64,000 nt of DNA, taken from NCBI GenBank assembly GCA_907163375.1, contig CAJQUW010007055.1, positions 211,001 to 275,000 of the forward strand, given 5' to 3'. Of this stretch, positions 1-64,000 are shown one piece after another. Origin of the DNA: Prostheceraeus crozeri. Taxonomy: Eukaryota > Platyhelminthes > Polycladida > Euryleptidae. The notes beneath the pieces were generated by a model. That model was not told the origin of the DNA, made no database searches, and was given only the letters and a program-made list of their open reading frames with translations. The translations under genes were made by a program, and so were the position numbers. How positions within the stretch are numbered: the stretch's first letter is position 1; each line of letters begins with the position of its first letter.

Positions 1-192
1 CGTTAAATGATTTTTGAGATTCAACAACCATAAAACTTTCTTTCAACCCTCTTCATTTTTATCATTCTCATAATCAAGTTTACTACGGACATTTCTAGCA
101 AAGTTTTGTAGCTTACCAAGAAATTATTTGCCATGGTAATAATTATCCAATGACGGAACCAGTTTCTACAATGTCATTATTACATTAAATTG

Positions 193-866
193 CATGTTTC
201 AAAAAGAAAAACAGTCTCTCCCTTTGTTTCGACACGTAGTGTTTATTTTGTAAAAGACAATAAAATCCCGACGCGTTTCGTCCTGTGGACGGTGTCAAGG
301 GTGCTGGCGGTTCTTGTGAGATTACAAAAGTATTATAAACTGCCTGCTGTGTAATGGGAACTCATGAGATCAGTTCATGACGACGGTTTATTTTTGGCAT
401 GTTCAACGCAATACAGCGTGCTTCGGCCATATTAGTTGTAATCGCTGTTCTTTGCTTATCCATGATGGTGCAGTTGAAATTATTAATGGTTATCACTTCA
501 TCGGAATGTACTGTTAAATTATGTTCACTAAGGGCGTTCAATATACTCGTTAATTCACTAAGTTGACCATTAATAATTTCAACTGCATCATCATGGATAA
601 GCAAAGAACAGCGATTACAACTAATATGGCCGAAGCACGCTGTATTGCGTTGAACATGCCAAAAATAAACCGTCGTCATGAACTGATCTCATGAGTTCCC
701 ATTACACAGCAGGCAGTTTATAATACTTTTGTAATCTCACAAGAACCGCCAGCACCCTTGACACCGTCCACAGGACGAAACGCGTCGGGATTTTATTGTC
801 TTTTACAAAATAAACACGTATACGTGTCGAAACAAAGGGAGAGACCGTTTTTCTTTTTGAAACATG
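193..866. repeat. Inverted pair of Penelope-like element 3' fragments
   Basis: Arms at 193-491 and 567-866 are nearly identical reverse complements around a 75-bp spacer. Read outward, each arm encodes the same Penelope-like C-terminus ending NRRHELIS, which matches the end of the better preserved copies at 42-44.8 kb (NRRQELTSG). The two copies therefore lie head to head with their 3' ends facing out. Only the extreme C-terminal part of the GIY-YIG endonuclease and its 3' tail remain. Both arms carry a GTCC-loop-GGAC-GAAAC motif, at 757-790 on plus and the mirror position near 264-300 on minus, that looks like half of a hammerhead core. Confidence 0.7.
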
Positions 867-949
867 ACTTTGAAGAACCTCCCGTACCGACAGATGCTGA
901 CCTATTAAATTGCATGTTTGTCTAGGCATAGATAATGAATTTATCATTT

Positions 950-3900
950 AGAGGTTATTTCAATGAATAACAAATTTGTCGTTGATCATTCAGAGCTTTA
1001 TGATTATGACTAATTAAACGATATTAAGCATGTCTGATTAACGACTTTCACACACACGAGTAAAAAAAGCAATTTCTCTATTCACATGGTTAGAACGGGG
1101 GTTCAAAACAGAACCGTTGGTGAAGGTAGATTGCATGCCACAGGTTATTACAAAGCAGTTATTACAAAGAATATTTTATCAAACAATTTGCACAGATGTT
1201 TTGCACAAAGCTTTACCAATTCACCGCCGATACATGTATACAGGTGCAGATATGCACTCTAAATTAGTAAAGCACTTGTAAAATCACCTGCACAAATACG
1301 ATTTCAAAGAAATATAAGTCGACGTTGCTATTTACTGATCAATATGCCTTTAATCTGTTTTTCTCCCACAGAATTCTAAAGAACTTCTAGAGAGAGCAAT
1401 TATTGGTCAGTCTTTTGAATAACTAACTTTTCCCAGGCGATAACATCTGATTGAAGTGTATAAAATCAATGTTATTACTTTCTTTGACATTCTATCTACT
1501 TATTAGACTATCTTTGATTCAACCTTATATTGCAAGGTTTGATCAACTTTCATAATTATCGCATTGTTCGTGTATGAATCTACATGTGATTAAAAAGTGC
1601 ATTTAAAAGCCTTTTAAAGGACACTTTTTACCGCTGATTTGCCAGGCATAGATCCCCCTGCCCGAAGCGTCTGAGACTTCGTGCAGGCAAAGAATCATGA
1701 TGCTCTCTTCCTATCCGACAAAAAATTGGAATTGGGCTGGGGCAATGTATTCGAGCGGTGCAAGCTTCGGCAGTTCGTTCTTTCGCTCGCTCATTCTTTA
1801 ATTGAAGCCATTCGTTTGTTCATCGTTCATGTTCTTAAAAGATCACGCTCGTTAGTTCATTCAACAATAGAAAAAAAGAAATTTCACATAACTCATCCAA
1901 AGCTTGTGGCCAGAGGTAATCAATTAAGACTCATTATTACCGAGATATTGTGAAAGCAATTTGGAATACGGCTCATCTTATCACTCGACCAATCGAGGAG
2001 AAAAAACGGCGTACAATTTTTACAATTTTTTACAAAAGAGTACAATTTTTGTTTTTGCTTTCAGGAGTTTCAACTTTACTTTAAAGTTATCGTGTCCCAG
2101 AAAATAGAATTACTAAATAGTGACTTACATCCTTAGTCGAAAATGGAATCAGACTTAAATAGCTCCATTCATTCAAAATGAAGAATCAACAACAGGCCGT
2201 CAACACAACCTCTATTTACGATGCAGTCGTCATTTTGTGCAAATTTGACATTCGCAGTTCGTATTCTTACCGGTATATCAGGTGAATAATAGAATCCTAG
2301 GTACATCATATAGACCTACCGGTATAGCTAGGAGTCTATGAAATGAGTATTGACAGGTAGGCCTATTTGTGGAGACATGCCTGGTATACTAATATACAAA
2401 TTGTATACTCAATTTGTAGCTCTGTGTTCCAATTTTCTGCCTTTCTTTTTTCATCATATTGTTCATTCAACTTAATATTAAAAAACATTTTCAATAGACA
2501 ACAATATTTTCGATGTCATTTAATGTATATTAGGTCACACATAATGCAAACGAAGCAGTAGATTTTTCAAAACACGTTTAGCCAATGTTTGAATTTTGAT
2601 AATTTAGATCTTAAGCGACTGGAAAATTTAACAACCCAAGTAGCCTTCTTGTCTACAAATGTGCACACATATCGTATGAAAACAATAACAAAAAATAATT
2701 TATGAGTTTCTTCCGTTGAGAAAACATCAACGCTCCGTTGTTCTTGTGAAACGAGCTCACGCGCACATGCGTTGCAAATTGTCCTAAATTATCTGTTCAG
2801 GTGAACAGATATGCACAATGGCTGTAGACCTACCGGAGGCCGATAAAGCATTTTTTTTCTGTGAAGCATGAATAGAATGGAAATCTAGCCATCTGTTCCC
2901 TATACTGCTGATACTCTGATGAATCGAAACAGCTGAATGTAGCTGTCTACCTACAGAATCTAGACTAGAAAATGCAAAGATGAGTAAGCATGATCAGTTG
3001 TATTTTCTAACCATGCAATCTGACATTTTCAGAAACAAATCAAATTTACGAATGCAAATGATTGCTTCTATTTCAAAATAACAAAGCACAAAGAGAATGA
3101 ACACAAGAGAATGAAAAATGTCTATGTAGAATTGTGGTTAACTGGGAGAGGTCAAAATGTTTCACTTGGCGGTTTTAGATCTTCTCTTATCAAAATAAGA
3201 ATTTTTATCTTTATGATCATCTCAGTTGTACGTCGCTGCGATACCTGGATAACTTCCGAAATTTCAAACTAACAAAAATTAAAATAGATGGACAAGTCAA
3301 TCAAATTACACTTGCTTTATACATTGCAACTGACAGTGCAAAGTCGCCTTTTATGAATATTGGCGACTACAGACAGGTGCTTATCTGTTTCCAACTCGTG
3401 AACTCGTCGTGTCCATCGGAACCTGAACTTTCTAGCTTAGCAGACATAAAATCATTATGTTTGACTGCAAGCAAGATTTGGGAACGACAAGATCCATCAC
3501 ACAATTCCATCGCACTAATCAACAATATGGGATGGAAGTTGATCTCCCGAAATGATGGAGAATTATGCGATCCCAGATCAAAATAGACAAAAGCCAAATT
3601 CCCTTATCACTTAAGCTGGTAACCGAGTGATTGCGGCGGCATATTATATCGGCCAAATCACGGCGGTACAGTGTGATTTCGTTTTGACAAATATGATACA
3701 CCTATTCGTGTTGGTTTCATGAATCTATAACACATTCATACAGGCATTCACTCCACCGCTACCTCTCAGTTAATACAAGTGGCCACTACAGACGAATTCC
3801 CAATACAAACAGATCTGAAAGATTGCGATCTAAGCTAGTGCTTCCAAAGTGGTTTGTGTTGAATTGCCAAGTTGGAATTTCCCAGAAGTTGTGGATATGA

Positions 3901-4688
3901 AATATTCAGATTGACCTCAAAAACAGACATCATTGATTCAGAATTAGCTTTTAACCGGGGATTACTTTCATGCAAAATTTACTGATGCATCCTTCTATAT
4001 TTTATATTAGATTTATATAAAACATAATTATTTAATGTTGGTACATAAATTTGAAGCAAGTTCATTACGTGCAAAATGTTATATTCTTTAAAGGTAATTT
4101 GAATATATATCTTAGAATATCAAAGTGCACTTTACTATTCCAGTCAAGATGAATTGCAACAACATGACAAGAATGCTCAGAATTCATCTGACCGCATAAC
4201 TAATGGACTATAAGACATCAATGCACTGAATACTGGCTTTGATTACAACGGAAAATATTCAACGGTTACTTCTGGTCCACCTTGTATGTGTAATATAAGT
4301 GATAGATGCTTCGAATATGGCAAGTAATATTTACAAAATAAAATATATAATGAAAATCGATTTAAACAGCCCAACGGGTTTCACTGGTTTACTAGCCATC
4401 CAAGCACTAAATGAATGTGTGTTATATCGCTATATCAACTAAAATTCAAATGACGTAGCTCAATAGAGAGATGAAGGATTTTGAAGTCATAGACATAAAT
4501 GAGCAGAAGTCGTATCTTCACAAACATCAGATATCATTGTTTAAGGATGCTTTCAATATCCTCATCAACCTTCTTTCTTTTTCTTCCCTCATTGATTTAT
4601 TTGTATGAGGTGGCAATTGTAAGAGGGGCGTGATATTGAATTGAGGGTCTTGATTCTCGGCACAGGTGGCTGCGTGTCGACTCACATT
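950..4688. other. No gene recognised
   Basis: AT-rich non-coding sequence. Short open frames here (for example 1681-1953, 2367-2561 and the opposed pair near 3353-3597) show no recognisable motif or start context and look like chance. Nothing else can be supported. Confidence 0.5.
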
Positions 4689-4979
4689 CTATAGTCTGTT
4701 ATCTCTTGCTTTTGTCTGTTGGCGCTGGACTCTCACTCTTAATGAGTCCCCGGTCTGATTGATGCAGCGTGCATGGCAACCCTTGTATTCCACTACATAA
4801 ATTAAGTTATTCGACGAACAGTTCATATTCTCTTTTATATTAAATGTTTTGTTTTCTCCGTTAACTTTGTATTGGCATTGATTCCTTTCTATCAGACATT
4901 CAGAACATATACATTCTTGATACTCACACCTTTTGATACCAAAAACTTTGATTGATGCTATCGTAAAGTTTTCCAACAA
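4689..4979 (-). pseudogene. Penelope-like GIY-YIG endonuclease remnant
   Basis: The 96-residue frame has the linker pattern typical of Penelope-like endonucleases: a cysteine-rich stretch (CEYQECICSEC), then NCSSNNLIYVVEYKGC and a degraded catalytic element (CINQTG where YIGxTG is expected), then LRVRV. In intact relatives this module nicks target DNA for target-primed reverse transcription. No reverse transcriptase is attached and the tyrosine and glycine of the motif are altered, so this is a dead fragment from a lineage different from the 42-44.8 kb copies. Confidence 0.6.
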
Positions 4980-5808
4980 AAATACAAAGATACATGAATT
5001 CGTGCATTGCTAAAAATTGAGCACGCATTACCAGGGGTCAACAAAGAGCATTTGATAAACTTCGAAGTTAATTAAAAAAGACAACTGCTGTTGGAAATGC
5101 TTCAGCAGTCAGTAAATTTCAAACAGAAGACATAAACAGCGTGGAGCATAAATAGCGTTGAGAGCCGAACACAACATTACGAGTATGTCCATGATAGGCC
5201 CGAACGGATTAAATCCGAGCTCCTCACTCTTGACCATAAAATAGATTTTATTGAGAGGTGCATTCTCTGCAAGTTTTCTAACCTGCTGCAAGTCAACGTT
5301 GTCTAACCTCTTACTGCAGGATACGCGGATCTCCCATGAGTCGCAGGTGGAAGTAGTATCAATAAACTGTTGAGTGAAGTCTATTTGACCATGTAAGACA
5401 TTTTAGGTCATTTCTGGTGGTGAATTGAAGATAAGACTGAAAGAAATCCCAGTTGGGATTATCTGTAGAAAACTCATGCAGTTGAACTTAAACGTTTCTT
5501 TCAACCGGAAAATCAATGAAGCATCATTTTCAAGCTTCCATATTGACATTGAACTGATTAATGTTACTTTTTCAGATCTTATCTATAACCATGGAAATCT
5601 GACATTATAATGATAAAGCTAACTTAAGCACTAGCGAAGTCCTTCAAGTCGGATTTCTATGGCCTTAACAATAAATTGAGCAAGTTAGCTTTGATCAAAC
5701 TACCTGCATGTAACGGACAATGTGCGAGTACATGAATGAAGCAATATGAATATTATAGCCACGGGATGTCGGATTTTAGCCCCGTTGTAGCTCTAGTGAG
5801 GTAAACTA
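4980..5808. other. No gene recognised
   Basis: Sequence between the Penelope remnant and the Tc1 element. Two short open frames (5109-5291 minus, 5425-5610 plus) have no recognisable features. Confidence 0.5.
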
Positions 5809-7464
5809 CAGTCCGTTTCATAAAAAGTGGATCATCCCAAAATTTGACTAAATAAAACATAAGTATGATACAGAAAGCATTTTTCATGTTATTTCATGTC
5901 CCTAATATATTTAAATGTCCTTATATAATCTGATTAGCTATGATACAGTAGCGGTTCTTAAGAAGCTAATATTTTGTGGCCCTACCCTTATTGTCAATGA
6001 CATTACCAATTCGTCTAGGCATTGATTCGATGATATCGTTGATTTTTGACTGATCTAACTTTCTCCACTCTCTTTTTAACAGTGACGTAAGTTGTGATAC
6101 GCCATCTGTAGGTAGCAGTGAACGACGAACGTTACGTTTTAGAATACTCCATACATTTTCTATGGGATTCAGATCAGGAGAACGAGCTGGCCAAGATAAT
6201 GTCCTAAGCCCTAATTGAGACTTGCATAAGTTGACTCTACTACTCCTGTGACACGTAGCATTATCATCCATAAATAACCAAGTCGATGGATCACCAAGTT
6301 GATCTGTCATTTGGCCAATGTTCATTCGTAAAACATTCACATAGCGTTCAGAATTCATGGTTCCTTGCTGTATGTGAAGTTCAGAGCGGCCATTGGTCCA
6401 AATGCCAGCCCAAATCAGTAGAGTCGCACCACCTTGTGCCCGGGGACGATGTAAATGTCTCGGAATTTCCTGATCAGATTTTATCCATAATCTCAATCGA
6501 CCATCACTATCCTTCAGACGGACTGACGCCTCATCAGACCAGACAACCCGATCCCATTGATTTCGCCAGTGACAATGACTCATTGCCCATCTGAGACGTC
6601 TTTTTGTATGCTGATCTGATAATTCGATCTGAGAGGGCCTCTTACAGCTCTTGAAATTCGACTCAATAAGTCTTCTACGAATAGTGGACTTAGAAATAGA
6701 CGAGACTAGTGCAGCCATCTCAGTTAACGAGAGACTTGAATCAACTTTAACAAATCTGAAAATTAGGCGGTCTCTACGTTTGGATGTTTTGCGTGGACGG
6801 CCAGAGCCCTCTTTACGACAGAGTCGAAAATCATCATTATGCCATCGATGCACATTTGTGTAAGGGACATTTAGTCGCTTGCTTGTAGCTCGCAAAGAAA
6901 ACCCTAGTTCTAGCAAGGCTGACACTTTGCCTTTTGTGAATGCGATCTCGTTATTGTTCATTTGTGCTTTGTATTGTTTTCAACCGGTAAGAGATAGATT
7001 TCTAGCTGAAAGCAATCAGGAGTGCTGCCAACACCACCGCAACGAAGTCAGGAAGCCATGGAACATGAAGTCCAGTTAATCACATGTAGCAGTTACATTA
7101 TTGTTGATGAATAATGGTGCTATACTGGCTCTGATTGACCGATTTTCTTTATTTTTGTTTTGCTTGATAGCTTTTGGCTTGTAGAACAACATATTACATA
7201 ACAAAGGAAACAAATGTAATTTTATAAGAGTGAGGTATGATTTTGTGTAACATTGCTAAATGAAGATCAAATTATCTACTACTTTTTTATCTATAACAGG
7301 AAAACAACTCAAAATTCATGCTTGAAATTTCCAACAATGACATTAGTAAGCACAACTGACATATCTTCCAAATTTGAGAGAAATTCGTTCAAGTTTGGCG
7401 GAGTTAGACAAAGTTGAAGTTAAGGCGATGTTTAAGGGTGATCCATTTTTTTCGAAACAATCTG
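5809..7464 (-). mobile_element. Tc1-type DNA transposon, apparently complete
   Basis: The ends are imperfect terminal inverted repeats of about 30 bp, starting CAGTCCGTTTCATAAAAAG at 5809 and, on the other strand, CAGATTGTTTCGAAAAAAA at 7464. They share the CAG start, the GTTTC block and TGGATCA. A TA dinucleotide flanks both sides (5807-5808 and 7465-7466), the expected Tc1/mariner target duplication. The 1.66 kb length and single full-length transposase are normal for a Tc1-like element. It lies upstream of the first receptor exon seen here. Confidence 0.85.
5966..6961 (-). CDS. Tc1-like transposase, DD34E
   Basis: This 331-residue uninterrupted frame starts at an ATG. An N-terminal helix-turn-helix region (about residues 10-45) and a GRPRK AT-hook-like basic patch (54-58) would bind the terminal repeats. 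The catalytic core shows D143 (WSDEA), D233 (MDDNATCH) and E268 (SPDLNPIENVW). The last two are separated by 34 residues, the spacing that defines Tc1-type transposases, which cut and paste into TA sites. No stop or frameshift was found and 331-345 residues is the usual length, so the gene could still encode an active enzyme. No intron is needed. Identification is by motif, and activity is not shown by sequence alone. Confidence 0.9.
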   Translation of the reverse strand: MNNNEIAFTKGKVSALLELGFSLRATSKRLNVPYTNVHRWHNDDFRLCRKEGSGRPRKTSKRRDRLIFRFVKVDSSLSLTEMAALVSSISKSTIRRRLIESNFKSCKRPSQIELSDQHTKRRLRWAMSHCHWRNQWDRVVWSDEASVRLKDSDGRLRLWIKSDQEIPRHLHRPRAQGGATLLIWAGIWTNGRSELHIQQGTMNSERYVNVLRMNIGQMTDQLGDPSTWLFMDDNATCHRSSRVNLCKSQLGLRTLSWPARSPDLNPIENVWSILKRNVRRSLLPTDGVSQLTSLLKREWRKLDQSKINDIIESMPRRIGNVIDNKGRATKY

Positions 7465-10206
7465 TATGTTCACACATGGACCTGTCCATGGTTCACATCA
7501 CAGAGTTCACATATGCAGTTTAGGCATTACGCGTTCATGTAATGCTTCATTAATTTATAAAGCAGTCATCACAATCAAACTACTACAATATTTTCTGCTT
7601 GATGAAGGCCTTGGGACTGGCCACGAAGTCCCTTTGAAAACGCATGCGTGAAGCAAATTCAAACTTCACAGTTGCATCATGCGTCACATCATCTAATGGA
7701 AAGATGACATTGCCGTCAGATCGTCGAATTTTCTATTTCAAATTTCGATTTTCATCGATTTCAACCTACTTAATTATGCGAAAATTGGAGTGATAAATTT
7801 TGCATCCATGATTGCTAAATTTGCTTTATTTCATTCCCTCAATCTTTCTCTCGACGTATCATCAACTATGAAGTCTGACAACTTCTATGCGACCGTGATA
7901 CTGTTGTTTAGTCTTACCATTGCAAACTTTCCTGTTGACAAAACTTCTTAGCTGATAACTGTGGTCAAAATCTATGCTTGTGCAAATTTTTCTGGTTAAC
8001 AAAGCACGCTAACTTAAAATATTTAATTTCAAATCACAATATTGCCACAACTATATCATTGTCCACCTCCTGAACAATTCATAGCCGCTCTCAAACATTG
8101 GCCTTAGAGAAATAAATTGCACCTTCTGTGCTTTGCTTTTATCTTCATATTGCGCCTGCATTAGTCACGTGACCTCATGACTCTGTGCTTTAATGACATG
8201 GACTATTCTGGTTCAAATACAATCACAGGCAGAATAGACGTGGTAAAGAAGACATAGAGCTCCACTTCTTACAGTATTTGTCTCCTGATTAAATTATTCA
8301 AAATATAAAATAACTAATATAAATTGACAGAATTTTGTAGTTTATCAACATTTGACTATGTAAGTCCTGATTAATGAAACCTGCTTACAATGTCAAATTG
8401 AATGCGCTGTTGTGAGCTCAAAAAACTAAATTCTGAGATTAGTTAGTGTAAGAAATGCAACTCAAATATACTGATATGAAATGTTAAAGATCTACCTTTA
8501 AAAGTAACCAATGTGTCCGTAAAATGGCATTACAAAGAAAAGACGACTTGCAGATTCAAATCAACGAATTCAAATAATGAGGAGAGACGCAAAAATGACT
8601 ACATAAATGTGCCCATTACTATTTAAAATTTTAATACGTAGAATTTGCTTGAATTTCAAATACTGTATTCTATGCCTGTGGTGTAATGCATGGTCATAAT
8701 TTGATTCGCATTTACAAAATACCGTGCTCATTTTGAACATCGAGGTGCTTTGTTTAAAGTCATCATGAAAAAGTTAGGAGGCAGTGGCAAAGGAAGGAGC
8801 AAGTTGGGAACAAAAAACTTTTGAAATTAAAAAATGCGAAAAAATACCTTGAAATATGGGTCTCAAATTTCACTTCCAGTAAACTGAATTCAACGATCTT
8901 GGTGAAAAGTTCGAAAATGCGCTAATGCTAGCAGTCATAATAGACTACCCCCCGTGCTCTCCCACCGGCATGGAAAGAGTCACCTATAAATAAAGCTTTC
9001 CGTTAATAGAGATTTTATAAATTTTCGATTAGTTAGCAGAAGACTGGTCACCTGTACGACTCCGGCCACCAAGAATCCGACCGTTTCATACTCTAAAAGA
9101 ATAATTATATTTTCGAACAACCAAATGCACAATTGCAGCGCCATTGTGTATTCAAAAAGTCACGTATTCAAAAATAGTAGAACAATAATTCTTACAGATG
9201 TAACTGATTACCTTTACTACGGAAATCATTCTCTACCTCTTTGATTAGTACTTTACCTACCGCTTTGATTAGTACTTATTAAACTCTTCAACCCCCGACC
9301 ATCCGGACGAGATCGTCGATGATAGGTCATCAACACAGTTGATGACATGATGAGGTCATCGCATATTCAAACGACACCTGTGTCGACAGTACGGACTGTG
9401 CAATCTCGAAAATACCGGCTCAAATCCATTTAATCAATTCTTATTATTCACTTGGTCATTAAAATAAAATAAGGCAACAAAATAATTGATTTCAAAGCAA
9501 TAATTATTCATTTCATATTTTAGAGATACGACGCCGAAAAAAGCATCTTCTACCAATTCAGTTACTCTGAATAAAAGCATGATCCATCTTAGATTCTTTA
9601 ATTACTTATCGGTTTAGCCTAGTTTGATAGATATCGTTGATAGATTGACAATATTAGGCCTATCGGTAGGGAGCAAGATAGTTGTCATTTATTTAGCAAA
9701 GGGTCATTCATTTCCTTAATGAGGACAGGTGAAGTGAGAGTTTTGAAGCAGTTTGAGGGATATTTGTCATGAAATGTGTGGAATGAACGAAGATAGGCCA
9801 TTCGCTATTTTTCGGATCACTGATTCAAGTGATCAGCTCAAATTTCAAAACATTACTTTGAGTTGACATATTATTTTATTTGACCAAATCAGGAAAAGTT
9901 ATTAAATTTCCATTTACGGAAAAACTGATTTTATTTCATATTTTATTGAATGAAGCAATCATCGGAGAAAGTAAATTGCTGATTACACTTAAAATATAAG
10001 CATGGTGGAAAGATGGATTGTTCTTTGTCAATAGTTGCCACTTTATCGCTCAGATCATATTAAGCGCTTTTTGCCTCTTATAACTATCTGCGGAGACGGA
10101 GTGTTCATTTATCTTAATAAAAGTCATTTTTTCCACGCTGTTGGAATGATTCATTACTTGCATCTTTATGCCAATTCTTGAAGTCAGGTTGCTGTGTCTC
10201 TTTCAG
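7465..10206. other. Non-coding DNA upstream of the first receptor exon
   Basis: No convincing open frame, RNA gene or element end was found. One 20-bp motif (TTTGATTAGTACTT) is repeated close together near 9240-9275. The stretch probably belongs to an upstream receptor intron, because the exon at 10207 begins in the middle of a codon. Confidence 0.45.
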
Positions 10207-10466
10207 TTTTACTACTGTATACCGTCGGTGCCAATATGCTGAACAACATCAACAAATGGACAGAGAAAACTTTGATTAAAGATTTGTTGCACGATTACGA
10301 CAAACGATCTCGGCCAGTAGTTGATAATGTAACGCCAACTATTTACGACGATCGCCTTGATATAAAAATCCAACAAATCACCATCAGGTTCGGCCTCCAA
10401 CTTGTACAAATCCTTGACCTCAATGAGATGGACCAAGTGTTGACGACAAGCACAAAATCTCTATAC
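10207..10466 (+). CDS. Nicotinic acetylcholine receptor subunit, N-terminal exon
   Basis: The exon lies between an acceptor (TTTCAG at 10201-10206) and a donor (GTAAGT from 10467). It begins with two bases of a split codon. The first residues (LLLYTVGAN) look like the end of a signal peptide. What follows is the start of a Cys-loop receptor extracellular domain: EKTLIKDLLHDYDK, RPVV, then RFGLQLVQILDLNEMDQVLTT, matching the first helix and strand beta-1/beta-2 of nicotinic receptor subunits. It ends in phase 0, in frame with the exon at 45170. The stretch between RPVV and RFGL is longer than usual by roughly ten residues. The signal-peptide exon lies upstream and was not identified. Confidence 0.85.
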
Positions 10467-13400
10467 GTAAGTTGATCATAAGTTTATTAATCAATTCCTT
10501 TTTTTGTCAAAGTCAGATGTCATTGAATTTTGAAATCCATGCTTCGTTCATCTTTCAATTATGGCAAAAAATGATTGATAGATAAATTTGTAAACGAAAT
10601 GCAAAGTCGAGTTGTCAACAGCTGATAGATTAAATTGAATTTGCGGAAGTGCTGTGCGAGACTTAATGAATACAATCCAGAGTTTAATTGTTGAAATCGC
10701 AAGCATCACGATTTCTCACAGCATCTACGAATTTCCTTAAATCGATTGCGTGTGATACAGAATATTATTTGAATTTGAGTATGCGGTATTATTCTCATCG
10801 TTCGAGTTATAGGAGGTATTAAGCAAAACTTATGAAACAATTCAAATTAGGGCCTATTGTAGTTCACATTAACCTTTATTAATTTTACATTTTGCTAAGT
10901 TATAATTGAACATATAATTCTAGCTTATATTTAACTGTGGTTCAATGAAGAAAATATAACGTCAAATGACAGCCTAAATCATTAATGCGTAGCGTCAGGT
11001 TATGTATGCATTGTTCCTGGGGCCAATGAGCAACTCTGCTCATTGATTTCCCATGTGGTGGCAAAGCCCACTCCTAAGAATCGTTGACTTAAAATGTAGA
11101 ATATCCCATATATAAATTGTATTTATGTATCCTTCATTATTTTTACTCGAATTATGCCGGCTCCCATTAAACATCAACGTATAGTGCTACCTGTGTCGTT
11201 TTAGCATGCCCTTTCCATAAAAGTGTCCTTTAGAAAAATATCCTATTTCATTACAAAATAGAAACTGAACCTCCTCCAAAAAGTGAAACGAAACTGAATG
11301 TTCTTTTATACGTAAATTTATATTCCTGGTTCAACGTGAAAAGTAGCTGTGGGAATATTTCGTCTTTTTGTCTGTCCATTTCATATAAATGATAATAAAG
11401 TGCTCAAATTTATGGCACTAGCATTTGAATTTGATGTGAAGTTAACCGGCGCAAATAATCATTCGCATCAATAACAGTAAGAGAGTAATTTCTCTCTTCC
11501 TCTGCTATCTTTCACAAGGTATGCATTCATTGGTGAGACAGCGCTTTACGATTATTGCAATAAATCATTATTACACTCGTTAGGTAGGAAATGCGGACAC
11601 GCACCGCTATCCGGCAGACTAAATTTATGGTGAGAATTGATGAAACTAAAGAGATTTATCCTCCAAGGATATCCACGAAAATATGCATTAGTATACAATA
11701 AAAGGACTGTTCATCCTCTCTTTTCAAATTTCCTATGTTATTATCCGAATGAAATGATTTTATAACAATTAATTATCATTTATTTCATATACTGCTTCTT
11801 CTCATGCAGCTCTCTGTCACAACTCCTACCATGAGAAACCTTATTGAACTATAAATTGTAATAAAAGTCAAATGAGATTACCAACGAAGACATTCTTCAT
11901 GATTTCTAAAGAAAGTGATGGATCATGTCCAAGCTGAGGAATGTTATGAGGAATATTATGATAATATAAGTAAGTTATGGAAAATGAAGTATGAAATAGA
12001 AAATTGTCATCATTGAGTCAAAATGTAGCTACTTAATGAATTAGATATCAATCGAGCTTTGGTAGTGATTTTGACTTTCTATATATCAACTTTTTGTACC
12101 AACATAAAGTTCAATTGTCTAAATGAAATGAAGAGTTGGATTTCTATGTTATGTCTTGATTTGGTGTTCATAACATTTCTATGAAAGCGGTTTCCTTTTC
12201 TATTGACTGATTATGCCTCTCCACGAAATAAATTAGCAATCTATTAACAGCTCTTATAGGCAATTTCGCAACTGGCATTTAATAAGGCGGTATTAGATTA
12301 AAATGTTTGACTTTGTAGTATGATTTTCTATCCAAGCAGTTTGGCCCATATTTATGCAATATTAGACTATTACTATCATTCAACTAATCAAAACGGAATT
12401 AAACCGGTAAAAAGTCAAGGTCATTAACATGCTCGATATCGTTTTTACTTGAGGCAAATTTAGTGATTCCTTGTAAGTAATGCCGTGCACCAGAGTGAAA
12501 TTCTATGTTAGATGTTATATGTCTGAATACAACATGCAGTAACCGACAACTAATGTGTATGTTCAACATGGCGGGATATTGGTTTCAAAGTGTTATGAAT
12601 AGGTACTCAATACTAGGGTTTTCAAAATCCCGACTTTTTTGATCCTGGGATTGATCCCGTGATTATTTGCGATCCCGGAATTAGCAAGCTGAATGCATCA
12701 ACTGATAGTATGCTTAGGCTAGCGCAGACTGAACAATACTAGGCGTTATTTGTTTCGTTTTCATTACTCGAATTATGCCGGCTCCCATTAAATATGAACG
12801 TAGTGCTACCTGTGTTGCTTTCCATAAAAGTGTACCTAACTGCTTAAAAGCAGATCCCGTAAAAATGCGATAATCCCGACATCCTCAGATTAAAAAACCT
12901 ACTCAATACTGAATAGCGATATCGGATCAAGAGCCCGCTGATATTGATAACATTAACCTTATTGCCTCCTATATTCATCTAAAGTTAGAAGTATTTGCCG
13001 GTATGTGTATACTCTAAAAAAATATTTTGCAATCAAAATCTTAAAAAAAAAAGCTGGCTTGAAAGTTAGCATTTACAGTGAAAAACTGCATTGAAAAGGA
13101 ACGTTGTTAGTGAGCTTTTATGACGACAATGTGAAAATTACCAGAGTGGTCAACGCAGAATCGAGTGGAGACTATATCTAGCATTTTTACACATCTTGCA
13201 CATATCTTCACTTTAGCTCAAATTTTTCTTCTGTATATTGAATTTCAAAAAAGTTCATGTTTCAAAAGAACGTTGATCGTGGGTATTGATTAGGAAGAGG
13301 ATAATCGAATTATCGATGATGTTACTGATTGAGACGACGCTGAACAGATATAATTTATAAATGCAAAATCTGTTCAAAAGTCATCAGGCATAAATACATG

Positions 13401-15515
13401 TATATCCTGTCAGAAGATCCGATTGACAGCTGCGTAGAACTGAACTAACACCGAATTTAGTGACAGCAACTAAAGTTTATGTTGCTGTGAAATAATATTA
13501 TGCTAAAGTGAAATATAGCTTATAGTTATAATTTTACTGAAAATTAAAAAACTACAAAACTCATAAGCAATATGCATCGGCAACCGCTAATTAAGATTGG
13601 AAACAATATTTTGACCCCACAACGGCAAAAAATTATGAGTAAAGAAGGAAGAGATCAACGCTATTCTACTGGCATCTCAGCAAACTTCGAACACCTTGGA
13701 ATGCCCTCAAATTGCTTTTGAAAAAACTGAAACAAAACTATAATTTTTGAAAATAGCTTACGTTTCAATAATATAAGCATTTCGAGCCCTATCCAACATT
13801 ATTTTTATCAATTGTTATCACGCATGAATGTGATATTCAACGACTTTGACATTGTCATTTTTGTTAAACGGTTTTTGAGGCGAAGATTCTTTCTGCGACA
13901 TTTTTCCTTTCTCCTCTAAATCTTCTCAAATTCCAACACTCAGCCGTTGATTTGCTCAATTTGGGTCTGCGATTCCAGTTGACAGGAGTGAAGCCTCGTT
14001 ACTAGTATGATTCGCATCAGCCATAGTCTACTGGCATCTGCTGTCGAATTTCGTAAAGACAAGGAGATTCTTAGATCACAAGTGAGGATTCCTTGCAACT
14101 GACAGCGCTGCAGGTTGATAGTGAGAAGGGAAGTCAGAATATTGGTAAAAATGAGATCGAAGCATGAGGAAAGCATCAGAGAATGTAAATGAAACTTCCT
14201 TTACTCGGCGAATTTGATGGACAAGTCTGTGTGGGACGGCTAGGTTGGAATGTACATAATTAATGATAGAAAATATCAAATCATAAATCAATGTACAAAT
14301 TGCAGACTTTCTCAGTTCAAATCTTTGACATGAAATAAGGGATATACGCATTGATATGACAAATAACGCATTGCAATTCAAAAACACCCCTATCTAGTAG
14401 CAGGCGAAATTCTAAATATTTTGAAATTTCTTCAAACTCAATTATTAGGAGTTTGCAGTTAGTCTAACTTGTATTATTTTCAATTTCTAGGTTATTTGTT
14501 TCATTAGAAATTTAGAAATTTCCATCTTCATTTCTATCTGTAATAAATTCTATCTGTAAATACTTGGGAATACAGCATTATAAAACAGAACACATAGAAA
14601 GTCGTCTTGGGAAGACTTCTTGTGAATCTAGTATTAAGAATCTAGTGCAAATCTACTTTGAAGTAGGCCTGCTACAAGTAGACTACTATGAAGAGTCTAC
14701 TATTCCTATTGTTTCTCCACTGATATTTATCAACCATTTGCCTCGAATATTGCTGTGCGCATTCACTGCTTCTTCCATCAGTCAATTCAAACTTTTAGAC
14801 TATAAACGTTTACAAACAGTAAACCAACAGATACGCATGTACTATAGGTTATATGAATGACAATTATTGTCGGGCTAGGTTTATTGTATGCATATGAAAT
14901 GTAAATCAAGCATTGTATTCTTATCAACAAATTTACATGCTTTCAATACAGCGATAAATCTACTTATACTAGACAACATTTATGATTCCCAGAGAATTGA
15001 TATGGTGTAGAAATGAAATTTCTTACCACACAGCAACTTTGTCTTATCCTATCCATGAATGATCTCAGGTGCTAGCAGTCCTAAATAAGTGCAACTATCT
15101 CAAACTTTGAAAGAGTGAATAGCAAAAATCATCGAGAAGTTACTTCGCAAAGAAATCGCGCGATTCCTGCATTCATGAATTGGGCGATTGATGTCACGAG
15201 ATTGATCGAATGGAATCGATTGACTGCGCCCTCTACAGGCCCGATCCCAATAACGCTACAATAAGGCTAGGCAAACCTGTCCAACCCATCGTTTTATAAC
15301 AGCGCACTTTTCTTCCTAACACGCTCTTAACCATGTTTAGTAGGAAAATAGCGGTTATTTTAAAGTAATGCAATGTTTTGTTTGATTACAATGTTGTCGA
15401 GCAATCAGATATCTGCACATCATTTATATTTTTAGACTAAGCACGTTATCGGATTCTTACATGCTGGATACCTTGTAGATCAGCTATTTCTATTTTCCCC
15501 AGCGTGCAAATCAAA
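10467..15515. other. First part of the 34.7 kb receptor intron
   Basis: AT-rich intron sequence without a recognisable gene. It holds a dispersed repeat pair: about 85 bp beginning ACTCGAATTATGCCGGCTCC near 11150 and again near 12765, with small differences. Open frames at 13940-14387 (minus) and 14564-14860 (plus) have no motif and are probably chance. Confidence 0.55.
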
Positions 15516-16599
15516 TGTCTCGTATTGAGCTGCATGACCGAATTTTGATCGTTGAGTTGTACTATGAAAATGGGCGAAGTATTGCTGCTGCCCTAAGACG
15601 ATTCTCAACGATTTAAGGCTTGAAAACAAAATCCGAAGCCCGATATCCACTGTGAGTGCATTAATCGAGAATTTTCAGACAACAGGCAGTGTCGCCGGTT
15701 TGCCAAAATCAGGGAGACTTCGTGTGAGTGACGAACACATCGAACATGTTGCCGAACTTGTGACTACCACATCCGGAAGAGCAAGCATTGCTAAAGAAAG
15801 CGAAGACGTTGCCATTAGTCAAACAAGTACTCGAAAGATTATGAAATGCCATCTACGGATGCATCAACACCGAATTCATTTTGTGCAACAGTTGACTTCT
15901 TTGGACTGTACAAAGAGATTGAACTTTTGCTCATCAATGTTACAGCAGTTCTCCGAAAACGACCAATTTCTTCATAACATCTTATGGACTGATGTCGCTC
16001 ATTTTCATCTCTCCGGTGCAGCTAATTCGTGGAACACAATCAGCAATCCATATGAAATTCAAGAACAGTCACTTCACTGGACTGCTAAATCAACTGTTTG
16101 GGCTGGATTTACCCACAATGTCTTGCTTCCTCCTTACTTCTTTGAAGATTATGAGGTCAAAACAGTTGCGGTTAACGCCGCTGCGCGATGCCAACAAGTG
16201 ATCACCGATAATGTGAAACCTCATTTGACTCATAGAAGAATGTTGAAGAAGACATGGATGCAACAGGATGGAGCACCCCCTCACACATCCAAAGTCACTA
16301 AGCAGACTCTGAAGTCAGTCTTTCAGGAGAGAATAATCTCCAAGGTATTTCCAACGGAATGGCCCCCAAGAAGCCTTGACTTAAATCAGTGCGACTTTTG
16401 ACTGTGGAGCTACTTGAAAGCCAATGTATACACTCCTTCTCCGCGTACTTTGGAGGAACTCAAACAACGGATACGGGCAACTATGAATGACATTTCCATT
16501 GAGATGCTTCAAGCCACTTATGAGTCAGTTCCTATGTGGTTTCCTATGTTTGGTGCTGCATTGAAGCAAGGTAACCACATTAACCCAGAATATAATTGA
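15516..16599 (+). pseudogene. Decayed mariner-superfamily transposase
   Basis: A frame starting ATG at 15516 (MSRIELHDRILIVELYYENG) has the helix-turn-helix of a widespread IS630/mariner-like family. It is broken by an in-frame TAA near 15613 and a frame change, and resumes through 16401. The catalytic region is readable: WTDVAHFHL for the first Asp block, WMQQDGAPPHTS for the second, and RSLDLNQCDF for the third. A TGA at 16399-16401 replaces an expected tryptophan, and the remaining 61 residues continue in the next open stretch to 16599. At least three lesions make it non-functional. Terminal repeats were not located. Confidence 0.8.
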
Positions 16600-16905
16600 T
16601 TCATATGAAACCTCGTTTCTTTTCTACTGTTACACATATATTTTTACTTGAGAGAATCCCATAATCCTAGGTTTCCAAAAATGCAAGATACTACATTCAC
16701 TTGTTTTTTAACCAATAAGTCAACAAATGTTTATTTCCAAAATTATCGGAAAACATGGAGTACATACATGAACAGCATGTTAAAGAACACATTTCAAAAT
16801 ATGCGTGCGGTCGGTCTCAATGAAAACATCTCAAGGCAGCAATGAGAGGATAGTTTCCAAAACTTCTATCGTTGGATTTTGAATATTCATTGTATCAGAT
16901 CGTAA
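16600..16905. other. Intron DNA left of the Polinton
   Basis: Nothing recognisable apart from the last six bases before the element, which begin the target-site duplication. Confidence 0.5.
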
Positions 16906-16911
16906 TTTGGT
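16906..16911. repeat. Polinton target-site duplication, left copy
   Basis: TTTGGT immediately precedes the left terminal repeat and is repeated exactly at 38955-38960. Six bases is the duplication length known for Polinton/Maverick insertion by a retroviral-type integrase. Confidence 0.95.
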
Positions 16912-17745
16912 AGTAGTAAGAAAACGGCGAACTTACGACCGGCGCCCCCCCCCTCTGGAACGACAGAGGTTGTAGTCTGTCGTGGTGTGCCGGCCAGGTT
17001 GGCCCACGTTCACAAAATGTTCGCTGACTCCCCCCCCTCTGGAACGGCAGAGTGTCGTGGTGGACTTGGGCGACCGCCAGGATTTGTCTTGAGGCTATAG
17101 TGTGTGATGTTTTTCGTGCAATCTGCTGAATGTTGGGTTGTAAAATGGGTTGTTTCGAGTGGAAGGAGTGCTCGGATGTGAAAACGGAGGCCAGATTTGG
17201 ATTCAGCGTGAAATTCTGCATCTGTATGGTGAATTTGAACGCAATCGGAGAGAAAAAATTTTCGCTGACGTCCCCCCCCCTCGGGAGAGCTCGCTTCGAT
17301 TTTGGCTTCCAGTGGACGGATTTTGTCGTGCCATAGCTCGTTTGAAAGCTAAGAGTGAGACAAATTCAGTGAAACAAACGGCTTGTTCATATCTGTCTTC
17401 GTTTAGATGTGAGACGCCATTTAAGATTTTGGGACATTGGCGAAAAACGACAGAGTTAGAATTTGGGACGTTTTGGGCTGCAGCTTCAAAACGAAGCATC
17501 GGATTGGAAAACGGATTTCAGATTTGGAATCAGCGTGAAATTCTGCATCTGTATGGTGAGTTTCAAGTCAATCGGAGAGAAAAAATTTTCAACATTTTTC
17601 GAAAAAACGACAGAGTTAGAATTTGGGACTTTTTGGTCTCTAGCGCCAAAACGAACCATCGGATGGGAAAACGGAGGCCAGATTTGGATTCAGCGTGAAA
17701 TTCTGCATCTGTATGGTGAATTTGAACGCAATCGGAGAGAAAAAA
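16912..17745 (+). repeat. Polinton left terminal inverted repeat
   Basis: Matches the right end (38120-38954) in reverse complement. The outer part is nearly identical, with scattered single differences, and the match weakens over the innermost 150 bp. C-runs (CCCCCCCC near 16947, 17030 and 17272) are a striking feature. The short open frames within it, such as 16895-17221 and 17150-17698, recur symmetrically in the right repeat and are almost certainly not genes. Confidence 0.92.
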
Positions 17746-18020
17746 TTTTCGCTGACGTCCCCCCCCTCGGGAGAGCTTCCTTCGATTTTGGCTTCCAGTG
17801 GACGGATTTTGTCGTGCCATAGCTCGTTTGAAAGCTAAGAGTGAGACAAATTCAGTGAAACAAACGGCTTGTTCATATCTGTCTTCGTTTAGATGTGAGA
17901 CGCAATTTCAGATTTTGGGACATTGGCGAAAAACGACAGAGTTAGAATTTGGGACGTTTTGGGCTGTAGCTTCAAAACGAAGCATCGGATTGGAAAACGG
18001 ATTTCAGATTTGGAATCAGC
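17181..18020 (+). repeat. 487-bp tandem duplication at the inner edge of the left TIR
   Basis: The sequence beginning AAAACGGAGGCCAGATTTGG at 17181 starts again at 17668, an offset of 487 bp. The second copy runs about 353 bp and stops near 18020. The right end has no such second copy, so the left end was extended after, or independently of, the symmetric repeat. Confidence 0.85.
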
Positions 18021-18181
18021 TTGATGTTATTGTCCAATGAGGATCATCATCCAATGAGAATCAAGCATTTCTATATAAATAGCGAGCCTTCCACAGTGAG
18101 AATCATTCCATCGTTGAATCACATGAGTGACGGACGCACATTTTCTCTCTCTCTAGTTCCCTATTCTATTATCCAACTAAA
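18021..18181 (+). promoter_or_regulatory. TATA promoter and leader of the leftmost Polinton gene
   Basis: CTATATAAATAG at 18071-18082 is a strong TATA box about 100 bp before the ATG at 18182. The leader contains a pyrimidine run (TTTCTCTCTCTCTAG). The repeated CCAATGAG at 18035 and 18049 resembles a CCAAT box. Confidence 0.6.
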
Positions 18182-18956
18182 ATGGTAAGTCGCTACTTTC
18201 CTCCCTCTCCTCCCTTGAACGTAAACTTAATACAATCTTTTTCATTTTCAGGCATCTACTCCATCTGCTGCACTAGTAGGACAAAATGGCGGTCAAGCGT
18301 TACAAGGTTCGCTACGATCAGATCATCTACAACTGAGGCCAGTGGAAGAAACAACCAAGGTACATAATCCTACACCGCTACAGCGTAAATTTAAACAAGT
18401 CTTGCGTTATGACGATCATAGCGTAGTACTCCAAACGGGAATGCTCCCTTCCACGGATGTCAAGATAATGCGCAATCAGTATGGGGACTACATACTGATC
18501 CCCGTGAGTCCATACATTCGCCACCAACTTGATATTATTGAGGAGTACGTGACATTAAATATGGACATTCCTACTCCTCTTGCTCAAGAGTGGATGGCGA
18601 GAGATGACAAGGATACTCCCTATAGAAAGATTTGGGATGGTAATCAAATTTGCCTACCGGTATCACATTGGTGCACTTACTATAAGAAGGAGGGAGATCA
18701 TTCAACATCCATCACATGCGACGAGCTCGGAGAAGGTGCTTGGGATATCCTTTTCAAAGTGAATGGGCTATATTATGGTCGACACAAGGATAATAAAATA
18801 GCCTCTCTCTCCATGCATATGGAATCCATCCTATATATTCCAAAACCACCCAACGTGGATGACATAATTGATCAAATCCTTAACAGCAGTGGTACGAAGC
18901 GCAAGTCGGAGAAGAATGCTGCATCAAAACGCAAATCAAAGAAGGAGAATTACTAG
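18182..18956 (+). CDS. Polinton protein of unknown function, spliced
   Basis: The first exon is only the ATG at 18182-18184. A 67-nt intron (18185-18251, GTAAGT...TTTTCAG) follows, then one exon to the stop at 18956, giving 235 residues. Without the splice the frame opening at 18252 has no ATG for a long way, which supports the model. The N-terminus (MASTPSAAL) resembles that of the element's polymerase (MASTSSPT). The middle is globular, with many Ile, Tyr and Trp residues, and the C-terminus is a Lys/Arg/Ser tail (KRKSEKNAASKRKSKK) that looks like a nuclear localisation signal. A DNA-binding role such as single-strand binding is possible but unproven. I do not recognise the family. Confidence 0.7.
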
Positions 18957-18990
18957 TCCTTTCCTAACTCTACCCTATGACAATTCGCCT

Positions 18991-19120
18991 ATGTGCTTTG
19001 AGTGTCGTAGACGTGGTCTTATTAGATACATTTTACTTCTTCGTTGCCATCATATCATTTGTGTTTTTTTTTCGTGAAAAGCATCGATGTAATTCTTCAT
19101 TTTGTAATATGTTATAGAAC
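18991..19120 (+). pseudogene. Small RING-like zinc-binding ORF, frame broken at a T run
   Basis: ATG at 18991 opens CFEC-x(12-14)-RCHHIIC, the first half of a RING pattern (C-x2-C ... C-x-H-x2-C). A run of nine T at 19063-19071 is followed by a stop. In the neighbouring frame further cysteines follow (RC, then FC) before a stop near 19118. The pattern resembles the RING protein at 20198, so this may be a decayed paralogue. The reading is tentative because the ORF is so short. Confidence 0.4.
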
Positions 19121-19167
19121 GTTTCCTTAGATGTGTAATTTCCGTTTTAGGCTTCTATCATCATTTT

Positions 19168-19700
19168 TTATGGATTGTGAGGGTGAACCTGTACAGGAGC
19201 TCATTGCTATTGCTATGAACAATTGGACATATCAGATTGTTAGTGTCTATCATCAACATGCCAACTGCGATCCCAATGTTGATCAATGGGCGAGAAAACA
19301 CATTCATGGACTTAATCTGAAATATTTGCAAGACTTTGGCTTTTCTTGTGAGAGTGCTCTTCTTATTGACTTTAGACGATGGTTAGCTGCTTTCAATGTT
19401 ATACGCATCTTTTGTAATAATCCTGGTAAGGAGAGGAAAGTATTTCCCAATCTAATCATTGATGATATTTTGCTCCCGCCTTGGGATAGTAGAGTGAATC
19501 AACACTACCATGAAGTCACGAAACGTTTTAAGGATTTGTGTGTTCCTATTTTGTCTGTTCGTTGTAGTAGCTACGTTCATAACCAATGCTTCTTTCCTCC
19601 TTACCTCAACACTGCCAAAGTCCTGTATGGTTATCATTGCTCGCTGTATGATAGTTACCAGCTGTATCTATTTTATCTCTTTCAAACCATTGATTTATAA
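19168..19700 (+). CDS. DEDDh-exonuclease-like protein
   Basis: The ATG at 19168 begins MDCEGEPVQELIAIAM, which fits the exonuclease I motif of the DEDD superfamily (D-x-E close to a strand start). Near the C-terminus HCSLYD gives the H-x4-D of motif III. The second Asp motif is less clear and may lie around FRRWLAAFNVI. Length is 177 residues, about a minimal catalytic domain. Such enzymes remove nucleotides 3' to 5' and in a DNA virus could proofread or process ends. The longer frame from 19131 starts in probable non-coding sequence. The assignment rests on motif spacing only. Confidence 0.5.
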
Positions 19701-19784
19701 TGCATGCTTGTTACCGTTATTCAATAAATGTTACTATGAGAAGAGTTGTTTTCATGCAATGGATGGGTTAGACAAAGGGCGATC

Positions 19785-20195
19785 ATGTCTTTCTCAAACG
19801 ACTGCGGAACATTACATTTTCATAGACAAAGTTTAAAAGGAGCTGTTCAAGATTATGTGATAAATTTTCATAAAGATGAGACCGACATCGAAGCAGTGGT
19901 CGATGATGCTAGCACTCTATTTCTAGAGTTAATGAATACATTCTCTGATAGCATTATCATGGCGCGATTAGTTGCGAAAATTAAGTTTAGTCATTTTGGA
20001 AAGGAAGAGGTGGAAAGTCGCTCTTTCCATTTTGCTTCTTATTCAATGGAAGTGGTAGATCACCCCGAAGAATTTTTTAAAAGACATATGATAAAAATTG
20101 CTGAACGTCTTAACGCATTTAACCATCATGGCAGCAGTCTAGTGATTGAAGCGATTTCAGATATTCACATTCAACTTTCCATAAAGAAAAATTGA
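19785..20195 (+). CDS. Stand-alone relative of the polymerase N-terminal domain
   Basis: This 136-residue protein starts at ATG 19785. Its second half aligns by eye with the region just before the exonuclease domain of the element's own polymerase: a KIKF/KIKY strand, then E...FH, EVVD, N-x-F near an S-x-LV, and finally I-x-DI-x-I-x-L. In Polinton-type polymerases this stretch precedes the KKAVI...CF segment. Here it is a separate gene ending just after that strand. It may act as a partner or decoy for the polymerase or for whatever the polymerase N-terminus binds. The stop is two bases before the next start, suggesting coupled expression. Function is inferred from the paralogy alone. Confidence 0.5.
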   Translation: MSFSNDCGTLHFHRQSLKGAVQDYVINFHKDETDIEAVVDDASTLFLELMNTFSDSIIMARLVAKIKFSHFGKEEVESRSFHFASYSMEVVDHPEEFFKRHMIKIAERLNAFNHHGSSLVIEAISDIHIQLSIKKN

Positions 20196-20197
20196 AA

Positions 20198-20521
20198 ATG
20201 CAGTGGTACTTGATTGTAGCACAACTGGTTTTCGAGCTATGTCTGCTCACTCTCGAAGTATATTCCTTCTGTACATGCGTCTATTATTTAGAAAAGGCTA
20301 GCAAATTCATATCTTCAAAAAGACTTGCTATAGACATCAGTAACGGTGAAACTATGTGTTGCGATGTATGTAAGCGAAAGGATGGAAATGAAAAGCGCAT
20401 CTTCATGAGATGTAAGCATGCTTTTTGTCAACGCTGTTTCATACGTAATTGCATTCAACTTTGCCAATGTAACCACTGTGATATTGCTCATTTCGAGTGT
20501 CACTTATGTCGCAATAGTTAG
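20198..20521 (+). CDS. Membrane-anchored RING finger protein
   Basis: The 107-residue protein starts at ATG 20198, only two bases after the previous stop. Residues 3-32 are hydrophobic (LIVAQLVFELCLLTL and a second stretch) and form a signal anchor or hairpin. The C-terminal half is cysteine-rich: CCDVC-x12-RCKHAFCQRC followed by CQCNHC and CHLC, a RING-type C3HC4-like pattern. RING proteins usually act as E3 ubiquitin ligases and several large DNA viruses carry membrane-bound ones. A role in changing host proteins is an inference. The ligand order can be read only approximately. Confidence 0.65.
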   Translation: MQWYLIVAQLVFELCLLTLEVYSFCTCVYYLEKASKFISSKRLAIDISNGETMCCDVCKRKDGNEKRIFMRCKHAFCQRCFIRNCIQLCQCNHCDIAHFECHLCRNS

Positions 20522-20572
20522 TACCTATGCAAATGTGGTAAAGATAGGTTTTAGCAAAGACTAACACGGAAA

Positions 20573-20938
20573 ATGGCGAAACGTAAAATGACGAAACGTA
20601 AAAGTCAAAAGTCTTCAAAGTTTTCTTCAGCCATTCAAGCTCTCCGACGAATGAAAGCAAATCAGCGATACAATGCTATACGACATGCTAACGATAAATT
20701 CATTTGTGAAATTATTTCTCATGTGAGGAAGTTGAGGACGAAGAAATTAGCGCCAAAACAACGAAAGTTACTTAAGCGATATGCTACGAAACTGCGTTTC
20801 ATCTCCAATCCTAAAGTCACCCTTCAAAGAAAGAGCAAAACTCTAACACAAAAGGGCGGTTTCCTTTCAGCAATACTTCCAATGATAGCTCCTGCCGTGG
20901 GCAACCTATTGGGTAATATCTTTGGCTCTAAGCGTTAA
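20573..20938 (+). CDS. Basic protein with hydrophobic C-terminus, likely virion component
   Basis: 121 residues from ATG 20573. The first two thirds are extremely Lys/Arg-rich (MAKRKMTKRKSQKSSK and LRTKKLAPKQRKLLKR). The end is glycine- and alanine-rich and amphipathic (GGFLSAILPMIAPAVG, NLLGNIFG). This combination recalls small DNA-condensing or membrane-active proteins of adenovirus-like particles. It overlaps the ATPase frame by 17 bases. No family could be assigned with certainty. Confidence 0.55.
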   Translation: MAKRKMTKRKSQKSSKFSSAIQALRRMKANQRYNAIRHANDKFICEIISHVRKLRTKKLAPKQRKLLKRYATKLRFISNPKVTLQRKSKTLTQKGGFLSAILPMIAPAVGNLLGNIFGSKR

Positions 20939-21587
20939 TTATGCAAATGTTGAATCTCAAAGTAATAAAATAGATTTCAGACTTCAATGTGATAAAGTTC
21001 TGACTGTATCAGGTCCATCTCATGCAGGTAAAACTGTTTTCGCGCTGAATTTATTGGATAAAAGAAGGGAGTTGTTTAAGGAACCTATCAATCGAGTGAT
21101 TTGGTGTTATGGTATTTATCAACCGTCCCTGTTTCAGGAATTGCAAAGTTGCAACTTTATTCGACATGAAGGAATTATTCCAGTGGATAAACTTCAGTCC
21201 AATGATGTTGTTGTATTGGATGATTTATTAAAAGAAAGTAAGAATTCAAAAGATGTTACAGATATGTTCACTCGTGCAGCACATCATAAAAGGTGTTTTA
21301 TCATCTATATCACACAAAATTTGTTTCCTGATGGAAAAGAAGCTCGTACACGAAACCTGAATACGCACTATTATGCTATCTTCAAGAATCAGCGAGATAA
21401 AAGTCAATTTGAAATTTTAGCGCGACAAGTTTCACCCAGAGGATCAAAAGCCTTAATTGAAATTTTTCAAGCAGCTACTGAAAAACCATACGGTTACTTA
21501 TTCATTGACTTTACGCAAGAGTGTCCGGAAGAATTTAGATTTCGAAGTGATATTTTGAAAACTCCCATGATTATCTACAAACTATGA
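20922..21587 (+). CDS. Genome-packaging ATPase, FtsK/HerA (A32-like)
   Basis: Walker A GPSHAGKT lies at about residues 31-38 and Walker B VVVLDD at about 96-101, followed by the YITQN sensor region. This is the Polinton packaging ATPase that drives DNA into capsids. No stop or frameshift interrupts the 220 residues. The start is unresolved: the open frame runs from 20889 and contains no ATG before Walker A, so translation must begin at a non-ATG codon or the 5' part must be supplied by splicing (an acceptor-like TAGATTTCAG ends at 20980). The gene lies between the basic protein and the 21584 gene, whose ATG overlaps its stop. Confidence 0.92.
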   Translation: MALSVNYANVESQSNKIDFRLQCDKVLTVSGPSHAGKTVFALNLLDKRRELFKEPINRVIWCYGIYQPSLFQELQSCNFIRHEGIIPVDKLQSNDVVVLDDLLKESKNSKDVTDMFTRAAHHKRCFIIYITQNLFPDGKEARTRNLNTHYYAIFKNQRDKSQFEILARQVSPRGSKALIEIFQAATEKPYGYLFIDFTQECPEEFRFRSDILKTPMIIYKL

Positions 21588-22276
21588 GTTCTTATTCTCG
21601 CATGATTGTTATTCCTCAGGATGAATATGTACAATTGACTGCCATGCAGCAAGTAAAGCAACCTCTTGCAAATCAAATGTATAGGAAAGAAATAGATTAT
21701 CAGCAAAATGTTCACATCAAAGATCCACATCGTGCTGTATTATTACAATCGGAAACTGTTGAACAATTGAAAAACTTGAAGAATAAGATGCGTGACTCTG
21801 TATCGACTGCTACACCTTTAGCATCTCGCGCACATGCCATATCTCTTTTCAACAGTATTGAACCCCATCTCAATGTAAATGATAGAGGAGAAATCATTAC
21901 AGATGAAAATAAAGTGATTGATGCTTCACGTTATGAAGACTTGATTCAGTATGCAACACGTAGAAAGCGCCGTCAGGGCTATGTTCCACCTGGTTGGACA
22001 TACTTTCTTAAACTATTGAAAAAGCATAATGTGCCAAAATTTGCTCTAAATAATGAGACATTGAAAGAACTTGATTCAACAGTGGCTACTGCTCCAATGC
22101 TTCAGACGATGAAAATGCCAACAAATTGATTTAAGGCGTCACCTGCTACATCCCCTCCCACACTTACTAAGCAAACAAGAGGAAGAACTCGACGTAGATC
22201 TACATCACCACTAAAACTAGTAAAAGGAAAACGTAAAACAGCTTCTCCCAGGAAATACATGTTCTCAGACTATTAA
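21584..22276 (+). pseudogene. Conserved small Polinton protein, interrupted by TGA
   Basis: ATG 21584 overlaps the ATPase stop (ATGA). The first 181 residues are open (starting MSSYSRMIVIPQDEY) and contain a short basic block RRKRRQGYVPPGW. A TGA at 22127-22129 ends it, yet the same frame continues for 48 more codons to a TAA at 22274. That extension is a typical basic Ser/Pro/Lys tail (TRGRTRRRSTSP, KRKTASPRK). I read this as a nonsense change that cuts off the tail. Similar short proteins with an IPxEEY start follow the ATPase in other Polintons. The biochemical role is unknown to me. Confidence 0.6.
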
Positions 22277-22288
22277 TATGAAGCAGAT

Positions 22289-23225
22289 GTGTTGTCACTT
22301 GCACTTGCTGCGCCAGCTCTCACAATGAAACCCCTAAGCAATGTGAACACGATCGCAAAACCGCTAAAGCCAAATGCTGCAGTTGTTGTAAATGTAGAAA
22401 GGCAAGAAAACAAAAAGATGAGAAGGAGGAAAAAGAGTCAGTCGTCATCGACTGAACGTTTGAAGTCAATCTATTATGATGTAAAACATCCAGCAGGATT
22501 TGCATCTATCAAGAAATTATCAAAAGCGAGTGGTCTTCCACAATCACAAGTGAAACGATGGTTAAAGGGTCAGGCTACCTATACACTCCACAAACAAGCG
22601 AAAAAGAAGTACCGCACCCTCCATTATATTGTTCATGACATCGATGAACAGCGGCAAGCAGATTTGTGCGATGTCGCCTCCAGTAAAAAATCGCTTGTGG
22701 CGACATTTTACTGCCAACTTGACACAAAATTGGACAAAGGTTCTACAAGATACACTCCATGCCTACAATCACTCTATCCATCGTTCTATTGGACTCAGAC
22801 CAGTAGATGTAAATGCTGACAATGTAGATAAAGTGCGCGAATCATTCCAACGTAAACGCACTCATGTGAAAAGTGATGTGAAAATTGGTGATAAAGTTCG
22901 TATCTCAAAAGTGAAAAGTGTTTTTGCCAAAGGGTACCTTCCGAATTGGACAGAGGAGGTATTTACAGTATCAAGGATTGATCAAAAAGACTCTCCGACC
23001 TCCTACAAGTTGAAAGATTACGATAATGAAGAAATTGAGGGTAGCTTTTACCGCGATGAGATTGAGGTAGTCACTGAAAGTGAAACATATTTGGTAGAGA
23101 AAATCATTCGATGTAAAAAACGGCAAGGTGAAGAATGGTGTCTTGTTAAATGGACTGGTTATCCTTCAAGTATGAACTCTTGGATGCGTCGTGCCGACAT
23201 CTTTCATCTAAGTGATCGACAGTGA
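22289..23225 (+). pseudogene. Retroviral-type integrase with DDE core deleted, chromodomain
   Basis: The N-terminal part (to about 22680) has the Polinton integrase pattern: IYYDVKHPAGFASIKKL, VKRWLKGQATYTLHKQ and QADLCDV, whose Asp is the first of the catalytic triad. Directly after it the frame changes and the sequence resumes with NRLWRHFT...LHAYNHSIHRSIGLRP, which in intact enzymes lies after the catalytic Glu. The segment carrying the second Asp and the Glu, roughly 90 codons, is missing. Downstream are an SH3-like DNA-binding region (VKIGDKVRISKV) and a chromodomain-like end (YLVEKIIRCKKR, LVKWTGYPSSMNSW). The enzyme cannot catalyse strand transfer. No ATG precedes 22325 in frame. Confidence 0.85.
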
Positions 23226-23266
23226 TTCATGCAAAGTTGTAACTAACAATGTTTAGGGTTTGAGCT

Positions 23267-23731
23267 ATGAATCCAACTGCCTCATTTTATTCACGACCCT
23301 CCTATGTAAGTGGTGGAGGACAAATTTACATCGGCGCTCGCCGCCAACGTGGAGGTAGCATACTTGGTGCACTGAAATCTGTTGTAGCACCTCTCATATC
23401 CAATGTCGGTAGATCTTTAAAACGAAATGTTTTAAGTAATGCCGTTGGCTTTGCTGGCGATGTTGCTAGTGATCTTTCCAGAGGTAGAAGTTTTAAGAGC
23501 AGTTTGTTGAATCGTGGGAAGGAACGCGGTTTAAAAACATTGAAGCAGACCTTTGCTGGTGTTACTCAAGGAAAGAAATCACCTAAACGAATGAATAAAG
23601 GAGGAAACATCGCGGAGCTGGTAAGGTGCGATCTTCAGTCAAAAGGCATTCACGCAAACGTCGCAGAGTCTCTAATCATTCATCAGGCACTAAACGACGA
23701 CGCTGCCATAACTTCTAATCATGGAGTGTAA
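23267..23731 (+). CDS. pVI/pX-like minor virion protein
   Basis: 154 residues from ATG 23267. The region RRQRGGSILGALKSVVAPL, then GDVASDLSRGRSFK and KERGLKTLKQ, matches a protein conserved next to the capsid gene of Polintons and adintoviruses. It has a Gly-rich amphipathic helix that may disrupt membranes, then a basic DNA-binding segment. The RGG upstream of SILG resembles an adenain-type processing site, although the P4 residue is not the expected hydrophobic one. It overlaps the ATG at 23721 by 11 bases. The frame is intact. Confidence 0.7.
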   Translation: MNPTASFYSRPSYVSGGGQIYIGARRQRGGSILGALKSVVAPLISNVGRSLKRNVLSNAVGFAGDVASDLSRGRSFKSSLLNRGKERGLKTLKQTFAGVTQGKKSPKRMNKGGNIAELVRCDLQSKGIHANVAESLIIHQALNDDAAITSNHGV

Positions 23732-24997
23732 AACTTCCGGTTTTGTTTGTTTGATCAACAAGCCATACAGACAGATATTCTTAGTTCAAGTATTGTAGAT
23801 TATCATCCTCGAACAGCTGAGAATGCTGGCCCCATTGAATTTGTTATTCCTGGTGGTAGTGATGACTACATAGATTTGAGTTATGCGATGCTTGATTTGA
23901 GGTTTAGAATTCAGCAAGCAGATGGCACTGCTATTGACGATGCACATAAAGTTGGACTGAACAATTTACCATTGACTACATTACTTCGCGATGTTTCTCT
24001 AACGATTGGAGAGCAGCAGGTGGAAGGTGGTCAAAGCGATTATCCCTATAAATCATATTTCAATCATGTATCACAGTTTCATCCAGCAGCACAAAAAAGT
24101 CATATGGAAGCCATGGGATGGTACAGAGATGAAGCAGGAAAATTTGATGTTGAAACAAACAGTGGCTTTGTAAAGCGATCTGCTATGATTAAAGATAGTA
24201 GAGTATGTCAGCTATATGGTCCGCTGAATTTAGACTTCTTTAGACAGTCAAAGTTTTTACTCTGTAATACCAGCATGCGACTCAAGCTGACATTGAATAA
24301 GCCTGAAGTTGCGCTGAATGCATTTGGTAAAGTTGACAATTTTAGAATTCATGTGGAAGATATTGCACTTTACATTCGTCGAGTAGTACCGAATCCAAGT
24401 GTCATTAGAGGACATGCTGAAGGTCTTAACCGCCAAAATGCCATTTACCCCGTTCAGCATACAAAGCTTCTCACCTTTACAATTCCGAAAGATCAAAAGA
24501 GTTTCATGAAAGATGGCCTCTTTCCATCGGAAGCACCGAAGCTCCTCATGGTGGCAATGGTTGAAAATGATGCATTTAATGGTAATATAAAGAAGAATCC
24601 TTTCAATTTTAAACACAATCAGTTAAGTGAAATTGCTTTACGTGTAAATGGTGTGAGTCATCCTGGTCCACCCTAAAAACCAGATTTTGCTTCGGATCAA
24701 TTTATGCGCAGTTATGTTGATTTTATGGATGTCTTTGGCTTTTACAATACGGATGACACCAACGGACTCACTATGAAAGAGTTTAAGAGTGGATATACTA
24801 TTTATGCATTTGATTTGACTGCTGACAGCGATATTAGTGCCCCCTATCGTCAAGCGAACGTGCCTCATAATATTCGTTTGGATTTGACGTTCAAAAGAAC
24901 ACTACCTGAGACGATCAATGTATTAATTTATGCAGTCTTCGATTCAAATATTGAAATTACAAAGTATCGTGACGTGATTCTTCAGTATAATCGTTAA
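23721..24997 (+). pseudogene. Major capsid protein (double jelly-roll), broken
   Basis: The main frame (23747-24676) contains the conserved start region TDILSSSIVDYHPRT, GPIEFVIPGGSDDYIDLS, the strand RDVSLTIGEQQV and the region around YPYKSYFNH, as in Polinton major capsid proteins. Two lesions are visible. The likely start ATG at 23721 is in a different frame from the body, with the change in the T-rich stretch 23738-23752, and there is an in-frame TAA at 24674-24676. After that stop the same frame continues (KPDFASDQF, DVFGFYNTDD, LTFKRTLPETINV) to the natural stop at 24995. The product would be a single two-jelly-roll chain of about 420 residues if unbroken. The stop overlaps the protease start (TAATG). 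Confidence 0.88.
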
Positions 24998-25458
24998 TGA
25001 GTTGGTTGACTGCTGACGATATTAAGACTAAAGTGCAGCGTAATGCAGACGAAGCGACGTTGAAAGCTTTCGATAATGTCTATTCACTCGATACCTTACC
25101 ACCTGCAGTAAATCACTATCCCATCTTTATTGTGCTAAACACTCATTCGCAGAATTTAGGCGGTGAGCATTGGAAAGCGATCTTTATTGGAGAAGACCGA
25201 CGTGGTGAACTATTTGACTCTCTTGCTCAATCTCCAAATATACCAACACAACAGTGGTTGAGAAAACATACGCGTCAATATCAGCGAAATGAACGCCTAC
25301 TACAACATCCACTTTCATCAACGTGTGGTGCTTTTGTACTGTACTTCATCTTAAAACGTTTACATGTATCTCGATTTGTATCTGTTATTCAAAACTTTTC
25401 ATGTAATCCATCCTCTAATGAAAAAATGATTTGTAAGTTCTATCATGATTTGAAATAA
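24997..25458 (+). CDS. Adenain-like cysteine protease
   Basis: The 153-residue protein begins at ATG 24997, sharing a base with the capsid stop. Catalytic positions of the adenovirus protease family are readable: His58 (GEHWKA), Asp74 (ELFDS), Gln103 (LLQHP) and Cys110 (SSTCGAF). Family members mature capsid proteins inside the particle. The size is slightly shorter than adenain. No lesion was found. A poly(A) signal AATAAA overlaps the stop codon (25455-25461), and the convergent TBP-like gene ends 27 bases beyond. Confidence 0.9.
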   Translation: MSWLTADDIKTKVQRNADEATLKAFDNVYSLDTLPPAVNHYPIFIVLNTHSQNLGGEHWKAIFIGEDRRGELFDSLAQSPNIPTQQWLRKHTRQYQRNERLLQHPLSSTCGAFVLYFILKRLHVSRFVSVIQNFSCNPSSNEKMICKFYHDLK

Positions 25459-25484
25459 AAACATCATGTTGGAAAAATTGTTTT
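25459..25484. terminator. Convergent 3' ends with poly(A) signals on both strands
   Basis: GAAATAAAAAC on plus at 25454-25464 and AAAATAAAAAAC on minus at about 25479-25490 serve the protease and the TBP-like gene. The two coding regions are separated by only 26 bases. Confidence 0.6.
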
Positions 25485-26030
25485 TTATTTTACAATCCGC
25501 TGGGTACGTACATACTCGATGAGATAGTCTAGGATCACATTTACTTGTACATGAGATTTTAGTCCAGTAATGATCACTTTACTATTATAAAAGATTGCCA
25601 CATGCACAGGTAACCAACAACTAATAAGAGCTGCAGGAAAAAGTTCGGGTTCATAACACAAATTGTAACTGCTGGTACGAATCTTCAAAAATGATACACT
25701 TTCACTCAATTGAGTAGAGATCACCATATTGTCCACAGTCAGATTCGACATCACACACCTCTCCCTCTTCCATATCCGACGTAGTAGTCTTTGTAGCTCT
25801 AAGCGCATTGACTGCGCCGATGAATGAGAAAGGGCGCCGAGAATCTGTACAGTCCCATTTGGGAAGAGTTGAAGATTCCGTGAATTGTTCATCTTCACCA
25901 CTAACATTTGAGGTCGGCCCGGGTAATACTTGCTGTTTGGAAGGTGTTGGTGTAATGTTGTGAGATCGATTTTGGTGTAGAGTCTGAAGCGACGGAGAAT
26001 GTTGACGATGGTGTAGCGATGGCGCTTCAT
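25485..26030 (-). CDS. TATA-binding-protein-like protein, two repeats
   Basis: 181 residues from ATG 26030, the size of a TBP core. Two imperfect repeats are visible. Repeat 1 (about 7-88) has IDLTTLHQHLPNSKYYPGRP and LQLFPNGTVQILG. Repeat 2 (about 97-175) has the hallmark CYEPELFPAALI followed by VAIFYNSKVIITGLKS. These match the saddle-forming strands of TBP, including the F/YxxGKxxxTG turn in each half. Of the four phenylalanines that kink DNA in TBP, F56, F131 and F147 appear kept, while the first is replaced near P40. The protein probably binds element promoters and recruits host polymerase II factors. A longer frame upstream to 26174 overlaps another gene and lacks TBP features, so I chose the internal ATG. 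Confidence 0.82.
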   Translation of the reverse strand: MKRHRYTIVNILRRFRLYTKIDLTTLHQHLPNSKYYPGRPQMLVVKMNNSRNLQLFPNGTVQILGALSHSSAQSMRLELQRLLRRIWKRERCVMSNLTVDNMVISTQLSESVSFLKIRTSSYNLCYEPELFPAALISCWLPVHVAIFYNSKVIITGLKSHVQVNVILDYLIEYVRTQRIVK

Positions 26031-26352
26031 GATGAAAAAATGAGTAAATTGAGCGATGTACCTTCCTTTTATACTTTTCCCAACTACCTTGATGAAATGT
26101 GAAGTTAGTATGGAGTTGGGAATGATAGAGTTGAATTCGCCGATTGTTGACGCGCAACCAGATGCGATTTCCAATACGTGAATGTCTTTTCATATAGAAG
26201 TATTTCAAATCCTTCATGATATGATGTAGAGATTGAAAATGACGATAAGATAAAGCAAACTCTCTTCTCACATTTCCAGTTGAATCTTTGAAATAGACGT
26301 TTCGATCATGATCCGTTTCAATACGTTGTAGGGAATCTAATTTCCAACTCAT
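25702..26352 (-). CDS. PC4-like protein B with Ser/acid-rich tail overlapping the TBP-like gene
   Basis: ATG 26352 opens 216 residues. Residues 1-110 align with the protein from 26731 throughout (LDSLQ.I..D...NV.FK, IM.DL.YF, I.IYHS or similar, WEKY, HRSI). The pattern of strands ending in a helix that starts L-S/T-x-x-x-F recalls the single-strand DNA-binding fold of PC4/Sub1, possibly twice per protein. The last 100 residues are low-complexity and acidic (MEEGEVCDVESD) and lie over the TBP-like frame at 25702-26030. That tail could be real overprinting or a chance opening. The fold call is tentative. Confidence 0.55.
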   Translation of the reverse strand: MSWKLDSLQRIETDHDRNVYFKDSTGNVRREFALSYRHFQSLHHIMKDLKYFYMKRHSRIGNRIWLRVNNRRIQLYHSQLHTNFTFHQGSWEKYKRKVHRSIYSFFHHEAPSLHHRQHSPSLQTLHQNRSHNITPTPSKQQVLPGPTSNVSGEDEQFTESSTLPKWDCTDSRRPFSFIGAVNALRATKTTTSDMEEGEVCDVESDCGQYGDLYSIE

Positions 26353-26374
26353 GGTGCGTGATAGTCATGTCTGA

Positions 26375-26731
26375 TTAAGATTTGCATAGTAGGGCGATGA
26401 ACTCACGACGAATAAATGTCATGATGGAGCGATGTATGTATCTTCTATACTTCTCCCAATTGTATTTGCGAAATGAGAAACAGTTTGCGGAATGAGAATG
26501 GTAGATTTGAATTTCATTTCTGTAATGTTGAAGCCAAACTTGATCACCCAAGGAGATGAATCTTAATGTTTCAAAATATTCCAAATCCCTCATGATATCA
26601 TTGAGGTTGACAAATTGTCGCCATGTTAATGTAATACCTCTTGATGTATGACCATGAGAATTTTTGAAATGTACGTTTCCATCACGATCAACTCTGATAT
26701 ATTGTAGAGAGTCCAAAATCCAAGTCTTCAT
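26375..26731 (-). CDS. PC4-like protein A
   Basis: 118 residues from ATG 26731. It is a clear paralogue of the adjacent protein B: RDGNVHFKNSHG, RGITLTWRQFVNLNDIM, then LGDQVWLQHYRNEIQIYHS and WEKYRRYIHRSI. The GITLT-x-x-QF-x-x-L stretch resembles the helix entry of PC4 (KGISL-x-x-x-QW-x-x-L). PC4 proteins bind single-stranded DNA and help polymerase II start transcription, which would suit the TBP-like neighbour. The gene ends soon after the shared domain with no tail. It is divergent from the gene at 26767, with only 35 bases between the start codons. Confidence 0.55.
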   Translation of the reverse strand: MKTWILDSLQYIRVDRDGNVHFKNSHGHTSRGITLTWRQFVNLNDIMRDLEYFETLRFISLGDQVWLQHYRNEIQIYHSHSANCFSFRKYNWEKYRRYIHRSIMTFIRREFIALLCKS

Positions 26732-26766
26732 GATGTTATGCAAAGCCGCAGATCAGCAATATCAAA
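26732..26766. promoter_or_regulatory. Compact divergent start region
   Basis: Only 35 bases separate ATG 26731 (minus) and ATG 26767 (plus). Promoter elements must lie inside the coding regions or leaders are extremely short. No TATA box is visible in this gap. Confidence 0.4.
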
Positions 26767-28164
26767 ATGTCGTTTTATCATATTTTGCTTAGCAATACGG
26801 CTACAAAGAGATTTGCTAGTAATCGAGCCGCACTCTTTTCTACTCCCATTGATCATGCACAACAGCTAAATGGAAATTGGGAAGTGGGTGTCACTCAACT
26901 TGTTTATAGCAACTGTGTCTATACTTTTGATCATGAGGTGATGACTATTAATATGAGACGTACAGCTGCTTACCAATGTGAAAAGGGGTGCCGAGTATAC
27001 ATTCCACAGTGGCCAAAGAAAGATCTCTTATCATGTAAAAAGTTTATATATGATTTCTTGAATAAAGCGTGTAAACATATTGCCCAATTTACTCCGCACA
27101 ATGATGATCATAATTATGTACATCTTGTAGTTGAGAAAGATTGGATTGTTGGTTTAAGTCCAAGTTTAAGAAATGATTTAGGTTACCTCGCTAGCGCCTT
27201 AACAAGCTATGATAATTTTAACGTTAATTACCACATAAGTGGTCATAAACAGTTAATATATCGAGACGAAGCTTATTATGTAGATCTTATTCCAAAAAAT
27301 GAGAAGACGTTGGTGAAGAAGATTGTGATTAAGCCAAGAAAGACAAACATGACTCCTGAAACATTATTGAAGAAATTTAATTATCTCCTTCGAGTTGATG
27401 GTAAACAAGTGGCAACATTGACTTATATCAAATCATCTAATCATATTGCAATAATTAAATTAAATGATGATGATCTAGTATTAGTTTGTTCAAAAGATTT
27501 TCATCAGTTCTTAAGACATCGTTCTGCAGCTGTTCATGGAAAATCTGATATGCAACATTTACCATGTGAAAGGCCAAATCAATTTGATACAGAATGGGCC
27601 GTATCTTTATACAGAAAGTGTGTACAGCCTTTCGGTGGTGTCTTACATGAAACAAGAGTGTTGATGCCTCGCATTATTACTTCGGTTAAATTGGTTGTAG
27701 ATTATTTAAATGAAGTGATTAATGAGCAACATGTTTCATTTTCTGAAAAAGAAGGTGCTTTGTCTCTCACTATAAGTGGAAAAGGTATTGAACTAATTAT
27801 GGATAAAACTCTAATGGACATTTTGGGTTTTGATCAAAATATCTTTAAAAGTGGTACTGTAACCAAAGCTAGCGCAGACATGTCACTATCGCGTCGTATT
27901 AACTATTTTCAGATATATTCCAATATTGGTGAAGATGTACGTGTGGGAGATGTTGAAGCTCTATTGCTAGCAATGATACCATACCAGCCAAAAAGCTGCA
28001 GTATTTTATCTGAGCATACTTTCAAGAAAGTGCATTATACAAAGCTGAAATCAAACTACATCCCACAAATTGATACTGCCATTTATGACGATGCTGGTGC
28101 GTTGATTCCTTTTCATAAAGATGCTGTGACAAGTATCACACTCCATTTCCGAATGAAGAGTTAA
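26767..28164 (+). CDS. WEVG-type Polinton virion protein, intact
   Basis: 465 uninterrupted residues from ATG 26767. The N-terminal motif FYHILLSNTATKRFASN and NGNWEVGVTQLVYSN is the signature of a protein conserved across animal Polintons (xLxSNxSxxxFPxN, then L-x-G-x-WEVGL-x-x-I-x-Y). The C-terminus (FQIYSNIGEDVRVGDVEALLL, then YIPQIDTAIYDDAG and ITLHFR) is equally typical. The family is probably a vertex or penton-like structural protein. The exact virion role is an inference from its constant presence with capsid genes. A decayed paralogue follows directly. Confidence 0.72.
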   Translation: MSFYHILLSNTATKRFASNRAALFSTPIDHAQQLNGNWEVGVTQLVYSNCVYTFDHEVMTINMRRTAAYQCEKGCRVYIPQWPKKDLLSCKKFIYDFLNKACKHIAQFTPHNDDHNYVHLVVEKDWIVGLSPSLRNDLGYLASALTSYDNFNVNYHISGHKQLIYRDEAYYVDLIPKNEKTLVKKIVIKPRKTNMTPETLLKKFNYLLRVDGKQVATLTYIKSSNHIAIIKLNDDDLVLVCSKDFHQFLRHRSAAVHGKSDMQHLPCERPNQFDTEWAVSLYRKCVQPFGGVLHETRVLMPRIITSVKLVVDYLNEVINEQHVSFSEKEGALSLTISGKGIELIMDKTLMDILGFDQNIFKSGTVTKASADMSLSRRINYFQIYSNIGEDVRVGDVEALLLAMIPYQPKSCSILSEHTFKKVHYTKLKSNYIPQIDTAIYDDAGALIPFHKDAVTSITLHFRMKS

Positions 28165-28203
28165 TGCAAAAGTATGCTAATATATTTTTCCAATGTGAAT
28201 AAT

Positions 28204-29723
28204 ATGGAAAGTGAAAATAAGGACTCGTTTCTAATCTACTTTCCCAGTAATGCTTCTATGAATAAATTTCCCAAAAATAAACCATCAGACTATCGAGTAG
28301 AATTAAATCGCCCACTACATTTAGAAGGTGAATGGGAGGTTGGCGTTTCTAGTATTTGCTATGATAGCAATATTCAGAATGTGAATGATTTGGAATAAAT
28401 GATATTGACTCCTCGCACTCATGATGGAATAACGATGAATAATGCATTCCAGTTCCCATACAATTTAACATCAGATGGAAAGTGGAACTATGAACGGATT
28501 CAGATAAAATCAGATTATTATGGTCCATTTGGGGATGAGAAAATTATTAAGGCATTCAACAGTGGTAATACTTCCATCATGAAGAATAAAAATCAGAAAG
28601 TTTATGAGTTTATTATCTATCATTGGAGTGGGAGACAGTTCCTCCGCTTTCATTCTTTTACTAAAGGTCTTACGCTGAGGTTGGATAATGAATTCTATCC
28701 ACATCTTGGTTTTGGTCATGGACTACATCTAACGTCAATTGCTACTGCAAATGTTAAAAAGTTTATTCAAATCGAATCAACAAATTTCATTATAGATTTA
28801 AAATATTTGATGAAGATGTTGTAGAATGCGAAGAACGCATCATTTTGAAAAAGCGTGGTGTTCAACCTTTATCACTTATTGAGTTAGTAAAACGATGGAA
28901 TGAGACTGTGGGTAAGAAGTATGGAGAGAAAATTATGGCAGACAAAGATAAGTTGGTTATTCAGAAATATAATGACAAACTTACAGTTTATTTCTCTCCA
29001 ACCTTGCGTCATTTTGTAAGACATTATACACCTATTATTGGAAGCGGTGTGGTGTATGCTTCTCATGAATATCACACTAAAGCTGATTCAGTTAATGATG
29101 AATGGTGGGTGGACATCTATGGCGATCGCATCAAGAAAATTTACCAGTCTTTTGAAGAATCTAAAGTTGCTATCAATATAATGCCGCGTCTATATCATAC
29201 AGTTGAAAGCTTCATTCATGTAGTAAATCCTTATATACAACAGAAGTTGAAGCATGTGATGAAAAGTAAATATGATGTAAAGACACACCACATTTCGTTT
29301 TCAATTGAAAATCAACGCGTTGTTCTGAAACTGGGTGATGACATTCAATGTCAATTGAGTAAAAATTTGAAAAAACTCTTTGGTTTTTCAATGCTACAAA
29401 CTGTGTTTGCTGCTGCGCATACGATTGGTATAGAAACACCAATGACACTTGATAAACATGAACAGCACCTTTACATTCAAAGTGATTTGATTCTACCTAT
29501 TTCTGTTGGTGAGAAAAAAGAATACATTTTACGTGATTTCATTCATGATAAAGACGCTTCATATGGAATAGTCGAGAAGATGTTTGAATCTATTTTCTAT
29601 CATCCCGTCGTCAAACAAACTATACCCTCTATTGCTATCAAAATTACCAATGGTTTACAAGAGTGCATCCATGTGAAAGATACTAAATCCCTCGTAACTT
29701 TAGTGTTTCGGAAAACAAAGTGA
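28204..29723 (+). pseudogene. WEVG-type virion protein paralogue, broken
   Basis: ATG 28204 opens with FLIYFPSNASMNKFPKN and EGEWEVGVSSICY, the same signature as the upstream gene. An in-frame TAA at 28396-28398 interrupts it. The same frame resumes immediately and runs to a stop at 28822, but a frame change near 28798 (in TTTAAAATATTT) moves the coding signal to the frame that ends at 29723. The C-terminal part keeps LYIQSDLILPISVGEKKEYILRDF and the final LVTLVFRK. Unbroken length would be about 506 residues. An AATAAA follows at 29748. This is a second, diverged copy made non-functional by two lesions. Confidence 0.78.
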
Positions 29724-29902
29724 AGTCATTGTGATATGTTTATTGAAATAAAAATATGTATATGAAAAAGTCTTTTCACAGATATAGGGGGAATGGGCTG
29801 ACTGTAGGCATATATTCACAAGGAAGAAACGATCTCATGCGATACATAAAACAGCAATGTTTATCTACAGAAATCAACATCAAAATACTAAGTTAAGGAT
29901 GA
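29724..29902. terminator. Convergent 3' region between virion gene and polymerase
   Basis: Contains GAAATAAAAATATG (29746-29759) as a plus-strand poly(A) signal. No clear AATAAA for the minus-strand polymerase was found within this gap. Confidence 0.4.
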
Positions 29903-32900
29903 TTATGCTAAGACGTCTCCTGAATGTGGTAGTGTGAGTTTAATTCTTTTGGGTGGTGGTATGTTTGTGTCAGGATGTCCATGTGGAAGAGATATGTTAT
30001 GTTCTAACCAGCACCTCTTATCCTCCCATGCTGAAAGCGCCCGTTTCCTAAAAGTATGCGTTTTGATCTCATGCGACTTAGATTTTAAGATTGTCATATT
30101 GACAAACGTTATATTTTTATTTCTATAGGCTTTCCTGAAATTTTTATGTTTCATGTTAGAGACCAATGATCTTGATATGCCTTTAGCACGCTTAATACTA
30201 TCGTCACAATCCTTTAATTTCATACTGTACATTTTTGGACGGAGGAGAATCATTTCATCTATTTCCTTCCCTGCTGTCTCATCCTTAAAGCAGCCAAGTT
30301 TTGTCTTATTTTTGATGGAGTAGAGTGGGTGATCAGTAGGATAATTTGATGTATCAAAATATCTTTCTAAAGATTTTCCTACTTCATTGAAATTTAAATC
30401 TTTTTGAGTGGTAATACCTAAGAAGAAACTATCTGTATCGCCACCCAACAAACGAACCTCTTTTACGAGAGGACATGGTTTTAGTATTTTATAAAAGAGT
30501 TGGTACATTTCAAGCTTAGAATAATCTAGTACAGCTTGGCCAATATAGATGGGCTTGCACAACATAACTTGAGATTTTATCATTTTAACACCTACAAGAT
30601 CCTCATCGATGATGTCTCTATCAATGAAAAGAGGTGATGAGACCAATTTCTTAAATTTTGTAACATCATTGACTAGTTTGTAGTTTACACGTTTTCTAAC
30701 ATCCTCCATCGTCTTACCAAATAGACTATTATTCTTATACTTATAAAAATCTTTTTCAAAATTATTTTGGGCTAGTGCACGTTTCTGGCTGTTGCTATCA
30801 ATATATGGTTTGAGGAAGGCTTTCTGTCTAAATTTAATAATGCGGTGAACTCTTTTTAAAATCATACCCATTTCTAAATAAAATTTTAAGATGCTAAAGT
30901 GGACTAGATAGTTTTCCTTATCATACTGGGTGAGTAAAAGTTTGCGGCAAGGCTTATAGTCGGGTTGACCGCATGATTCTAAATCTTTATGAAATTGTTT
31001 CATAAAGTTGGAAAACATATCTTTGGTCACTTCACCTGATTCGGGTGCGAGTGGAAAATCTACGGTTTTATGTTTAATATTATTTGGATAGATTAGATCT
31101 ATCTCAAAATAATATCCCCAATCACCTTCATCTGGAATTGCTAGTATGTTAGAAGGGTTGGAGAGATGCTGAATTTCACTATCATCTAACCAGCTAAACT
31201 CAGAGTGAGGGAGTGGTTTGGATAGTGAACTACCATATAAATTATTTTGGTCATAATACTTAAGATGAGTCTGATCATCGCCTACTAATTTTGATTTTAA
31301 CCTACGTGTATGTTTATTTACAAATGTGAGACCACCGCGAATTCCTCGCTCAAATAAATTATACATCTCTGGATCTTGTAAGAGATGAATGGTCTCACCA
31401 GTCATTTTAAAAGCAGACTTAAAGGACATGGCTGGCAGACTGACAAAGTGGACGGGATCTAACTTATCTTCTTCTAATGCCACTCGTCGAAACTCCTGAA
31501 ATACATCAGCCAGCAAAAATACACCTAACTTAAGGTAGGCAATCATATATTCGCCAAATGTATGGCAGTCAAATTTTATCCATGCATCTTGTGCATGATC
31601 ATAATCTTCGGTCTTACATTCTGCACCGCTCAAATCATTTTTAAATTTATCTATGGATGGAAGAGAAGTCTCGCCGAGTTTACTAATCGCATCAAAATAT
31701 GCATATGGAAAGACTCCTTTCCGTGTGATGACTTCATCGGTTAGATTTGGATATTGTTTCTTAAGATTTTGTGTTAGTGGAAGAGATTTTAGATTTTGTA
31801 CGAGAGAGGCCAGTGATGCAGTCTTAAATTGGTAGGAATCTAAAAATTTTATATCAAAATAGACCGTCTTATTTTCTTTAGTTTTATCGACAGGCACTTT
31901 TGCTGTCATGGCCATAAACTTCTCTCTCGTTTGTGCTATTACATCAAGTTTCCACTCTTTCATTTGACCTAAACCTCCTTTTATTATCATATGGCTGTCG
32001 TAGCCCTTGAAATTATGGAAAATGACGGGTAATGTACGCCGTTTCATCCTAAGTGAAAAATTGCATTTTGAACATAGTGCGTTTCTAAATTTACCAGTGA
32101 TGTGATCATGGTCGCGCACTTTCTTAATCTTATCATCATCAAATGTTTTACTACATTTGGGACAAACGTTGCAACTATCAGATTTTGCTTGATCATCTGC
32201 TGTCATATGCAATGATCTTCGATAGAGTTCACCATCATACTTTTGTTGAAATTTTACAGCCTGTTCGAGGAATTGTAGGAATTGGTAAATACAATCCTCA
32301 CCTTGCCAGACGTGCATTTTATTTTTTCTATTTTGGAAATGGTCATGCCATACTTCATAGCACGATATGGCTGCTGGCTTGTGGATGATATCATCGATAT
32401 AGCATTCGATGTCAGCATAGATGACACGAAGAGGACTTAGTTCATCGCCATTCTCTCTATATGAAAACTCCTTATCTTTGGGCATGCGCTCCATTTGTAG
32501 TTTACCTCGCTTACACCATTCGTAATGAGTTTCAAATCTATTTTTACTCCTAAAGTTGCGAATGCATCTGTCAGAGTAATAAATCTCTGATGAGGTAGAA
32601 TTTCTTAAGTGGTGGTATAAGCGAGAAATTTTGGGAATAGCGCAGTAGTGCCATTCCTCACTATCATCCTGTCTTACTAATAAAAGGTTGACAACGTGGT
32701 CATAACAACTCGAACGCGAGTTGTAGCGGACACCCTTCAATCCCTTTTCCCAAACATGGAGAACTATTTTGATGTTGTTCAATTTTTCAAATTTTTCTAT
32801 ATCTTTAATTTTCATATCTTCACTATTGCAGTCACCAAACTTTAATTCATTCTCCCACTGTTGATACTTACTCTTACGGTATCGGCTATACTGTACATCA

Positions 32901-33898
32901 TTATAGTGGAGAATGGAGAGGACGGCATACTGAAAACATTGCGATTCGCAATCTACAGAAATGACTGCTTTTTTATTTTTTAAACTTTTCGGAAGTTTAA
33001 AGGAGCCTCGTCCAGAGTAGTTCTCTAATAAAGTGATTTTAATCATGGCGGTCTCAATACCATCGAAAACGAGACCACTATCACGCTCGTTAAATTTATC
33101 TATATTTAATTTTAACCCTTGGATATGAAAATTTATCCAAGACTCACAGTCTACAACTTCGGTTGCAGGAGAGGAGGGTATGTGAAACTCCAACCTCTCT
33201 ACTATTTGACCAGTATGGTGGTCGATTTTTACATATTTTATTTTGAGATAGATGAGCGCCTTCATTCTAAAATTGACTAAATTGTTGAAGAGCGCACCAA
33301 TCAAAGATGAATTTTGATGAAACCATTCTTCAAAGTCAGTAATGGTTTCTGAGGACTCCATCTGGTAGTTCCTCACTAAATTATTTATCGACACTTCAGA
33401 AAGTCGGATAGAGGAGGTGCTGTTAGTATAACTATCGTCACTGTGTGTATGTCGAAGTCTATGTGAAGATAGTTCAAAATGTGACTCAAAGGACTGAATG
33501 CATAAATCGCAAGAAAAGGAGACATCGTTAACAGAATCATCCCCACCTTCAGAGATTGATGCTGACTTAGGTCTACAAACACCTCGCTTAATGTGTCGGA
33601 TGAGATCACGCTTCCTCGTTAAGATGTGCCCACAGTCAGCACATTCCCGATCGTTGCATTCCCGCGACAATGTTGACATGGACTCGCTCGAGATGGGACT
33701 GGTATCACCTGAAAGAGAAATCATTCTATCATCTCCGTTCAAGTCTCAGTGTATTGTTACAACCTACCTTGACTCAACAACTCTAAACTTTCCTCGAGAA
33801 GGGAGGGCGTTGGTGATGAAGTTGATGCCTGAAATTGAGGAAGATGCTATTAGCCACACGTTTGAGGGAGATGAGTGAAGAAATTTTCAACTTACCAT
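29903..33898 (-). CDS. PolB: Protein-primed DNA polymerase B, three exons
   Basis: Main exon 33708-29903, with two short 5' exons inferred: ATG alone (33898-33896), a 67-nt intron (33895-33829), an exon of 61 nt (33828-33768) and a 59-nt intron (33767-33709). All junctions are GT-AG with good pyrimidine tracts and the frame is kept, giving 1289 residues. The N-terminal part has two C2H2 zinc fingers (CADCGHIL..H, CDLCIQSF..H). Exonuclease motif I is YADIEC (near 32410). An endonuclease-VII-like CPKC/RDHDHITG block is at about 32040-32170. Motif A is DQNNLYG (31231-31258), motif B NSLFGKTM (about 30710-30738) and motif C GDTDS (30430-30441). No stop or frameshift was seen. It copies the element from a protein primer. 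Confidence 0.93.
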
Positions 33899-34129
33899 TT
33901 GAACGAAATTATGTTTAAGCTTGATACTTCAACAAGATAGAGACTTCACTCAAATTTGGAATTCACGAGAGCAGTTCACTTATACGTCTCAAAGACAGAG
34001 TGAAATGACAAGAATGTCACTTTGCATATATACTTTCATATTCATCATTCATTGGCTGTTCATTCTGATTGGTTGCTTGTTGATACTTTAGAATTAGAAA
34101 ACATTTCAAAGTTATTATTCACAGTCAAC
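33899..34129. promoter_or_regulatory. Divergent promoter of polymerase and the 34130 gene
   Basis: On minus, CGTATAAGTG at 33976-33985 lies about 80 bases before the polymerase ATG. On plus, CATATATAC at 34024-34032 lies about 100 bases before ATG 34130. The two TATA-like boxes are 45 bases apart, so transcription starts diverge from a small core. Confidence 0.55.
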
Positions 34130-34576
34130 ATGACAAGCCCTCCGACAACACCAAACACAAAATTCTCTTCTCCATGCTCAACACCAAAGGCGCTCGTTGC
34201 ACCAAACGCCCCAACGAAGGGGAAGGTAGAGAAGGTGTACCGACTGGGCAATATCAGAAAGTTGTCATTACCAGCGGACAATGAAGAGAGTGTATGTGAG
34301 AAGGAGTGTCCCGACTTAACAGGCGTGAGGTGGAAGTATCTGCAGTACGATACTGACGATGTGATGGAGATCACCAGCACGAAATTCCTCCACCAATTAT
34401 GGGAGTGGTACACCCCTAACTCCCAGCCACGAACTATGGCGGAGTGGGAGTATATTGACAAAGTGAGGCTCGCAGTGAAAGAACGATTAAAGCAAGTGAA
34501 CTGTTTTTGTGATCTATGTGAAGCCAGACTCTGGGACGATATTGACGATGAAGACCTTTTGAAATACATGCCATAA
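34130..34576 (+). CDS. Unknown Polinton protein, 148 aa
   Basis: ATG 34130 is the first in a good context and follows a TATA-like box. The first third is Ser/Thr/Pro-rich and disordered (MTSPPTTPNTKFSSPCSTPK). The rest is globular and acidic, with three Trp (VRWKYLQYD, LWEWYTP, EWEYIDK) and CFCDLCEARLWDD near the end, where a C-x-C-x2-C cluster might bind metal. A poly(A) signal AATAAA follows two bases after the stop. The longer opening from 34022 includes promoter sequence. I do not recognise the family. Its divergent pairing with the polymerase hints at an early or regulatory role. Confidence 0.6.
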   Translation: MTSPPTTPNTKFSSPCSTPKALVAPNAPTKGKVEKVYRLGNIRKLSLPADNEESVCEKECPDLTGVRWKYLQYDTDDVMEITSTKFLHQLWEWYTPNSQPRTMAEWEYIDKVRLAVKERLKQVNCFCDLCEARLWDDIDDEDLLKYMP

Positions 34577-34626
34577 TAAATTTTTATTTCGTATTATCTT
34601 TGCTTTCATACTGACTTACTTGAACG

Positions 34627-35037
34627 GGGCTTCAGTGGATGATTTAACCATGTATACATTTTCATTTGGAAATAGTAGCACGCTTAGTCTAACTTGTAAA
34701 TCTTATAACATTTCATATGGGCGATGATGGTAGATGAAATAGTGTTAAATAAAATTAAGATAGCTTACACTTCTGATACAGGGATAGCAATCGACTGCGA
34801 TCCATGTGTAAAGAGCTTGTTAGACTACGGATGGGCTTAAGTGGATGATTTAACCATGTATACTTTTTCATTTGGAAATAGTAGCACGCTTAGTCTAACT
34901 TGTAAATCTTATAACATTTCATATGGGCGATGATGGTAGATGAAATAGTGTTAAATAAAATTAAGATAGCTTACACTTCTGATACAGGGATAGCAATCGA
35001 CTGCGATCCATGTGTAAAGAGCTTGTTAGACTACGGA
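34627..35037 (+). repeat. 206-bp tandem duplication with a short ORF
   Basis: Units 34627-34832 and 34833-35037 are almost identical. Each contains a 25-codon opening (MYTFSFGNSSTLSL) and then, in another frame, MMVDEIVLNKIKIAYTSDTG. Only the second unit continues, to a stop at 35125, giving 65 residues from 34930. It may be one small gene disrupted by duplication. No function can be assigned. Confidence 0.6.
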
Positions 35038-35382
35038 AGAGAGAAGTGTGTTATGTTGCGTGTGGCGCGTGAGTGTCCTCCCATTTCATTCCATTCATCA
35101 ATTCGTCTCATTGATAGAGACAGGTAGAACTCATGGTTCTCATAACGTATGCAATGGATAGTTTATAAGGCAACCTTCGACAGTTGGCTAAATGTCGCCC
35201 TGGCGCGAATGCATACTACGTTGAGACAGAGGCAATCACTTGCAAACATGACGCAGAGAGGTTTAACAAGATTGACCATTGCCGAATGTCCCTTGCGGTA
35301 TACATAGCTACGGGTTTCACCGCCGCCCTTGACAGGAACGCCCGTCGAAAGGAAGTATTACACCGAACTTCATTTGCAACGT
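35038..35382. other. No gene assigned
   Basis: Open frames exist on both strands: a plus frame from 35184 to 35564 and a minus frame from about 35519 to 35216. Neither has a recognisable motif. The stretch lies downstream of a minus-strand histone-like stem-loop and may be untranscribed. Confidence 0.35.
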
Positions 35383-35517
35383 TCAAGTTGACTGATAGCA
35401 GATTCAACTTAATGATAGTATTCGCCAGTCCGAAGACTGCCCAGGGCAAACCGCGTGGAGGTTCTATCATGTCTTGCCCCATGGTGGCCCTTAAGAGAGC
35501 CGATGGTTCATTCTCCG
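35383..35517 (-). repeat. 135-bp 3'-end cassette, copy 1
   Basis: Repeated at 35909-36044 with five or six substitutions. On minus it starts GAGAATGAACCATC, then the histone-like stem-loop, then about 100 bases downstream. The first copy follows the 85-residue gene and the second follows the zinc-finger/coiled-coil gene. Confidence 0.8.
35486..35501 (-). terminator. Histone-type 3' stem-loop, copy 1
   Basis: On minus the sequence is GGCTCTCTTAAGGGCC followed by ACCA. It forms a 6-bp stem (one T-G pair) and 4-base loop, and fits the histone mRNA 3' element GGYYYT-loop-ARRRCC-ACCA. It lies about 35 bases after the stop codon of the minus gene ending at 35536, the usual distance in histone mRNAs. 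The downstream GGGGCAAGACATGATAGAA is purine-rich as expected for U7 pairing, but is not a clear consensus. Confidence 0.7.
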
Positions 35518-35535
35518 GGTGTGAATTTAAGTTGA

Positions 35536-35793
35536 CTATTGGCTGGAATAGTCAATGGGTATGACGGTTAGGTTGTCATAGACCCTATACCGCCTAGCTC
35601 GTGCTGGTGCATCTGGAACCTTTCGGATGCGAGTGGTATTTGGAGTCCACACCCCATCCGTCCAAACGATCTTCTCGATCTTCCCCTTCTTATCATCCTC
35701 TTCATCCCACTCGTCGAGGATGACGAACTCGGGAATGGCGTTGTCTTCATCGATGAAGACGGGAATGCTGTTGGCAGGAGACGTTGCTTCCAT
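35536..35793 (-). CDS. Small acidic protein with its own TATA box
   Basis: 85 residues from ATG 35793. The sequence is acidic in the middle (LDEWDEEDDKKGKIEK) and then basic (ARARRYRVYD). A TTATATAAG box lies at 35836-35844, some 43 bases before the ATG, and a histone-type stem-loop stands about 35 bases after the stop. Together these form a compact transcription unit. There is no similarity to a histone. Function unknown. A mirrored opening on minus in another frame (35568-35825) lacks these supports. Confidence 0.55.
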   Translation of the reverse strand: MEATSPANSIPVFIDEDNAIPEFVILDEWDEEDDKKGKIEKIVWTDGVWTPNTTRIRKVPDAPARARRYRVYDNLTVIPIDYSSQ

Positions 35794-35835
35794 CGTGACT
35801 TGAAATTGAATGAGAAGCGCTGCAATCTTCTGGCT

Positions 35836-35844
35836 TATATAAGG
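35836..35844 (-). promoter_or_regulatory. TATA box of the small acidic gene
   Basis: TTATATAAG on minus, 43 bases upstream of ATG 35793. The position would put the transcription start about 15 bases before the start codon. Confidence 0.5.
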
Positions 35845-35873
35845 TTTTCAACAATGAATTGCTCAACAGCGAA

Positions 35874-36051
35874 TCAGAATGCTTCAGGGATAGCAATCGA
35901 CCGCATAACGTTCAAGTTGACTGATAGCAGATTCAACTTAATGATAGTATTCGCCAGTCCGAAGAATGCCCAGGGCAAACCGCGAGGAGGTTCTATCAAA
36001 TCTTGCCCCATGGTGGCCCTTATGAGAGCCGATGGTTCATTCTCGTCGCAT
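35874..36051 (-). repeat. Cassette copy 2 fused to a piece of the 34.8 kb repeat
   Basis: Positions 35909-36044 repeat 35383-35517. Just beyond, CAGGGATAGCAATCGAC (35883-35899) repeats a stretch of the 206-bp tandem units (near 34781 and 34987). The block is therefore a mosaic of two local sequences. Confidence 0.65.
36015..36030 (-). terminator. Histone-type 3' stem-loop, copy 2
   Basis: GGCTCTCATAAGGGCC followed by ACCA on minus. The stem is the same as copy 1 and the loop differs by one base. It follows the stop of the zinc-finger/coiled-coil gene, from which it is separated by a probable 62-nt intron (36113-36052, GTAAGT...TTTTTCAG). After removal of that intron the hairpin would sit about 30-35 bases after the stop. 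Confidence 0.65.
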
Positions 36052-36124
36052 CTGAAAAATAGAAAGAAAATAGATGAAATTATATTCAAGTGATAGAGAT
36101 GATATTAACTTACCATAAATCAAT

Positions 36125-37325
36125 TCAACCGGTTCGTTGAACCTTCGATGGTGGTGGCTGAGGCAGGTACTTGGCCGGCAACTTTCGCTTACGATGGCGC
36201 AATTCCTGAATGTCACCATTGTGTTTAATGCTTATGTGGAGACAGCGAATATCTGGCATTGCTCCTTCGTAGAACTCGCTCGTTTTATCCAAATCCTCCG
36301 ACTCCATTATTACATCGTCGATAATTTTGCTACCGACTACGGGGAGGTGGAGCGTTGTTCTTCTCTCCTTGACAGCGTTATTCTTCGCCTCAAGAAGAGC
36401 CATCTTCTCCTGCTCATGTTGGAGTTTGAGCGTCGCCTCCTTCGCCTTCATATTCTTAATGCATGTGGCCTGATCCTCTACGCGACTCTCACTCGCTAGA
36501 GCTCTCTTTTGGAAACCTTCCAACTTTAATACTTGAGCCTTAAGACTCCTAATTTCCGCCACCTGCTTTTTGAGTTCAAAATTCTCGTCCCTTAATACGG
36601 AGCATTCGTTTTTATAACGGCTCATTTCATCCTTCAGCTTCTTAATGGCATACTCTTGGCTAACCCTCGCCACACCATCATCCTTAGCCCACCGCTTGGC
36701 TTGGGCTTTGATACCTCTCCCTTTTTTAGGTGAGGAGTGCATTTTTGGCGCTGGCACTGTCCGACTCTTCACAATCGTCTTATCGGGTTTAGGAGCTATG
36801 ATCGCCTCCTCGGGTTTGTTAAGGACGACCGCCTCTTCCGTTTCCGATTCAGATTCGGAGATTTCCGACTCAGAGCTAGAAGAGCTGAGGTGAGATGTCG
36901 TTGGCTGCTCATTCTTGCAGTCTTGTATGGCTTGAACTGCCATCTGCAGCTCTGTCTCCGCATCTAGGTCAACTTGTGGTCTTTCAACCGGTGGGATGAT
37001 GACCTTCACAACCTCTGAGGCATGCGTCTCTGTCTCCTCATCTTGATTAGATTTTTTCAAAAAGTGGGGTGATGGCTAACCCAACCTCTGAGGTGGTATA
37101 ATTTTTCACCTTCTTAATGAGACATGTTGAATGCGTCTCATAGAAAAACTCGTTCAGGTTTCCCCTGACGAATTTCATACATGATGTGCATCCGCTCACC
37201 ACAGCGACGTCCTTATGCTCTTCGGGAGAGTCGGGGAATTTATTTAAATGGCGCTTGAACTCACCACCTCGCTTGACTTCGCCACATAGGCACTTTTTAA
37301 AATGAAACTTTGAATTTCCTCCCAT
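36125..37325 (-). pseudogene. Zinc-binding and coiled-coil protein, frame offset between halves
   Basis: ATG 37325 opens 92 residues with a cysteine/histidine-rich module (KCLCGEVKRGGEFKRHL, later SGCTSCMKF and THSTC). At about 37050-37060 (C-T5-G-A6) the coding signal moves to another frame, which runs without its own early ATG to 36125. That second part holds an acidic Ser-rich stretch, basic KKGRGIKAQAKRWAK, a long coiled coil (ELKKQVAEIRSLKAQVLKLE) and a basic Pro-rich end (LPQPPPSKVQRTG). I read it as one gene of about 400 residues with a one-base shift, though two overlapping genes or sequencing error cannot be excluded. An acceptor-like CCTTTACAG lies upstream of ATG 37325. Confidence 0.5.
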
Positions 37326-37382
37326 TTTGTAACTTATGTATCTGTAAAGGAAGGATGAAATAGAATTACTAACAGAAGACAT

Positions 37383-38119
37383 TGGCAGTCATTTTTATAA
37401 TCATACAGCTAAATTGTGAGAATGGTGGAAAGTGTCGAACCTTTGAATCCGTTACAGGCATTACTCAGAGGGGATCTTATCCCAACTCCAAGGCCTCGGC
37501 CCACAAATCCAACCTCCCGCGGACAGAGCGTGCGTCATATCACTGTGTTGGTATCCGGACCTCGATTTTGACATGAAAATCAGTGGATTATTTACAAAGG
37601 TTGCAAATTCCAAGCCGAAGCTCGCCTCCCACAACTTTATAAATGTCTTAGTTGAATTCAGCAGGGTCGAAAACCCCAGAAAACCTCCAAAACTAGTGAA
37701 TTTAAATTTTTCAATTTTTTAGCACTACTTATGAAATTTTATAAGTAGTCTATCACTTAGGACAGGTCAATAGCGACTGAACCTTTTTTGAATCAAGTCA
37801 AACGGACTTGTAGAAGCAAAGTTACAAGCCTTTAAAGTTTTGGAGTCTTTTATGGCCTGGAGACGAAGGCCATCTCCTGGCTAACCTCTAAGTCTGACGC
37901 CTTAGCTGATATCAGCAATGAAATTTTCTAAGTCGGTTTCTAACAGAAACTCGGGATTTGGAATGTCCGAAGCTATCATCGGAGCTCAGAGAGACTACTT
38001 ACCGTTGACAATCTCTCGTCTGAATGACAAGTCTCTGTCGGTTCCCAGCTTATATAGTGTGTGGCGATCAGCTGATGAGTAATACCCATCATCCAAACAC
38101 TAAAAACCCGTCTATCTCC
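37383..38119. other. Right inner non-coding region of the Polinton
   Basis: No supported gene. Short openings on both strands lack motifs. It leads into the right terminal repeat. Confidence 0.45.
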
Positions 38120-38954
38120 GGTTCTAGTGCTCCGATTGAGCTGGAAATACACCATTTCCATGTAGAATTTGACGCTGAATCCGAATCTGGCCTCCGTTTT
38201 CCCATCCGATGCTTCGTTTTGGCTCTACAGCAGGTAGCCATCGCAAAAATTCTAACTCGTTTTTTCGAAAAATGTTGAAAATTTTTCTCTCCGATTGACT
38301 TGAAACTCACCATACAGATGCAGAATTTCACGCTGATTCCAAATCTGAAATCCGTTTTCCAATCCGATGCTTCGTTTTGAAGCTACAGCCCAAAACGTCC
38401 CAAATTCTAACTCTGTCGTTTTTCGCCAATGTCCCAAAATCTTAAATGGCGTCTCACATCTAAACGGAGACAGATATGAACAAGCCGTTTGTTTCACTGA
38501 ATTTGTCGTACTCTTAGCTTTCAAACGAGCTATGGCACGACAAAATCCGTCCACTGGAAGCCAAAATCGAAGCGAGCTCTCCCGAGGGGGGGGGACGTCA
38601 GCGAAAATTTTTTCTCTCCGATTGCGTTCAAATTCACCATACAGATGCAGAATTTCACGCTGAATCCAAATCTGGCCTCCGTTTTCACATCCGAGCACTC
38701 CTTCCACTCGAAACAACCCATTTTACAACCCAACATTCAGCAGATTGCACGAAAAACATCACACACTATAGCCTCAAGACAAATCCTGGCGGTCGCCCAA
38801 GTCCACCACGACACTCTGCCGTTCCAGAGGGGGGGGAGTCAGCGAACATTTTGTGAACGTGGGCCAACCTGGCCGGCACACCACGACAGACTACAACCTC
38901 TGTCGTTCCAGAGGGGGGGCGCGCCGGTCGTAAGTTCGCCGTTTTCTTTCTACT
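38120..38954 (-). repeat. Polinton right terminal inverted repeat
   Basis: Reverse complement of 16912-17745. It ends ...GAAAGAAAACGG and CTACT at 38954. The innermost 150 bp is more diverged than the rest. Confidence 0.92.
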
Positions 38955-38960
38955 TTTGGT
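38955..38960. repeat. Polinton target-site duplication, right copy
   Basis: TTTGGT, identical to 16906-16911. Confidence 0.95.
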
Positions 38961-40844
38961 GGCTTCCTGAAGAAAGTTTGCAATCGATGTTAGAATATTT
39001 GGAGAAAGCGTATTTATTAATACATGAAACTTAGCTGAACTGTCACAGCGGCACAAATATGGTGCTATTTCTCGACGTAAATTTTGATGTCTTTAACATT
39101 CTATCATACACTGTAAATCGCTCAATACCAATCACGTACGAAGGATGCATACCAAAATAGTTTTTGGTATATTTCTGCATCTGTTTGTATGCTTTTCGTA
39201 TGTTATTTCAAGTGTGGCATGCTTTACATACTATAGCCATACCAGCACAATGTTAAAGGAACGCATCAATGATGTCCAAAATATGTTGATTTAAGGCCTT
39301 TTGTCAATAAAGACCTCACTAATGTTGCATGGTACTTACTACTGTTTTGTAAGTAGTGAGATAATGACATTCAAGAGTCAAACTAACAATACTGAATTCG
39401 ATTTTAATACATGTAGAGGCATAAGGCATTTTACAAATAATAAGTATTCAACTATCAACAAATATGCATTATGTAATTTTGAAATTGAGCATATTATCAA
39501 ACCAAAATATAAACATATTATAATTCATGAACGCAAAAAATAATTATGTTTGAGATATATAAGTCAACTTGATTGCACGAAATATATCGTTTGAATGAAT
39601 TCATGTTAATCAACTTGGCTCATAAAGTAGAGCTAACTAAGCGTCTTGTTAATGTTACTAGGCAAGTATCAACGACATCATACTCGTACAGCATAAAATT
39701 CGCAATAAATCTAATCTAGTTAAATGCCACACTATCACAAAGAAATATTCACGACTGGTATTGGTGAAACGAGTTATTTAACAGTAGTATGTAATATATA
39801 TATATATATATATACAGTATATATATTTGATATGTGACTTAAAGCTCTACATGCGAGAGACGTACGAATGAGGACAAATTTGCATCGGGTCTCGTATGTA
39901 AAGCATACCAACAACTCGTATTTCATCTTAAAACCGCCAATCACAGATAGAATAGTTCACATCGCTACATGCCAATCACACACGAAAGTAAGTGAAATTT
40001 CGCATGAAAAATATACCAGATCTCTGTAGACATACTGGAATTTCGCATCAAATGTTAGCTTCAAATTCCATGCGAATTTGCTATATGTCTGTATTTACTT
40101 TTCGTATCCAGCGATTTACAGTGTAAGGTGGTACAGATTATCTACTTTTGAATCATCGCATAGTTCACGTAGACGTTCTTCTTATCGCAATCGATTTCTA
40201 TAAGTGCTGGTCACAAAATTTAACTCATGGTTTTTCGTCCTATATTTCAGAAAGATATTGACATCGCTAAAATTCATTTCAAAATTTAAATGTGCTTTCA
40301 TAGTTTTCTCAAATGGCTATCTTTTGTTGTCGATATCGATGTTGAGTTACTCGGTCTTTTAAGGTCCTCAAATATATTTTCTTATCAGCTCTTAGCTGTT
40401 CATCCCATAGTTCTGATATCTTAAGTTTTATTAGCAATTGTTCATGTGATTAATGATTAAGCTCTATTCGTCAGCACCATGTATATCTACTTTCTGATTC
40501 ATTTGATGTGATATTGAAATATGTTGCATGATGCACATCTTTAATCAAACTTCTTTCATTATTTGTAATAATTCTTATGCAATAACATATTGCTGCCACA
40601 TAGAAGTGGAAATCCATGGGATGTATTCTAAATTCACCAATAAGACAATTATGTGGTGTTATTCTGCTTTAGATGATGATGTCTCTTGTAAAATTGATAT
40701 TGAATTTGATTTAGGCTTGTTAGATTATTGAAGAAACAAAATTCTGCACAGCATTTCATTTCAGACAATGAATCCATTTTAAAAGTATTTTTCAAAATTT
40801 TGATCCTTTAATTGTTCCAAATGGTATTTATTACTTTTATGTAT
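38961..40844. other. Receptor intron right of the Polinton
   Basis: No gene recognised. Contains a TA microsatellite at about 39797-39832. Openings at 39301-39543 and 40528-40731 have no motif. Confidence 0.5.
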
Positions 40845-41005
40845 CTACATCCCTAAGTACTTATATTTATCGACCACTTTAATGGATGTTGTTCTGTCAT
40901 TAAGATCAATATCAAGTTTATCTAATTTATCACTAATATTTTGCATCATAATTTTAGTTTTTCATGATTAATGTCGAGACCGTTTTCTGTACAATAATCT
41001 TATAG
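40845..41005 (-). pseudogene. Non-LTR retrotransposon reverse transcriptase fossil
   Basis: On minus the sequence reads CTENGLDINHEK, then after a one-base shift IMMQNISDKLDKLD, then VVDKYKYLGM followed by a stop. This order (GLxINxxKTKxM ... VxxYKYLG) is the region after the catalytic YxDD box in LINE-type reverse transcriptases. Only this piece remains. Confidence 0.6.
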
Positions 41006-41995
41006 TGTTTCAATTTAATTACACAAGCCATGCAATTTTACATTCTTTTGGAAAGTTCGGCTTCTTTATTTGGAAAGTTCGGCTTCTTTAAAATGACCCT
41101 GTATTTCACATTGCTGGCCGATCATTTATAAATGCATCTGCTGCGCCGTGCGTGCAGTAAATGTAGGTGCAGCACTGCCCTCTTCATGAAAATTCTTGAT
41201 ACTGTGAAACTGTCTCTCTTATTCCTTCCTTCCGAACAAAAGCATCTTCGCCATCAGTCCATGAACACATGTGCATGCACGTCTTACTGAGATAAGTATG
41301 TATTTTGAAAATTATCATTTTACTGTGTTGAAATGTTCATCTTCGTTTGTATAGAAGCACTTTTTTAGTTCATATACATTAGCTGTATTTGAAGTATCAT
41401 AGCGCTTCGTTATCACTTATCACACTATATGCAATCATATACAAAGCCGCTTAATGAGAATCGAGAAGTTTTGAAAGTTTCGAAATTCAGTTCGCTAATT
41501 AGATTTCTATGTATCATGTGAACATTTTCCAACCATTTAACTAGATGACTGAGTCATTTTTATTTACGGTAGATTTTATACAATCACCAGAATATAAAAC
41601 CTTTACTTATTAAAAGCGAACTCTGTTGACGTTTAAAAACAGTTTTAGTGATAAACAATTTTTGCAATGAAAAATAGCAGACGGTTTAATAAACAGTACG
41701 AACTCTTGAACAAATAACGTAAAGAACAACAATGGATGAATAATGAGCAACTATTCAAATTAAGTAAGTTTAAGAAACAGTTTCAACTTGTTTTATTCTT
41801 GAACAAAGTAAAGCAAAATTAAAAATTAAAAAAATTAAAAAAATAACTAATAAAGCAAAGGATGACAATGACACCTCCTTCACTTGTAGACATTAGTATA
41901 AAAATCTGATAAAAAATTGAGAATGTAAATTAGAATTTTTTCAGGTACCACGCTAACTTTATTGATATTTGGTTGATGACGATGCACGGGAGGTG
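41006..41995. other. No gene recognised
   Basis: AT-rich intron sequence. A 22-bp direct repeat (GGAAAGTTCGGCTTCTTT) occurs twice at 41050-41090. Confidence 0.5.
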
Positions 41996-42089
41996 ATAAA
42001 TTATCTTCATTTTTCGAGCATAAAGTGAAAGCACTCCCTCTTTTTTATAATCTTCTATTGGTAAAGGTTAAAATAAAATATCGTTACAG

Positions 42090-42126
42090 TGCCCTGACGT
42101 TTCGTCCTGCAAGGACTTGTTCACAG
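42090..42126 (-). ncRNA. Hammerhead-like motif in Penelope tail, minus copy
   Basis: On minus: GTCC-TTGCA-GGAC followed by GAAAC. That is stem II and the second core box of a hammerhead ribozyme. The first core box is CTGTGAACAA rather than CTGANGA, so activity is doubtful. Penelope-like elements are known to carry minimal hammerheads at this place. Confidence 0.45.
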
Positions 42127-42161
42127 GTTTGACAAAGCCATGTACGGGGTTTGAAATTGGC

Positions 42162-43226
42162 TTATAAATACGAATGACCACTCGTCAGCTCCTGTCTGCG
42201 ATTAATGCAAGGTTGATGAATGCTAATAAGCTTAGCTTCAGCAATACGGGTAGAAACTGGATCATTAAGACATTGCATAATAATGATGTCAAAATCATCA
42301 ATAGTTAAAATCGACCAATAATGGTCTTTCTTCGCATGTTCTGAGAGGGCACTCTTGCTGTCCTGATTATGCAAACTACGTTTGTGTTCCGAATATCTTG
42401 CACTTAAAGTGCGATTCGTAGAGTCAATGTAGTTTTTGCCGCAATGTTTGCAAATGAACTTATATACAACATATTTTAAGTTACAAATGTTAGGTTTGCC
42501 AATTATACCACAGAGATTACAATTACAGTTGTGTAAATTATTGCGATAGTTGAAGCATGAGCTAATTTGTCTGCCAGGTTTACTGACAAGATTAATAGGC
42601 AAATCATATTTATCGGCTAATCTGTTTAGTTTACGATTGGTACTATCGTTAATGTAATCCAATTTCAAATTGACACTATTTTTATTCTTATTTTTGTTGC
42701 CTATTTTCGTAGTATTATCACTACTGGTATGCTTCGACTAACTTTGATTGAAGCCATTCCTCCTCAATCTTTTAGTCATTTTATTTTTATTCTTACGTAC
42801 TGACTCATGCGTAGAACAACGCTTTTCAACATACGTGTAACTATTTTTAATAAAATTGGTCTTCACATGTGAGGGGACCCAACTATCATAGTGAAGGGTA
42901 TTACCAGAATGGCAGCCTTTTCTATATAATTCATACTTTATCTGGTTATTGGCTATGCTGATGCTGATATCCAAAAAATTAAGAACGTTGTTCATAGGTA
43001 CGTCTATGGAAAATTTTATATTTGCTGATACCGAATTGAAAATGTCGAGGATACTATTCAAAATGCTAGGTTCATTTGGGAATGGTCCCATAATAATGTC
43101 GTCTATATACCTCTTATATATTGTATATTGTGGCTAGAGCTTAATTTATTCAACGCCATGTTTTCAATGTGATTCATATAAATAATGGCAAAGGCTGGAG
43201 CATAGTGAGAACCCATAGGGCAGCCT
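42162..43226 (-). pseudogene. Penelope-like RT/GIY-YIG protein, minus copy
   Basis: The C-terminal half of the reverse transcriptase (the QGCPMGSHYAPAFA box at about 43200-43235, then the thumb, 43091-42738) and the GIY-YIG endonuclease (42668-42162, with CNLKYVVYKFICKHCGKNYIDST and ARYSEHKRSLH) are both readable. Frame breaks occur near the YIDD box and at a stop near 42738. The GIY-YIG tyrosine-isoleucine pair is present but glycine is replaced by aspartate. The 5' part of the element is missing. Confidence 0.82.
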
Positions 43227-43257
43227 TGAATTTGGAGATACGTTTTATCATTATATA

Positions 43258-44614
43258 GTCCCAAAAGTCATTAGTAACATAAAAAGCACTGACGACCTCA
43301 TCGAGTATCTGAGAAACATTTCGTTACCTAGAAAAAACAGCCTAACATTCATTTCCTTAGATGGGAAAAATTTATATACTAGTATACCTCTTCTCCATGG
43401 TATCGAAACCGTCATAAAATTTGTTAAAGAACACGAAAACACTTTCGATAGTTGCGGGTTCTCACATAGTGAAATTGAGAAATTTTTAAAATTTATAACA
43501 TTCAACAACGATGTATATTACAATAATAAAGCGTCTCTCCAAATTCAAGGCTGCCCTATGGGTTCTCACTATGCTCCAGCCTTTGCCATTATTTATATGA
43601 ATCACATTGAAAACATGGCGTTGAATAAATTAAGCTCTAGCCACAATATACAATATATATGAGAGGTATATAGACGACATTATTATGGGACCATTCCCAA
43701 ATGAACCTAGCATTTTGAATAGTATCCTCGACATTTTCAATTCGGTATCAGCAAATATAAAATTTTCCATAGACGTACCTATGAACAACGTTCTTAATTT
43801 TTTGGATATCAGCATCAGCATAGCCAATAACCAGATAAAGTATGAATTATATAGAAAAGGCTGCCATTCTGGTAATACCCTTCACTATGATAGTTGGGTC
43901 CCCTCACATGTGAAGACCAATTTTATTAAAAATAGTTACACGTATGTTGAAAAGCGTTGTTCTACGCATGAGTCAGTACGTAAGAATAAAAATAAAATGA
44001 CTAAAAGATTGAGGAGGAATGGCTTCAATCAAAGTTAGTCGAAGCATACCAGTAGTGATAATACTACGAAAATAGGCAACAAAAATAAGAATAAAAATAG
44101 TGTCAATTTGAAATTGGATTACATTAACGATAGTACCAATCGTAAACTAAACAGATTAGCCGATAAATATGATTTGCCTATTAATCTTGTCAGTAAACCT
44201 GGCAGACAAATTAGCTCATGCTTCAACTATCGCAATAATTTACACAACTGTAATTGTAATCTCTGTGGTATAATTGGCAAACCTAACATTTGTAACTTAA
44301 AATATGTTGTATATAAGTTCATTTGCAAACATTGCGGCAAAAACTACATTGACTCTACGAATCGCACTTTAAGTGCAAGATATTCGGAACACAAACGTAG
44401 TTTGCATAATCAGGACAGCAAGAGTGCCCTCTCAGAACATGCGAAGAAAGACCATTATTGGTCGATTTTAACTATTGATGATTTTGACATCATTATTATG
44501 CAATGTCTTAATGATCCAGTTTCTACCCGTATTGCTGAAGCTAAGCTTATTAGCATTCATCAACCTTGCATTAATCGCAGACAGGAGCTGACGAGTGGTC
44601 ATTCGTATTTATAA
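43258..44614 (+). pseudogene. Penelope-like RT/GIY-YIG protein, plus copy
   Basis: Reads from about 43290 through motif A (SLDGKNLYTSIP), QGCPMGSHYAPAFAIIYM at 43547-43600 and the catalytic YIDDI at 43669-43684, then thumb (43685-44038) and endonuclease (44108-44614). There is a frame change just before YIDDI (the GAGAGG stretch at 43660) and a stop at 44036. The Val expected after the first catalytic Asp is Gly. The endonuclease part is identical to the minus copy. The N-terminal region is absent, so this is a 5'-truncated dead copy. Confidence 0.85.
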
Positions 44615-44647
44615 GCCAATTTCAAACCCCGTACATGGCTTTGTCAA

Positions 44648-44684
44648 ACCTGTGAACAAGTCCTTGCAGGACGAAACGTCAGGG
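44648..44684 (+). ncRNA. Hammerhead-like motif in Penelope tail, plus copy
   Basis: Identical to the minus copy motif at 42090-42126, in the mirrored position 34 bases after the endonuclease stop. Confidence 0.45.
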
Positions 44685-44780
44685 CACTGTAACGATATTT
44701 TATTTTAACCTTTACCAATAGACGATTATAAAAAAGAGGGAGTGCTTTCACTTTATGCTCGAAAAATGAAGATAATTTAT

Positions 44781-45169
44781 TGATATTGATTACTATTTGA
44801 TGACTTGAATGCAAATAAACGTTTCCCCAGTTGCTTAATTTCTATGCAATAATACCAGGCGCGGCTAGTGTTAGTTAACAACCATAAGTGTCCACTAATT
44901 GATGTGATGTAGAAATCGACAGGAATCTCATTGTCATCCTTTGGTCCACAAGAATTCGGTGACTTTTAGCTAATCACATCTAAAGTCAGTCTCTGTTCGC
45001 AAGACTTTTACATCAAATCACATAGTATAATTGTACTCGCATTTACGAAGCTGAACGAATCATTGTCATTTCGATTTCAATTTTCTAATTCGAACGAGTT
45101 ACTGAGGGATTATTGGCTCCATTCGTCAAAATTCTGTTAGCCTCTTTCTACTCAATTTTGTCTTTGTAG
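44781..45169. other. End of the 34.7 kb receptor intron
   Basis: No gene. Ends with an acceptor TTTTGTCTTTGTAG at 45156-45169. Confidence 0.6.
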
Positions 45170-45279
45170 AGTTGGACAGATTATCATATGAATTGGAATC
45201 CTGCCGACTACGGAAATATCATGTCAGTGAACATTCCCACGAGCAAGCTGTGGCTACCCGATATCGCCTTGTACAATTA
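45170..45279 (+). CDS. Nicotinic acetylcholine receptor subunit, exon of 110 nt
   Basis: Flanked by an acceptor (TTGTAG) and donor (GTAAGT from 45280). It encodes SWTDYHMNWNPADYG, then IPTSKLWLPDIALYN, the beta-2 to beta-4 region of nicotinic subunits, including WxPD of the conserved A-loop neighbourhood. The length of 110 nt equals the conserved fourth exon of animal nicotinic receptor genes. Its phase joins the exon at 10207-10466 and that at 45384. Confidence 0.93.
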
Positions 45280-45383
45280 GTAAGTTTATTGATCTTCTCA
45301 GACAATGCTTTCGATAATTTTATGGGAAACTGATTTAATGTTGATCATTTTCCAATGCATGCAATGAATACTTTTACTTCCAG

Positions 45384-45557
45384 TGCTGATGAACGGTTGG
45401 AAGAAAGACGTGACTGTGATGCTCGAATCCGTTTTGATGGTCGTGTTGAATGGCAGCCAATGGCAATCTACAAAAGTACATGCTCAGTTCACATCAAGTA
45501 CTTTCCATTCGATAAACAGGCTTGCAAACTCAAATTTGGACCATGGACTTATGATGG
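45384..45557 (+). CDS. Nicotinic acetylcholine receptor subunit, Cys-loop exon
   Basis: Acceptor TTACTTCCAG and donor GTGAG from 45558. Completes a Tyr codon split with the previous exon. It encodes the beta-5 to beta-7 region ([26 protein letters not shown]) and the signature Cys-loop with two cysteines 13 residues apart ([15 protein letters not shown]), then FGPWTYDG. Ligand-gated ion channel at the plasma membrane. Whether it is an alpha subunit cannot be told, because the vicinal Cys pair lies in a later exon outside what I could find. The downstream exons were not seen in the window. Confidence 0.94.
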
Positions 45558-46327
45558 GTGAGAATCTTCATTGGAATTCTTGAAATTCCCAGCAATATTA
45601 CAATTATTCTCGAAAGTTTTAGGCTGAGCAAGATGTAAAATCTCTTGCGAGTAGATCTTACGAGTAGACCTACATCATGCTGCAAATTTTCAGTTTCAGC
45701 AGATACATTTCTATCTTTGGTTTACCTGTTTTATTGTGTACACGCCTACATGGATGTTTCTAAAACTTTTTTATAATTTCAAAATATATAACATTAATTA
45801 TATTTTTATTTCAAATTTTGTATTAGACTGCTAGTGCAGGCCTGGACCTAGAAATTCTGATAAAACGGGCACAGTCCAGTAGATGCAGATTCATTTATTT
45901 ACAACTTACAAGGCTTCCCCCTTCAAATTAAGTCTGCATAAAACTTGTATAAGTTAGCCAATCACCGTACTTAAGCAGATGAATTTTATAACTTAGATGC
46001 ATGTGTGACGCGCTAGCTATGTAGGCAGATTAGAAGTGTGACTTTAAAAGCGTGTGTGCATGCGCTGTTTTGTCTTGTTTATCATCTCATCAACTGCTAT
46101 TTGAAAATGAACTCACCGATTTCTTGGAATCCTAGCCTTTGTCACGCCAATGAGAAAATGTCTAAATGTGTGGTGAATTCTGGGTGAATCGCAGATTTGT
46201 GAATCACATATTTCTATGAAGCAGCCGTCGAAATTACATGCTACTGATATTGCTACTCCTATTGAATGATTATGTACATAGTATCATTTTACAATTGTGG
46301 CATTAAGCATGATGAACATACACACTG
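45558..46327. other. Receptor intron, no feature
   Basis: Nothing recognisable. Confidence 0.5.
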
Positions 46328-46333
46328 TATATA

Positions 46334-46370
<37 letters not shown>

Positions 46371-46371
46371 C
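46328..46371. repeat. TA microsatellite
   Basis: Long (TA)n run broken by one TG, bordering the retrozyme-like unit. A short TA run (46744-46759) borders the other side. Confidence 0.9.
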
Positions 46372-46397
46372 AAATCAAATCTCAACAGATGTAACCA

Positions 46398-46439
46398 CCA
46401 CGAGACATGTTTCGGCCTGTTGGGCCTCATCAGTCGTGG
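46398..46439 (-). ncRNA. Type I hammerhead ribozyme, canonical
   Basis: On minus: CCACGA, CUGAUGA, stem II GGCC-CAACA-GGCC, GAAA, a tiny stem III around ACAUGU, cleavage triplet GUC, then UCGUGG pairing with CCACGA as stem I. All conserved core bases are present. Confidence 0.85.
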
Positions 46440-46442
46440 GTA

Positions 46443-46508
46443 GGTTTGAACCAGCGACGTTGGAGCTAGAGGACGTGCAAGCATACCCTCTAACCACAAG
46501 GCCACCGG
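46443..46508 (-). ncRNA. tRNA-derived RNA polymerase III promoter region
   Basis: On minus, GTGGCCTTGTGGTTAGAGGG holds an A-box (TGGTTAGAGGG, 46486-46496) and GGTTCAAACC (46443-46452) a B-box. The spacing of about 35-45 bases is tRNA-like. It is not a complete tRNA gene. Confidence 0.6.
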
Positions 46509-46705
46509 ACCATCTGTTGAGAGCGTGAATTAGCCAGGAAGGCACTGCTTTAACGCAGGCACGTGGAGGGCGGACTGCTCTCTGCAATCACTTAATACCG
46601 CATCCGAGATTGAGGCGCTTCACGCAGGCGCTACTCATTACATGTTTAGACAAGTAACCTGGCAATTGATAAATTTATCAAATCAAATCTCAACAGATGT
46701 AACCA

Positions 46706-46744
46706 CCACGAGACATGTTTCGGCCTGTTGGGCCTCATCAGTCG
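46706..46744 (-). ncRNA. Hammerhead ribozyme, second copy with short stem I
   Basis: Core identical to the 46398-46439 copy, but the 5' strand of stem I is interrupted by the TA run, leaving only three pairs (CGA with UCG). Confidence 0.7.
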
Positions 46745-46965
46745 ATATATATATATATAAACTGTAGAAGCAGCTCAGTCCTACTCCCAAAACAAAATTT
46801 AGTACTTCATGAGCGATTTCTTATGGGCTTGCATCTTTTCTAAATCTATAACATCACCAACTATTGCCATCATTGCTTACACAGTGACTTAGATATCGAT
46901 AATCTGAATTGCAAAATCCCCGAAAAGTTTGGATTTGATTTACGGGTAAAAAATTTGCATGAAAA

Positions 46966-47012
46966 GGATGCGAGAGAGAGAGAGGGAGGGAGGGAGAGGA
47001 GAGAGAGAGAGA
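46966..47012. repeat. GA-rich microsatellite
   Basis: Tract of GAGAGAG with GGGAG interruptions at about 46972-47012. The surrounding 46760-47414 contains no gene. Confidence 0.85.
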
Positions 47013-47414
47013 AAATTAAACAATTCATAAGTCCTCTCTTCGATGACTTGATAGATTACTTCATTCTCGTACGTTAAAGACCCCTGGGAAGAGAAAACAA
47101 ATGCTTGAATTACGTCATGTGAATGATACAAGCCATCAATGATTGTGGAATTAACTCTTGAGACTGTCGTGTTCCGCGTTGTGTTCTCTTGATATGCCTT
47201 CGAAATGAATCTGGAATGAAAAGATTACTGGAAATTCAGGTTACTTGGTGTGTTATGATGATGTAATTATTTCTTTCAACCTATTTTACTTCAACAGCTG
47301 AGTCTCATTTCCTGATATCACTTCTACATCGGCGGACCGCCCCAATCAACAAGATTTACAATTTACTGTACATTGAAATCCTCTAACAAAGTTTGATTTT
47401 AAAACCAGACGATG

Positions 47415-49178
47415 CACAATGTGCATAAGTAATACATATTTCTCTTCACAGCAGAGAAATGCAGAGTAGCATCAAATAAGTTTAACAGTATATGCCATAT
47501 GTGGCAAACATTGAATAGTAGATGCACTCAATAATTTAGCAATTAAGAGATGCATTAGATGAAGTGGGAAAACTACTATTAGCATGCCACATGTTCACAT
47601 TCACAATCTCTGAAGGCGTCAGTAAGTTCATACTGATGCGCGTTACATCAGATTAGACACAATTGCATTGTGAAAGTTATATATTTGCATTAAGATCGCA
47701 ATACTGGATGAGTTCTTTCAACGTCCTAAAAGATTGAACAATAATAAAGCAACCAATTGACGAGGTTACAATTTGCCATTGACATCAGTTTCCGAAATTA
47801 CATGCATTTTTTTATTCTCAAGAAATAACGAGGTGTTGAAATATCGAAGAATGGTTGATTGAACGCCATTGACGAGTTGGTCCACGTCAGCGGACTCGTA
47901 CATAGCAAAAAGACATTGATAGACATATTCAAGTGTCGTGGTCTCATTGTTGTGGACTTCTCTCAGAAGCTATGACTATTTCATTGCTGTAGGGCTAGCC
48001 AATTCAAATTTTAATTTTCCATAGATTAATTTATTGGACACATACTGTAGCTTGAATTCTTCATTCCTTATAGAATTCGTACATCGTGCAAGTAAAAATT
48101 GATTTGGAGAGATTCAATACATTTCTCAAAATTGCAAGCTGAAGCCATATTTGAATTAGCAGAGAAGAAAGCACATCAAGCAGCAATTTTTCATACATAA
48201 TTCCCTAAAATTGTTCTATGAAACAACAAAAGTTGAAAAAATTCAATATGAATACTGATGTCTCGAGCATATTTACGATAAAATTGAGGGATCATGTTGC
48301 ATAACGGATAAATTCTGCATTCAACAGTATACAATGAATTTTTGTGAAAGGGTTTTGATATATTTTCATCGGCTCAAAGATGAGAAAGGTTAGTCAAAAG
48401 TGACCAATGACTTATATTATTTGCTTCTAGACTTCTATCAAACAGAGAAATATATTTCCCCACCAACTCGTCAATGGTGTTCAATCAATATTTCAACGCC
48501 TCGTTATTTCTTAGGAGTGTAAAAATGCATGCAATTTTTGAAACTGATGTCAGCGTCAAATTGGAACCACTTCAATTGGTTGCTTCATTATTGTTCAGAC
48601 CCTTAGGACACTGAAAGAACTCACCCACAGGTTTTGCGATCATAATAAAAATATATTACTTGGCAAATTGTAACTTCGTGAATGGTTGCTTTATAATAAT
48701 AATAAACATTTATTTGAATGAAAAATTTCCCAATATTTGTAATCGTGGGAAAATAGAAGCAAGTATTACAAAAGTAATGAGAAGTAAGAGTAAAATGTCT
48801 GAACAAATTAAGTGAGTTTAAATTTAGGGATAGCGCATTAGAGCATTATTATTGTTCAATCTTTTAGGACGTTGAAAGAACTCATCCAGTATTGCGATCT
48901 TAATGCAAATATATAACTTTCACAATGCAATTGTGTCTAATCTGATGTAACGCGCATCAGTATGAACTTATTGACACCTTCAGAGATTGTGAATGTGAAC
49001 ATGTGGCATGCTAATAGTAGTTTTCCCACTTCATCTAATGCATCTCTTAATTGCTAAATTATTGAGTGCATCTACTATTCAATGTTTGCCACATATGGCA
49101 TATACTGTTAAACTTATTTGATACTACTCTGCATTTCTCTGCTGTGAAGAGAAATATGTATTACTTATGTACATTGTG
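47415..49178. mobile_element. Large foldback element
   Basis: The arm 47415-47884 (about 470 bp) is repeated inverted at 48460-49178, whose outer end mirrors CACAATGTxCATAAGTAATAC. The right arm carries an extra 255 bp (about 48600-48850) bordered by a direct repeat of GAAAGAACTCA(C/T)CCA. No protein is encoded. It is most likely a non-autonomous foldback or long-TIR DNA transposon. Target duplication was not found. Confidence 0.75.
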
Positions 49179-49561
49179 TTTTGACTGTTTATTATATTAG
49201 TAAGCACTATACCAGAGTACTTGTGTACTTTAGTACGCATGTACTCTGAACTACTTTCCTCTCGGGTTCAAATGCCATGGGATTTAGCAAAATGACCTCC
49301 ATTGCGTAATGGATAGAGGATGGCTATGCGATTCTCTGGGATTTAGAGAGGGAAATTATTTGATGAATTTTGAGGGCTTTAGCCCGAGGGATATATAAAA
49401 TAATTTCATAAGCTGTGTTAGAGAATCGGCTGTTCGACTCATTGATGCTCTCAAGATCTAGGCATGGTTGTTATTTTGTTGCCGGCCTCTGCGATCTGTC
49501 CTTCGCTTGCGCTATTATGATACACTCCTGTAACGTTCGACAACAGAAGTATGTCGCAGTA

Positions 49562-49776
49562 TAAAGAGAATGACAAATTAAGTAAATAAAAGACACCAGC
49601 ACCCTTGATTCTCCGATTGCACTCGCCCGACCTAGGAATCGAAAAGAAGTCTGTGGTGAAGAAGGTGCGAGCTCGTCTCCACCGCAGACTTCGGTTCGAT
49701 TCCTGGATCGGGCGAGTGCAGTCGGAGAATTAAGGGTGTTGGTGTCTTTTATTGACTTAATTTGTCATTCTCTTTC
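49562..49776 (+). repeat. tRNA-like inverted repeat
   Basis: Arms 49562-49652 and 49684-49776 are nearly perfect reverse complements around a GC-rich centre. The right arm contains GGTTCGATTCC (49693-49703), a perfect B-box, and TGGTGAAGAAG (about 49650-49662) resembles an A-box. It is probably a SINE-related hairpin; no cloverleaf tRNA is formed. Confidence 0.65.
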
Positions 49777-52700
49777 GATATTCCTGCAACTTTCATGTTG
49801 AAATTTTGTTCAATTCTTCCAATTGGTATTCACAATGTTTTTAGTATACGGATGTTTCTTGTTTTCCTTTTAATTGTTTGGAAAAGAAGAAGTTTAATCT
49901 ATGTTGGGTCAGAATACCTGAAAAGACAGAGTAGCGCCATAAAGCATAGATAGCATTATGCAAGTAAAACCTTATGACGATTTGAAATCAGTGACACGTT
50001 ATATAAATCAATGATTTTGGAAAAGTAGAAATTTTTCTGAAAATCAAAATACAAGAGAATATCTGAAAATTATTATCAATCATGTCTGATCGATAAATGT
50101 ATGCATGCGTGCATGTACACATGTAATTAATGAGAGTTATAATCCAAGACAAATCAGGTACAACTTTTCGGAATTAAGTTCTGAGACAATACAAACACAA
50201 AGCAATACCTTTTCAAAATCAATTTATTGAATGCAAAGTAAAAGCATGTTTTATTGATAAAATGTTAATAGAAAATGACATTGAGAGAATTTGTTCTACA
50301 TCCATTTTCTATAAAATTTTGCATTTCAATCAATACAGCTTATAAATATCTGACAGCAGACGATTTCATGTGAGTCCTATTTGTCACTCGGTACATAAAG
50401 TGAGGAGAGATTGATAAATAGAACTAGATTAGGGAGCGAGGACGACTTTGCTCCAGGGAGACCAACTTTGGGATAAAATAACTGAAAACAAAAATGACAA
50501 GGCATTAAGGGAGATGTCTCCTCATGTCACATATAATTAGCTGTCGTCCGTGAAGAAAGCTTGACGATTGGATTTGGTCTGAAAAGTAAAGTTGGGAAAT
50601 TGGTCGAACAGCAACCTTTTAAAAAAATTATTGCATTTACTGATTATGTGCTCAGTAAATATGGTATGTGAATGATCTTCAAAATAGTAGGATATCTCAA
50701 TCTTGATTTTTCAGTTGATTATTTCCACAGCTCCTAAAAACATTTGTCTATTAACATTTTTATTTTTCATACTAAATGATCGAGATTTTGTCGTTGAACA
50801 TCAAAAATCCAAGCATCCTAAGATTCCTTCCGCAAAAAGGAATCAGTTTCGTGAATTTTTGCAATATCTTGAAGAATCATATTTTAAAGTCCTATTGCCG
50901 CTAAAACCCTTTTACAGAGAAAAGCGCCATCTCAACTGCGATCCGATATTGAAAGGATAAGTGCAATAAACTGACATTGCTGTGTATATTATTGAGTATT
51001 GGAACGGTTCAGGGGTCAGTCATTTAACATTCAACAAACATGAGGTGCATCCAAGCAGCGGAATGAATGCCTTTGCGTGTAGCAGGGAAGGGGCGTGGTA
51101 AGAACTCGTATTAACTTCTGCCTGATATCATGCGAAGCTAGAACACTGAACTCTAGCGCATTGTAGTACTGGTATTTCATTTATGAAGTTGGATATGGAT
51201 GGCCCTTGCTGAAGTTGAGACAGGAAATGGTTGAAGAGTAGTAAGAAGCAGCTTTAAATTTGTTTGCGGTTGACGGTGATTCTTTGGAAGATGCTTGACG
51301 ACCTCTGAACATCTCCAGTAGGAAACATTCCTTATTGCTCCATTGTTCTCTTATTATATCTTTTCATAGCTGTCTGAAACACAACCGAATTGCAGGTACT
51401 GAATGTTATGTAAAAAATGGACTTTCACTTTATCTTTTAGAACGAATAGCATTCTTGAAATAATAATTTGAAACACAAAAATGATCACATTATTTTAAAC
51501 TTCCAAAGGTATTCATTAAATGCTACTTAAAACATAGAAACTAGAAAGAGAAGGTAAGAAAGGCTCCTTTTCCCTTCTGATTATAGTAAGAAGTGTCGTT
51601 ATTCTTTGGATTAACCGATAATCTTCGGTTATCTTAAGTTAAATATAATTGCATAATTTAGTTTCAAGATTCTATTTGATTTTTCATGTTTCGTCTTTTC
51701 AATTCGGGATGTCATTCCTGCATTTAGTGCGGATGGCTTTCGCTCTGTTTGTTGTCATTTCTGACTATCAGATATAACGGAAGCAATTTAAAGGATCGGA
51801 ATACAACAACGACGTCTGTAATGAGATTATTCATAAGCTTGAAATTTACTTTGAAGAGAAATTGCATTACTTCTTAATCTTCAAACAAATTCATTAAACT
51901 GCCGCAAATTTTGAATACAATGAAACCATTCAATGAACAATTTGAACAATGTCTACCGAATTGTGTACAGTAACCTACATTGATGGCCATAAAAGATAAT
52001 CGCACTTTCTTCCTGGTTTCTTTTCTAAGACTAAGAGAATGTACGAAAAAATGCGAGCAACCCAAAGACTAACAACCACACGTGTAATAATGCATTAAAA
52101 AAATCTGAAAAATGTGAAATTCATTTAAAACAATTTAATTTACTACCCTGCAGGTAGAGACTTGCCTTTGATTGGTTGACCATGTCCTCGTAGAACCATT
52201 TATTGTCTTAGAGTGAGGTACTTCGGCCTACATCGTGGACCGTTCTAAAAGCATTGCTGTACCACACCAGATTAAAACACCTTACATGAATGCGCAGTGG
52301 TACAATCACATTGGTTTTTTTTAATATTTCAATACAAAGACCTGATGTCAGCATGTGTACTGTGAGAACATTTTCCACGTTTATTCACACGATAATTTGT
52401 GTTCTAAACTTACGTGCTCTCAACACAGTATTGCGTTCTTGGAACACTATAACGTATTCTACAACCTTCTCATCACGATCAGAGTTATTCAATTAGTATT
52501 TCCATACTTGCCGATTTCACGCCGATCATGCTTCATCCTTAGATTTTGACATATACTGTCGAAATGCATTTGAGAATATTTTTCTCGTATTTTTTCAATA
52601 TTCGTTCTTGTAACACTTGTTTAATATATGAATGATTTTTCCACTCTGTCGCAATTGATTTATTTAGAGATTAATTCATCCTCTAATCTTCAAAATGTAG

Positions 52701-55700
52701 TAGTCTTTCAAGTTACTCTTCAATTTAGACATCTAATTAATATAATTGAAATAAAGAGAATGGCAAAGAATTTTTAATTACTCTATTTTAATTAGAGAAA
52801 TATTCATTTTATTGAAATCTGTTTAGAAAATTTCAGTAATGTATAATAACTTATTAATCGTGCGTATATCATTGGCTTTCAAATCGGCCTAGCTGCCATT
52901 TGCTGCAACCGTTTCAAATGCAAAGTCTAGAAGTAAGCGAACCCAATTACGGTAGATTTTACTATCCAAACAAGTACTTGAATATGGGGAACAATGACAT
53001 TTCTTGAATGACTGTGACAAAAAATGGAAGGTGAATTAAAAAATGTGGAATTTCCAATATTCAAATGCTAATTAACAAAAAATTCAATTTTTGAAAAAAC
53101 GAGTGAGTTGCTTTTTCATAACCTACAGATTATTTTGTAGTCTGAAAGGCATGATTTATACTTATATTGTATAGCAATGCAGCTTGGCTTGTAGCTGGTC
53201 TGATAGATGTCATGTCGGTCATCTATCGGATCGAGTTACCTGTCAGTTGGGTCGAAATATTGCTGGTCCAGCGTTTACTCGTATCGCTAAGCCGATGCGA
53301 ATTCATAATTAATGAAATGATAGTTAAGGTGTGAACTTTTTTTGATATGATGAATTAATTTATACACTCAATGTCATAAAGGATGCATTGTAAAATCAAC
53401 ATTTCTATATTTAATATGCAACACCATACTTTAATGATTTTTGATAATAATTTATTAAATAGCAGGGAATTTGACAAATGAAATTGTCACACACCGTTTC
53501 GATTAATGATAAGTTGCACACTATTTGCAACGGTATTCCTGGATCTAGTCATTCCGACTTTCTCACCCACCGAAATATCGTGAATTCATCAGATTAGACA
53601 TATTTTAATGTGGCTGTCTGAAAGTATCACGCTTATATATTTTTCGACATAACATATTTAATACTTTTCATAAGGAGATTGTATTTTGATTTATTTAAAT
53701 GTCACATTATAAGACGAAACATTTAGATATTTAGACATCAATCACTGTATCTCTTGAAGAGTGGTTGGCAAAAATATCGAGAAAAAGGTTATGTTGTTTT
53801 TTGCAGATTTGGCTTGTTTTAACTTCTTTACATAAACCGAAAAATTATGCCTGCTGATAATGAATATCTATTTATATATTTATCAATTGCTGTTGCACAG
53901 CTGAGGAAGTTGCTGTTTGCAGCGAGTAATCCTGGATTCATCTCTCACGCTTTCTTCTCATTCGTCATTACAATCATTCGTATTCTTTTTTTCATTTGCT
54001 TTTTAAATTGCATCGTCAGTCTTGGTGCATCGAATGGTTTCCAAAATAATATTAAATTAGTGGAGTCAAAAAGTCAAAAATGTTTTATTGCCAACTTGCG
54101 GCTAATATAAACATGATAAAATTAAAACACAAGTAAAATCCCGGAGCTGTAGATGGCTTTTGCAGGATGGCTATGCACTCAGTGGACCTGTGTACAGATG
54201 AGACATTGAAGCATGCTTATGTACGTAAAGATATTTGAATCTGAAAATTTTTGACATCATTTTGAGTTCATAGCTTACCGTGTTTAGCATGTTGAATGCA
54301 TGAATTGATTTGAAAGATACTATGATACCTGAAACTGTGAGCGCACTCTGATTGCTTCATTGGCTTAACAAAGAATCATTTTTAGTGAAGATAACGAAAC
54401 ATTGATGGGAAGAACTCAATCGCATGTGCGATCCTCGTTGAAAAATCAGTGATTCCAACACAGTTATGCACGTCTGGGGATCATTGTTCAAAGGTTTACA
54501 TAATTAATCAAACTTAATAAGTAGATTTATCAAAATAAAAGCTTACTCCTGTCAGTAAAAGTCAGACACAATTAATATCAATTCTTAGGTTTATAAAATT
54601 ATGAATCCTTTATCAAGTAACATCCACTGTCAGCAAAATGAAGCTACATCGAAAATTCATACACTTACTATTGACATTACTTTGACATTTTTAATATTAC
54701 TTTGACATTTGTATTACAAAATAAGCAAATGTTTACATGCAATTTAGAAACTATTAAAAGGGTATGAAATATCATTATAAGAGCAAGTCAATCCCGAGTG
54801 TCCTGTTCATTGTTAGATTATACTGAATCGGCGATCATTTGATAAGTTTTCTGAAATATAGCATCTGAACTGAAGGTCTGGGGTGAGAAAAGGGTAAGAG
54901 AAAGGCAAGCTAATACAAAATTATTGCAATTTCTGTTTTGCATTTCAACAAGACAAGTCAATTGATTGCAGTTCAATGACGATTTAGAATATTCCAACTT
55001 CCGCTATGGATTATAACTATAATACTGGTTTCAGTAGACACGCATGCATAAATGAACTTTTTTAGATATGACCATGACTATGGGCAACTCACATGTCAGA
55101 TGCGAGAGTTTAGCTGCTGAGCGCATAACAAGTAAAAAATGTTAATCAAAACAAAATTGACTCATGACTATGATCAGCTTAGTTGCAACCACAGAGTAGT
55201 CCTAACGCATTATTTTTGCCGGTCAACTGGAAAAATGCTGGTCAGTGAATGCGGAAATTCACCGACTGACAGATCGGTCCTGATGACTGAAAGATCGCAG
55301 GTCGGGTACGGGTCGACGAGTTCCGAACGGTTCCAACTCTGCACTATGGCACCAAGATATGGTCTACGGAGACCATCATAGACATTGCATAATAAGCAAG
55401 TAAAATGATTTTATGAAACCACTCTCTCATGTTTGTTGTGAACCATCGGAGTTAGCTATCAACGCTGTCGTCCTAATGCTTTACCGCGCATCTCAACAAT
55501 GCTTGATATTGTAATTAGCATGCTTTTGATCCTGCTTTTATTTTTTATGTTCTAATGCTGCTCCCATTTGCATCGACGTCTAAGGAGCTCACAGCCATCA
55601 TTTGACCATCGTGCTGACTGCATTTTAGATGTGCACAGTGCCATACAGATGCCACGAGTAATCATATTGATCTCCTTGAGCACATGATTTTGTGCAGGTG

Positions 55701-55890
55701 TATCCATATTGCTTTATTTGCCACACATTATCGGTGCGATAATTCTTTGAAGATTCTCATTTTTGTGTGTTCTAATCGACAATCTGATACAAAAATACAA
55801 TAGAAAATTGTCGATGACACATACTAGTGCACTTTTATATCATTTAACAACGACACGACACCCTTGTACACCCTTGTGGTTATTGGCACT
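49777..55890. other. Mostly featureless non-coding DNA
   Basis: No further receptor exon was recognised. An 85-codon opening at 50703-50960 is preceded by an acceptor-like TTGATTTTTCAG and encodes a fairly ordinary soluble sequence (KIPSAKRNQFREFLQYLEE). It might be an exon of an unknown gene, but there is no motif. Other openings (52290-52549, 53847-54110, 55139-55381) look like chance. Confidence 0.4.
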
Positions 55891-55897
55891 CTTAGGG

Positions 55898-56060
55898 CTG
55901 TTTCACACATGCGACTTTTTGCAGCGCGGAAGTCACGCGGGTGTTTGTCTGACATTACAAGCTATGACGTCTTTCACACATGTCGCGCGTTTTTATTTTG
56001 CCGCGAGTAAATCGCGCGATTTTGGTTTTAGACCTAACAATGATCTTTAACATCATGTTA
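55898..56060 (+). mobile_element. Harbinger/MITE-like terminal region
   Basis: GGCTGTTTCACACATGCGAC (55899-55918) and the related TTTCACACATGTCGCGCG (55973-55990) resemble the ends of hAT/Harbinger-type MITEs. Related text (CACACATGTCGCGCG) recurs in each 509-bp unit downstream. Confidence 0.4.
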
Positions 56061-56064
56061 AACG

Positions 56065-58000
56065 GAGAACATTTCTGAGTTCAGCATGATATGGCGATTA
56101 AAACGCACTCCGAATTGCTAATTTTTGTTAAAAAGAACCGATTTTATCTGGAATAATATCTTTGAAGTCCAAAGTGTTGATGTTCTCGAACTTCGTGTAA
56201 ATCAATCAAATACTGTAGCCAATGCGCGTGCAAACGACAGTGATTGAAGTCAGTCATCATCACCAATTCACATTTTGACCTTGTTCTCAGCCGTCAGTGG
56301 TCAGATTTAGGTTATCCACACACCAAACTGATCCCCAAAGTGTGAAGAAGTTGGTAGCGCTCATGGCATCCACCATTGAGAGAAATTCTTGCCTTCGCAA
56401 TCCCCTTTTCGTAGAATAATGGCCAACAGGAATAATTGAAAAGCTATGTCCATGGAAGACAATAGCACAGTCGCGCAGATGCCAGGAAATCATTACAGCC
56501 TATGGAACCTATCACACATGTCGCGCGATTTTGAGTTTTGACCGACTAGCAATCTAGAACATAGCGTCAATCTGAGAACATTTCTGAGTTCAGCATGATA
56601 TGGCGATTAAAACGCACTCCGAATTGCTAATTTTTGTTAAAAAGAACCGATTTTATCTGGAATAATATCTTTGAAGTCCAAAGTGTTGATGTTCTCGAAC
56701 TTCGTGTAAATCAATCAAATACTGTAGCCAATGCGCGTGCAAACGACAGTGATTGAAGTCAGTCATCATCACCAATTCACATTTTGACCTTGTTCTCAGC
56801 CGTCAGTGGTCAGATTTAGGTTATCCACACACCAAACTGATCCCCAAAGTGTGAAGAAGTTGGTAGCGCTCATGGCATCCACCATTGAGAGAAATTCTTG
56901 CCTTCGCAATCCCCTTTTCGTAGAATAATGGCCAACAGGAATAATTGAAAAGCTATGTCCATGGAAGACAATAGCACAGTCGCGCAGATGCCAGGAAATC
57001 ATTACAGCCTATGGAACCTATCACACATGTCGCGCGATTTTGAGTTTTGACCGACTAGCAATCTAGAACATAGCGTCAATCTGAGAACATTTCTGAGTTC
57101 AGCATGATATGGCGATTAAAACGCACTCCGAATTGCTAATTTTTGTTAAAAAGAACCGATTTTATCTGGAATAATATCTTTGAAGTCCAAAGTGTTGATG
57201 TTCTCGAACTTCGTGTAAATCAATCAAATACTGTAGCCAATGCGCGTGCAAACGACAGTGATTGAAGTCAGTCATCATCACCAATTCACATTTTGACCTT
57301 GTTCTCAGCCGTCAGTGGTCAGATTTAGGTTATCCACACACCAAACTGATCCCCAAAGTGTGAAGAAGTTGGTAGCGCTCATGGCATCCACCATTGAGAG
57401 AAATTCTTGCCTTCGCAATCCCCTTTTCGTAGAATAATGGCCAACAGGAATAATTGAAAAGCTATGTCCATGGAAGACAATAGCACAGTCGCGCAGATGC
57501 CAGGAAATCATTACAGCCTATGGAACCTATCACACATGTCGCGCGATTTTGAGTTTTGACCGACTAGCAATCTAGAACATAGCGTCAATCTGAGAACATT
57601 TCTGAGTGTAATATGTTACGGTGATTAAAAAGCATTCCGAATTCTTAAATTTCGTTCAGTAGAACTGATTATATCACAAATAATACATTTGAAGTTTGAA
57701 AGTGCTGAGGTTATTGACCTTCGCAAACGTCAAACCACAGAATTAGATTCATCTGCGCGCGCTTCGGCAGATAAACAAAATATTTAATTCTGTGCGTCAA
57801 ACAATAGTGCCTTTCATGCGTGTGCAATCGACGATGACTGAAGTCAGTCCATGTCACCAATTTACATTTTGACATTGTTTCAGCCGTCAGTACTCGGATT
57901 TTGGTGATTCATGCAGCAAAATGATTCCCAGAATATGAAGAAGTTGATGACTGGCATGGTTTCCGCCATGGAGAGAATTATTTTCATAACATGCACGACT
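56065..58000. repeat. 509-bp tandem repeat, three near-identical copies plus a diverged fourth
   Basis: Units start at 56065, 56574 and 57083. GAGAACATTTCTGAGTTCAG marks each start. A fourth unit from 57592 shares the plan but has many changes. On minus each unit has the same 68-codon opening starting MISWHLRDCAIVFHGHS, and in the fourth copy it is destroyed. I think the opening is incidental or a transposase shred. Confidence 0.92.
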
Positions 58001-59500
58001 CCCAGAGGGCCCCTGCCCATGCACTAAGCTTTATTAGTGGGGGTGATAACTCTAAAACCGTCCAAATTGAGGGTAGAGGGCCAGATTTTTGCCTATATCT
58101 TAATTTTCATCCTGTGAACAATTCCTGATATGTATCTCTTTCTGAATTTCTGCATTTACTTCTCCCTGAAATACATTACACCAATGGGATTTCGCACAGA
58201 CTTTAATGACTAAAAATAATTCTAGTGTTTAAATGCGGAAGCAAGAGTGGATGTTTCGTCATAGTTACGCACTACACAAGTATTTCAAAATTTACCAGCT
58301 GAAAATAGTAATGGCAAAATCTATGGCAATGGCTATGACATCGGCTGAACCGGTAAAAGTTTGGTCTCCCGGCTATTACACCGGCTGATCCATTACAATA
58401 TTCTTCTATCAATATTATCACGCATCGTATTTCTCAGCTATATCAGATAACAGAATCACTCAATGTAACAAGAAAAAGGTCTTTGTATCAGAAAGTGACT
58501 AGGCTAGCCTCTTTGTCTTTCATCGCCTTACATAGTTTTGCTTCACTTTCTAATTTTTTGAGAAATTTAGTGATTTCTGAAAAGAACTAAACAGATTTCT
58601 AGGCGACAAACGACTAATGTAACAAAATCTCAATTTTCAAGTGCTTTATTTGCTGTTGATAATTTTATCTTTTTTTTATTTAGCAGTGGTCTAAATTTGA
58701 AATTATGGAAATTCACTGATAGAAATGTGAAAATTTTTATCAACCTCAAGAGGTTGATAAATATGTGAATGATCGTCGAGAAAGTTATGGAAACTTAAAA
58801 TAGCGGAGAAATTACTGCAAATATAACTTGAAAATAGAAAAATGGCTTTTGATTTTCAATTCTATTGTCAGTAGAAAACTATTTGTGAGAAGGGCACATT
58901 TGCAAGCTGTTTTTTGAAAATTTCTTCCTTTAAAAAGTGGCAATGCTATGACGAAAAAACGTCCGGTAACAACAAAATTACAGTGGGTTGATTTGAGGGT
59001 TTCAATTTCTTTCGTGTAATGAGGCATGGAAGAATTTCGTCATTCAGAGTCATGTCATGAAATCATTTCAATATTAGAAGACCTTGAGATATTGACTTTT
59101 ACATGCATCGACAACAGCTAGCAAAATAGATTCTGAAATACTCTCTAAATTTGTAGTCCCACAATTGACAGCCGGAAACATTTCGACTTGTAATTTTTTT
59201 ACCACCTAAACAAATGCAGCCATCCGAGAGACTAAAACAAAACGAATCTCACGCGCTTTCTTTCATAAAACAAAATACAGCCTAACCTAAGCTACAAGAA
59301 GCCCCGATCATCCCATCAAGTTTAATAGAAAGTCATAGATAACCCTGTCCAACAGGGTATTGAATCTCCAATTTTTAAAAACACAGCTAACCACAACCTC
59401 CCTTCCTCACTGCAGAAAATTAAGTAGAATTACAAACATGCTCGACAGCACCGTACTCATCATCAATCCTAATTTTATCAAATTCTGCTCCGCACTGTCC
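58001..59500. other. No gene recognised
   Basis: AT-rich sequence. A minus opening at 58812-59027 has no motif. Confidence 0.5.
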
Positions 59501-59546
59501 TTCAGGGCTTAAACAAGATGACCGACACGAATCTCAGTCAAAAAGT

Positions 59547-59790
59547 CACAACTCCCATTCTTCATTGCTGATAATTCCGTAGAGCTACACCAACGTTCTA
59601 TGGCATCTCACTCACATTTGCGTCAATTTTCATCAAAATCCATGCAGTGCTTTGTCCTACAGGGACTACACAAGATGACCACTTTAATCGAATTTCAAAT
59701 TTTCAAAAACAAAGGTAGTCACAACTCCCATTCTTCATTGCTGATAATTCTGTAGAGCTACAGCAACGTTCTATGGCATCTCACTCATAT
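59547..59790. repeat. Local direct repeat of about 75 bp
   Basis: CACAACTCCCATTCTTCATT... occurs at about 59547-59620 and again at 59716-59790 with few changes, spacing about 169 bp. Confidence 0.75.
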
Positions 59791-59987
59791 TTAATTCACG
59801 TTTCGTTAAATTCCATGTAATATTCTGTCCTACAGATCCTCAGCAAGTTTGAAAACTTGGCCTACTGATTGAAAATCTGCCGTTTTCTGACACACTGCCT
59901 GCCACAACTCCTTCGCATCTTTGCGGACTTTTTCTGCTGCATGATATGCATTCTGTAGTGAGGTCAGATACGACCACCCGTTTTTGT

Positions 59988-60063
59988 TAAATGGGACCTA
60001 CTGCGTAGGGGAGGAAGTATAAGTTTTTTTATACTTACTCCTTTACGTAGTGGGTCCCATTTA
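59988..60063. repeat. Near-perfect hairpin
   Basis: Arms of about 34 bases (AAATGGGACCTACTGCGTAG and its reverse complement) around a short T-rich loop. Possibly a MITE end pair or a small-RNA precursor. Confidence 0.7.
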
Positions 60064-60506
60064 ATTTCCCATTGTATTTCCGAAAATTCAAATTGTTGAA
60101 AATAATCAAAATATGTTTTGGTCTTGTGATGTAATAGGAACCTATAAACCTATTATAGGAACCTTTATAGGAACCTATAAAAAATGACATCAGGAAAAGA
60201 GCAAAAATGTTTGGAAGATGCCAAGAGGACTTCATTCAGAATAGTGCTCCCTGAAAACTAGGTTTTCTACATAGTTGTGCAATCTTTCATAGTACATTTT
60301 CCCAAAGCCACCTTCTAAAACCATACTCTTCAAAAATGAGTTTCATACCGTGTTATACACGAGATTGCACAGTAGAGTTAGCAAAAAAGTATTTCAATCC
60401 GTTTCTTTAAATAATACACTATCAATTGAGTTTTCAGCATGCCTCATCGCTGACAAAAAACATACACAACACCTTTAAAGCGTCAAGAAAAACATTAGTG
60501 ATTCTG

Positions 60507-60949
60507 CCGGTCGTTCCAGAGATCGCTCATTAGTTAATGACGCCCTCAATGAGGCATCACTAACGAATTTCGTTCCAGAGATCGCTCTCTTAATGATGCC
60601 TCAATGAGGCATCTCTAAATTCGTTCAGAAGACGTATCACAAAGGCATCATAAACACATTGATCTAGTGACAGCCATCAGGCAGTCTTTAGAGCATCACT
60701 ATTTCCTTGTGTATCGTTCAACAAAGTTTGCAATGGCGAATATGACCGAAGTTGTGTTGGATTATCACACGTCAAGATGCTACAGAGAAAGATATTCTCC
60801 TTTAGAGATAGGCCATCTGTCCGAAGAGACAATGCGCTCTGTTTACCGGTTCAATGGCGTAGAAATGACCAAAATTGCCAATGATCTACAACCCACACGC
60901 ACGCGCTCAATGAGCGGGTTTAACGAGCGATCTCTGGAACAACCGGCTG
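60507..60949 (+). mobile_element. Internally deleted Harbinger-like element
   Basis: Ends GCCGGTCGTTCCAGAGATCG (60507) and, on the other strand, GCCGGTTGTTCCAGAGATCG (60949) are inverted repeats of about 22 bp. Between them lies a shred with RYSPLEIGHLSEETMRSVYR and DLQPTRTRS (about 60780-60910), the N-terminal pattern of PIF/Harbinger transposases. The nuclease is absent. Target duplication is not clear. Confidence 0.55.
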
Positions 60950-60979
60950 GCTCAATTGCAAGCAAAGCCTGCCCACACT

Positions 60980-62020
60980 TTCACATGACGATTCTCGAAA
61001 CGGCATTACAAAAACGACAACCAACCGGTGACTCTGACAAGAAAAACAATTCATGCAATCATGGAATGTTTTGCGTCAATGTTTGTGTCATGCAATCATC
61101 GAACCAATTTTTAAACTTTTCCATATTATCTTCGCAACACAGCTTCATGACGTCAGCAAGACATTTGTTACCCTAGCTGAATTGCAACCAAAGTCTGTCC
61201 ACACCTTCTCATGATAATACTCGATAGGGTGCTACAACGCAACAAGCAACGGACAGCAATGACCTGAGAAACAACTTATGCAATCATCGGAATTTTCCAT
61301 CATCTCTCGAATTTCACGTCATTTTCTTCGCAACATGACTTCACATCGTCAAGAAAAACCTTGATGATTCTGGCTCAGTTGCAACCAATCTGTCCATACC
61401 TTCTTATCACCATTCTCTAAACGACTTTGCAAAGCAACATCCAACCGGCGATCTGACCTGAGAATCAACTCATGCAATCATCGGAATTTTCCATCATCTC
61501 TCGAATTTTTTTCACGTCGTTTTCTTCGCATCATGAATGCAACTTCATGGCTTTAGCAAAACATTAGTGATTCCGCTTCTTTTGCAACCAGAGTCTTTCA
61601 TACCCTCTTATCACCATTCTCTAAACGACTTTGCAAAACAACATCCAACCGGCAACTCTGACCTGAGAAACAACTCATGTAATCATTTGAATTTTCCATC
61701 ATCTCTCGAATTTCACGTCATTATCTTCGCAACATGACTTCACATCGTCAAGAAAAACTTTGATGATTCTGGCTCAGTTGCAACCAAAGTCTGTCCACAC
61801 CTTCTCATGATAATACTCCATAGGGTGCAACAACGTAACACGCAACAGACAGCAATGACCTGCGAAACAACTCATGAAATCCTTGAATGTTTCCAGCAAT
61901 ATGCGAATTGTACATTTTCTTTGCAACACAACTTCACAACGTCGGCAAAACAGAAATGATCCTGCTTCACTTGCAACCAAAGTAGGTCCACACCTTCTCA
62001 TGATCATTCTTAGGAGCACG
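60980..62020. repeat. Degenerate tandem repeat of roughly 200 bp units
   Basis: About five copies share TTGCAACCAAAGTCTGTCCA, then CACCTTCTCATGATAATACTC or a variant, and GACCTGAGAAACAACTCATG. Unit length varies. Open frames across it (61537-61737, 61774-62019) are by-products of the repeat. Confidence 0.75.
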
Positions 62021-62830
62021 CCCGTTGTCTACATTCATATACCGGAGCGCGACCGATGACGAAAATTGGACGCTCGAAAACACCCGTAGTCTGAATTCAC
62101 GCACTCACGCACTTTACTCCGGTTGTCTAAATTCTTGCCTTGGAACCTGATTTCAGACATCGGGCGTGTTCAGTCGCACAAATGTATACCTTCAGTGTGC
62201 TCCGCCGTATGAATTTAGACATCGGCTGCGCTCAGTCGTGTGAATTCTGACCTCCAGCGGGTGTACTTGTGCGTGCTCGATCGCATGAATCTAGACCGCG
62301 GCGGGCGTACTCGTGCTTGTGAATCTAGGTCTCGGGCATTGATTAGTGTGATCAAACATAGAAAAAGTTATGGGAAATGCAAGAAACATACATCAATCCA
62401 TCATATCTACAAAATCCAAATCGATAGCTCTGCTCATGACGGTCATCCCACACAATTTCATCTGTATTCACTCAAATATTTAAACTGCGGATATCTTTAC
62501 AAAGGAAGAGTTCTCTGAGAGTTGTCACTACATATCAATGCACATGTATATTCACACGAATCTTTGGATACTCACCTGATCCAAACCGCTTGATCATCTT
62601 TTTCATTGCTCATTTCAATTCGAGAACTCAGAATTCATATGCTGCATGGAGCCTATTAGTCAGGGAGTTGTGTGGGCAAGCTTAGTTGTGATTGAGGCAG
62701 GATCGTCAAAGTTTTGGACACCGCTGTGACTGCCATTTTTAGATGCAGATCCACAATTGAAATGATGCCGTGAGCATAGATCTACATTGCATTTGACCAA
62801 GTACTTTATCTCGGAGAAGTGGTTCTCAAG
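62021..62830. other. No gene recognised
   Basis: Locally GC-richer (62040-62340) with repeated CG-rich short phrases around GAATT(C/T)AGAC. No coding motif. Confidence 0.45.
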
Positions 62831-62913
62831 TGTTACGACCTCCCCAAGGTACGAACAGAAAAAAGGCCAAATCCCTGTGAGTGAATGTATTTATTAGGTG
62901 CAAGGCAGGTGGT

Positions 62914-62929
62914 GGCCCTTAAGAGAGCC
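62914..62929 (-). terminator. Histone-type stem-loop inside the LTR
   Basis: GGCTCTCTTAAGGGCC followed by ACCA on minus, sharing 23 identical bases with the Polinton hairpin at 35486. It lies 19 bases before AATAAA. Confidence 0.6.
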
Positions 62930-63059
62930 GATTTGGCGTTCGCAGAGAATGTGAGTGTACGTACAGTTGTCAACTTGACAATGACAGCGGTCGTGAGCCG
63001 AAGGGTCGCAGCAGCGTCGTTGATTCCCAACAAGAGAACGTGCGTACTGTAGGCGGGAG

Positions 63060-63084
63060 AGAGTGAGAGAGAGAGAGAGAGAGT
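63060..63084. repeat. GA microsatellite
   Basis: GAGAGAGAG run within the LTR. Confidence 0.85.
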
Positions 63085-63466
63085 TTGGTCCGTCAGCAGG
63101 GAGTTTTTATGTCTCTCCAAATGTGTGGAACCGATCATCCACCTGGAGCGCATGATTGGCGCCCAGCCACTCGCCGGCTCCCTGTCACCGGGCATCGCTT
63201 CGCCCTCCCGTCAGCGAAGGGAAGGAGAGTCTGCGCCGATCAATGGCTCATGCAAGCGACTCCATTGGTCGTCGCTGCCTTGAAAGTTAATGTATGCTAA
63301 GTATCACTTCTGCCGAGTCTTGATGAGGAAAGAGAGAGAAGTCTGCATTTTCATCACATCCCCCGGCATAAAAGAGCGTTGATAGTCGGAGCACTGCGAT
63401 CACTTGAAACGCGAAGAAATGTTCACCAATCACCACGAAAATGTACATCACAACCTTTTAATTCAC

Positions 63467-64000
63467 TCAGGATTTGTTTGGTCTCTGAAACGGATCCTGG
63501 GTAGATCTGTCAGAAAACTGGGAACCGGTGCGGGATAAGGCATCAGCCCAAATGTTGTCTTTTCCCTTTATATGACAGACAATGAGGTTAAACTCCTGAA
63601 GAGCTAAACACCAAGCGAGTAGTCTACGATTCTTGAACCTCATTTTGTTGAGAAAAATCAACGGATCATGATCTGTGTGAACTTTTACTGAACCCACTGA
63701 AGAGGCAATATAAATCTCAAAATGTTTAACTGCACTGAGTAAGGCGAAGGCCTCTTTCTCTATTGTAGAGTAATTCTTTTGGTGCTTATTTAACTTTTGC
63801 GAGAAATATGCAACTGGAAATCTTTCACCTTAAATATTCTGTGTCAACACTGCACCTATGCCTACGTCGCTCGCGTCAGTTATGAGTTCGAATGGTTTGT
63901 TCCAGTCTGGAGCATTTAGAATCGGTGTATCACACATCATAGTTTTTAATGACTCGAATGCTTTCTGACAAGGAGTAGTCCAAATAAACTTTGAGTTCTT
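63467..64000 (-). pseudogene. Ty3/gypsy RNase H, 3' part of pol
   Basis: The reading frame enters at the window edge with the end of reverse transcriptase (CQKAFESLK, DTPILNAPDW) and continues with RNase H: FELITDASDVGIGAVLTQ, YSTIEKEAFALLSAVKHF, VHTDHDPLIFL and ADALSR. An in-frame TAA at 63830-63832 interrupts it. The frame ends 23 residues after ADALSR, only about 108 bases before the LTR, so no integrase follows. Either integrase precedes reverse transcriptase, as in Gmr1-type elements, or it was lost. Confidence 0.85.

Follow-up and report, generated by a model that had tools for sequence, protein, structure and literature searches.

A TATA-binding protein gene within a Polinton of the flatworm Prostheceraeus crozeri

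A Polinton in the genome of the polyclad flatworm Prostheceraeus crozeri carries a gene for a TATA-binding protein (TBP). The window, a stretch of 64,000 nucleotides of contig CAJQUW010007055.1, includes this element at 16912-38954, and the TBP gene lies inside it at 25485-26030 on the minus strand, as an ATG-to-stop frame of 181 amino acids. Transcription in eukaryotes and archaea depends on TBP. That the frame encodes a TBP is virtually certain, and a role of the protein in transcription is probable.

Fold and family of the element TBP

The initial annotation had read this frame as a TBP core with both repeats, and the motifs it quoted (CYEPELFPA, NGTVQILG and NSKVIITG) are all present. The identification holds by profile and by structure. 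The protein scores 72.6 bits against the Pfam TBP family (PF00352, cut-off 22.9) over two stretches, and its predicted model is a two-lobe α/β saddle, the lobes comprising residues ~6-87 and ~97-176. A phmmer search of the PDB with the 181-residue protein matched 35 distinct sequences (best E-value 2.3e-11), which are TBP, TFIID or TBP fusions by name. The sole exception, 4wzs_D, was deposited as 'ECU04_1440 protein' and is nearly identical in the alignment to the TBP chains 3eik and 3oc3. Chance resemblance is ruled out by the Pfam profile, the PDB matches and the predicted saddle. The element TBP is 19-26% identical to cellular TBPs whose structures are known.

A search of the protein database at E≤0.01 gave 61 relatives, each of which carries PF00352 and is 34-81% identical to the element TBP. 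The better argument that this TBP is functional is its frame, which is intact across relatives down to 34% identity. A tree with host TBP, TRF and viral TBPs had been envisaged in the initial annotation. The tree obtained sets the window TBP and 57 relatives (four short ones were left out) against five cellular TBPs only, and in it the 58 family rows all lie to the same side of a branch whose SH-aLRT is 100.

The enclosing Polinton

The element spans 22,043 bp and has AGTAG termini. Its terminal inverted repeats (TIRs), at 16912-17606 on the plus strand and 38260-38954 on the minus strand, have arms of 695 nt that are 98% complementary, and a perfect 6-bp duplication, TTTGGT, flanks them at 16906-16911 and 38955-38960; a 6-bp target-site duplication is the rule for Polinton/Maverick elements. 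Direct repeats with units of 148 and 266 nt are seen within the terminal repeats, at 16912-18076 and 38120-38694, some in inverted copies at the opposite end.

The minus strand encodes a family B DNA polymerase (PolB; 29903-33724, 1273 residues) with an endonuclease VII-type domain. It has 1538 relatives, and most of the 120 listed carry PF02945 and some PF03175; from the family match, PolB is likely to be of the protein-primed type. On the plus strand, sub-threshold Pfam matches point to a cysteine protease of Ulp1/adenain type (24997-25458), an A32-like packaging ATPase frame (20889-21584) and an adenovirus pX-like core protein (20573-20938). The TIRs, the target duplication, PolB and the weak protease, ATPase and pX matches together agree with the earlier assignment of the element to the Polintons. 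A candidate major capsid protein frame (23732-24676, plus strand), recognized by eye and ended by an in-frame stop, has no match in Pfam or the PDB. An integrase/chromodomain remnant occupies two frames at 22325-23225 on the plus strand, the chromodomain by Pfam and the integrase by eye, and all four fetched copies that align on both sides carry 256-311 extra bases at ~22681/22682. Because of the capsid-frame stop and the integrase remnant, the window copy is regarded as a partly decayed Polinton. Pfam gave no match to TFIIB or RNA polymerase in 22 element ORFs, a search that a diverged or spliced TFIIB could escape.

Two ORFs stand in tandem upstream of the TBP gene on the same strand. ORF b (25702-26352, 216 residues) overlaps the TBP gene by 329 nt in another frame, and its N-terminal part is paralogous to ORF a (26375-26731, 118 residues). 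The predicted model of ORF a contains two β4-α units and is tentatively assigned to a PUR/Whirly/PC4-like nucleic-acid-binding fold, possibly shared by ORF b.

Copies in the same genome and linkage elsewhere

The assembly that contains the window (2.05 Gb, 14,165 contigs) gave 11,863 first-look TBP candidates. The best 150 of these, the window copy included, were scored, and all are stop-free, full length and 98-100% identical. The Polinton family is thus heavily amplified, with at least 150 stop-free TBP copies, and the idea of a single broken TBP copy is ruled out for these best matches. Twenty copies from the best-150 list were fetched as 6,001-base stretches. Every one keeps Polinton DNA beside the TBP gene, and in 19 of them it reaches over 1 kb in either direction; in copy L024 Polinton DNA extends for only ~0.3 kb on one side, and copy L025 is rearranged. 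By tblastn, TBP is intact in all 20, the protease in 15, ORF a in 14, ORF b in 12 and the ORF at 26767 in four; no copy has an intact pVI-like ORF. ORFs truncated where a stretch ends are included under 'not intact'. The eight copies whose ORF b is broken or partial all have an intact TBP, a contrast that is biased because the copies were picked for TBP similarity. Against the 20 copies, the window TBP has a dN/dS ratio of 0.24 (0.31 when the overlap is excluded), and ORF b has 0.15; by distinct variants the ratios are 0.14 and 0.47, respectively. These figures do not single out TBP as more constrained than ORF b. Intactness and dN/dS both lean towards conservation, since the 150 and the 20 copies are the best matches to the window TBP.

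The partial decay of the window element would be in keeping with a TBP that is a decaying passenger or a recent capture of the host's own gene. This is extremely unlikely given the 19-26% identity to cellular TBPs, the signature shared with 61 relatives and the intact gene in 150 of 150 scored best matches and 20 of 20 fetched copies. Recent host capture in particular is rejected on the low identity and the broad family: the TBP gene belongs to the Polinton and was not copied recently from the host.

Linkage of TBP to Polinton genes in other genomes rests on one shared figure: TBP relative P0002 and ORF a relative P0064 both have a longest contig of 1771 bases and probably occur together. Among the 120 PolB relatives listed, of 1538, none matches by eye the longest contig size of a TBP relative, and no TBP relative was found on a contig of 21,290 bases whose PolB is 76% identical. 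The window TBP is itself missing from the listed protein-database relatives, whereas the window ORF a is present in the list for ORF a; a gene caller averse to overlaps may explain why no contig shared by PolB and TBP was seen. TBP could serve as a Polinton marker gene, one that such gene callers may miss. Among the PolB relatives, P0082, 60% identical to the element polymerase, bears the name of a protein from a Pseudomonadota metagenome bin; this suggests mis-binning of Polinton contigs as bacterial.

Residues predicted to face DNA and transcription factors

Residues were counted over 62 sequences with the numbering of the 339-residue human TBP; the DNA-facing roles of V169, L212, V220, T222, L303, V311 and the other groove positions are those we take from TBP-DNA structures. 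Three of the four DNA-kinking phenylalanines had appeared to be kept, and this is borne out across the family (F214 62/62, F288 61/62, F305 62/62). The F197 position holds proline in 58 of 59 sequences, the window protein among them, and phenylalanine in none, so that the family lacks the four-phenylalanine set of canonical eukaryotic TBP. In the C-lobe, the minor-groove positions N257 (62/62), V259 (62/62) and T313 (61/62) are kept, L303 is replaced by A, T or S in 62/62 and V311 mostly by I or M. Judged from these positions, the C-lobe is near-conventional, yet not fully canonical. The N-lobe keeps N167 (50/50), but V169 in only 1/55 (mostly M or H), and has L212 changed to Q in 58/62, V220 to Q in 62/62 and T222 to L in 56/62. 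With an N-lobe so changed, plain TATA binding should not be assumed.

The available text of PMC7221094 describes two C-lobe glutamates of TBP that contact TFIIB/TFB, and an N-lobe basic cluster that meets TFIIA, TAF1, Brf1/2 and Mot1; matching these residues to E284/E286 and to N-lobe positions was done in this analysis, and the 14 basic positions are our choice. The stirrup glutamates are conserved (E284 61/62, E286 62/62). Among the basic positions, R196 is as in human in 59/59, R203 in 24/62 and K218 in 22/62; the others are so in few or none (R186 2/58, R188 4/58, K195 0/59, R205 2/62, R208 0/62, K225 0/62, R231 0/62, R235 8/62, K236 6/62, R239 6/62, K243 9/56), and the basic regulatory patch of canonical eukaryotic TBP is not found. 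Charge is partly kept by exchange of R and K (R in 24 and K in 17 of 62 at 203, K in 16/62 at 208, K in 22/62 at 218, R in 18 and K in 9 of 56 at 243), and the window protein has R at 239 and 243. Loss of contact with TFIIA and Mot1 is therefore not certain. The pattern may represent a natural separation of two TBP jobs, with TFIIB recruitment kept and regulator contacts largely changed.

The same residues bear on two other readings of the protein. It might act mainly as a decoy whose stirrup sequesters TFIIB, or which occupies host TATA boxes, and so lowers host transcription or silencing instead of driving the genes of the element. Such a role would suit a protein that keeps the TFIIB glutamates while losing basic residues and one wedge, and whose target motif was not found in the element; it is nevertheless unlikely, as the DNA-facing residues are conserved in the family, including the N-lobe glutamines (58/62 and 62/62). 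Since similarity of fold alone does not fix function, the saddle might otherwise bend terminal or internal element DNA in replication or packaging, next to ORFs a and b, which may, tentatively, be single-strand nucleic-acid binders. We consider this improbable; it gives no reason for the kept TFIIB-contact glutamates (61/62 and 62/62).

Promoter-like sites and candidate introns

A candidate core promoter precedes the TBP gene at 26038-26073 on the minus strand. It consists of a TATA box, TATAAAAGG (26073-26065), 43 nt before the ATG at 26030, and an initiator, TCATTT (26043-26038), whose first base lies 30 nt beyond that of the TATA box. In arthropods the initiator consensus is TCAKTY. Of the 20 fetched copies, 16 have an exact TATAAAAGG and all have TCATTY. 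In 14 relatives the called ORF extends far enough upstream for comparison; nine have I-K at 13-14 and H followed by F, S or L at 3-4 residues before the Met, and five do not. This in-frame pattern is what TATAAA and TCATTY at matching places would give when translated in that frame, and coding constraint on ORF b may add to it.

The TATA box that had been noted near 18071 is confirmed at the left end, at 18072/18074 on the plus strand, with an initiator 29-31 nt downstream (18103) and a candidate 67-nt intron at 18185-18251 (18072-18260 overall). The intron would follow the ATG directly and join it in frame to the frame at 18252. The other box noted earlier, at 35836 on the plus strand, has no initiator within 20-45 nt on that strand, but the minus strand holds a TATA at 35841 with an initiator at an offset of 28 (35808-35841), a leftward pair internal to the element. 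At the right end (38002-38056, minus strand), a TATA at 38056 is followed 29 nt on by an initiator and by a donor-like GTAAGT at 38002. This donor-like site lies ~23 nt past the predicted start, and an acceptor-like site, CTTCCTTTACAG, ends near 37342 (37340-38060, minus strand); a short spliced leader is possible there.

The element thus holds four TATA-initiator pairs at a spacing of 26-33, namely at the TBP gene, at both ends and at 35841 on the minus strand; the starts predicted from them are 26041 (TBP gene), 18105 (left end), 38025 (right end) and 35811. With this spacing window, which was set after a first look at the pairs, simulations gave a mean of 0.19 pairs and none of 400 reached four; the 42 kb of flank hold one pair, and other spacings give 0-2 in the element. 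PolB is preceded by a fifth pair, at 34032, with a short spacing of 24. Apart from the left-end pair, no TATA/initiator pair was found upstream of the capsid-side genes. A comparison of the regions preceding 12 rightward ORFs gave no common motif, and hence no target site was identified.

The pairs, the candidate intron and the donor-like site point to host RNA polymerase II (Pol II) and the spliceosome. Their resemblance to Pol II genes weighs against recruitment of a TFIIB paralogue such as Brf1, and with it of RNA polymerase III. In the text consulted of PMC7221094, high conservation of the arginine that contacts C.L3.2 extends to Brf1 and Brf2, which would allow such recruitment, but Brf1/2 also use the N-lobe cluster, mostly changed here, and we regard this as very unlikely.

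Proposed mechanism

From the fold, the family, the residue pattern, the element context and the promoter-like motifs described above, we infer the binding and expression steps of a possible mechanism. Host TBP would produce the element TBP early, from the TATA/initiator promoter of its own gene, with other early promoters. The saddle would then bind minor-groove DNA at element promoters and bend it with three wedges, not four: the C-lobe, which has two phenylalanine wedges, would read a half site close to the conventional one, and the N-lobe, which has one, an altered half site. Conservation of the two N-lobe glutamines is what reading of a specific site would lead one to expect. Through its two glutamates, the conserved C-terminal stirrup would recruit host TFIIB, hence host Pol II. 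Because the N-lobe is without most of the human-type basic residues, the element TBP may work largely outside TFIIA, TAF1/TFIID, NC2 and Mot1, and it would be expected to depend less on TFIIA and to be less subject to TAF1 inhibition and to removal by Mot1/NC2. Element genes, perhaps as a late class, would thereby be expressed when host TBP is limiting or regulated.

The earlier suggestion that a private TBP captures host Pol II factors would fit the kept TFIIB-contacting glutamates, the TATA/initiator pairs and the candidate intron. We lean slightly towards a functional element-specific TBP that works by this full mechanism. A division of labour between the lobes, in which a host-compatible C-lobe docks TFIIB and the N-lobe has acquired a new half-site specificity together with immunity to TFIIA, NC2 and Mot1, is suggested by the proline in place of the N-lobe wedge and by the two glutamines that are nearly invariant on the DNA face. 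It is put forward as a doubtful but possible extension. If true, a single protein would allow a 22-kb transposon to operate its own class of promoters on host Pol II, much like the late-gene switch of herpesviruses in minimal form. The element TBP may also offer a handle on the timing of Polinton gene expression.

Comparison with known systems

The element TBP shares its fold with eukaryotic and archaeal TBPs (PF00352; human 1cdw, M. jannaschii 2z8u) at the low identity given above; it differs from cellular TBP in the proline wedge, in the N-lobe DNA face and basic residues, and at L303 and V311. With Polinton/Maverick elements and adintoviruses, the element has in common the TIRs, the 6-bp duplication, PolB, the weak protease and ATPase matches and the chromodomain remnant. 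A parallel in mode of action would be the late TATT-binding vTBP of beta- and gammaherpesviruses (UL87/BcRF1/ORF24, with U58 as a homologue), a virus TBP analogue that acts at a modified box with host Pol II, as proposed for the element. The match of U58 to the element TBP is weak (E 2.1e-3, rank 43 in BFVD), and vTBP is much longer (1005 residues in the U58 model against 181). It also belongs to a six-member viral set, according to the available part of PMC7162547, and no such partners were seen in the element.

TBP-like proteins had been said to occur in large DNA viruses, as is indeed the case: 35 BFVD matches at E≤1e-3 (8-20% identity to the element TBP) include several named TBP or TFIID, the remainder being unnamed or uncharacterized. 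Nucleocytoviricota, including the B263R type, and mirusviruses encode a TBP fold like that of the element and are far larger; for a mirusvirus, TBP is reported in the portion consulted of PMC10132985. In the accessible text of PMC7221094, viral TBPs keep the first TFIIB glutamate (C.L3.2) in only ~40%, nearly all viruses with TBP also have a TFIIB-like protein, and most viral TBPs are held there to work with viral TFIIB and not with the host's. A TFIIB gene is thus mostly carried by TBP-bearing large viruses, and Pfam detected none in the element. Going by its residues, the present family differs from other viral TBPs in the part that would contact TFIIB and resembles them on the regulatory side. 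The virus TBPs reported in the literature searched belong to large viruses, which carry many components of a transcription apparatus. A 22-kb Polinton with TBP alone, where no polymerase or TFIIB was detected, would be an unusually small system of this type.

TBP is absent from the conserved Polinton set named in the part of PMC4028283 available. The words TATA and TBP do not occur in the accessible text of PMC11071308, PMC11071296, PMC10328495 and PMC8363768. The literature search, in sources seen in part and outside Starrett et al. 2021 and the 2006 Polinton papers, returned no TBP of a Polinton, Maverick or adintovirus. So far as this literature goes, TBP in a Polinton is new, while the giant virus and mirusvirus TBPs and the old fold were already known.

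Other features of the window

Outside the element, the frames at 42165-42737 (minus strand) and 44039-44611 (plus strand) are identical in their first 40 residues, and each has beside it a frame that contains YIDD (42741-43133 and 43634-44035). Together they form an inverted pair of retroelement-like sequence; three of these four frames were scanned with Pfam and had no match at E≤0.1. The flanks further contain an ORF for a Tc1/mariner-type transposase of 331 residues (5966-6961, minus strand) and a retroelement RNase H fragment (63470-63829, minus strand).
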